Below, one piece after another: positions 1-32,654 of a stretch of DNA of 32,654 bases. Positions within the stretch are counted from its first letter, which is position 1, and every line of letters begins with the position of its first letter. Both the position numbers and the translations under genes were made by a program. The notes below the pieces were generated by a model that was not told the DNA's origin, did no database searches, and saw nothing but the letters and a program-made list of their open reading frames with translations. Source of the DNA: Solirubrobacterales bacterium (lineage in GTDB: Bacteria; Actinomycetota; Thermoleophilia; Solirubrobacterales; Solirubrobacteraceae); contig DAHUYL010000020.1 in NCBI GenBank assembly GCA_027315255.1, forward strand, positions 1 to 32,654. Direction: 5' to 3'.

Positions 1-618
1 GAGGACCGCCGTCGTCTGGCAGCAGCCGGACACGAGGCTCATGTCGTGGTCGACGAGGATCGTCAGCGCGCCCGTGTGCTCGGGGATCGCGCGGATCACG
101 CCCGCCAGGTGCTCGGTCTCCTCGTCGGGAAGCCCGGCCGCTGGCTCGTCGAGCAGGATCAGGCGGGGGTTGCCGACACTGGCGCGGGCGATCTCGACGA
201 GCCGGCGCTGGCCGGCGCCGAGCGTCCCCACGCGAGCCTGTGGAGCGGTCAGCCCGACGAACTCGATCGCGTCGAGCACGTCCCGGCGGCGCGTCTGCGC
301 CGGCGCGCCCGAGTGCTCGTGGACGACCGCGACGTTGTCGTAGACGGTCAGGTCCTCGATCGCCTGCTCGGTCTGGAAGGTGCGCCTCACTCCCCAGCGG
401 GCGCGCCGGAAGTGGACGATCGACAGGAGATCCTCGCCGAACGCCGCGACCGTGCCGGAGACGGGCTTGACGAAACCCGACAGGACGTTGAAGAAGGTCG
501 TCTTGCCGGCGCCGTTCGGTCCGATCAACCCGCAGGTGCCCGCGCCGAAGGTGACGCTGACGCCGTCGAGCGGGGTGACACCGCCGAAGCGGACGGTGAG
601 ATCGGTGACGTCGATCAC
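1..618 (-). CDS. livG: Branched-chain amino acid-type ABC transporter ATP-binding protein (LivG), C-terminus off the left edge
   Basis: This is the cytoplasmic ATPase subunit of a Liv/HAAT-type importer, which hydrolyses ATP to drive the two permeases encoded just upstream. The 206 visible residues contain, in order, a Walker A loop (GPNGAGKT, about residue 31), the Q-loop region (RTFQTEQAIEDLTVYDNV), an ABC signature in the form LGAGQRRLVEIARA, Walker B LILLDEPAAGL and the H-loop DHD. The signature has GAGQ where LSGGQ is usual, as is common in LivG. The start is GTG at 618, whose last two bases and the next A form the stop of livM (GTGA, 4-base overlap), so translation is probably coupled. 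The window edge removes the last part of the protein, and a livF partner may lie beyond it. The transported substrate cannot be read from this subunit. Confidence 0.93.
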   Translation of the reverse strand, partial: MIDVTDLTVRFGGVTPLDGVSVTFGAGTCGLIGPNGAGKTTFFNVLSGFVKPVSGTVAAFGEDLLSIVHFRRARWGVRRTFQTEQAIEDLTVYDNVAVVHEHSGAPAQTRRRDVLDAIEFVGLTAPQARVGTLGAGQRRLVEIARASVGNPRLILLDEPAAGLPDEETEHLAGVIRAIPEHTGALTILVDHDMSLVSGCCQTTAVL

Positions 619-1757
619 GATGTGCCACCGGCCTGGGGCGCGGGACGAACCAGTCGGCGGATCAACCGGAACAGCCGTGCGAGGTCCTTCGGCAGCTGGT
701 CGGCGATCCCGGCGGGCGCGGTCGCCAGCACCTGCAGCACGCCGACGCCGAACAGGATGATCAGCCAGTCGGAGTTGACGCCGATGTTCTGCAGGAACTG
801 CGGCAGGAACTGCATCAGGATCGCCGCGATCACCGCGCCCCACATGTTGAACACGCCGCCCATCAGCACGACCGCCAGCAGCGTGATGTTGTCCTGCGTC
901 TGGAAGTTGATCGAATACAGGTACTTGTCGGCCCCGGCCAGCAGCCCGCCGGCGACGCCGGTGATGAAGGCCGCCAGCGCGACCGCCCACAGCTTGTACA
1001 GAGTCGTGTTGATCCCCGCCGCCAGCGCCGCGAACTCGCTCTGGCGGATCGACACCCAGGCGCGTCCGGGGCGCGTGCGCAGGTGCACCAGCACCAGCAG
1101 GAACATCAGCGCGGCGACGATCACCGAGTAGCGGAAGAAGGCCGGGTCGGACGTTGCGATCCCGGGACGACGGATCGGCGGGATGTGCAGGGAGGCGCCG
1201 TTGTAGCCGAGGAAGCCGGTGCCGCCGTTGGGGAAGTTGGTGCTCGCCAGCACGACCGTGATCGCGCCCGCCAGCATCAGCGTGATCAGCGCCAGGTACA
1301 GCCCGCTCAGCCGCAGCGCGGGGAGGCCGACGAGCGTGCCCAGCACCATCGTGATCAGCCCCGAGCACAGCAGCACCAACTCGAACGGCATCGAGCTCGC
1401 GAACAGCAGGCGGGCGCCGACCCAGGCGCCGAGCGCCAGCACCGCCGCCTGGCCCAGCGACACCATCCCGACGCGCCCGACCAGCAGCCCGAGGCCGAGC
1501 GTGACGATCGCGTAGATCGCCGTCTGGGTCGAGGCGTCGATGTAGTACAGGCTGAGCAGCGAGGGCAGCCCGAACAGCACGAACAGCAGCAGCGCGGCGA
1601 TCACCGCCGCGCGAATCAGGTCCGCCACCGTCAGCCCCTGCAGCCGGCCGGCGAGCCCCCCGCCGGCCGGCTGCTTACCCCCCGGAGGTTGCTCCACCGC
1701 CGCCGGCGCGCCTGCTGCTGCCTGGCCCCCGACGGCGGTGTCGTGTACCTCCGCCAC
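615..1757 (-). CDS. livM: Branched-chain amino acid-type ABC transporter permease LivM
   Basis: This 380-residue integral membrane permease is one half of the translocation channel of the Liv-type importer. A charged, Ala/Gly/Pro-rich cytoplasmic N-terminus of about 45 residues precedes the first membrane helix (about residues 48-72). Family landmarks are VGMVSLGQAAVLALGAW (the LivM 'GxxSLGHAAF' region) and LRLSGLYLALITLMLA. A long hydrophilic loop containing NFPNGGTGFLGYNG follows, then further helices up to about residue 350. The start is GTG at 1757, three bases after the livH stop. The stop overlaps the livG start by four bases. Gene order, strand and spacing make binding protein, livH, livM and livG one transport operon. 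Confidence 0.93.
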   Translation of the reverse strand: MAEVHDTAVGGQAAAGAPAAVEQPPGGKQPAGGGLAGRLQGLTVADLIRAAVIAALLLFVLFGLPSLLSLYYIDASTQTAIYAIVTLGLGLLVGRVGMVSLGQAAVLALGAWVGARLLFASSMPFELVLLCSGLITMVLGTLVGLPALRLSGLYLALITLMLAGAITVVLASTNFPNGGTGFLGYNGASLHIPPIRRPGIATSDPAFFRYSVIVAALMFLLVLVHLRTRPGRAWVSIRQSEFAALAAGINTTLYKLWAVALAAFITGVAGGLLAGADKYLYSINFQTQDNITLLAVVLMGGVFNMWGAVIAAILMQFLPQFLQNIGVNSDWLIILFGVGVLQVLATAPAGIADQLPKDLARLFRLIRRLVRPAPQAGGTS

Positions 1758-1760
1758 CGG

Positions 1761-2657
1761 TCACACCCCCTGCCGCGTCATGCTGATCGTGCGGCGGCGG
1801 TTGACCCACAGAAGTGCGATCACCGCGAGCACGAACGGCGTCATGTCGCGGTAGTTGGTCAGCGACTGGATCGGGGTGATCATCGAGTCGACGGTACCGA
1901 TCACGATCGCCGCCAGGAAGGCCACCGTGATCGACTGAAGTCGCGCGATCAGCGCCGCCGCCAGCGAGGAGATCACCAGGAACGTCAACGTCGTCGGATC
2001 GAGTGCGACCAGATCTGCGAGGATCACCCCGGCGATCCCCGACAGCACGCCGCAGCCGAACCAGGCGCTCGCCTCGACGCGGCGGACCGGCACCCCGAGC
2101 GTGGCGGTGATCTCGCGGTCGTCTGCCATCGCGCGCATCGCCGTGCCGAGCTTCGTGAAGCGCAGGAAGGCACCGGTGACGACCGTGATCGCCACTCCGA
2201 CGCCGAGGCCGATCACGTCGGTCCAGGTCACCTGCACCTGGCCGATCATGAACCCGCCGGTGTCGGTCGGCAGCGAGATCGAGCGCGACTGGCCGCCGCT
2301 CGACGGCCACAGGATGTCCATGAACCCGAGCAGGATCAGCGTCAGCCCGAGCGTCGCCGCGGCCTTGACGAGCGGGTCCCGGTGGGCGAGCGCGGGCCCG
2401 AAGATCATTCCGTAGAGCAGCGTCAGCACCCCGCCGAACAGGACGCAGACGAGGTAGGCGAGCCACTCGTTCCAGCCGGAGCTGTTGATCAGCTGCCACG
2501 AGATCAGGGCGCCGAACGCGCCGATCGCCCCGAAGGCCAGGTTCAGCACGCCCGTCGCGCGGTACAGCACGACCATCCCGACTCCGGACAACGCGTACAC
2601 GCCGCCCAGGGCCAGTCCGGTGATGAGGAACGGCTGAAAGTCTGTCCAACTTGGCAT
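1761..2657 (-). CDS. livH: Branched-chain amino acid-type ABC transporter permease LivH
   Basis: This 298-residue membrane permease pairs with LivM to form the channel. The N-terminal signature GLALGGVYALSGVGMVVLYRA followed by GVLNLAFGAIGAFGALISW matches the LivH family pattern (GxxxGxxYALxAxG...GxxNFAHG). About eight hydrophobic segments are visible. It ends with an Arg-rich cytoplasmic tail (NRRRTISMTRQGV). The ATG at 2657 has a GGGAG element about 13 bases upstream. The 72-base gap to the preceding binding-protein gene holds no obvious terminator or promoter, so the genes are probably co-transcribed. Confidence 0.93.
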   Translation of the reverse strand: MPSWTDFQPFLITGLALGGVYALSGVGMVVLYRATGVLNLAFGAIGAFGALISWQLINSSGWNEWLAYLVCVLFGGVLTLLYGMIFGPALAHRDPLVKAAATLGLTLILLGFMDILWPSSGGQSRSISLPTDTGGFMIGQVQVTWTDVIGLGVGVAITVVTGAFLRFTKLGTAMRAMADDREITATLGVPVRRVEASAWFGCGVLSGIAGVILADLVALDPTTLTFLVISSLAAALIARLQSITVAFLAAIVIGTVDSMITPIQSLTNYRDMTPFVLAVIALLWVNRRRTISMTRQGV

Positions 2658-2729
2658 CGGTCGGTTCGGCTCCCTGATTGCTCGTGACTGCTCAGCTCTG
2701 CGCTGTGCTACCTATCCGCGGCCGCGGCG

Positions 2730-4046
2730 TCAGCCGCCTGCTGCCTTCCGGTAGGCGGCGATTCCCGGGTCGTCCGCGGAGATCGGCGTGCATCCTTGCG
2801 CGATCAGCATCTGACCGTTCTTCGGGGTCACCGTGTAGTCGACGTTGTTGGCGATATGGAGCTTGTACGGGCCGTACGTCCATGGCCTGCACAGCATCCC
2901 GGTGTTGTAGTTCTTCACCGCTTCGAACGCCGCGTTGACGCTCTTGACCGTGTACGCGCCCTTGACCGACTCGAGCGCGTGGGTCGCGATCTCGCCGATC
3001 GTGAAGCCCATCTGGCTGAAGCTGCCGATCCCGCCGGACACGCTCGACCCGTACTGCTTGAGGATCGCCTTGTACAGCTGGACCGTCGGGCTGTTGTTGC
3101 CGTCGACCGGCGTCAGCTCGGCATTGACGTAGAAGTGACCCTGCCACGCCGGCCCCAGCGCCTTCGCCAGGAAGTCGGTGTTGCACGGCGTCGAGCAGGC
3201 CCACATCTTGACCTTGTTCTCGAGGCCGAGCTTCTGCGCGGCCTGGAGGATCACGAGCGCCTCGGGCGGGGTGAAGTTCAGCACCACGGCGCCGTTCGGC
3301 CCCGCGTCCTGGGTCTCCTTGATCGCGACCGAGTTCGCGTCCGTGATCGGCACGTTCTCGGTCAGCTGCGTCAGCGACACGCCGTGCGCCTTGGCGATCG
3401 CCGCGACCCCGCCGACGTTGTACGCGGTGCCGGGCACGTTCGACTGATCGAACACGATCTTCTTGATGCCGCGGCTGATCGCGTACTGCGCAGCGCCGTC
3501 GGAGCTGTACCGCGGTCCCATGTTGACGTCCGCGTAGTTCGGCGTCGAGTAGCACTCGGGCGCGATCCCGGCGGCGATCACCTTGAAGCCGATCGACTGG
3601 ACGTACTTGTAGTCGACGGAGCATTCGATGATGTCCGTGTTCCCGACCATCCCGAGCACGTGGTCGGTCGTGACCAGCTGCTTTGCGTCGGCGGCGATCT
3701 GTGCCGGGTTGGTGGCGTCGGTCAGCATGTGCAGCACGATCGGGTGACCGCCCACGCCGCCGTTGGCGTTGACGCACGCGAAGTACGCGGCCGCCATGTT
3801 CGAGATGTCGGTGAAATCCGTCCCGGGCTGCTTCGTGTTGATCGCGCCGAGGTTGATCGGCGAGCCGGTCGCCTTGACGCCCGGCTTGGGGCCGCACGAC
3901 GACGTCGCGCTCGCACTGCGAGCGACGGCGTGGCCGGTGCTGGCCTGGCTGGCGCTGCTCAGCGCGAACGCCAGGGCGAGCGCCCCGGCGATCGTGGTCA
4001 GCGCGACGCCCAGCCTCACGGATGTACCGTGCAGGTAGCTCCTCAC
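2730..4046 (-). CDS. ABC transporter substrate-binding protein (Liv/HAAT family, type 1 periplasmic fold)
   Basis: This 438-residue secreted binding protein captures the substrate outside the membrane and delivers it to LivHM. The N-terminus has basic residues, a hydrophobic core at about 12-30 and Ala-rich cleavage options near residue 36-45, so it is a signal peptide. No convincing lipobox precedes the Cys in SATSSCGPKP. The mature part follows the LivJ-like pattern: INLGAINTKQPGTDFTDISN, a NANGGVGGHPI turn, and repeated 'AAxAxGV' segments of the second lobe. Several Cys residues (CSVDY, ECYS, CSTPCN, CRPW) could form exported disulfides. The start is GTG at 4046 behind a very strong AAGGAGGAGGAG Shine-Dalgarno, which suggests high expression. 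The ligand is unknown. Adjacent E1-type ketoacid enzymes hint at an organic or amino acid, but only by proximity. Confidence 0.92.
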   Translation of the reverse strand: MRSYLHGTSVRLGVALTTIAGALALAFALSSASQASTGHAVARSASATSSCGPKPGVKATGSPINLGAINTKQPGTDFTDISNMAAAYFACVNANGGVGGHPIVLHMLTDATNPAQIAADAKQLVTTDHVLGMVGNTDIIECSVDYKYVQSIGFKVIAAGIAPECYSTPNYADVNMGPRYSSDGAAQYAISRGIKKIVFDQSNVPGTAYNVGGVAAIAKAHGVSLTQLTENVPITDANSVAIKETQDAGPNGAVVLNFTPPEALVILQAAQKLGLENKVKMWACSTPCNTDFLAKALGPAWQGHFYVNAELTPVDGNNSPTVQLYKAILKQYGSSVSGGIGSFSQMGFTIGEIATHALESVKGAYTVKSVNAAFEAVKNYNTGMLCRPWTYGPYKLHIANNVDYTVTPKNGQMLIAQGCTPISADDPGIAAYRKAAGG

Positions 4047-4108
4047 GTTGGTCTCCTCCTCCTTGTGAAGGGAATGCCCCAGGGGTGAATCGTGGTCGGG
4101 GCGGGGCC

Positions 4109-4138
4109 ATGATAATCCGACCTACGGCTGTATGCAAG
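4109..4138 (-). promoter_or_regulatory. Promoter of the transport operon with its -35 inside a GntR-type operator
   Basis: Read on the minus strand, TTGCAT (4137-4132), a 17-base spacer and TATCAT (4114-4109) form a good sigma70-type promoter for the binding-protein gene. On the plus strand, CTGTATGCAAG at 4128-4138 covers the -35 box. It closely resembles the TTGTATACAA-like dyads bound by FadR/FCD GntR proteins. A perfect relative lies at 4212-4223. Seen directly: the boxes, spacing and dyad. Inferred: control by the divergent regulator. Confidence 0.6.
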
Positions 4139-4164
4139 TCGCCCGATGCGCGCCCGCGACATTC

Positions 4165-4193
4165 TTGTGGTCGCTTTAGATTGCGGGTAGACG
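4165..4193 (+). promoter_or_regulatory. Possible promoter of the divergent GntR gene
   Basis: TTGTGG (4165-4170), 17 bases, then TAGACG (4188-4193) could be -35 and -10 boxes. Transcription would begin near 4200, just before the palindrome at 4212-4223. The -10 box is weak, so this is only a candidate. Confidence 0.3.
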
Positions 4194-4211
4194 AGCGTGC
4201 TCAGACCGGCT

Positions 4212-4223
4212 CTTGCATGCAAG
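4212..4223. promoter_or_regulatory. Perfect 12-bp palindrome, candidate GntR operator
   Basis: CTTGCATGCAAG is a perfect 12-base palindrome of the kind recognised by FCD/FadR-type GntR dimers. It shares ATGCAAGT with the imperfect dyad at 4128-4138, 84 bases away. It overlaps the upstream ATG candidate (4217) of the GntR gene and would lie just downstream of the candidate promoter at 4165-4193, a position suited to autorepression. Confidence 0.55.
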
Positions 4224-5053
4224 TGTTGTCGCGGGATAAGCTGCTCGCGCGGATGCCCCGGAACGCAAATCGCAACCGCATAACCCACGCCGTGCTGAGC
4301 TTGCGCGAGCTGATCCTCAGCGGCGAGTTCGAGCCGGGCGAGCGGCTGTCGGAGCTCCCGCTGGTAGCTCGGCTCGGGGTCTCGCGGACACCGGTGCGGC
4401 TGGCGCTGGCGGCGCTCGAGCACGAGGGCCTGCTGCGGCGCCTGGCGGCCGGCGGGTACGTCGTGCGCGAGTTCAGCGAGGCCGACATCCGCGACGCGAT
4501 CGAGCTGCGGGGCGTGCTCGAGGGCACCGCCGCGCGGTTCGCGGCCGAGCGCGGCACGAGCGCCGCCGACCGCCGGGCGCTGCGCGCGATCAACGAGCAG
4601 ATCGCCGAGCTCGTGCACCGTGCCGACTACGAGTCGTTCGAACGCTACCTCCAGCTCAACGGCCGCTTCCACGACCGGCTGGTGAAGGTCGCGGGCAGCG
4701 CGATCCTCGAGCGCTCGCTGCGGTCGGTCGAGGCGCTGCCGTTCGCCTCGCCGAACGCGATGGTGCTCGCCCATGCCGAGCTGCGCGACTCGCGCGACAT
4801 CCTGATCGTCGCGCACCGCCAGCACGACGCGCTGATCGACGCGATCGAGCGTCACCAGGGCGCCCGCGCCGAGAGCCTCGCGCGCGAGCACGCGCTGCTG
4901 GCGGCGACCAACCTCGAGATCGCCGCCCAGCACCGGGAGCTCGTGCTCAGCCGGGTGCCCGGCGCCTCGCTGGTGGCGCTCGACGGCGATGGTCACCATC
5001 CGCCACCCCCGGCCGCGGCGACCGCGCCCAGCTCCTCGCAACCCTCCCACTGA
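4217..5053 (+). CDS. GntR family transcriptional regulator, FadR/FCD subfamily
   Basis: This is a DNA-binding regulator responding to a small carboxylate. From ATG 4217 it has 278 residues. A winged helix-turn-helix (about residues 20-88) carries the GntR hallmarks LRELILSGEFEPGERLSE, LARLGVSRTPVRLALAALEHEGLL and GGYVVREFSEADI. The C-terminal all-helical FCD ligand domain shows IRDAIELRGVLEGTAARFAA, the metal-region FHDRLVKVAGS and the HRQHDALIDAIERH segment. ATG 4253 (266 residues) is an equally possible start; neither has a clear Shine-Dalgarno. The first ATG lies within a perfect palindrome that is probably its own operator, which slightly favours 4253. The last about 30 residues are a Pro/Ala/Ser-rich tail, and the final 61 bases overlap the convergent E1-beta gene. 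It probably controls the divergent importer, perhaps also the E1 genes. Confidence 0.88.
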   Translation: MQVLSRDKLLARMPRNANRNRITHAVLSLRELILSGEFEPGERLSELPLVARLGVSRTPVRLALAALEHEGLLRRLAAGGYVVREFSEADIRDAIELRGVLEGTAARFAAERGTSAADRRALRAINEQIAELVHRADYESFERYLQLNGRFHDRLVKVAGSAILERSLRSVEALPFASPNAMVLAHAELRDSRDILIVAHRQHDALIDAIERHQGARAESLAREHALLAATNLEIAAQHRELVLSRVPGASLVALDGDGHHPPPPAAATAPSSSQPSH

Positions 5054-6018
5054 AGCGCGCTGCGCGCCGCACGCACGATCTCGTTCGCGCCGGGACGGTA
5101 GGCGTCCTCCAGGCCGGCGCTCGCCGGCACCGGTGTGAACGGCGCCCCGACGCGGTGGATCGGTGCCTCGAGGTAGTCGAACGCCGCCGCCTGGAGCTGG
5201 GCGGCGAGCTCGGCGCCGAAGCCGCCGATCCGCACGGCCTCGTGAGCGACGACCGCCCGGCCGGTGCGCTTGACCGACTGCGCCAGCGGCTCGAGATCGA
5301 GCGGCTGGAGTGTGCGCGGGTCGAGCACCTCGGCTTCGACGCCCTCGGCCGCGAGCTGCTCGGCGGCCTCGAGCGCGCCGTCGACGAGGCGGGAGGTGGC
5401 GACGATCGTGACGTCACGCCCCTCGCGCAGCCGCCGAGCGACGCCCAGCGGGATCGGCTCGAGCGCGTTGGGCACCTGCTCGCGGCGGTAGTACAGCGCC
5501 TTGTTCTCGACGACGACCACGGGCCCGGGGTCGGCGATCGCGCTCAGCAGCAGCCCCGCGGCGTCCGTCGCGCACGACGGCATCGCCACCTTCAGTCCAG
5601 GCACGTGGGTGAGCCACGCCTCGAGGCTCTGCGAGTGCTGCGCGGCGGCGCGGCCGCCGGTGCCGCCCTGGGTGCGCAGCACGAGCGGTGCGCTCAGCTG
5701 CCCGCCGCTCATGAAGTGGGCCTTGGCCGCCTGGTTGACGAGCTGGTCGAGCGCGAGCGTGATGAAGTCGATGAACATGATCTCGACGACCGGCCGCAGC
5801 CCCGCCTGTGCGGCGCCGACCGCGACGCCGCACACGGCGCTCTCGCTGATCGGGGTGTTGCGCACGCGCTCGCGGCCGAACTCCTGCGCCAGTCCTTCGG
5901 TCGCCAGGTAGGGACCGCCCTCGGCGACGTCCTCGCCGAGCACGATCACGCGCGGGTCGGCGCGCATCGCCTGCGCGAGCGCGGCGCGGATCGCCTCGAC
6001 GTAGCTGAGCGTCCTCAC
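4993..6018 (-). CDS. Thiamine-dependent 2-oxoacid/acetoin dehydrogenase E1 beta subunit, second pair
   Basis: This 341-residue subunit completes, with the preceding alpha gene, a heterotetrameric E1 that decarboxylates a 2-oxo acid (or cleaves acetoin) on thiamine diphosphate. Visible E1-beta motifs are VLGEDVAEGG (Glu29), the thiamine-contacting TPISE, AAQHSQSLEAW with the active-site His, PGLKVAMPSCATDAAGLL, VVVENKALYYRREQVP, and the C-terminal transketolase half with DVTIVATSRLVDGALEAA and EVLDPRTLQPLD. The start is GTG at 6018, in a 4-base GTGA overlap with the alpha stop. No E2 or E3 gene is in the window, so the acyl acceptor is unknown. The 3' end overlaps the convergent GntR gene by 61 bases, producing a Gly/Ala-rich tail after SALQWEG. 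Confidence 0.9.
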   Translation of the reverse strand: MRTLSYVEAIRAALAQAMRADPRVIVLGEDVAEGGPYLATEGLAQEFGRERVRNTPISESAVCGVAVGAAQAGLRPVVEIMFIDFITLALDQLVNQAAKAHFMSGGQLSAPLVLRTQGGTGGRAAAQHSQSLEAWLTHVPGLKVAMPSCATDAAGLLLSAIADPGPVVVVENKALYYRREQVPNALEPIPLGVARRLREGRDVTIVATSRLVDGALEAAEQLAAEGVEAEVLDPRTLQPLDLEPLAQSVKRTGRAVVAHEAVRIGGFGAELAAQLQAAAFDYLEAPIHRVGAPFTPVPASAGLEDAYRPGANEIVRAARSALQWEGCEELGAVAAAGGGGW

Positions 6019-7058
6019 CGCGGCGGCGCTCCGTCCGGCGCGGCTGCGTAGACGAGTGCGGCGGCCTGTGCGGCGGTCGGCGGTGGGCTCTGGCGCGCGT
6101 ACGCGAGCGCCTGTTCGACCTCGGCGGTCGCGTCGCGTTCGAGCTGCTGCGCCTGCGCTGCGCTGAGCCACCCTTCGGCGCGGCCCCGCTCCTGCCAGCG
6201 GGCGAGCGGGTCCTTCGCGCTCCACTGCGCCTCGGCCTGCTCGTCGCGGTACTGCTGCTGGTCGCCCTCGTAGTGACCACGGCGGCGATGCGTCAGGCAC
6301 TCGAGCAGGAACGGCCCCTCGCCCATCCGCGCTTGCTCGAGGTAGGCGGCGAACTTGTCGTGGACCGCCGCGACATCGCTGCCGTCGACGGTCGCGCGGG
6401 CGAACCCGTACGGCGAGACCACGTCGGCGACGCTCGCGACGGTGGTGTGCTCGGCCCGGGAGGTGAACTCGGCCATGCCGTTGTTCTCGCAGACGAAGAT
6501 CAGCGGCAGCTCCCACAGCGCCGCGAGGTTGACCGTCTCGTGGAAGTGCCCGGCCTGCACGGCACCGTCGCCGAAGAACACGACCGTGACGGCGTCCGAG
6601 CCGGCGAGCCGCTTGGCGAGCGCGTCACCGGCGGCGAGCGGGAGGTTGCCGCCGACGACGCCGGTCGCGCCCATCAGCCCGCGGGTTGCATCGACCAGGT
6701 GCATCGACCCGCCGAGCCCGCGACACAGGCCGCCGGAGCGGCCCATCAGCTCGGCCAGCGTCTGCGCCATCGGCGCGCCCTTCGCGAGCGCGTGGCCGTG
6801 GGCACGGTGGCCGCTGTAGACGGCGTCGTCGTCGCGCAGCTGACCGCAGACCGTGGCCGCAACTCCCTCGCCGCCGATCGACAGGTGCACGAGCCCCTGG
6901 ATCTGGAGGCTCTTGTGCAGCTGCGCGATGCGCTCCTCGAAGCAGCGGATCCGCCAGATCGTGCGCAGCAGCGCCACCGCGGTGTCAGGCGGGATCGCCG
7001 GCGGGCGCGGCTTACCGGCACGCGCCCGCCGGACCGCAGCGCTCCCGGCTCCGGTCAC
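6015..7058 (-). CDS. Thiamine-dependent 2-oxoacid/acetoin dehydrogenase E1 alpha subunit, second pair
   Basis: This 347-residue alpha subunit binds thiamine diphosphate and Mg2+ at the interface with the beta subunit encoded next. Landmarks are IRCFEERIAQLHKSLQIQG, YSGHRAHGHALAKG, GLGGSMHLVDATRGLMGATGVVG (the family's GGSMH loop), and the thiamine motif GDGAVQAGHFHETVNLAALWELPLIFVCENN. RRRGHYEGDQQQYR lies near the C-terminus. The start is GTG at 7058, overlapping the stop of the previous beta gene by four bases. It is clearly diverged from the alpha gene at 8051-9073, so this is an old duplication or two enzymes of different specificity, not a recent repeat. The motif set is closest to acetoin dehydrogenase or pyruvate dehydrogenase alpha; the substrate is not determined. 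Confidence 0.9.
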   Translation of the reverse strand: MTGAGSAAVRRARAGKPRPPAIPPDTAVALLRTIWRIRCFEERIAQLHKSLQIQGLVHLSIGGEGVAATVCGQLRDDDAVYSGHRAHGHALAKGAPMAQTLAELMGRSGGLCRGLGGSMHLVDATRGLMGATGVVGGNLPLAAGDALAKRLAGSDAVTVVFFGDGAVQAGHFHETVNLAALWELPLIFVCENNGMAEFTSRAEHTTVASVADVVSPYGFARATVDGSDVAAVHDKFAAYLEQARMGEGPFLLECLTHRRRGHYEGDQQQYRDEQAEAQWSAKDPLARWQERGRAEGWLSAAQAQQLERDATAEVEQALAYARQSPPPTAAQAAALVYAAAPDGAPPR

Positions 7059-8035
7059 GCGGCGACCGGCGCGGCGCCGACCACCTGCCGCGCCGCGTCG
7101 GCGATCTTGTGCTCGTCCGGCAGCACGTACGCCTCCATCGGCTGGCTGTACGGGATCGTCGCGTCGAGCGCGGTGACGAGCTTGACCGGCGCCTTCAGGT
7201 AGCCGAATCCGTGCTCGGCGACCTCGGCGGCGATGAACGACGCCGCCGATGCGTGGCGCGTGGCCTGGTCGGCGAGCACCAGGTGTCCGGTCTTCTCGAC
7301 CGAGGACAGGATCGCCGGCAGGTCGAGCGGCTGCAGCGTCCGCGGATCGATCACCTCCGCCTCGATCCCCTCCTGCGCGAGCAGCTCGGCGGCCTGAAGC
7401 GCCTTGCCGACGGTCCAGCCGGTCGCGACGATCGTGACATCGGAGCCGGTGCGCCGGACCGACGCCTCGCCGAACGGAACCAGGTACTCGCCCTCGGGCA
7501 CGTCGCCGTGCTCGAGCACCAGCAGGTAGTGGATGAAGTAGCAGACGGGATTGTCGTCGCGGATCGCGGTCGCGAGCAGGCCCTTGGCGTCGGCGGGGGT
7601 GGACGGCAAGGCCACCTTCAGCCCCGGGATCCCGCAGAACATGTTGTAGATCGAGCCCGTGTGCTGGCCGGCCCAACCCGCCGTGAACCCGTAGCCGGCC
7701 TTGAACACGACCGGGACCTTGACCTGGCCGCCGCTCATGTAGCGCAGCCGCGGTGCCTCGTTGACCACCTGGTTCATCGCGACCAGCATGAACTCGGCCA
7801 TCAGCAGCTCGACCACCGGCCGGAACCCGGCGAGCGCGAGGCCGGTCGCCATCCCGATCTCGGCGGTCTCGGAGATCGGCGAGACGCGCACACGGTCGCG
7901 CCCGAACGCCTTGACGAGCGGATCCTCGTCGCTGGGGGCGACGTCCTGGCCGTAGAACACGACGGTCTCGTCGCGCTCCATCTCGAATTGAAGTGCCTCG
8001 TTGACGGCGACGATGTAGGGGATCTCACGGGCCAT
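7055..8035 (-). CDS. Thiamine-dependent dehydrogenase E1 beta subunit, first pair, with Gln in the GE(D/E)V motif
   Basis: This 326-residue E1 beta partners the alpha subunit encoded 15 bases upstream. It retains the thiamine-contacting Glu of SPISE (residue 56), the His of AGQHTGS, PGLKVALPSTPADAKGLLATAI, and DVTIVATGWTVGKAL with EVIDPRTLQPLDLP. It is unusual in reading YGQDV (Gln30) where most E1 beta proteins, including the second copy here, have GE(D/E)V. By my count that Glu is position 28 of mature human E1 beta, which from memory belongs to the acidic path joining the two active sites. The usual 'NxxLY' segment is also altered, to HYLLVLEHGDVPEGEY. Activity may be conserved but with changed substrate or cooperativity. 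The ATG at 8035 follows AGGAGAGAC. Confidence 0.9.
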   Translation of the reverse strand: MAREIPYIVAVNEALQFEMERDETVVFYGQDVAPSDEDPLVKAFGRDRVRVSPISETAEIGMATGLALAGFRPVVELLMAEFMLVAMNQVVNEAPRLRYMSGGQVKVPVVFKAGYGFTAGWAGQHTGSIYNMFCGIPGLKVALPSTPADAKGLLATAIRDDNPVCYFIHYLLVLEHGDVPEGEYLVPFGEASVRRTGSDVTIVATGWTVGKALQAAELLAQEGIEAEVIDPRTLQPLDLPAILSSVEKTGHLVLADQATRHASAASFIAAEVAEHGFGYLKAPVKLVTALDATIPYSQPMEAYVLPDEHKIADAARQVVGAAPVAA

Positions 8036-8050
8036 GACTGTGTCTCTCCT

Positions 8051-9073
8051 CTATGCGTAGACGAAGTTCGTGGCCGCTTCGGGCGCGGGGAACGGGCTGT
8101 CAAGCGCGAACTGGACCGCTGCGTCCATCTCCTCGCGTGCGGCTTGCGCGATCTCGTCGGCTCTTGCCACGTCGAGCACGCCCTGCTCGATCAGCTGCAT
8201 CCGGAAGCGAGGGACGGGATCGCCGCGCAGCGCCGCCTCGTACTCGTCGCGGTTGCCGAACACCCGGATCGCCTCGTGCTCCTCGTAGTGCAGCGGCACC
8301 CCCGGAGGCGCGATCAGGTTTCCGTGCGCCGACAGCCGGTACACCTTCGACTCGACGAGCGTCGGGCCGTCGCCTCTGCGGGCGCGGTCCGCCGCCTCGC
8401 TGACGGTGGCGTGGACGGCGAGCGGGTCGCCGCCGTCGACCGTCACCCCGGGCATGCTGTGCGCCTTCGCCTTGACCGACAGCGGCTCGCCGGCGGCGGC
8501 GTTGGCGTCCTCCTGCTCGGAGCGGGTGGCGACGTTGTAGTTGTTGTTCTCCATGATGTAGACGACCGGCAGCTTCCACAGCGAGGCAAGGTTGAGCGAC
8601 TCGTGGAACGCGCCCTGCTTGGAGGCGCCGTCGCCGAAGAAGCAGAGCACGACGGTCGGTGGCTGGGTGCGGTTGCGGATCTGGGCCGCGTAGCCGACGC
8701 CGGTCGCCTGCGGGATCCCCTGCCCGACGATCCCGCTCGTGCCGAGGAAGCCGCGGCCGGGGTCGGCCAGGTGCATCGAGCCGCCGTAGCCGCCGCACAG
8801 GCCGTCCGTGCGGCCGTAGATCTCGGCCATGATCGCCTTCGTATCGGTGCCGAGCGTGATCGGGTAGCCGTGGCAGCGATACGTCGCCATCAGCTGGTCG
8901 CCGGGTTGCATCGTCGCCAGCGAGCCGACGATCGAGGCCTCGGCGCCGTCGGCCAGGTGCGTGTGCCCGCGGATCACCCCCGGGTGCTCGTCGAAGGTCC
9001 GCTTCACCCGCTCCTCGAACTCGCGGATCCGCACCATCTGCGTGTACATCCAGATCAGGCGGTCGTTGTCCAT
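8051..9073 (-). CDS. Thiamine-dependent 2-oxoacid/acetoin dehydrogenase E1 alpha subunit, first pair
   Basis: This 340-residue alpha subunit of a two-chain E1 component contains MVRIREFEERVKRTFDEHPG, the ATYRCHGYPITLG active-site segment, YGGSMHLADPGRGFLGTSGIVG, and the thiamine/Mg motif GDGASKQGAFHESLNLASLWKLPVVYIMENNN. It ends with a normal E1-alpha tail. The ATG at 9073 was chosen because GAGGT lies nine bases upstream and the family N-terminus begins there; an extension to 9196 would run into the upstream isomerase gene. It opens the alpha-beta-alpha-beta series, all on the minus strand with gaps or overlaps under 20 bases. No lipoyl-bearing E2 or E3 follows. Confidence 0.91.
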   Translation of the reverse strand: MDNDRLIWMYTQMVRIREFEERVKRTFDEHPGVIRGHTHLADGAEASIVGSLATMQPGDQLMATYRCHGYPITLGTDTKAIMAEIYGRTDGLCGGYGGSMHLADPGRGFLGTSGIVGQGIPQATGVGYAAQIRNRTQPPTVVLCFFGDGASKQGAFHESLNLASLWKLPVVYIMENNNYNVATRSEQEDANAAAGEPLSVKAKAHSMPGVTVDGGDPLAVHATVSEAADRARRGDGPTLVESKVYRLSAHGNLIAPPGVPLHYEEHEAIRVFGNRDEYEAALRGDPVPRFRMQLIEQGVLDVARADEIAQAAREEMDAAVQFALDSPFPAPEAATNFVYA

Positions 9074-9092
9074 CCCCCGGTGACCTCGCTTT

Positions 9093-9956
9093 CTACGCTG
9101 GGATCGTCTCGAACTGCGCCATCGTCGTCTCGTAGGAGCGGTTGAAGGTCTCGTCGATTGGCAGCGCCCGCAGCGCCGCCGACAGGATCTCCACACCCCA
9201 CGGGCCGTCGTAGCCGAGCTCGCGCGCGACGCGGATGTAGCCCGCGATGTCGAACTCGCCCTCGCCGAGCAGCTGCCGGTGGTTGACGACCTCGTCGATC
9301 CGATCGTCGAGCCAGTCGTAGTTCCCGTCGGACAGCTCGACCCAGGTGAAGTACTCGCGCGGGATCTGCCTGAGGTCCTCCGGCGTGATCCCGAGCTTGC
9401 CGCAGTGCCAGGTGTCGATCGCGAGGCCGCCGTTCGGGGCCGCCGCGCCCTGCACGACCGCGAGCGCCTTCTCCAGCGAGTCGACGTTGACGTCGAACGG
9501 CATGAACTCGTAGACGATCTTGGCGTTCGTGTGCTCGGCGGCGTCCGCGCACAGCTCGGCGAAGCCCTCGGTCACCTGCGAAAGCTCGCACGGGGTGCCC
9601 GGGATGTTGCCGACCTTGACGTGGTGGGCGTCGAAGGTGGCCGCCAGGTCGAACAGGAGCTTGCGGCGCTTATCCGACTCGGTGCGCAGGGCGCTGCCCG
9701 CGGGCATGAAGAAGTCCTGCAGGAACTCGACCTGCATGTACTCGAGCCCGGCGGCGTCGAAGATCTGCTTCATCTCGCGGAGCGTGCGGGTCTCGAGCTG
9801 ATGCTCGATGTCGGCGTGCCACAGCCCGAGGCCGCTGTAGCCGACCCGGGCGGCCTCGGCGCAGCGCTCACGCCAGTCGTACAGGCTCCACTCGCGCCCG
9901 AAATGCACCTCGGTCGGCCCGGCCACGGTCCAGTACAGAGCGATCAGCTCGGTCAT
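9093..9956 (-). CDS. Sugar phosphate isomerase/epimerase (AP endonuclease 2-like TIM barrel)
   Basis: This 287-residue TIM-barrel enzyme belongs to the xylose-isomerase-like family that includes IolE and IolI. It is expected to bind a divalent metal and to isomerise, epimerise or dehydrate a sugar or polyol derivative. Candidate metal ligands are the Glu in KIVYEFMP, the Asp and His of AIDTWHCGKL, the Glu of TWVELSDG and the Glu of WGVEILS near the end. The N-terminal strand (ELIALYWTVAG) and GYSGLGLWHADIEH are typical of the fold. ATG 9956 gives the natural N-terminus; an in-frame ATG at 9998 would add 14 unlikely residues. It ends 19 bases before the first E1 alpha gene, so it is probably in the same operon. 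A polyol or hydroxy-ketone source for the E1 substrate is possible but unproven. Confidence 0.8.
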   Translation of the reverse strand: MTELIALYWTVAGPTEVHFGREWSLYDWRERCAEAARVGYSGLGLWHADIEHQLETRTLREMKQIFDAAGLEYMQVEFLQDFFMPAGSALRTESDKRRKLLFDLAATFDAHHVKVGNIPGTPCELSQVTEGFAELCADAAEHTNAKIVYEFMPFDVNVDSLEKALAVVQGAAAPNGGLAIDTWHCGKLGITPEDLRQIPREYFTWVELSDGNYDWLDDRIDEVVNHRQLLGEGEFDIAGYIRVARELGYDGPWGVEILSAALRALPIDETFNRSYETTMAQFETIPA

Positions 9957-10028
9957 GGCCGCTGACGCTACCCGCGGGTGGCCGGCGCCGCCAGCCATCC
10001 GGCGCAGGCTGTCTTGCCTGTCCGCGCT

Positions 10029-10529
10029 TTACGCCGGGCAGGCGATGTCGTCTTCGATCAGGGTCTGCTCGAGGTCGGCGCCGGGTGCCGGGAAGCTCGC
10101 CCTGAACGTGAACGCATGGAGGGTGGGGCCGTGCAGCCTGAGGTGCTCGAGGCGCTCCTTCGCCTCGGCGACGGTCGGCTCGTGGCCGGCCGGGATCCAC
10201 CACAGCGCCATGTATGTGTCGAGCTTCTCGAACCACTGCCTGCGGTTGCGCATCACCGACGTGTGGTCGCTCGTGTACACGAACGCGCGCAACGCCTCGA
10301 TCGACTCCCAGACCGACATGTTGACCATCATCCGCTCGTCCTCGTAGGGCCTGATCGCGGTCGCGTCGCCGTCCTCCGTCTGGAGCCTCCAGACGAAGCC
10401 TGGCGAGTCGTCGGCGAGTGCGTTGATCGACTCGAGCGCCGCCTTGAAGCCGGCCATCACGGGACCGTCCATTGGCCCCCTGGCGAGGCCGACGTTGAGC
10501 TGAGCGAGGTGGAACTCCATGGCCGGCAT
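10029..10529 (-). CDS. DUF3291 domain-containing protein
   Basis: This small 166-residue soluble protein of the DUF3291 family has no known reaction. Family features are the N-terminal strand MEFHLAQLNVG, SPGFVWRLQTEDG, the MMVNMSVWESIEALRAFVYTS core, and RRQWFEKLDTYMALWWIPAGHEPTVAEAKERLEHL. The fold resembles the dimeric alpha/beta-barrel (ABM/EthD-like) group, which includes monooxygenases and stress proteins. Two starts are possible, ATG 10529 or ATG 10520; neither has a strong Shine-Dalgarno, but the family begins at MEFHLAQ. It is separated by 72 bases from the isomerase gene and by 143 bases from the exporter gene, so co-transcription is uncertain. Confidence 0.8.
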   Translation of the reverse strand: MPAMEFHLAQLNVGLARGPMDGPVMAGFKAALESINALADDSPGFVWRLQTEDGDATAIRPYEDERMMVNMSVWESIEALRAFVYTSDHTSVMRNRRQWFEKLDTYMALWWIPAGHEPTVAEAKERLEHLRLHGPTLHAFTFRASFPAPGADLEQTLIEDDIACPA

Positions 10530-10672
10530 CTTACGCAGGGTGTGGGCGCGGGGCCGGTGCTGGCGCGGTTATGCCTGCCGGCGGCCGGGGCGAGCCCGCC
10601 GCCGCCCGTCTCGCGGCCGGCCTGAGAGCGCCTCGCCTCACGAAGCGCTGCTGAGGGGTCACGACAGAATCC

Positions 10673-12130
10673 CTAACCGGCGCTGACCGGCTCCGGGTGT
10701 GCGTCTCCCGTGCCCGCGGCAAGCGGGCCCGTCGACGTGGCCTGCCGACGCGGCACGAGCATGCTGGCGGCGACGCCGACGGCGAGGAACGCAGTGGCCA
10801 TCGCGAACGTCTCGGTGAAGCCGGTGACGGTCGGCAACCGATGGTTGATGTGGCCCGCGATGAAGGTGGCCGACAGCTGACCGCCGAGCGCGCCGCCGAG
10901 GGTCCGCAACACCGTGTTCATGCCGCTCGCCACCCCGCTCTGGTGGACGGGGACGGCAGCGATCACGAGATTGCCCAGGGCGGCGAACGCCAGCCCGATT
11001 CCGATCCCGAGCAGCGCCGCCGAGATCAGGAAGTCGATCGGCTGGCCGTGGGCGACCGCGAGCAGCAGGAACGCGGCGGCGGTGAACGCGGTGCCCGCGA
11101 CCAGCGAGAAGCGCGATCCGTAACGCGCCGAGATGCGCCCGGCGGCGATTCCCGTCAGGAACATGCCGACGGTCGCCGGGAGCAGGTAGAGCCCCGATAC
11201 CACTACCGAGGCGCCGAAGCCAAAGCCGGTGGACTTCGGCAGCTGGGCGAACTGCGGGATCACGATGAACGACGAGTACATCCCCGCGCCGAGCAGGAAG
11301 GCCGCGAGGTTGGCCGTCCACACCCCGCGGACGCGCATCATCGACATGTCGACGAGCGGTATGCGGCTGCGCAGCTCGCGCCACACCCACAGAGCGCAGA
11401 TGACGAGGCCGGCCGCGAGCAGGCCGAGCGTGCGAGCCGATCCCCAGCCCCAGGACGCCGTCTCGCTGATCGCGATCAGCGCCATCGTGATGCCGACGCT
11501 CATCAGCGCCGCGGCCGACCAGTTGACGGGCTCGGGCACGCGCACAGGTGACTCCGGAACGAAGCGCCACGTGAGCAGCGTCGCGATCGCCAGCGCGACC
11601 AGCGGGATCCAGAACAGCCAGTGGTAGTCCAGATGCTCGACGATCACGCCGGACAGGACGATCCCGATTCCGCCACCGATGCCGAGGATCGCCGACAGCA
11701 GGCCGATGCTGCCGGGCAGCTTCCTGACGGGGAACTCGTCGCGCACGATCCCGATCGCCAGCGGGAAGATCCCGCCACCGGCGCCCTGGATCACGCGGGC
11801 GACGATCAGCAGTTGCAGCGAGCTGGCGACGGCCGCGAGCAGCGTGCCGGCGGCCAGCAGGATCAGCGTGACCAGCAGGAGCTTCTCCTTGCCGTACATG
11901 TCGCCGAGCCGGCCGAGGATCGAGGTCGCCACCGAGGCCGACAGCAGGTAGCCGGTCAGGAGCCACGCGATCCCGGTCTCCGAGGCACCGACCGCATGCT
12001 GGATCGCCGGCAACGCGGGGACGATCGCGGAGCTGAGGATCGCGTAGGCCATCGCGGCAAGCGCCAGAACGAGCAGGACGAGCGTCGGATGGGTGCGACC
12101 CTCGCCGGCGGACGCGACGGATCTACGCAC
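10673..12130 (-). CDS. MFS transporter, DHA2 (14-helix drug:H+ antiporter) family
   Basis: This 485-residue integral membrane transporter probably exports a hydrophobic compound in exchange for protons. About 14 hydrophobic segments are visible from residue 17 to about 460. MFS motif A is GRLGDMYGKEKLLLV after helix 2, followed by ARVIQGAGGGIFPLAIGIVRDEFP, the helix 4-5 pattern typical of EmrB/QacA relatives. In the second half, GRISARYGSRFSLVAGT is the repeat of motif A, and LGNLVIAAVPVHQSGVASGMNTVLRTLGGALGG is a DHA2 hallmark. The start is GTG at 12130, 42 bases after the CoA-transferase stop; the ribosome site is weak, which fits read-through from that gene. The substrate is unknown. Confidence 0.9.
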   Translation of the reverse strand: MRRSVASAGEGRTHPTLVLLVLALAAMAYAILSSAIVPALPAIQHAVGASETGIAWLLTGYLLSASVATSILGRLGDMYGKEKLLLVTLILLAAGTLLAAVASSLQLLIVARVIQGAGGGIFPLAIGIVRDEFPVRKLPGSIGLLSAILGIGGGIGIVLSGVIVEHLDYHWLFWIPLVALAIATLLTWRFVPESPVRVPEPVNWSAAALMSVGITMALIAISETASWGWGSARTLGLLAAGLVICALWVWRELRSRIPLVDMSMMRVRGVWTANLAAFLLGAGMYSSFIVIPQFAQLPKSTGFGFGASVVVSGLYLLPATVGMFLTGIAAGRISARYGSRFSLVAGTAFTAAAFLLLAVAHGQPIDFLISAALLGIGIGLAFAALGNLVIAAVPVHQSGVASGMNTVLRTLGGALGGQLSATFIAGHINHRLPTVTGFTETFAMATAFLAVGVAASMLVPRRQATSTGPLAAGTGDAHPEPVSAG

Positions 12131-12172
12131 GGGCAGCGGCCAGTCTAGGGTGCGCGCGACGGGGCGCCGGAC

Positions 12173-13396
12173 CTACCCGAACCAGTGGGTCTCGCCGGGC
12201 GCCTCGGCGTCGCCGAGCGTCGCGGGCGGCGCCAGCCGGTAGCTCGGCGGCGTCGCCGACAGCCGGATCGGGCTTCGCGTCAGGCGGACGTCGCGGCCGC
12301 CGGCCCCGGGTACGGTCACGATCGGATCGAGCCCGAGGCGATGCGCCAGCGCGAACGCTCCGGCGATGTCGTTGACCGCGCCCGCCGGCACCCGCGCGAG
12401 CGTCAGGATCTCCGCCCAGGCAGCGGCAGGGCGGTCATGCAGCCGCCGCTCGAGCTCCTCGGTCAGCGCCGCGCGGTTCGAGACGCGCGCGGTGTTGGCG
12501 GCGAACCGAGGGTCCGCCGCGAGCTCGGGTGCGCCCAGGCAATCGCACAGCGATGCGAACTGCCGGTCGTTGCCGACAGCCACGGCCAGCTCGCCGTCGG
12601 CGCACGCGAACAGCTCGTACGGAGCGATGCTCGGGTGTCGGTTGCCGAGCCGTTCCGGGACGACGCCTCCGGCGGTGAACGCCGCGCCCTGGTTGACGAG
12701 CGCGGCGAGCAGCGACGACAGCAGGTCGACGTCCACCCGCTGGCCCTCGCCCGAGGCGTCGCGGTGGCGCAGCGCGGCGAGGATCCCGGTCGTGGCGAAC
12801 AGGCCGGCGAGCACGTCGACGAGCGCCACGCCGACCTTCGTCGGCGGCCCGTCGGGGTCGCCGGTGATGCTCATCAACCCGCCGAGCGCCTGGATCAGCA
12901 GGTCGTAGCCGGGCAGCTCACCCGCGGCCGCGCCGAACCCCGTGATCGCGCAGTACACGAGGCGCGGGTTGTCAGCGCGCAGCGCCTCGTAGCCGAGCCC
13001 GAACGAGTCCATCAACCCCGGCCGGAAGTTCTCGATCACGACGTCCGCGCCGCGCGCGAGCGACCGCGCGCGGTCGCGACCCTCCGCAGTTCCCAGGTCG
13101 AGCGCCACGCTTCGCTTGTTGCGGTTGACCGCGAGGAAGTACGTGGCCGTTCCGGCGTCGTCGAACGGCGGACCCCAGCTGCGGGTCTCGTCGCCGCTCC
13201 CAGGGCGCTCGAGCTTGATCACCTCGGCCCCGAGGTCGCCGAGCATCATCGTCGCGAACGGACCGGCCAGCACGCGCGAGAAGTCGAGGATCCTGATGCC
13301 GTCAAGGGCCGCTGCCGGACGCTGGCGAGGTTGGGGCACCGTGCGGGCCCGAACCTCGCCAGCGTCGCTCCCCGTTTCTTGCGCTGCGCGATCCAC
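12173..13396 (-). CDS. CaiB/BaiF family (class III) CoA-transferase, probable glutarate CoA-transferase
   Basis: This 407-residue enzyme moves CoA between carboxylic acids through an aspartyl-CoA intermediate. The family N-terminus is LDGIRILDFSRVLAGPFATMMLGDLGAEVIKLERPGSGD (split over residues about 32-70). The candidate catalytic Asp is in ELPGYDLLIQALGGLMSITG. SVALDLGTAEGRD, VVIENFRPGLMDSFGLGYEAL and RLVYCAITGFG are also characteristic. It is divergent from a glutaryl-CoA dehydrogenase; CaiB-type proteins paired with that enzyme (bacterial GcdG, mammalian SUGCT) activate glutarate using succinyl-CoA, so that role is the most likely. The start is GTG at 13396, only about three bases beyond the predicted transcription start, so the message may be nearly leaderless. 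A later GTG (RTVPQP) is an alternative start. Confidence 0.87.
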   Translation of the reverse strand: MDRAAQETGSDAGEVRARTVPQPRQRPAAALDGIRILDFSRVLAGPFATMMLGDLGAEVIKLERPGSGDETRSWGPPFDDAGTATYFLAVNRNKRSVALDLGTAEGRDRARSLARGADVVIENFRPGLMDSFGLGYEALRADNPRLVYCAITGFGAAAGELPGYDLLIQALGGLMSITGDPDGPPTKVGVALVDVLAGLFATTGILAALRHRDASGEGQRVDVDLLSSLLAALVNQGAAFTAGGVVPERLGNRHPSIAPYELFACADGELAVAVGNDRQFASLCDCLGAPELAADPRFAANTARVSNRAALTEELERRLHDRPAAAWAEILTLARVPAGAVNDIAGAFALAHRLGLDPIVTVPGAGGRDVRLTRSPIRLSATPPSYRLAPPATLGDAEAPGETHWFG

Positions 13397-13401
13397 CCTG
13401 A

Positions 13402-13434
13402 TTGAATCCTAGAGATTCGAAAATCTAGGATCAA
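13402..13434. promoter_or_regulatory. Symmetric divergent promoter/operator between CoA-transferase and glutaryl-CoA dehydrogenase genes
   Basis: ATCCTAGA (13406-13413) and TCTAGGAT (13424-13431) are perfect 8-base inverted repeats with TTCGAA exactly at the centre (11 of 13 pairs match). Both strands read as promoters: plus TTGAAT (13402-13407), 18 bases, TAGGAT (13426-13431); minus TTGATC (13434-13429), 17 bases, TAGGAT (13411-13406). A protein bound to the dyad would block both. The FCD/GntR gene at 14658-15356 is the nearest candidate regulator (inference). Confidence 0.6.
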
Positions 13435-13452
13435 GCCAGGCGGTCAGAGCGG

Positions 13453-14661
13453 ATGGACACGACGACGCAGCAGACAGGCACCCGGCCCGACGAGCGGCCG
13501 AAGATCCGGCCCGACGACTTCCTAGCGATCGACCAGCTCCTGTCCGACCAGGAGCGCGACATCCGCGACACGGTCCGCGCGTTCGTCCGCGACCGGGTGC
13601 TCCCGCACGTCGCCGAGTGGTTCGAGCAGGCAACGATCCCGCGTGAGCTGGCCGGCGAGCTGGGCAAGCTCGGGCTGTTCGGGATGCACCTCGAGGGCTA
13701 CGGCTGCGCCGGCGCAAGCGCCACCGAGTACGGCCTGGCGTGCATGGAGCTCGAGGCGGGCGACAGCGGTGTGCGGAGTCTGGTTTCGGTGCAGGGGTCG
13801 CTCGCGATGTACGCGATCCACCGGTTCGGGTCGGAGGAGCAGCGTCAGCGGTGGCTGCCGGCGATGGCGGCCGGCGAGGCGATCGGCTGCTTCGGCTTGA
13901 CCGAGCCGGACGCCGGCAGCGATCCGGGAGCGATGCGCACGCATGCGCGCCGCGACGGCGCCGACTGGATCCTCAACGGCGCGAAGATGTGGATCACAAA
14001 CGGGTCGATCGCCGACGTCGCCGTCGTCTGGGCCAGGACCGACGGTGGCATCCGGGGCTTCCTCGTCGAGCGCGGCACCCCCGGCTTCACCGCGCCCGAG
14101 ATCCACCGGAAGCTGTCGCTGCGCGCGTCGGTCACCTCAGAGCTGGTGCTCGACGACGTCCGGGTTCCGGCCTCGGCGATGCTCCCTGAGGCGAACTCGT
14201 TGCGCGGCCCGCTGTCATGCCTGAACGAGGCACGCTTCGGGATCGTCTGGGGTGCCGTCGGCGCCGCCCGCGCATGCTTCGAGGCGGCGCTCGATTACAG
14301 CAAGGAGCGGATCGCATTCGGGCGGCCGATCGCCTCGTTCCAGCTCCAGCAGCAGAAGCTCGCGACGATGGCGCTGGAGGTCGGGCGCGCAAGCCTGCTG
14401 GCGCTCCACCTCGGCCGGCTGAAGGACGGCGGCCGGCTGGCGCCCGAGCAGGTGAGCATGGGGAAGCTCGGCAACGTCAATGCCGCGCTCGAGGTCGCCC
14501 GGACGGCGCGCCAGGTGCTCGGCGCCAACGGCATCACGCTCGAGTACCCGGTGATCCGCCACATGAACAACCTCGAGTCGGTCGTCACCTACGAGGGCAC
14601 CGCCGACGTCCACGCCCTGGTCATCGGTGGCGCGCTGACCGGCATCAGCGCGTTCCGGTGA
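13453..14661 (+). CDS. gcdH: Glutaryl-CoA dehydrogenase (acyl-CoA dehydrogenase family)
   Basis: This 402-residue FAD enzyme oxidises and decarboxylates glutaryl-CoA to crotonyl-CoA, passing electrons to ETF. Subfamily-specific features are the substrate Arg in VRSLVSVQGSLAMY (human enzyme YRSAMSVQSS), GCFGLTEPDAGSDPGAM, WILNGAKMWITNG, CLNEARFGIVWGA, FGRPIASFQLQQQKLA, and the catalytic Glu in TYEGTADVHALVIG (Glu381) followed by ALTGISAF. Length and motifs match GCDH throughout. The ATG at 13453 has a short leader from the symmetric promoter. The stop overlaps the next GntR start (GTGA). Together with the divergent CoA-transferase it gives a complete glutarate to crotonyl-CoA step, as in lysine, tryptophan or aromatic catabolism. 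Confidence 0.93.
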   Translation: MDTTTQQTGTRPDERPKIRPDDFLAIDQLLSDQERDIRDTVRAFVRDRVLPHVAEWFEQATIPRELAGELGKLGLFGMHLEGYGCAGASATEYGLACMELEAGDSGVRSLVSVQGSLAMYAIHRFGSEEQRQRWLPAMAAGEAIGCFGLTEPDAGSDPGAMRTHARRDGADWILNGAKMWITNGSIADVAVVWARTDGGIRGFLVERGTPGFTAPEIHRKLSLRASVTSELVLDDVRVPASAMLPEANSLRGPLSCLNEARFGIVWGAVGAARACFEAALDYSKERIAFGRPIASFQLQQQKLATMALEVGRASLLALHLGRLKDGGRLAPEQVSMGKLGNVNAALEVARTARQVLGANGITLEYPVIRHMNNLESVVTYEGTADVHALVIGGALTGISAFR

Positions 14662-15356
14662 GCGCGGTCGCGGCACACGGAACGGCTGCCGACCACGCGC
14701 TCGGGCGCCTGCGGGCGGCGATCGTCGCGGGCGAGCTGGCGCCGGGCCAGCGGATCCTCCAGGAGGAGATCGCCGAGCTTCTCGGGCTGAGCATCGCCCC
14801 CGTGCGGGAGGCGCTGCGCGTGCTCGAGCAGGAGGGTCAGGTCACCTACCGGCCCCGGCGCGGTTACTTCGTGACCGAGCTGAGCATCGCCGACCTGGCG
14901 GAGATCTACGAGCTGCGGCGGATCCTCGAGGAGCGCGCGGCGCGGCTCGCGTTGCCATTCCTCGACGAGGCAGCGCTCGAGCCGGTCCTCGCCGCCGCCA
15001 AGGCGTGCGAACGGGCCGCCGAGTCCGGCGAGGTCACCGCGGAGCTCGAGGCCAACCGGCGCTTTCACCTGGGGCTGCTCGATCTGCCTGGACAACCCCA
15101 CACGGTGCGGCTGATCCGCCAGCTGTGGGACTCGACCGAGGCGTACCGCGCGCTCTACTACAACTCGCCACAGGAACGCCGCATCGCGACGGTGGCCCAC
15201 CGGCGGATCCTGGCCGCGGTGCGAGCGGCCGACCCCGACCTGTTCGTCGCCGAGCTCGATGCGCACCGCGACCGGGCGCTGTCCGTCCTGACCGCGATCC
15301 TCGGCCGCGGCAGCGACGGCTCGCCGCGAGGGACTCGAGGTACTCGGCTTGACTGA
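14658..15356 (+). CDS. GntR family transcriptional regulator, FadR/FCD subfamily
   Basis: This 232-residue regulator has an N-terminal winged helix-turn-helix (LGRLRAAIVAGELAPGQRI, LGLSIAPVREALRVLEQEGQ, RRGYFVTELSIADLAEIYELR) and a C-terminal helical FCD domain. The FCD domain shows EERAARLALPFLD, NRRFHLGLLDLPGQPHTVRLI and the AHRRILAAVRAADPDL His-containing helix expected to hold a metal-bound carboxylate. The start is GTG at 14658, overlapping the gcdH stop by four bases, so it is translated with gcdH. By position it is the likely local regulator of the glutarate genes, acting on the dyad at 13406-13431 with an organic acid or acyl-CoA as effector. Target and ligand are inferences. Confidence 0.9.
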   Translation: MSAVAAHGTAADHALGRLRAAIVAGELAPGQRILQEEIAELLGLSIAPVREALRVLEQEGQVTYRPRRGYFVTELSIADLAEIYELRRILEERAARLALPFLDEAALEPVLAAAKACERAAESGEVTAELEANRRFHLGLLDLPGQPHTVRLIRQLWDSTEAYRALYYNSPQERRIATVAHRRILAAVRAADPDLFVAELDAHRDRALSVLTAILGRGSDGSPRGTRGTRLD

Positions 15357-15415
15357 GATTGGATCTGGCGGGTTGCCACACCCGGCGTCCGGTGCGGCTG
15401 GCATGATCGTCGGGC

Positions 15416-17113
15416 TTGCCTGTGACACCAGCCCCTCTGAGCTCAGACGACGCCGCGAGCTACGAGCCGCTGCTGAACCGGCTGCGGAAGGGCGCAGCCG
15501 TCGTCGAGGAGCGCTCGGCACTCGTCGACCAGGCGGTCAAGGTGTGGGCGCGGCCCGGGTTCGAGACGTTCATGTGCGAGCCGCGGCTGCGGTTCGAGCC
15601 CTTCGGCTATCAGCTCGAGGCGGCCGCCCGCGTGCTCCGGCACATGCAGGGCCGGGCGATCCTCGCCGACGAGGTCGGGCTCGGCAAGACGATCGAGGCT
15701 GGGCTCGTGCTGAGCGAGCTGCGTCTGCGGGGGCTCTCGGATAGGGTGCTCGTGCTGACGCCGGCCGGGCTTGTCGGCCAGTGGCGCGAAGAGCTGGAGC
15801 GCAAGTTCGGCCTGCCGTGCCAGATCGCCGATCGTGGTTTCACGGTATCGACGCGAAGGGGCGCGGCTCCGGTCGCGGTTGCGTCGCTGGCGACCGCGCG
15901 GCGCGAGCCGCTGCGCACGGCGCTCACCGAGCACACATGGGACCTGGTGATCGCCGACGAGGCGCATCGGCTGAAGAACGCCCGCAGCGCGTCGGCAGCG
16001 CTTGCGCGGGCGCTCCGCGCCAGGTACATGCTGCTGCTGACGGCGACGCCGATCGAGAACCGGCTGTCCGATCTGTTCCAGCTGGTCAGCCTCGTGCGAC
16101 CCGGGCTGCTCGGCGCGGCGGCGGAGTTCCGGGCCCGCCACGGTGCCGGTGACGGAGCCGATGTCCGCAACGTAGCGGCGCTTCAGCTCGCGCTGCGCGA
16201 GCTGATGGTCCGCCATCGGCGCAGCGAGATCTCGGTGATGCTCCCGCGACGCCTGGCGGAGACGGTTCGCGTCCGCCCGGGCGACGCGGAGGGGCGGCTG
16301 TACCGTTCGATCGGCGAGCGCGTCCGCGCGGCTGGGCGTGGCGCGACGCCGGCGAGCCTGCTGGCGCTGCGCTCGATCCAGCAGCTGGCCGGCTCGAGTC
16401 CGTGGGCGTGCGCCGAGGCGCTCGCCAAGGTCGGCTGGGGCGACCTGGCGGATCAGGCGGCGACGGGGCCGCTGCCGGCCAAGGCGATGGCGCTCCTCGA
16501 GCTGGTCAGGCGTCACCTCGCGCGGGGTGAGAAGGTCGTCGTGTTCACCGCGTTTCGCCGGACTCAGGAGCGGCTCCACGCTCTGCTGTGCGACGGTGGC
16601 GTCGATGCGGCGGTGTACCACGGAAGCCTGCCGCGAGCCGAGAAGGACGAGGCCGTCAACCGGTTCGCAGGCGAGACGCCCGTGCTGCTCAGCACCGAGG
16701 CGGCGGGTGAGGGCCGGAACCTCCAGTTCTGTCATGTGATGATCAACTTCGATCTGCCCTGGAACCCGATGCGGATCGAGCAGCGGCTCGGCAGGATCCA
16801 CCGGATCGGGCAGACGCACGACGTCGAGCTGACCAACCTGGTGTCGTCCGGGACGCTCGAGGATCGGCTGCTCGACGTGCTCCAGGCAAAGCTGAACCTG
16901 TTCGAGCTCGTCGTCGGCGAGCTCGACATGATCCTCGGACGGGTCGACGACGAGCTCGACTTCGAGTCGGTCGTGTTCAACGAGTACCTGGCGAGCCGTG
17001 ACGACGACGACTTCACGGCCCGGATCGCGGGTGTCGGCGACGAGCTCGCGCGGGCGCGCAGCGGGTATCTCGGCTCGCGCGAGCGGATCGACGCGTTGGT
17101 GGCGAGCGGTTGA
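15416..17113 (+). CDS. SNF2-family DNA-dependent ATPase (RapA/HepA-like, compact)
   Basis: This 565-residue superfamily 2 motor translocates along duplex DNA without the added N- and C-terminal domains of RapA. Motifs in order are the Q-like GYQLEAAARVL, motif I ILADEVGLGKTIEAGLVL (about residue 82), motif Ia VLVLTPAGLVGQWREEL, motif II VIADEAHRLKN (DEAH), motif III LLLTATPIENR, motif IV KVVVFTAFRRTQERL, motif V LLSTEAAGEGRNLQFC, and motif VI MRIEQRLGRIHRIGQ. A hydrophobic C-terminal region (LNLFELVVGELDMILGRVDDELDFE) follows. The start is TTG 15416 or GTG 15422; both have weak ribosome sites. The gene sits between catabolic genes and is followed after 37 bases by an unknown zinc-ribbon protein on the same strand, so the two probably act together. 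Roles could be RNA polymerase recycling, repair or defence. Confidence 0.9.
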   Translation: MPVTPAPLSSDDAASYEPLLNRLRKGAAVVEERSALVDQAVKVWARPGFETFMCEPRLRFEPFGYQLEAAARVLRHMQGRAILADEVGLGKTIEAGLVLSELRLRGLSDRVLVLTPAGLVGQWREELERKFGLPCQIADRGFTVSTRRGAAPVAVASLATARREPLRTALTEHTWDLVIADEAHRLKNARSASAALARALRARYMLLLTATPIENRLSDLFQLVSLVRPGLLGAAAEFRARHGAGDGADVRNVAALQLALRELMVRHRRSEISVMLPRRLAETVRVRPGDAEGRLYRSIGERVRAAGRGATPASLLALRSIQQLAGSSPWACAEALAKVGWGDLADQAATGPLPAKAMALLELVRRHLARGEKVVVFTAFRRTQERLHALLCDGGVDAAVYHGSLPRAEKDEAVNRFAGETPVLLSTEAAGEGRNLQFCHVMINFDLPWNPMRIEQRLGRIHRIGQTHDVELTNLVSSGTLEDRLLDVLQAKLNLFELVVGELDMILGRVDDELDFESVVFNEYLASRDDDDFTARIAGVGDELARARSGYLGSRERIDALVASG

Positions 17114-17150
17114 CTCTGCCCGCGACCAGGACGGGGGGCGTAGGCGCTCG

Positions 17151-19190
17151 ATGCCGGCGCTGATCGACGAGCCGGCGCTGAGCTTCTGGCTGCGCTACGC
17201 CGAGCACGAGGGGGCGCTCGTCGAGCAGCGCGGCGATCACGCATTCGTCCTGCTGTCCGAGCCACTGCAGGACCAGAGCGAATTCCCCGACGAGATCGTC
17301 GTCACCGCCGAGCCGGACATCGCCCGTGAGGACGGAGCGGTGCTGCTGATCGCCGGGCATCCGGCGATCGAGCGGGCCGCGGCCGCGGTCCTCGCCGCCG
17401 GCGACGTCGGCGCCGCCTACGTTCCGTGGCCGGCTTCTCGCCCCCCGTCGCGCTCGACGCTCGAGTCGCGGGCGCGCGAGCAGGTGGCGGTCGACCACGG
17501 CCGGATCGACGCCGCCGGCGAGCCGATCGCGAGCTACCTGCCGCTGCTGCGCGTCGGCGCCACCGTAGGCTACGCCGCCTCGCTCACGCTCCGCTTCCAG
17601 GAGCTGGAGGAGATCTGGACCGATGGGCGCACCGGAACGCCGCTTGCGAAGCGGCTGGAGGCGGCGCTCGAAGGACGGGCACTGCGTCAGCGCCCCGACG
17701 GCTCCGCCCGTGTGCTGCCAGCCGACCTGGCGGTCGCGGTCGCCGGCGCACACGAAGGGCTGAACAAGCGCGCGGCCGCCCGTGAGCGCGCGCTCGCGAC
17801 CCACGCCGCGCGGGCGCTCGACGTCGAGCTCGCGCGCGCCGAGGCGTACTACGCCGCCGCGCTCGACACGCTCGCCCGGCGGCGCGCCAACGCGCCTCCC
17901 GATCGCGCACGGCTGCTCGACGATCGCGCGGCGTCGACGCGGGCCGAGCGCGACCGCCGCCGGCGAGAGATCGAGGATGAGTACCGGCCGCGTCACGAGA
18001 TCCGCCCGTTTCGCCTGCACCTCGTGCACGTTCCGGCGTTCTCGCTGGCGGTGGACGTCCGGCGCGGGCAGCGGGCGTTCCCGTTCGAGCTGACCTGGAT
18101 TCCACTCGCCGGCGAGTTCGCGCAACCGCGATGCCCTGCCTGCGGGGCAGGCGCCCCGCTCGTCGCGGGGCGCGACCGGCTCGGCTGCGCGGGTTGCGCC
18201 GGCGGGGCAGGATCGTCCACCGCAGGTGTGCGGGCGGCTGCGTCTGCCCGTGCGACTGTCGTCGATGCGGGATCGCCCGAGCCGGAGGGAGCCTCGGCCC
18301 GACCGGGGCCGGCCGTGCAGGCCCGATCCGGCGATGCCGGGGACCCCCCCGCGCCGGTCCGCTCCCGGGCCGGCAGCGCGCCGGCGTCGCGGGCCGCGGG
18401 ACCGCGTGCCAGTCCCTCCCGTGCGCAGCCGGCGGCGGGCCGCCGGGCGACAGCGAGGCTGCCGGACCGAGGCGCGTCGTCGCGCGCCGGGATCGAGCGG
18501 ATCGGCGACAAGTTGGCATTCGCCTTCTGGCAGTGCGTCGCCAACCGGGAGCGCTGGCCGCGCCAGAAGGCCGCGCGTGACTCGCCGCTGCGCGCCGTCT
18601 ACCGGCTCTACGGCGCCGCGGGCCCCCAGCTTGCGATCGGAATCCCTGCGGGCGCCCAGGTCGACGGGATGATCGCCTCAACCTATCCCGGTCGCGACGG
18701 GGTGCCCGAACAGACGCTGGGGACCGTGACTGCAGGTGGGCGCCGCTACCCGTACGCGATCCTTTGGGAGCTGCAGGGTGGCAAGCCGCTCGTCGGGGAG
18801 GTCATGCCGGCGCCAAGCCCGCTCGAGCTGCCCGCGGCCCGGGGGCCCTGGAGCGCCGGCGCCGCCAGCCTGCGCGACGCGGCCCCGGCGCCAACGGTTG
18901 CCCTCGATCCGGTCGCGGCAACGCTGTGGGACACCGAGCTCGCGCCATGCGGCCTGCCATTCGTGATCCGCTGCCTCGCCACCTGGTGGCGCGTCGCGGT
19001 GCAGGCCGATCCCGGCTCAGCGCCAGAGGCGCTCGCCGCCGCCGTCGCGCTCGCCGTCGTCAGGGCGGCGGGGAAGCGGCGATCGCGAGCGGAGACCGCG
19101 GCGATCTACCGCGCGGACCTGCTCGCAGTCGAGGGAGCCGAGCAGGCTCTCGGCGCCGGCCTGCGCCTGGACCGCCCCCGCGGCTGGTGA
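17151..19190 (+). CDS. Uncharacterised coiled-coil/zinc-ribbon protein partner of the SNF2 ATPase
   Basis: I do not recognise this 679-residue protein. Residues about 1-200 are a mixed alpha/beta domain (LIDEPALSFWLRYAEHEG, DEIVVTAEPDIAREDGAVLLIAGHPAIERA). Residues about 205-280 form a charged, Ala/Arg/Glu-rich helix likely to be a coiled coil. RPFRLHLVHVPAFSLAVDVRRG and FELTWIPLAGEF then lead into a zinc ribbon CPAC...CAGC at about 328-347. A disordered Ala/Pro/Arg/Ser linker spans about 350-445. The C-terminal domain begins at IGDKLAFAFWQCVANRERWP and includes LYRLYGAAGPQLAIGIP-like and RRYPYAILWELQGGKPLVGEV strands. The coiled-coil position recalls the C-terminal helices of RapA, so a split RapA-like machine is one idea. 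ATG 17151 is the only sensible start. No nuclease or methyltransferase motif is visible. Confidence 0.8.
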   Translation: MPALIDEPALSFWLRYAEHEGALVEQRGDHAFVLLSEPLQDQSEFPDEIVVTAEPDIAREDGAVLLIAGHPAIERAAAAVLAAGDVGAAYVPWPASRPPSRSTLESRAREQVAVDHGRIDAAGEPIASYLPLLRVGATVGYAASLTLRFQELEEIWTDGRTGTPLAKRLEAALEGRALRQRPDGSARVLPADLAVAVAGAHEGLNKRAAARERALATHAARALDVELARAEAYYAAALDTLARRRANAPPDRARLLDDRAASTRAERDRRRREIEDEYRPRHEIRPFRLHLVHVPAFSLAVDVRRGQRAFPFELTWIPLAGEFAQPRCPACGAGAPLVAGRDRLGCAGCAGGAGSSTAGVRAAASARATVVDAGSPEPEGASARPGPAVQARSGDAGDPPAPVRSRAGSAPASRAAGPRASPSRAQPAAGRRATARLPDRGASSRAGIERIGDKLAFAFWQCVANRERWPRQKAARDSPLRAVYRLYGAAGPQLAIGIPAGAQVDGMIASTYPGRDGVPEQTLGTVTAGGRRYPYAILWELQGGKPLVGEVMPAPSPLELPAARGPWSAGAASLRDAAPAPTVALDPVAATLWDTELAPCGLPFVIRCLATWWRVAVQADPGSAPEALAAAVALAVVRAAGKRRSRAETAAIYRADLLAVEGAEQALGAGLRLDRPRGW

Positions 19191-19316
19191 GCGTGCACTC
19201 GATCGCTGCCGCAGAGCCAGCGCCTCGCTGAGCCGAAGCCCGTGGCTGGAGCATCCTCGCGAGACGATACCGTGGCGCTCGCACGTGGCGGGCAGCCGCC
19301 GCCGATCGGTGACCCT

Positions 19317-19365
19317 CACTTGGTTGAAGAAAGCGACCGTGGCGGTACGAAACTCCAACCAAGTG
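19317..19365. repeat. Nested inverted repeat in the convergent gap
   Basis: CACTTGGTTG (19317-19326) and CAACCAAGTG (19356-19365) are perfect 10-base inverted repeats. Exactly centred between them, ACCG-TGG-CGGT (19336-19346) makes a second small hairpin, leaving two symmetric 9-base internal loops. The 211-base gap (19191-19401) lies between two converging genes, so a bidirectional terminator is possible, but there is no T-run. The rest of the gap shows nothing recognisable. Confidence 0.5.
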
Positions 19366-19401
19366 GCGGAAACGGCCGCTTGGATCGAGCTCGACGGAGG
19401 G

Positions 19402-20148
19402 CTACGCGGCCACGGCCGGCCGGGCGAGGCGGTCGAGCGCGGCGACGACGTCGGCCGTGCGCGACAGCCACGCCGAGTGGTCGGTGTCGAGCTCGAGCAC
19501 CGGGTCGCAGCCGGCGGCCTGCGACATCAGCCGCTGCAGCGCCGGCGGGATCGCCCGATCGCGCAGGCAGACGATGTAGGCGCGGGGGAGCGCGAGGTAC
19601 GCCTGGGCGCGGTCGGGCTCGAGCCGGAACGGCTGTGCGAACGGTGCGCCGGGCTGCGGGCCGCGGCGGTCGAGCGCCCACTCGGCCTGCTCGTCGGTGC
19701 AGCTCGCGTACAGCGCGTGGCGCGCCGCCTCGCGCGGGAGCGTCGCGACCGGAGGGTCGCCCGAGATGACGAGGTTCGCCTGCACCTTGTCACCCGCGCC
19801 CTCCGGTAGGTGGGTGAGGTCGAGCAGGCTCTGGCCGTCGGCCGGGAGGAATGCGCCGAGGTAGACCAGCGAGGTCACGAGGTCGGGGCGGCGGGCGGCG
19901 GCCTGGGTGGCGACCATGCCGCCCATGCTGTGTGCGACCAGCACCGCCGGCGGGCCGGCGGCGAGCACCTCGAGCGTCCGCTCGGCGTAGCGGTCGAGCG
20001 TCACCTCGGCGACCGGCGTCGGGTCGGAGCCCGAGCCCGGTAGGTCGAACGTCTCGACCTCGTGGCCGGCGGCGCGAAGGCCCGGGACGACCGGCTCCCA
20101 GCACCACGCTCCGCCGAACGCGCCGTGTACCAGCACGATCCTCGCCAT
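19402..20148 (-). CDS. Alpha/beta hydrolase (esterase/hydroxynitrile lyase-like)
   Basis: This 248-residue cytoplasmic serine hydrolase has the oxyanion-hole strand IVLVHGAFGGAWCWEPVVPGL, nucleophile elbow VAHSMGGMVA (Ser in HSMGG), a cap region around YLGAFLPADGQSLLDL, and catalytic His in LELDTDHSAWLS. This pattern is that of the plant hydroxynitrile-lyase/methylesterase (EstC-like) group, which hydrolyse small esters or break C-C bonds. The ATG at 20148 shares its A with the TGA stop of the oxidoreductase gene (TGATG), so the two are translationally coupled. A substrate handed over from the quinone-reductase-like enzyme is possible but cannot be named. Confidence 0.88.
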   Translation of the reverse strand: MARIVLVHGAFGGAWCWEPVVPGLRAAGHEVETFDLPGSGSDPTPVAEVTLDRYAERTLEVLAAGPPAVLVAHSMGGMVATQAAARRPDLVTSLVYLGAFLPADGQSLLDLTHLPEGAGDKVQANLVISGDPPVATLPREAARHALYASCTDEQAEWALDRRGPQPGAPFAQPFRLEPDRAQAYLALPRAYIVCLRDRAIPPALQRLMSQAAGCDPVLELDTDHSAWLSRTADVVAALDRLARPAVAA

Positions 20149-21086
20149 CAGCTCCTCCTCGTGGTCAGCACCAGCTTGCCGCGCACACCGCCCTGCTCGA
20201 GCAGCCGGTGCGCCTCCGCCGCCTGGGCCAGGTCGAGCGTTCGCGCGACCCGGGTGCGCAGCTCGCCGCCGGCGACCATCCTGGTCAGCTCCGCCAGCGC
20301 CCCGGGGTCGCTCTCGACGAGCGGCATGTGGACGCTGACCCCCCGCGCGGCGAGCGCGTCCAGGCCGTCGAGTTCGAGCCGGCGGGTGAACACGACCGTG
20401 CCACCGTCGCGGACGGGCGCGGTCGCGGGCATCCCGAGCGGGACCCCGTCGAGCACGCCGTCGACCGGACCGATCGCGGCGAGGTCGGCCGATCGCGGGA
20501 GCACCTCCGCCGCCCCGAGCGAGCCGACCCACTGCTCGTCGCCACTCGCCGCCTGCGCGAGCACGCGCACGCCGGCTCGCGCCGCCAGCTGCACGACGAA
20601 GCTGCCGACCGCGCCGCTCGCGCCGGTGACGAGCAGCGTCGCGCCGGCTGGGAGCGCCAGCAGCGCGAGCATCTGGCGCGCGGTCAGCGTGTTCAGCGGC
20701 ACGGTCGCGGCCGTCACCGGGTCGAGCTCGGCCGGTCGCGGCGCGAGCCACGCCGGATCGACCGCGGCCGCCTGGGCGTACGCGCCCGTGCGCCCGGCGA
20801 TGTGATACCAGGGGATCATCCCGACGACCGGATCGCCCGGCGCGAACGGAGCGCCGGCGGGGGCCTCGGCCACCGTCCCGGCGAGGTCCCAGCCGAGCAC
20901 GAACGGCGGCTCGAGCTCGGTCAGGCGCCGCCGCGCCGCTCCCGCCCGGGCGCCGAGGTCCGTCGGGTTGACGTTTGCCGCTTCGATCTCGACGACCACC
21001 TCGCCGGCCGCCGGCACGGGCCAGGCGCGTTGCGCCTCGCGCAGCACGTCGGGGCCGCCGAACGCGGTCACCTCGCACACCCGCAT
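20148..21086 (-). CDS. NADPH:quinone reductase-like oxidoreductase (zinc-free MDR family)
   Basis: This 312-residue medium-chain reductase probably reduces quinones or enones with NADPH. The N-terminal GroES-like domain reads MRVCEVTAFGGPDVL and VVVEIEAANVNPTDLGAR, where zinc-enzyme Cys ligands are absent. The Rossmann part has ATLLVTGASGAVGSFVVQLAARAGVRVLA, with the GAVGS dinucleotide loop, and GVRGKLVLT at the end. I chose ATG 21086 because GGAGGTGAGGAG lies immediately upstream. An in-frame ATG at 21113 would place that Shine-Dalgarno inside the gene. It is the first gene of a two-gene unit with the alpha/beta hydrolase. Confidence 0.9.
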   Translation of the reverse strand: MRVCEVTAFGGPDVLREAQRAWPVPAAGEVVVEIEAANVNPTDLGARAGAARRRLTELEPPFVLGWDLAGTVAEAPAGAPFAPGDPVVGMIPWYHIAGRTGAYAQAAAVDPAWLAPRPAELDPVTAATVPLNTLTARQMLALLALPAGATLLVTGASGAVGSFVVQLAARAGVRVLAQAASGDEQWVGSLGAAEVLPRSADLAAIGPVDGVLDGVPLGMPATAPVRDGGTVVFTRRLELDGLDALAARGVSVHMPLVESDPGALAELTRMVAGGELRTRVARTLDLAQAAEAHRLLEQGGVRGKLVLTTRRS

Positions 21087-21162
21087 CGTCCGCTCCTCAC
21101 CTCCGCCTGGCATCGCGGCGCGATCCTAGGCGCCGCGGGCGCGACCGGCAACGCGCGCGCCA

Positions 21163-21210
21163 CACATGCGGCGAATCCCGCATGTGCGCGCAAGCGGGCC
21201 TGCGCGCACA
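21163..21210. promoter_or_regulatory. Two abutting perfect inverted repeats upstream of the first PEP-mobile-domain gene
   Basis: Dyad 1: CACATGCGG (21163-21171), 6 bases, CCGCATGTG (21178-21186). Dyad 2: TGTGCGCGCA (21183-21192), 8 bases, TGCGCGCACA (21201-21210). They share TGTG, so forming one hairpin or binding one site would exclude the other. They lie 12-60 bases before the -35 box at 21222, where an activator or repressor could bind. The regulator is unknown. Confidence 0.55.
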
Positions 21211-21221
21211 GGCAAGCCGGG

Positions 21222-21251
21222 TTGACGGCGGCGCTTCAGAACATCTATACA
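21222..21251 (+). promoter_or_regulatory. Strong sigma70-type promoter candidate for the first PEP-mobile-domain gene
   Basis: TTGACG (21222-21227), 18 bases, TATACA (21246-21251) is the best promoter match I found in the window, and it stands out in very GC-rich DNA. Transcription would begin near 21258, giving a leader of about 44 bases that ends with GGAGGAGTG before the ATG at 21302. Confidence 0.65.
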
Positions 21252-21301
21252 CCCCGAAAAGAGGCCGCGGTGAGGCGACCCCGAACCGCGATGGAGGAGT
21301 G

Positions 21302-23131
21302 ATGGCAAGCACGGTGCCGGCGCTGAGCGCCTTCCCCAGTCCGTACTCGATCGAGACCCCGGAAGGGTGCGAGGGCTGGGAGGAGATGTACCCGTACTAC
21401 GCGCTGTTCGACGAGCGCCGGCGCGAGACCGACGAGAACCGCTTCTGGTTCTGGAACTCGATGCACTTCCCGGCGCCGCACCCGGCCTTCGACGTGTTCT
21501 GCATCGACTCGCCCTACCAGGCGGTCGGCTCCTGGCAGAACCGGGTGTTCGCGGTGCCGCCCGCGATGGGGATCGACTACCGCGTGGTCAACGGCTACAT
21601 CTACATCTCCGGCAACCCGGTGACCGATCCCGCCAAGGTCGCCGAGCGGGCGACGTACTTCCAGCGCCGCGCCGGCTACTACTACGAGAACTGGTCGGAG
21701 CTGTACGGCAAGTGGCGCGCGAAGATGGAGGCGCTGATCGCCGAGCTGGACGGCCTCGTCGTCCCCGGCCTACCCGAGTACGAGCCCGACGAGGTCGCGT
21801 TCGCCGCCGACCGCAACACCGCCTTCTACGAGGTGCTGGAGGCGTATGGCCGCACGCTGCGGCTCGGCGATCTGATGTGGCAGCACCACTTCGAGTTCCT
21901 GCTGCTCGGCTACGGCGCCTACGCCACGTTCGTCGACCTGTGCAAGGCGCACCTGCCCGACATCCCCGACCAGCACATCGCGCAGATGGTCGCCGGCATC
22001 GACGTGCTGCTGTTCCGGCCCGACGCCGAGCTGCGCCGGCTCGCGCAGCTGGCGCTGGACGCCGGCGTCGACGGCGCGTTCGCGAACGGGTCGAGCCCCG
22101 CGGAGATCGACGCACAGCTCGGAGGAAGCGAGGCCGGCCGCGGCTGGCTGGCCGAGCTCGAGCAGGCCAAGGACCCGTGGTTCAACATGGCCACGGGCGA
22201 CGGCCTCACCCACGACTACCGCAGCTGGCTGGACGATCCGAGCATCCCGTACGCGGCCATCGCCGGGTACATCGCCCAGCTGCGGTCGGGCGAGCTGAGG
22301 CTTCGCCCGACCGAGGAGATCCAGCGCGAGCGCGATCGGCTGACCGCCGAGTACGGCGCGCTCCTGCCCGAGCAGGCGCAGGGGCCGTGGCGCGACCTGC
22401 TGGCGCTGTCGCGCACGGTGTTCCCGTACGTCGAGGAGCACAAGTTCTACTGCGACTACTGGTTCCTGACCCGCTGGTGGAACAAGGTCCGCGAGTTCGG
22501 AGCACTGCTCGCCTCGCGCGGGTTCCTCGAGGACGGCGAGGACATCTTCCACCTCGGCCGCCACGAGGTCTCGGTCGCGCTCGACGAGCTGCTGCTGACG
22601 TGGGCGACCGGCGGCGAGCCGCTCGGCCCCAAGCACTGGCCACCGATTGCCGCCCGCCGCAAGCAGATGCTCGAGCGGCTGGCGAAGTGGAGCCCGCCGC
22701 CGGCGCTGGGGGTCACGCCCGACGAGATCACCGACCCGATGACGATCATGCTGTGGGGCGTCACGACCGATCGCGTCCGCGAATGGGCCCGCCACCAGGA
22801 CGGCGGCTCCGAGCTGCGGGGCGCGGCGGCGTCGCCGGGCACGGTCGAGGGCGTCGCGAGGGTCGTGCGCTCGGTCGACGAGATCGCCGACGTGCGCGAG
22901 GACGAGATCCTGGTCTGCGGCGCGACCTCGCCCGCGTGGGCGCCGATCTTCGCCCGGATCAAGGCGACCGTCACCGACGTCGGCGGCGTGATGTCGCATG
23001 CGGCGATCGTCTGCCGCGAGTACGGCCTGCCCGCGGTCGTCGGCACCGGCCGCGCGACCGCGCTGATCCGCACCGGCATGCGGATCCGGGTCGACGGCAC
23101 CGCCGGGCTCGTGACGATCCTCGAGCCGTGA
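21302..23131 (+). CDS. PEP-synthase/phenylphosphate-synthase-like subunit: substrate region plus phospho-His swivelling domain, first paralogue
   Basis: This 609-residue protein matches the substrate-binding and mobile parts of dikinases but has no ATP-binding domain. Residues about 1-510 are a mostly helical region rich in aromatic residues (EGCEGWEEMYPYYALF, YYYENWSELYGKW, FPYVEEHKFYCDYW). DPMTIMLWGVTTDRVREWA links to the C-terminal swivelling domain, where TDVGGVMSHAAIVCREYGLPAVVGTG holds the phosphorylatable His566. In Thauera phenylphosphate synthase, from memory, the 70-kDa subunit has the same build with His569, and a separate 40-kDa subunit binds ATP. The ATP partner here is probably the 28503-29573 product. 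It is a single-gene unit with its own promoter, and GGAGGAG before the ATG. Substrate unknown; rifampicin-phosphotransferase-like drug modification is a less likely alternative. Confidence 0.83.
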   Translation: MASTVPALSAFPSPYSIETPEGCEGWEEMYPYYALFDERRRETDENRFWFWNSMHFPAPHPAFDVFCIDSPYQAVGSWQNRVFAVPPAMGIDYRVVNGYIYISGNPVTDPAKVAERATYFQRRAGYYYENWSELYGKWRAKMEALIAELDGLVVPGLPEYEPDEVAFAADRNTAFYEVLEAYGRTLRLGDLMWQHHFEFLLLGYGAYATFVDLCKAHLPDIPDQHIAQMVAGIDVLLFRPDAELRRLAQLALDAGVDGAFANGSSPAEIDAQLGGSEAGRGWLAELEQAKDPWFNMATGDGLTHDYRSWLDDPSIPYAAIAGYIAQLRSGELRLRPTEEIQRERDRLTAEYGALLPEQAQGPWRDLLALSRTVFPYVEEHKFYCDYWFLTRWWNKVREFGALLASRGFLEDGEDIFHLGRHEVSVALDELLLTWATGGEPLGPKHWPPIAARRKQMLERLAKWSPPPALGVTPDEITDPMTIMLWGVTTDRVREWARHQDGGSELRGAAASPGTVEGVARVVRSVDEIADVREDEILVCGATSPAWAPIFARIKATVTDVGGVMSHAAIVCREYGLPAVVGTGRATALIRTGMRIRVDGTAGLVTILEP

Positions 23132-23144
23132 GCGCGGACGTACG

Positions 23145-23909
23145 TCAGCCGAGCACGCGACCGCCGTTGACCAGCAGCGTCTGGCCGGTCACGAATGCGC
23201 TTTCGTCCGAGACCAGGAACGTGAGCGCGCCGAGCAGGTCGTCTGGTTGCCCGACGCGCCCGAGCGGCGTCGCGCTCGCGTCGTAGCCGGCCGGTGCGAG
23301 CCCGGCGGCGCCCTCGGTCGGGATGAATCCGGGCGCGAGTGCGTTCACCCGGACCCGGTCCGGTCCGAGCTCACGCGCGAGCACGCGCGTGAGCCCGATC
23401 ACCGCTGACTTCGAGGCGACGTAGTGCGCCAGCCCGGTGGAGCCGGAGAAGGCGACCTCGGAGGCGAGGTTGACGATCGAGCCGCCGCCCGCCTCGCGCA
23501 GCAGCGGGGCAAGCGCCCGGGCGCACAGCCAGGATCCCTTCAGATTGACCGCCAGCACCCGATCCCACTCGGCCTCCTCGATCTCCTCGAACCCGCGCCG
23601 CGACAGGCCGGCGACGACCGCCGCGTTGTTGACGAGCGCGTCGAGGCCGCCCAGCCGTCCGCGCGCCGCGCCTGCCAGCGCCGCGGTCTGCGCCGACGAG
23701 CTGACATCGGCGATCGCCTCGCTCACGACCGCGCCTGCCTCTGCGGCGGCGAGCTCGCACGTTCGCGCGAGCGCGGTCGCGTCGAGATCACACGCCAGCA
23801 CCTGGGCGCCGAGCGACGCGAGGTGCAGCGTGAACGCCCGTCCGAGCCCGCCCCCCGCGCCGGTCACGAGCACCCGCTTGCCGGCAAGTCGCTGCTCGGC
23901 GGCGCTCAC
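23145..23909 (-). CDS. Short-chain dehydrogenase/reductase (SDR, classical)
   Basis: This 254-residue NAD(P)-dependent alcohol/ketone oxidoreductase has the cofactor motif TGAGGGLG (about residues 15-22), an acidic residue after the second strand (ACDLDATAL) that favours NAD(H), NNAAV, the catalytic Ser in NLASEVAFS and YVASK (Tyr and Lys). GPDRVRVNALAPGFIPTEG and the C-terminal VTGQTLLVNGG are typical of 3-oxoacyl-reductase-like members. The start is GTG at 23909, in a 4-base overlap with the upstream FAD oxidoreductase stop. It is the last gene of the minus-strand operon that begins with the second PEP-mobile-domain protein. It converges with the first paralogue across a 13-base gap. Confidence 0.92.
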   Translation of the reverse strand: MSAAEQRLAGKRVLVTGAGGGLGRAFTLHLASLGAQVLACDLDATALARTCELAAAEAGAVVSEAIADVSSSAQTAALAGAARGRLGGLDALVNNAAVVAGLSRRGFEEIEEAEWDRVLAVNLKGSWLCARALAPLLREAGGGSIVNLASEVAFSGSTGLAHYVASKSAVIGLTRVLARELGPDRVRVNALAPGFIPTEGAAGLAPAGYDASATPLGRVGQPDDLLGALTFLVSDESAFVTGQTLLVNGGRVLG

Positions 23910-25555
23910 GCGGCGGCGCGGACGCCCTCGAGCTCGAGGTCTAGCGCGATCTGCTGGAAGCAGTTGTACGAGGAGCCTCGGCCGATGCCCGGTCCCGAGT
24001 GGACGTTCGACGAGCAGTCGTACAGGTTCTCGAGCAGCAGCCGGTAGCCGCTCAGCTCGGGGATCGGCCTGAAGCGCCCCAGCTGGGACGCGATCGTCGA
24101 AGCGGCCGAGTAGCCGCCCTCGACCATGTCGGGGCGCTCGCGCTCGATGTCCTGCGGCGTATACACGCGCGTCGCGATCACGTTCTCGCGTGTCATGTTC
24201 GGGGCGTAGCCGGCCCACACCTCGAGCAGGTTGCCGATGAACCGCTCCCCGAGCTCTCGCCACTGCTCCGCCGTGAACATCCGGCGCGGCGCGGCGAACT
24301 CCTCGACTCCGACGATGTGGCGGCCGGCGGGCGCACGCGAGCCGTCCCAGACGCTGTCGACCGAGCTGAGCACGTAGGGACGGCTGGCGAATCCCCGCAG
24401 GTAGATCTCGGGCTGGTAGCGCAGCGTCAGGTAGTCGATGTCCCTGGCTCCCCAGTAGAGCCGCGGCTGCGTCCCGACGCCGGGGTTGCCGCTCTCGGCG
24501 AGGTACTGCGGCGGCTCGTGGATCGCGAGGTTCGCCCAGAACAGCTGCCCGCGGTCGTAGTGGATGTTCTCGAGGCGCCGCCGCAGCCTGCCGTCGAGCG
24601 GCAGGTCGCGCAGCAGGCGCAGCACCGTCTGCGGAAGCCCCAGGTTCGAGACGACCGTCCCGGCGTCGATCCGCCCGCCACCGGCGAGCTCCACCCCGCT
24701 CGCGCGCCCGTTCGAGACCACGATGCGGTCGGCCTCGCTACCGGTGAGGTACTCGACGCCGCGCTTGCGTCCGGCGCTCACCAGCGCATCGGTGATCGCC
24801 TGGCTGCCGCCGACCGCGATCGCGGCGGGCTCGAACGACAGCGTCAGCGGCAGGCAGTGGACGAGGCCCTGGAGCCCGGGCACGTCGTCGGGGAAGCAGC
24901 CGGTCGAGGTTGTCGTGGCGCGCATGAACAGGATCTGCAGCTCCGGGCTCTCGAAGAAGTCGCGCGCCAGCTGGCGGAGCGTCATGAACTGGTGCACCGG
25001 CTCGAGCATGCTCCCCGGGACCTCGAGCAGCTGCTCGAGCGCGTCCGGCTCGCCCCACGCCGGCGGCGGGCTGAAGCGGTGACGCCTGAACGCCTGCTTC
25101 CAGTGGCGCTCGTAGGCGTCGAGCAGCTGCAGATAGGCGTCGGCGTCGCGCTGCGAGAAGCGCGCGATCTGCGCGTGAGTCCGCTCGATGTTCGCCTCGG
25201 CCCGCTCCTGGCGCCCGGTCACGGGATCGACCACGCGGGACGCCGAGAACCCGATCAGCGAGGAGCCGTCGTCGAAGATCATCCCCTCGTTCTGCTCAGG
25301 GAAGACGTACCGCAGCCCCTCGTCGTAGAGCCCGAAGTCGCGGTAGGCGGGATGGCCGTAGAAGCGAGTCCAGTGACTGCAGTGGTTCATCAGGAACCCG
25401 GGCGCCGGCCCCTCGCTGGTGACCGCGCCGCCGCCGAGGTGCGCGCTGCGCTCGAGCACCGCGACCGACAGCCCGGCGCGTGCCAGGTAACACGCGATGA
25501 TCGTGCCGTGGTGGCCGCCGCCGATCACGACGGCGTCATAGGCGGCGTCGCTCAA
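23906..25555 (-). CDS. Phytoene desaturase-like NAD(P)/FAD-dependent oxidoreductase
   Basis: This 549-residue flavoprotein belongs to the COG1233 group (phytoene desaturase, carotenoid isomerase and relatives). The N-terminal FAD motif is VVIGGGHHGTIIACYLARAGLSVAVLE, then HLGGGAVTSE. The middle has AVGGSQAITDALVSAGRKRGVEYLTG and VVSNLGLPQTVL. The C-terminal FAD segment LLENLYDCSSNVHSGPGIGRGSSYN matches the family's 'LYLAG..THPGGG..G..G.N'. No other carotenoid gene is nearby, so it probably acts on a different hydrophobic or alicyclic compound. The start is TTG at 25555, because no ATG/GTG lies between the upstream stop and the Rossmann motif. That stop is only four bases away, so it is co-translated with the dikinase-like gene. 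Confidence 0.88.
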   Translation of the reverse strand: MSDAAYDAVVIGGGHHGTIIACYLARAGLSVAVLERSAHLGGGAVTSEGPAPGFLMNHCSHWTRFYGHPAYRDFGLYDEGLRYVFPEQNEGMIFDDGSSLIGFSASRVVDPVTGRQERAEANIERTHAQIARFSQRDADAYLQLLDAYERHWKQAFRRHRFSPPPAWGEPDALEQLLEVPGSMLEPVHQFMTLRQLARDFFESPELQILFMRATTTSTGCFPDDVPGLQGLVHCLPLTLSFEPAAIAVGGSQAITDALVSAGRKRGVEYLTGSEADRIVVSNGRASGVELAGGGRIDAGTVVSNLGLPQTVLRLLRDLPLDGRLRRRLENIHYDRGQLFWANLAIHEPPQYLAESGNPGVGTQPRLYWGARDIDYLTLRYQPEIYLRGFASRPYVLSSVDSVWDGSRAPAGRHIVGVEEFAAPRRMFTAEQWRELGERFIGNLLEVWAGYAPNMTRENVIATRVYTPQDIERERPDMVEGGYSAASTIASQLGRFRPIPELSGYRLLLENLYDCSSNVHSGPGIGRGSSYNCFQQIALDLELEGVRAAA

Positions 25556-25559
25556 CGGC

Positions 25560-27398
25560 TCACAGGATCGTCACCGTGCCGGTGTCGCCGTCGACGCGCA
25601 GGCGATCGCCGGTCCTGATGCGGGCGGTCGCGTCACCCGTGCCGACGACCGCCGGCAGCCCGTACTCGCGCGAGACGATCGCCGCGTGCGACATGATCCC
25701 GCCGATGTCGGAGACGGCGGCGCCGATCTTGCCGAACACGGGGGTCCAGCTCGGGGACGTGACCGGCGCGACCAGGATCTCTCCCGGCTCGAGCTCGCCG
25801 AGCTGCTCGACGCCGAGCACGACGCGGGCAACACCCTCGACGAGTCCTGGCGATCCGGCGAACCCTTTCAGCGTGCGGCCGCCGTCGCCCTCGTGGTCGG
25901 CGGCCCACTGGCGGACCCGCTCGGTGGTGATGCCCCACAGCATGATCGTCATCGGGTCGGTGATCACGTCGGGCACCGACCCGAGGGCGGGTGGGGGTAC
26001 GAATCGCCGCATCGCCTCCATGATCCGCTTGCGCCGGGCGACGATCGGCGGCCAGTAGCCGGGCCCGCGCGGCGCCGAGCCGGCCGCCCACGCCAGCCTC
26101 ACATCGACGAGCGCATCGAGCACCTCGTGGCGCTGGAGGTAGAACAGGTCCTCGGCGTCTGCAAGCACGCCGTGGCGTTCCAGCAGCGCGCCGAACTCGC
26201 GAGCCTTGTTCCAGAAGACCGTGTGGTACCAGTGCTCGATGTAGAAGTTGTGGCTCTCGACGTACGGGAACACGACGCGGGCGAGCCCGAGGCTCTGGTC
26301 GAACGCTCCGCGCGCGTCGCCATCCAGCAGCTCGCGGTGCTCGGCGACGATGCGCTCGCGCTCGGCACTGACCTCGGCCAGCGGCCGGGCGATGTCCTCG
26401 CCGGCCTCGAGCCGCTCGACGTAGCCCCGCAGATGCGCGAGCGGCACATCCGGGTCGTCGATCCAGGAGCGGTGATGGTGGTAGAAACCGTTGCCGTTGG
26501 AGTAGTGAAACCACGGCGTCTTGACGGCGTCCCAGTCCGACAGCCACTGCCGCCCGGCCGTGCTCGGCGCGAGTGCAACCCGCAGGTCGGCCTCGCTCGC
26601 GCTCGCGCCCGACAGGATCGCGTCCGCGATTCCCGCCTCGATCGCGCTCGCCGACAGCCGCTTGAGCTCCTCGTCGGGCCGGAACAGCACGACGTCGACG
26701 CCGGAGAGCATGTTCGCGATCGTCTGATCGGCGATGTCCGGGAAGTGCTGCTTGCACAGCTCGTAGAAGACGAGGTAGGCGGCGTAGCCGAGATTGAGGA
26801 ACTCGAAGTGGTACTGCCAGATCAGGTCGATGCTCTCGAGCAGCCGGTGGTAGGCGACGAGCAGCCTGTGGGATGACCCGACCCCGCGGGCCTCTGTGAC
26901 GACCGACTCGTCCTCGATCTCGGGAAGCTCAGGCACCTCGAGCGCGGCGAGGTCGGCGATCGCCTGCTCGACCTTGCGCTGCCAGCGACCGTACAGCTCA
27001 TCCCAGTTCTGGAAGTAGAACCCGGCCCGCTGCCCGAAGAGCTCAGCCCGACGCCCGACCTCGGCCGGGTCGGTGACCGGGTTGGCGCTCATGTACACCC
27101 AGCCGAACAGCACCCGGTGGTCGATCCCCAGCGAGGGCGGCACGACGAAGATGCGGGAGTTCGCCTGGCCGAGTGACAGGTAAGGCGAGTCGGCCGTGAC
27201 GAAGTCGAACGGGTACATCGGCTCGGGGAAATGCATGCCGTCCCGGAACCAGCCGCGCGCCTCCTCGGCGTCGCGCCGCTCGTGGCGGAACAGCGCGTAG
27301 TACGGATACATCGACTCCCAGCCCTCGCACCCCGCGGGTGCCGCCAGCTCGAACGGGCTCGCGAAGCCGCGCGTCGGCGGCTCGATCGTCGTGGCCAT
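25560..27398 (-). CDS. PEP-synthase/phenylphosphate-synthase-like subunit: substrate region plus phospho-His swivelling domain, second paralogue
   Basis: This 612-residue paralogue of the 21302-23131 product is co-linear along its whole length. Conserved blocks are AGCEGWESMYPYYALF, TPWFHYSNGNGFYHHHRSWIDDP, FPYVESHNFYIEHWYHTVFWNKAREFGALL, DPMTIMLWGITTERVRQWA and the phospho-His loop SDIGGIMSHAAIVSREYGLPAVVGTG with His571. It too lacks an ATP-binding domain. It starts an operon with the FAD oxidoreductase and SDR and is divergent from a LysR regulator. Differences in the helical region (for example NMATGDGLTHDY versus HYSNGNGFYHHH) suggest a different substrate or two non-identical subunits of one complex. 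The ATG at 27398 follows GAGAGGAG. Expected reaction: phosphoryl transfer from phospho-His to an alcohol, phenol or enol. Confidence 0.83.
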   Translation of the reverse strand: MATTIEPPTRGFASPFELAAPAGCEGWESMYPYYALFRHERRDAEEARGWFRDGMHFPEPMYPFDFVTADSPYLSLGQANSRIFVVPPSLGIDHRVLFGWVYMSANPVTDPAEVGRRAELFGQRAGFYFQNWDELYGRWQRKVEQAIADLAALEVPELPEIEDESVVTEARGVGSSHRLLVAYHRLLESIDLIWQYHFEFLNLGYAAYLVFYELCKQHFPDIADQTIANMLSGVDVVLFRPDEELKRLSASAIEAGIADAILSGASASEADLRVALAPSTAGRQWLSDWDAVKTPWFHYSNGNGFYHHHRSWIDDPDVPLAHLRGYVERLEAGEDIARPLAEVSAERERIVAEHRELLDGDARGAFDQSLGLARVVFPYVESHNFYIEHWYHTVFWNKAREFGALLERHGVLADAEDLFYLQRHEVLDALVDVRLAWAAGSAPRGPGYWPPIVARRKRIMEAMRRFVPPPALGSVPDVITDPMTIMLWGITTERVRQWAADHEGDGGRTLKGFAGSPGLVEGVARVVLGVEQLGELEPGEILVAPVTSPSWTPVFGKIGAAVSDIGGIMSHAAIVSREYGLPAVVGTGDATARIRTGDRLRVDGDTGTVTIL

Positions 27399-27429
27399 CC
27401 GGAACTCCTCTCGTCCTCGTCGAGCGGTG

Positions 27430-27459
27430 ACCTTATTCGCGCGCCCCGCGCACGATCAA
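27430..27459 (-). promoter_or_regulatory. Candidate promoter of the second PEP-mobile-domain operon
   Basis: Minus strand TTGATC (27459-27454), 18 bases, TAAGGT (27435-27430). The -10 is imperfect. The start codon at 27398 lies about 30 bases downstream, with GAGAGGAG in between. Confidence 0.4.
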
Positions 27460-27467
27460 GACCCAAT

Positions 27468-27481
27468 TCACCTCGCTGTGA
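27468..27481. promoter_or_regulatory. Candidate LysR operator in the divergent spacer
   Basis: TCAC-CTCGCT-GTGA is a short perfect dyad of LysR-box size, lying nine bases upstream of the minus-strand -35 box at 27454-27459 and 23 bases before the LysR ATG. LysR proteins usually bind such sites between themselves and a divergent target. A TATCAT at 27493-27498 could be the LysR -10. Confidence 0.4.
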
Positions 27482-27504
27482 GAGGCTCCGCCTATCATCG
27501 CCCG

Positions 27505-28407
27505 ATGGAGCTGCGGCAGCTGAGGTCGTTCGTCGCGGTCGCGGAGGAGCAGCACTTCCGCCGCGGCGCCGAGCGGCTGCACCTGGCGCAGCCGAGCGTC
27601 AGCCAGCAGATCCGGACGCTGGAGGCCGAGCTGGGCGTGCGACTGTTCGACCGCAACCGTCGCGGCGCCTCGCTGACAGCCGCCGGCGACGCGCTGCTCG
27701 AAGAGGCGCGCGAGCTGCTCAGCCGGGCCGACGATGCCGCCGCAGTCGTGCGGGCGACGGGCATGGGCCTCCGCGGCCGGCTGCGGATCAGCCTCACCCG
27801 CTCGCTCACCGGCGGCGTCGCGGGCGCGATCGTCGACGCGTTCCGCGCCCGCCATCCCGACGTCGACGTCGAGCTGCGCCTCGGCACGACGATGCTCCAC
27901 GTCTGGCAGCTTCACGCCGGCGAGATCGACGTCGCGTTCGTGCGGCCGCCGCTCGACGATCCCAGACTCGAGGAGCTGACGCTGGGGCGCGAGCCGCTGG
28001 TCTGCGTGCTGCCGAGCGGCCACCGTCTGACCCGGCGGTCGCGGATCGCGGCTCGAGATCTGCGGGATGAGCCGCTCGTCTGGTGGCCCGAGGAGCACGG
28101 TCCCGGTGCCTGGCGCGAGGTCCGCCGCGAGATCTGCGGCGAGCCGCCGTGGCCGCCCCTGGCGCGGGCGGAGCCGGAGGAGGAGCGGATCGTGTCCGCC
28201 GTCGCGGAAGGCGCGGGCGTCTCTTTCATCATGCTCGAGCGCTCGCGCAGCCTGCGGATCCCCGGCGCCGTCTACCGCCGCTTCGCGGCGCCCGAACCGA
28301 CGATGGGAATCGCGCTGGCGTGGCGGCGCGGCGACCGGCTGCCGACGCTCCAGCGCCTGCTCGACCTCGCCGCCGAGATCGCCGCCTCCCCGGACCGGGA
28401 CCGCTGA
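27505..28407 (+). CDS. LysR-type transcriptional regulator
   Basis: This 300-residue regulator has a standard N-terminal helix-turn-helix (MELRQLRSFVAVAEEQHFRRGAERL, LAQPSVSQQIRTLEAELGVRLFDRNRRG) and the two-lobed co-inducer domain (LRISLTRSLTGGVAGAIVDAFRARHPDVDVEL, EIDVAFVRPPLDDPRLE, VCVLPSGHRL). Subfamily features resemble CatR/BenM-type regulators of aromatic and chloroaromatic catabolism (the 'QPSxSxQIxxLE' start is general). The ATG at 27505 gives the classical N-terminus; upstream extension to 27391 is not supported. It is divergent from the dikinase-like/FAD-oxidoreductase/SDR operon and 95 bases before the ATP-domain/carboxylase operon on the same strand, so it could control both arms. 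Confidence 0.92.
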   Translation: MELRQLRSFVAVAEEQHFRRGAERLHLAQPSVSQQIRTLEAELGVRLFDRNRRGASLTAAGDALLEEARELLSRADDAAAVVRATGMGLRGRLRISLTRSLTGGVAGAIVDAFRARHPDVDVELRLGTTMLHVWQLHAGEIDVAFVRPPLDDPRLEELTLGREPLVCVLPSGHRLTRRSRIAARDLRDEPLVWWPEEHGPGAWREVRREICGEPPWPPLARAEPEEERIVSAVAEGAGVSFIMLERSRSLRIPGAVYRRFAAPEPTMGIALAWRRGDRLPTLQRLLDLAAEIAASPDRDR

Positions 28408-28502
28408 ACGATGCGCTGGGCGCCGGGCCGGCGCGCACGGATCCACAATCGCTTGCACTCCAGCCGTGCCTGCGCCTAAGGTGCGCGACCGAGGAGAGAC
28501 CG

Positions 28503-29573
28503 ATGACCGAGTACAGCCGCCCCCTGAGCGACCTACGAGCGGCCGACGAGCCGGCCTACGGCGGAAAGAGCAGTGCGCTCGGCGAACTGCTCGCCGCGGG
28601 CATCTGCGTCCCCGCCGGGTTCGCCGTGCCGTGCGAGGTCGAGCGGCGGTTCGTCCGCGAGGCCGGGCTCGAGCAGCTGATCGACGGACTGATCGCGCGG
28701 GCGCCGGTCGGAGACGTCGCAGCGGTCGCGGCGGCGGCACGCGCGATCGCCGAGGCGATGCGCGCAGCGCCACTGCCGGCGCCCGTGCGAGCCGCGATCA
28801 CGACCAGCTACCGGGATCTCGCGCGCCACGCCGGGGGGGAAGCGCCGCCGGTCGCCGTCCGCTCGAGCGCGATCGGCGAGGACAGCGCCGAGGCCGCGTT
28901 CGCCGGCCAGCAGGAGACCTACCTCTGGGTGCGGGGGGCCGACGCGGTCTGCGAATCCGTCCGCGACTGCTGGATCAGCCTCTACAGCGCCGAGGCGATC
29001 AGCTATCGCGCCCACCTCGGCGGCGAGCGCCCGGCGGCGATGGGCGTGGCCGTGCAGCTGATGGTCGACGCGGCGGTCGCCGGCGTGATGTTCACGTGCA
29101 ATCCGGTGACCGGCGATCCGAGCATGGTCGCGATCAACGCCAGCTGGGGGCTCGGGCCGGCGGTCGTCGGCGGCGAGGTGACGCCCGATGACGTGCTCGT
29201 CTCCAAGGTGACGGGTGAGGTGGTGCGCGAGTCGATCACGGAGAAGCTGATCGAGTACGTTCCGCACCCGTCCGGCGGCGGCATGCTGCGTCGTGAGGTG
29301 CCCGCCGACCGAGCCGCTGCGCCCTGCCTCGAGGCGTCCGCACGCGCGGCGCTGCTCGAGCTGGCCCGCGCCGCCGAGCGCCACTTCGGATCACACCAGG
29401 ACATCGAGTTCGCGATCGCCCGTCAGGGGAGCCCGCCGGACAACGTGTTCGTCGTCCAGTCGCGTCCCGTCACGGGCGTCGCCGCCCGGCCGGCGCCGCC
29501 GCCGCCGGTGGGTGGGGGCGATATCTCGGCGCTCGCACTCGTCATGCAGAAGTTCGGAGCGGGGGCGGCCTGA
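28503..29573 (+). CDS. Stand-alone PEP/pyruvate-dikinase N-terminal ATP-binding domain protein
   Basis: This 356-residue protein consists only of the ATP-grasp domain of PEP synthase-type dikinases. Motifs are YGGKSSALGELLAAGICVPAGFAV, PVAVRSSAIGEDSAEAAFAGQQETYL, SLYSAEAISYRAHLG, AVAVQLMVDAAVAGVMFTCNPVTGDP, INASWGLGPAVVGGEVTPDDVLV, and the closing QDIEFAI...VFVVQSRPVT. There is no swivelling His or PEP/pyruvate barrel, so it cannot complete a dikinase reaction alone. The two His-bearing paralogues nearby supply the missing half, as in phenylphosphate synthase. A good Shine-Dalgarno (GAGGAGAG) precedes the ATG at 28503. It is followed by the carrier protein with a TGATG overlap, tying ATP-dependent phosphorylation to the biotin carboxylase genes. 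The expected reaction transfers the beta-phosphate of ATP to the partner His, releasing AMP and phosphate. Confidence 0.88.
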   Translation: MTEYSRPLSDLRAADEPAYGGKSSALGELLAAGICVPAGFAVPCEVERRFVREAGLEQLIDGLIARAPVGDVAAVAAAARAIAEAMRAAPLPAPVRAAITTSYRDLARHAGGEAPPVAVRSSAIGEDSAEAAFAGQQETYLWVRGADAVCESVRDCWISLYSAEAISYRAHLGGERPAAMGVAVQLMVDAAVAGVMFTCNPVTGDPSMVAINASWGLGPAVVGGEVTPDDVLVSKVTGEVVRESITEKLIEYVPHPSGGGMLRREVPADRAAAPCLEASARAALLELARAAERHFGSHQDIEFAIARQGSPPDNVFVVQSRPVTGVAARPAPPPPVGGGDISALALVMQKFGAGAA

Positions 29574-29989
29574 TGCTGAGCGACGAGGACGTACGCGAGA
29601 TCCTGCGGATCGTCGACGCGACGCCGCTCGCGGAGTTGAGGATCGAGACGCGCGGGTTCTCGCTTCACCTCGTGCGGGATCGTTCGGCGCCGGCCGATCC
29701 AGATGAAGCCGCGGCTCCGCGCGCGGTCGAGGTCGGCTCGAACAACGGCCTCTTGACGATCGACGCGCCGATGCTCGGCACCTTCTACCGCGCCGAGGGT
29801 CCCGGCGCGGCACCGTTCGTCGAGGTCGGCAGCCGGGTCGAACCGGACACGATCGTCTGCATCATCGAGGTGATGAAGATGATGAACTCGGTGCCCGCCG
29901 GGGTCGGCGGGACGGTCGTCGAGGTCTGCCAGGAGAACGCGCAGCTGGTCGAGTACGGTGCGCCGCTGTTCCGCGTGGAGCCATCGTGA
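29573..29989 (+). CDS. Biotin carboxyl carrier protein (AccB-type)
   Basis: This 138-residue carrier shuttles carboxyl groups on biotin between the carboxylase and the carboxyltransferase encoded next. The N-terminal 35 residues (DVREILRIVDATPLAELRIETRGFSLHLVR) match the helical AccB leader. A short acidic/Ala linker follows, and then the biotinyl domain APMLGTFYRAEGPGAAPFVEVGSRV. The biotinylation site is EVMKMMN with Lys102, where AccB normally has EAMKM(M)N. A protruding-thumb-like GTFYRAEGPGAAPF insertion is present, as in AccB. It overlaps its neighbours by 1 and 4 bases, so the four proteins are probably made in set ratios. Confidence 0.93.
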   Translation: MLSDEDVREILRIVDATPLAELRIETRGFSLHLVRDRSAPADPDEAAAPRAVEVGSNNGLLTIDAPMLGTFYRAEGPGAAPFVEVGSRVEPDTIVCIIEVMKMMNSVPAGVGGTVVEVCQENAQLVEYGAPLFRVEPS

Positions 29990-31320
29990 AGCGGGTGCTG
30001 ATCCCCAACCGCGGCGAGATCGCGGTGCGGCTCGTGCGCGCCTGCCGCGAGGCGGGGCTCGAGACCGTGGTCGGCTGCTCGGACGTCGACCGCGACGGCC
30101 CGGCGGCGCGACTCGCCGATGCGCGCGTGTGCCTCGGACCGGCGCCGGCGGCGGCCAGCTACCTGCGCGACGACGCGGTCGTCCAGGCCGCGCTCGGGAC
30201 CGGCTGCGACGCGATCCACCCGGGGTACGGGTTCCTCGCCGAGAGCCCGCGGCTGGCCCACCGCGCGGCCGAGCACGGGCTGCGGTTCATCGGGCCGCCG
30301 GGGGACGTGATCGAGCTCGCGGGGGACAAGACGGCGGCGCGCGAGCAGGCGGCGATCGCCGGGCTGCCGGTGCTCCCCGGGAGCGTGGTCGGATCGGCGG
30401 CGGCCGCCCGCGCCGCCGCGGAGCAGTGCGGCTATCCAGTGCTGCTGAAAGCCGCCGGGGGTGGGGGCGGGCGCGGGATCAAGCTCGTGCGCGATCCGTT
30501 CGAGCTCGGCGGCAAGCTTGCGCTTGCGCGCAGCGAAGCGCTGCAGGCGTTCGGCGACGACCGCATCTACGTCGAGCGGCTGGTGGCCGATGCGCGCCAC
30601 GTCGAGATCCAGATCGCGGCCGGGCCGGACGGCGAGGTGGTCCACCTCGGCGAGCGCGACTGCTCGGTCCAGCGCCGCCACCAGAAGCTGATCGAGGAGG
30701 CGCCCGCGCCCGAGCTGTCGGGCCAGCTGCGCGACGCGATTCGCGAGGCAGGGGTGAGGTTCGCGCGTGCGATCGGGTACCGCAACCTCGGGACGGTCGA
30801 GTTCGTCGTCGATGCCGAGTCCGAGCAGTTCTTCTTCCTCGAGATGAACTGCCGGATCCAGGTCGAGCACCCGGTCACCGAAGCCGTCACCGGGCGCGAC
30901 CTGGTGGCGCTGCAGCTGCGGATCGCCGACGGCGAGCCGCTCGGCTTCACCCAGGACGAGGTGACGTTCGACGGTCACGCGATCGAGTGCCGGCTGTGCG
31001 CGGAGGATCCGGCGCGCGGATTCCAGCCCTCGCCCGGAACGCTGACGCGGTTCCACGTGCCGGCGCTCGACGGGCTGCGGGTCGATACGCACTGCGCCCC
31101 CGGCGTCACGATCCCGCCGTACTACGACTCGCTGATGGCGAAGCTGATCGCCCACGCCGACCGGCGCGAGCACGCGATCGAGCTGCTGCTCGAGGCGCTG
31201 GCCGAGACCGAGGTCGAAGGAGTCTCGTCGAACCGGGCGCTGCTGGCCTCGCTGCTCCAGCGAACCGACTTCCAGGCGGGCGCCGTCACGACCGACTGGC
31301 TCGAGCGGGCGATCGTATGA
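29986..31320 (+). CDS. Biotin carboxylase (AccC-type)
   Basis: This 444-residue ATP-grasp enzyme carboxylates biotin on the carrier protein using ATP and bicarbonate. Seen in order: N-terminal domain KRVLIPNRGEIAVRLVRACREAGLETV, IHPGYGFLAESPRLAHRA, ATP-binding Lys in GDKTAAREQA, the glycine-rich flap KAAGGGGGRGIKLV, HVEIQIAAGPDGEVVHLGERDCSVQRRHQKLIEEAP, and the catalytic EMNCRIQVEHPVTEAVTGRDLVA, then GHAIECRLCAEDP and PYYDSLMAKLIAHA. All usual active-site residues appear to be present. The start is GTG at 29986 (GTGA overlap with the carrier gene). Whether it also serves general acetyl-CoA carboxylase cannot be excluded, but gene linkage argues for a dedicated enzyme. Confidence 0.94.
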   Translation: MKRVLIPNRGEIAVRLVRACREAGLETVVGCSDVDRDGPAARLADARVCLGPAPAAASYLRDDAVVQAALGTGCDAIHPGYGFLAESPRLAHRAAEHGLRFIGPPGDVIELAGDKTAAREQAAIAGLPVLPGSVVGSAAAARAAAEQCGYPVLLKAAGGGGGRGIKLVRDPFELGGKLALARSEALQAFGDDRIYVERLVADARHVEIQIAAGPDGEVVHLGERDCSVQRRHQKLIEEAPAPELSGQLRDAIREAGVRFARAIGYRNLGTVEFVVDAESEQFFFLEMNCRIQVEHPVTEAVTGRDLVALQLRIADGEPLGFTQDEVTFDGHAIECRLCAEDPARGFQPSPGTLTRFHVPALDGLRVDTHCAPGVTIPPYYDSLMAKLIAHADRREHAIELLLEALAETEVEGVSSNRALLASLLQRTDFQAGAVTTDWLERAIV

Positions 31321-32654
31321 CCTCGGTCGAGCTGATCGACACGACCATGCGCGACGGCAACCAGAGCCTGTGGAGCGCCACCGGCTTGACGACGCCGGAC
31401 CTGGTCGCGGTGGCGCCGGCGTTCGACCGGGTCGGCTACCACGCCTGCGACTTCACCTCGAGCACGCACATGGCGGTGTCGGTGCGCTTCCATCGCGAGG
31501 ACCCGTGGGAGCGGATCAGGCTCGTGAGCGCGGCGATGCCGATCACGCCGCTCAGCATGATCACCACCGGGATGCGGTTCATTGCGTGGGTGCCGGCCGC
31601 CGAGGACGTGATGGCGCTGTCGTTCCGGCTCGTGGCGCGCTGCGGCATCCGCCGCATGCAGATCGCGGACCCGTCGAACGATCCCGAGCGGCTGCGGCGG
31701 ATCGCTCGGCTCGCCCGGCGCGAGGGAATCGAGGAGGTCGTGATCGGCCTGACCTACTCGATCAGCGAGGTCCACACCCACGCCTACTACGCGCAGAGGG
31801 CCGCGGCTCTGGCCGACTGTGCCGACATGGACAGGCTGTACCTGAAGGACCCGGGCGGGTTGCTCACCCCCGACGCGGTCCGCGAATTGGCGCCGGCGTT
31901 CATCGCCGCTGCCGGCGAGCGGCCGACCGAGCTCCACAGCCACTGCACGATCGGGCTTGCCCCGTTCGTCTACGTCGAGGGCGTGCGCGCCGGTTTCCAC
32001 GCGGTCCACACCGCGTCCGGGCCGCTGTCGCGCGGCACCTCGCAGCCGGAAGCGGTTGCGACAGTCCGCAACCTCGAGGCGGCCGGAATGTCGGTGGCGC
32101 TCGACCTCGACGCGCAGGCGGCGGTCACCCGCCACTTCGACGAGCTGGCGGCGCGCAACGGGCTGCCGGCGGGTACGCCCCAGGAGTTCGACGCCGCCTA
32201 CTACCGCCATCAGCTCCCGGGCGGGATGGTGACGACGACGCAGCGGATGCTCGACGAGCTGCGCCGACCGGAGCTGTTCGAGGCCGTGCTCGAGGAGGTC
32301 CCGCGCGTGCGCGCCGAGATGGGCTACCCGATCATCGTGACGCCGGTGTCGCAGCTGATCGCGACGCAGGCAACCCGCAACGTGATCGAGCCCGAGCGCT
32401 GGATGACCGTCTCGGACGAGACGGTTCGCTACTTCCTCGGGCACTACGGCGAGTCGCCGGCACCGGTCGACCCGGTGGTGGCCGCCCGCGTGCTCGACCG
32501 CCCCCATTCGGCGAAGTTGAGCGAGCTCGAGCCGATCAGCCTCGAGGGCGCCCGCGCCCGGTTCGGCTCGCGGATGTCCGACGAGGAGCTGCTGCTGCGC
32601 CTGACGATGCCCGAGGAACAGGTGGACGCGATGGTCGCCGCGCGCGAGGGTGCG
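31317..32654 (+). CDS. Biotin-dependent carboxyltransferase, pyruvate carboxylase/oxaloacetate decarboxylase (HMGL-like) type, C-terminus off the right edge
   Basis: This TIM-barrel carboxyltransferase has 446 residues visible. The metal-site residues of the family are present: Asp13 in MRDGNQSLWS, the carbamylated Lys177 in LYLKDPGGLLTP, and His207/His209 in LHSHCTIGLAP. GTSQP and the catalytic Thr (PGGMVT, Thr306) are also conserved. However, the LLRG(A/Q)NxVGY segment, whose Arg and Tyr bind pyruvate in pyruvate carboxylase (Arg621 and Tyr628 in Rhizobium etli, from memory), here reads ITTGMRFIAW, with Thr84 and Trp91 at those places. The acceptor may therefore not be pyruvate. ATG 31317 overlaps the biotin carboxylase stop (ATGA). 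A C-terminal PYC_OADA-like helical region is present; no fused biotinyl domain is seen before the edge. Confidence 0.88.
   Translation, partial: MTSVELIDTTMRDGNQSLWSATGLTTPDLVAVAPAFDRVGYHACDFTSSTHMAVSVRFHREDPWERIRLVSAAMPITPLSMITTGMRFIAWVPAAEDVMALSFRLVARCGIRRMQIADPSNDPERLRRIARLARREGIEEVVIGLTYSISEVHTHAYYAQRAAALADCADMDRLYLKDPGGLLTPDAVRELAPAFIAAAGERPTELHSHCTIGLAPFVYVEGVRAGFHAVHTASGPLSRGTSQPEAVATVRNLEAAGMSVALDLDAQAAVTRHFDELAARNGLPAGTPQEFDAAYYRHQLPGGMVTTTQRMLDELRRPELFEAVLEEVPRVRAEMGYPIIVTPVSQLIATQATRNVIEPERWMTVSDETVRYFLGHYGESPAPVDPVVAARVLDRPHSAKLSELEPISLEGARARFGSRMSDEELLLRLTMPEEQVDAMVAAREGA

What the first reader, a model, noticed from the sequence alone, without database searches (positions are those of the whole stretch)
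21302..32654. Candidate undescribed system: split phenylphosphate-synthase-like dikinase joined to a biotin-dependent carboxylase
A dikinase appears divided into a stand-alone ATP domain (28503-29573) and two His-domain/substrate proteins (21302-23131, 25560-27398). The ATP-domain gene is not beside the usual UbiD-type phenylphosphate carboxylase but opens an overlapping operon with carrier protein, biotin carboxylase and carboxyltransferase. This suggests a pathway in which an alcohol, phenol or enol is phosphorylated (ATP to AMP and phosphate) and a related compound is carboxylated by biotin chemistry. The FAD oxidoreductase and SDR could prepare the substrate. In known anaerobic phenol metabolism, phenylphosphate synthase is paired with a biotin-independent carboxylase. 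Alternatives: the operon and the mobile-domain genes work separately, or the phosphorylation detoxifies an antibiotic.
Basis: partly seen in the sequence, partly recalled or inferred. Interest (0 to 1): 0.85.

Follow-up and report, generated by a model that had tools for sequence, protein, structure and literature searches.

The report
Phosphorylate-then-carboxylate operon with inserted cassette
A soil actinobacterium carries a variant of a known gene set that tags phenolic ketones with phosphate and then adds CO2 to them, with a second, little-studied set of genes inserted into the middle of it; the main pathway is already described, the inserted part may be new.

Summary
The claimed novelty does not hold. 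A split dikinase beside a three-part biotin carboxylase is the published Hpe/Acv pathway (PMC9618137, PMC12167813). H1, I, BC and CT are 42-49% identical to a Rhodococcus cluster whose I is nearly identical to HpeI. In seven relatives H-I-BCCP-BC-CT is unbroken; a HAD phosphatase follows wherever the contig goes on, as it does on the contig that probably continues this window. All 54 well-flanked named-genome loci with a related carboxyltransferase have a kinase component nearby.

Unusual: a LysR-H2-FAD oxidoreductase-SDR cassette sits between H1 and I. It stands alone in another family of the order. In both genomes one stand-alone ATP subunit was found, so H1 and H2 probably share it. Eight of nine examined loci with this flavoprotein carry a kinase component; the ninth is cut short. 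The SDR resembles those of cre-like (4-cresol) clusters. A Cre-like branch feeding the carboxylase is possible but untested. Verdict: new variant of a known kind.

The parts
21302..23131 (+). H1: HpeH-like His/substrate-binding subunit of a two-component dikinase (609 aa; phospho-acceptor His566)
   Evidence: NF006153 873 bits; T/SxxGGxxxH motif; 81% to the H gene that directly precedes I in L175; 49% to Rhodococcus JS3073 H
23145..23909 (-). SDR oxidoreductase of the inserted cassette
   Evidence: PF13561 E 2e-55, scanned in the longer frame 23145-24263; best matches among the session's loci outside this genome: SDR of the G076 cassette (58%), cre-like clusters (48%), L197-L199 (45-52%)
23906..25555 (-). 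CrtO/CrtI-like FAD oxidoreductase of the inserted cassette
   Evidence: weak CrtO match, 130 bits against a cut-off of 1000; model pLDDT 80, best fold match carotenoid desaturase 4rep, TM 0.72; 75% homolog beside the H2 homolog in G076
25560..27398 (-). H2: second HpeH-like His/substrate subunit (His571) without an ATP-subunit gene beside it in its own operon
   Evidence: NF006153 857 bits; 54% to H1 and 54% to JS3073 H; best fold match rifampin phosphotransferase, from a model of pLDDT 68
27505..28407 (+). LysR-type regulator, divergent from H2; part of the cassette
   Evidence: PF03466/PF00126; 80% homolog in the same position in G076
28503..29573 (+). I: stand-alone ATP-grasp subunit (HpeI-like)
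   Evidence: PF01326; best PDB match 9goj = HpeI, E 2e-73
29573..29989 (+). biotin carboxyl carrier protein (VMKM)
   Evidence: PF00364; motif
29986..31320 (+). biotin carboxylase subunit
   Evidence: PF02786/PF00289/PF02785; 46% to JS3073
31317..32654 (+). carboxyltransferase subunit, cut by the contig end
   Evidence: PYC_OADA and HMGL-like; RDGNQS, LKDPGG, HSHC motifs; 47% to JS3073, 75-79% to same-genus relatives
20148..21113 (-). quinone oxidoreductase/ADH-like gene that also adjoins H1 in some relatives
   Evidence: PF13602/PF08240; 67-70% homologs beside H1 in L175 and L185
19402..20148 (-). alpha/beta hydrolase that also adjoins H1 in some relatives
   Evidence: PF12697; 64-68% homologs beside H1 in L179 and L184

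Best explanation
H1, I, BCCP, BC and CT form a Hpe/Acv-type pathway for phenolic ketones. I binds ATP and passes its beta-phosphate to the swivel His of H1 (ATP to AMP + Pi). H1 transfers it to the phenolic OH of a 4-hydroxyaryl methyl ketone. BCCP-BC-CT then carboxylates the acetyl methyl group of the phospho-ketone with bicarbonate and another ATP. A HAD phosphatase on the contig that probably continues the window removes the phosphate, and an acyl-CoA synthetase and a cleavage step would release acetyl-CoA and a hydroxybenzoate. Gene content and order are shown here; the reactions are inferred from the characterised relatives; the exact ketone is unknown. A LysR-H2-FAD oxidoreductase-SDR cassette has come to lie between H1 and I. 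H2 is a second substrate subunit that most likely borrows the I protein of the operon (inferred).
For: Domains and motifs. Best PDB match of I is HpeI 9GOJ. Reference cluster on the Rhodococcus sp. JS3073 plasmid: its I differs from 9GOJ at about ten of 366 residues and its order is H-I-BCCP-BC-CT-HAD-synthetase. Identities to it: H1 49, I 42, BC 46, CT 47, BCCP 61% over 71 residues; C114 HAD 32 and synthetase 41%. H-I-BCCP-BC-CT is contiguous in seven relatives (L036, L038, L039, L043, L046, L047, L049); HAD follows in five, the other two contigs end at or just behind CT. G000:C114 overlaps the window end by 74 bp (72 identical) and carries the CT end and the HAD gene. HAD lies within 500 bp downstream of CT in 65 of 70 loci with room for it. 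Biochemistry of HpeHI, HpeCBA, HpeD: PMC9618137, PMC12167813.
Against: No activity was measured. 42-49% identity allows another substrate; HpeHI itself prefers HAP and acetovanillone over close analogs. H1 is not the window protein closest to JS3073 H; H2 is (54 against 49%; grouped with it at 99/98 or 82/96 support, on a long branch). The synthetase on C114 is about 9.7 kb behind HAD, on the other strand, with unrelated genes between. A HpeF-type hydrolase was not sought. The join to C114 rests on 74 bp with two mismatches. In L044 and L045 H is followed directly by CT without I, BCCP or BC. PMC13101465 cites kinase and carboxylase genes as clustered in only 52 of 836 cases, so the full operon is not the rule.
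Confidence: 0.8

Rival explanations
1. One combined pathway: H2+I phosphorylates a 4-alkylphenol such as 4-ethylphenol, FAD oxidoreductase and SDR oxidise the side chain of the aryl phosphate to a ketone (an oxygen-independent counterpart of the Cre route), and the carboxylase takes that phospho-ketone directly.
For: The cassette lies inside the operon, and one stand-alone I was found in the genome. The window SDR is 48% identical to cre-like SDRs and 45-52% to those of L197-L199. In L199 the order FADox-FADox-SDR-H'-I'-HD-AFOR recalls the cre-like order P450-I-H-SDR-Fd-FAD-HD-ALDH; the HD proteins match at 34%, E 2e-22. H2 groups with the H of the hpe reference cluster.
Against: In G076 the cassette is on a different contig from the operon. 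No HD phosphatase or aldehyde dehydrogenase in the cassette. H2 is only 27% identical to H'. SDRs beside FADox in L200 and L203 are only 38 and 36% identical to the window's, no better than unrelated ones. FAD chemistry on an aryl phosphate side chain is not demonstrated for this family.
Confidence: 0.2
2. Cassette and operon are independent systems that lie together by insertion; H2 serves another phenol and only borrows I.
For: Own LysR regulator, divergent from H2; the cassette stands alone in G076; FADox in 0 of 80 carboxyltransferase loci.
Against: The two genomes of the 101-genome kinship set that have the cassette both have the operon too; one I for two H proteins would mean at least a biochemical dependence.
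Confidence: 0.55
3. The dikinase acts on a non-aryl alcohol or enol and the carboxylase on a related non-phosphorylated compound.
For: Substrate not tested; two relatives keep TPP E1 alpha/beta pairs and an ABC solute-binding protein beside the operon, which the hpe papers read do not describe.
Against: The characterised homologs named in the papers read (Hpe, Acv, Cre, Pps) act on phenols; HpeCBA did not carboxylate unphosphorylated AV or HAP.
Confidence: 0.1
4. Antibiotic detoxification of the rifampin phosphotransferase kind.
For: H2 model's best fold match is RPH.
Against: RPH is one chain, about 18% identical in the fold match; H and I of this kind sit in operons with carboxylase and phosphatase.
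Confidence: 0.02

Closest known systems
Hpe pathway, hpeHICBADEF (Rhodococcus rhodochrous GD02; PMC9618137, PMC12167813)
   Same: Two-component dikinase plus three-subunit biotin carboxylase plus HAD phosphatase; same order as the JS3073 cluster whose I is nearly identical to HpeI
   Different: 42-49% identity; H1 separated from I by a cassette; synthetase not directly behind the phosphatase; second H protein; Solirubrobacterales host
Acv pathway, acvABCDEF (Sphingobium SYK-6; as described in PMC9618137 and PMC13101465, original paper not held)
   Same: Homologous and syntenous kinase, carboxylase and phosphatase genes according to those papers
   Different: Not compared by sequence here; SYK-6 was not among the 80 loci returned
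Cre pathway for 4-cresol (reference: cre-like Rhodococcus plasmid loci L206, L207, so named here by gene content)
   Same: H-I dikinase with an SDR and an FAD protein; window SDR is 48% identical to theirs
   Different: No P450, ferredoxin, HD or ALDH gene in the window cassette; the window FAD protein has the carotenoid-desaturase fold and no BLAST match (E 1e-3) to the FAD protein of L206
Phenylphosphate synthase/carboxylase (Azoarcus KH32C, L205)
   Same: Homologous H (47-49%) and I (39%) subunits
   Different: There followed by a CBS-domain protein and ppcBDAG/UbiD genes; the window has a biotin carboxylase instead
MarK pathway (Novosphingobium aromaticivorans; PMC13101465 passages, original not held)
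   Same: A very similar pathway by that account
   Different: A single-component kinase replaces H and I

Membership tests
Hpe/Acv pathway | Two-component dikinase: separate ATP-grasp and His/substrate proteins with T/SxxGGxxxH | tested here: met
Hpe/Acv pathway | Biotin carboxylase of three subunits encoded with the kinase | tested here: met
Hpe/Acv pathway | HpeD-like HAD phosphatase directly behind the carboxylase genes | tested here: met
   on G000:C114 through a 74-bp contig overlap with two mismatches, 32% to JS3073; directly behind CT in five of seven relatives with H-I-BCCP-BC-CT, the other two contigs ending there
Hpe/Acv pathway | HpeE-like acyl-CoA synthetase in the cluster | tested here: inconclusive
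   acetoacetate-CoA-ligase-like gene on C114, 41% to JS3073, but about 9.7 kb from HAD and on the other strand; directly behind HAD in relative L038; SYK-6 is reported to lack it
Hpe/Acv pathway | HpeF-like beta-keto-CoA hydrolase | not tested
   own genome not searched for it; SYK-6 is reported to lack it too
Hpe/Acv pathway | Phosphorylation of HAP/AV and carboxylation of the phospho-ketone only | not testable with these tools
   needs enzyme assays
Phenylphosphate synthase + carboxylase | UbiD-type ppc genes and CBS-domain subunit beside the kinase | tested here: not met
   none among the window genes scanned with Pfam; present in reference L205
Cre pathway | H and I beside P450, ferredoxin, SDR, HD phosphatase and ALDH | tested here: not met
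   only an SDR of that kind is shared
Rifampin phosphotransferase | ATP-grasp, substrate and swivel domains in one chain | tested here: not met
   domains on separate genes

The most novel reading that the evidence does not exclude
The LysR-H2-FADox-SDR cassette is an undescribed, oxygen-independent counterpart of the Cre route: H2 shares the operon's ATP subunit with H1, phosphorylates an alkylphenol, a carotenoid-desaturase-type flavoprotein and a CreG-like SDR turn the side chain of the aryl phosphate into a ketone, and the product enters the Hpe-type carboxylase without dephosphorylation. One ATP subunit would then serve two interchangeable substrate subunits, and phosphate would act as a handle through a whole oxidation-carboxylation sequence.
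Probability: 0.15. Interest if true: 0.65.

Novelty: new variant of a known kind. Interest (0 to 1): 0.4.

Why it matters
It places the Hpe-type phosphorylate-then-carboxylate gene set in Solirubrobacterales and Rubrobacter, lineages not named in the passages of the hpe papers that I read (their supplements were not open to me). It suggests that the kinase is modular: one ATP subunit, two substrate subunits. It also ties a carotenoid-desaturase-like flavoprotein family to small-molecule kinases, a link that two full-text searches did not find in print. This bears on why phenols are phosphorylated before degradation, which the Hpe authors call unclear.

Tried and rejected
Undescribed system: rejected after PMC9618137 and PMC12167813 and the JS3073 reference cluster. 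Seven-gene conserved unit: rejected, FADox in 0 of 80 loci. Antibiotic inactivation: rejected on gene context. Borders of the cassette: repeats in 22900-28800 were short or imperfect, apart from the H1/H2 homology itself (20 of 25 direct families and 25 of 60 inverted pairs were shown); no mechanism of insertion found. tRNA-Ala predicted inside LysR: no Rfam family reached its gathering score in the window, taken as spurious. FADox beyond the class: 0 of 395 other sampled phylum genomes at E 1e-60; the 20 plasmid homologs listed of 77 records are 27-30% identical. Structure of H2: mean pLDDT 68, used only for the fold match. Literature link between FADox-type proteins and such kinases: two searches asking for at least four terms, 0 papers each. 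SYK-6 and EbN1 clusters were wanted as references but were not among the 80 loci kept of 330. Rows dropped: H sequences under 480 residues, with stops, or duplicates; L204, L124 and L197-L199 left out of the trees (present).
Full report
What is in the window. The contig is 32,654 bases of a 4.3-Mb, 231-contig genome. The closest named matches of its carboxyltransferase are Solirubrobacterales MAGs at 77-79%. The gene order in the region is: alpha/beta hydrolase and quinone-oxidoreductase-like genes (minus), H1 (plus), SDR, FAD oxidoreductase and H2 (minus), LysR, I, BCCP, BC, CT (plus). Sequence signatures are intact: T/SxxGGxxxH in H1 and H2, GGK, AVRSS, QDIEF and QSRP in I, VMKM in BCCP, and RDGNQS, LKDPGG and HSHC in CT. 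The catalytic meaning of the T/SxxGGxxxH motif is from PMC12167813; that of the others is recalled. The CT frame runs off the contig end.

The continuation. G000:C114 begins with 74 bases that match the window's last 74 at 72 positions. It goes on with the CT C-terminus and a HAD hydrolase, then two-component regulators and a P-type ATPase, and about 9.7 kb further, on the other strand, an acetoacetate-CoA-ligase-like gene. Only these two CT pieces of the kind were found in this genome, so I read C114 as the continuation, though two mismatches leave room for a second copy.

It is a known kind. PMC9618137 (abstract, parts 1-2 of 6, the pathway-validation and discussion sections, and passages seen) describes HpeHI, a two-part kinase, and HpeCBA, a biotin carboxylase that acts only on the phosphorylated ketone, in R. 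rhodochrous GD02, with homologous acvABCDEF in SYK-6 and xcc genes beside hpeHI homologs in EbN1. PMC12167813 (parts 1-3 of 6 and passages seen) shows that HpeHI is a dikinase forming AMP, that HpeH His581 is essential, and gives HpeI as 9GOJ. The window's I has 9GOJ as its best PDB match. The Rhodococcus sp. JS3073 plasmid carries an I with about ten differences from 9GOJ in 366 residues, in the order H-I-BCCP-BC-CT-HAD-synthetase. H1, I, BC and CT are 42-49% identical to it, BCCP 61% over 71 residues.

Conservation. Of 101 genomes in the kinship set, 29 had a CT match at E 1e-3, many of them distant (27-38% identity); 17 matches in 13 genomes, this one included, were at 64% or more, besides the 24-residue piece on C114. 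In seven fetched relatives (L036, L038, L039, L043, L046, L047, L049) H-I-BCCP-BC-CT is unbroken; HAD follows in five, and in L043 and L047 the contig ends at or just behind CT. Two other relatives (L044, L045) have H directly followed by CT. A scan of named genomes gave 330 relatives, of which 80 loci were kept. With at least 5.5 kb upstream and 1.5 kb downstream, 54 loci remain: 24 have H and I, 25 a Tm-1-like protein, none both, none neither; the other five have H alone (four) or I alone (one). So the arrangement is not confined to this genome. It is not universal either: PMC13101465 (passages) cites kinase and carboxylase genes as clustered in only 52 of 836 cases.

The inserted cassette. 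In those relatives H is directly followed by I; in the window 5.4 kb lie between. G076, from another family of the order, has LysR (80%), H2 (76%), FADox (75%) and SDR (56%) in the same arrangement on contig C61, while its own H-I-BCCP-BC-CT-HAD operon is on C73. In both genomes the PPDK_N family finds one ATP-grasp gene of this kind, that of the operon, and one long frame (885-891 codons), probably PPDK. So H2 has no ATP subunit of its own that I could find; the genomes are 92 and 95% complete, so one could be missing.

What the cassette resembles. Among 399 class genomes, 9 have FADox relatives at E 1e-60, 12 places in all. I examined 9 places (window, G076 and seven others) and left out three at 32-34% identity. 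Seven have an H gene beside FADox, some only 22-30% identical to H1/H2; one (L200) has a UPF0261 gene nearby and an I gene further off beyond a transposase; one (L201) stops at the contig end. In L199 the order is LysR | FADox-A - FADox-B - SDR - H' - I' - HD - AFOR; L197 and L198 match it by BLAST, by gene sizes and by the AFOR places, the HD gene having been scanned in L199 only. Cre-like clusters on two Rhodococcus plasmids read P450 - I - H - SDR - ferredoxin - FAD protein - HD - ALDH. The window SDR is closest to the G076 copy (58%), then the cre-like SDRs (48%) and those of L197-L199 (45-52%); of the other rows shown (30 of 40) none passes 39%, and the SDRs of L200 and L203 are among these. 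The HD proteins of L199 and L206 match at 34%. That suggests a Cre-like logic with a carotenoid-desaturase-fold flavoprotein in place of the P450. The list of Cre enzymes is from PMC8796525 (passages); which gene does which step is recalled.

Trees. H1 falls in a 20-row Solirubrobacterales/Rubrobacter clade (100/100). H2 and its G076 copy form their own pair (100/99), grouped with JS3073 H (99/98 without pps, cre and haloarchaeal rows; 82/96 with them), on a long branch. So H1 holds the hpeH place in the operon while H2 is nearer in sequence to the reference H. Which of the two acts on hydroxyacetophenone cannot be told.

Context that does not fit neatly. In L175 and L179 homologs of the window's 2.7-10 kb block (ABC solute-binding protein, GntR, two TPP E1 alpha/beta pairs, TIM-barrel protein) lie next to H1, with one gene between, and in L038 and L039 homologs of an E1 alpha and of the TIM-barrel protein do. 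These are not in the hpe gene table of PMC9618137 and may point to a different or longer natural substrate.

Verdict. The chemistry of the cassette is open.

Noticed in passing
L056, L057 and 30 of 80 named-genome loci: A Tm-1-like/UPF0261 protein takes the place of H and I beside the same kind of carboxylase; never both in one of the 80 loci. PDB 9mpy (UPF0261) may be MarK, the single-component kinase cited in PMC13101465, so this is probably already explained.
   Followed up: partly
L054:7547-10518: Masses printed for HpeB (49.3 kDa) and HpeA (57.4 kDa) in PMC9618137 fit the biotin carboxylase (49.5) and carboxyltransferase (57.5) of the JS3073 cluster, opposite to the labels in that paper's Table 1.
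   Followed up: partly
L197, L198, L199: Conserved gene set of two CrtO-like flavoproteins, SDR, divergent two-component dikinase, HD protein (scanned in L199) and aldehyde ferredoxin oxidoreductase in three Thermoleophilia genomes with 15-26 AFOR matches each.
   Followed up: partly
window 2730-9956: ABC solute-binding protein, GntR, two TPP E1 alpha/beta pairs and a TIM-barrel protein; homologs of the block lie near the H1 operon in L175 and L179.
   Followed up: partly
L044, L045: H followed directly by CT and HAD, without I, BCCP or BC between.
   Followed up: no
G000:C168, about 49486-49818 (L183:7487-7819): A 110-residue stand-alone swivel-domain ORF, 61% to H1; gene remnant or separate phospho-carrier.
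   Followed up: no
L081: Sphaerobacter MAG cluster H-I-H-BCCP-CT-HAD: two H genes around one I, another hint that one ATP subunit may serve two H proteins.
   Followed up: no
L036:7456-9907: DpgC-like enoyl-CoA hydratase-family gene (377 bits, under the cut-off of 530) and an AMP ligase behind the operon; homologs in L038, L040 and L042.
   Followed up: no
window 28133-28209: ARAGORN tRNA-Ala inside the LysR gene, without Rfam support.
   Followed up: yes
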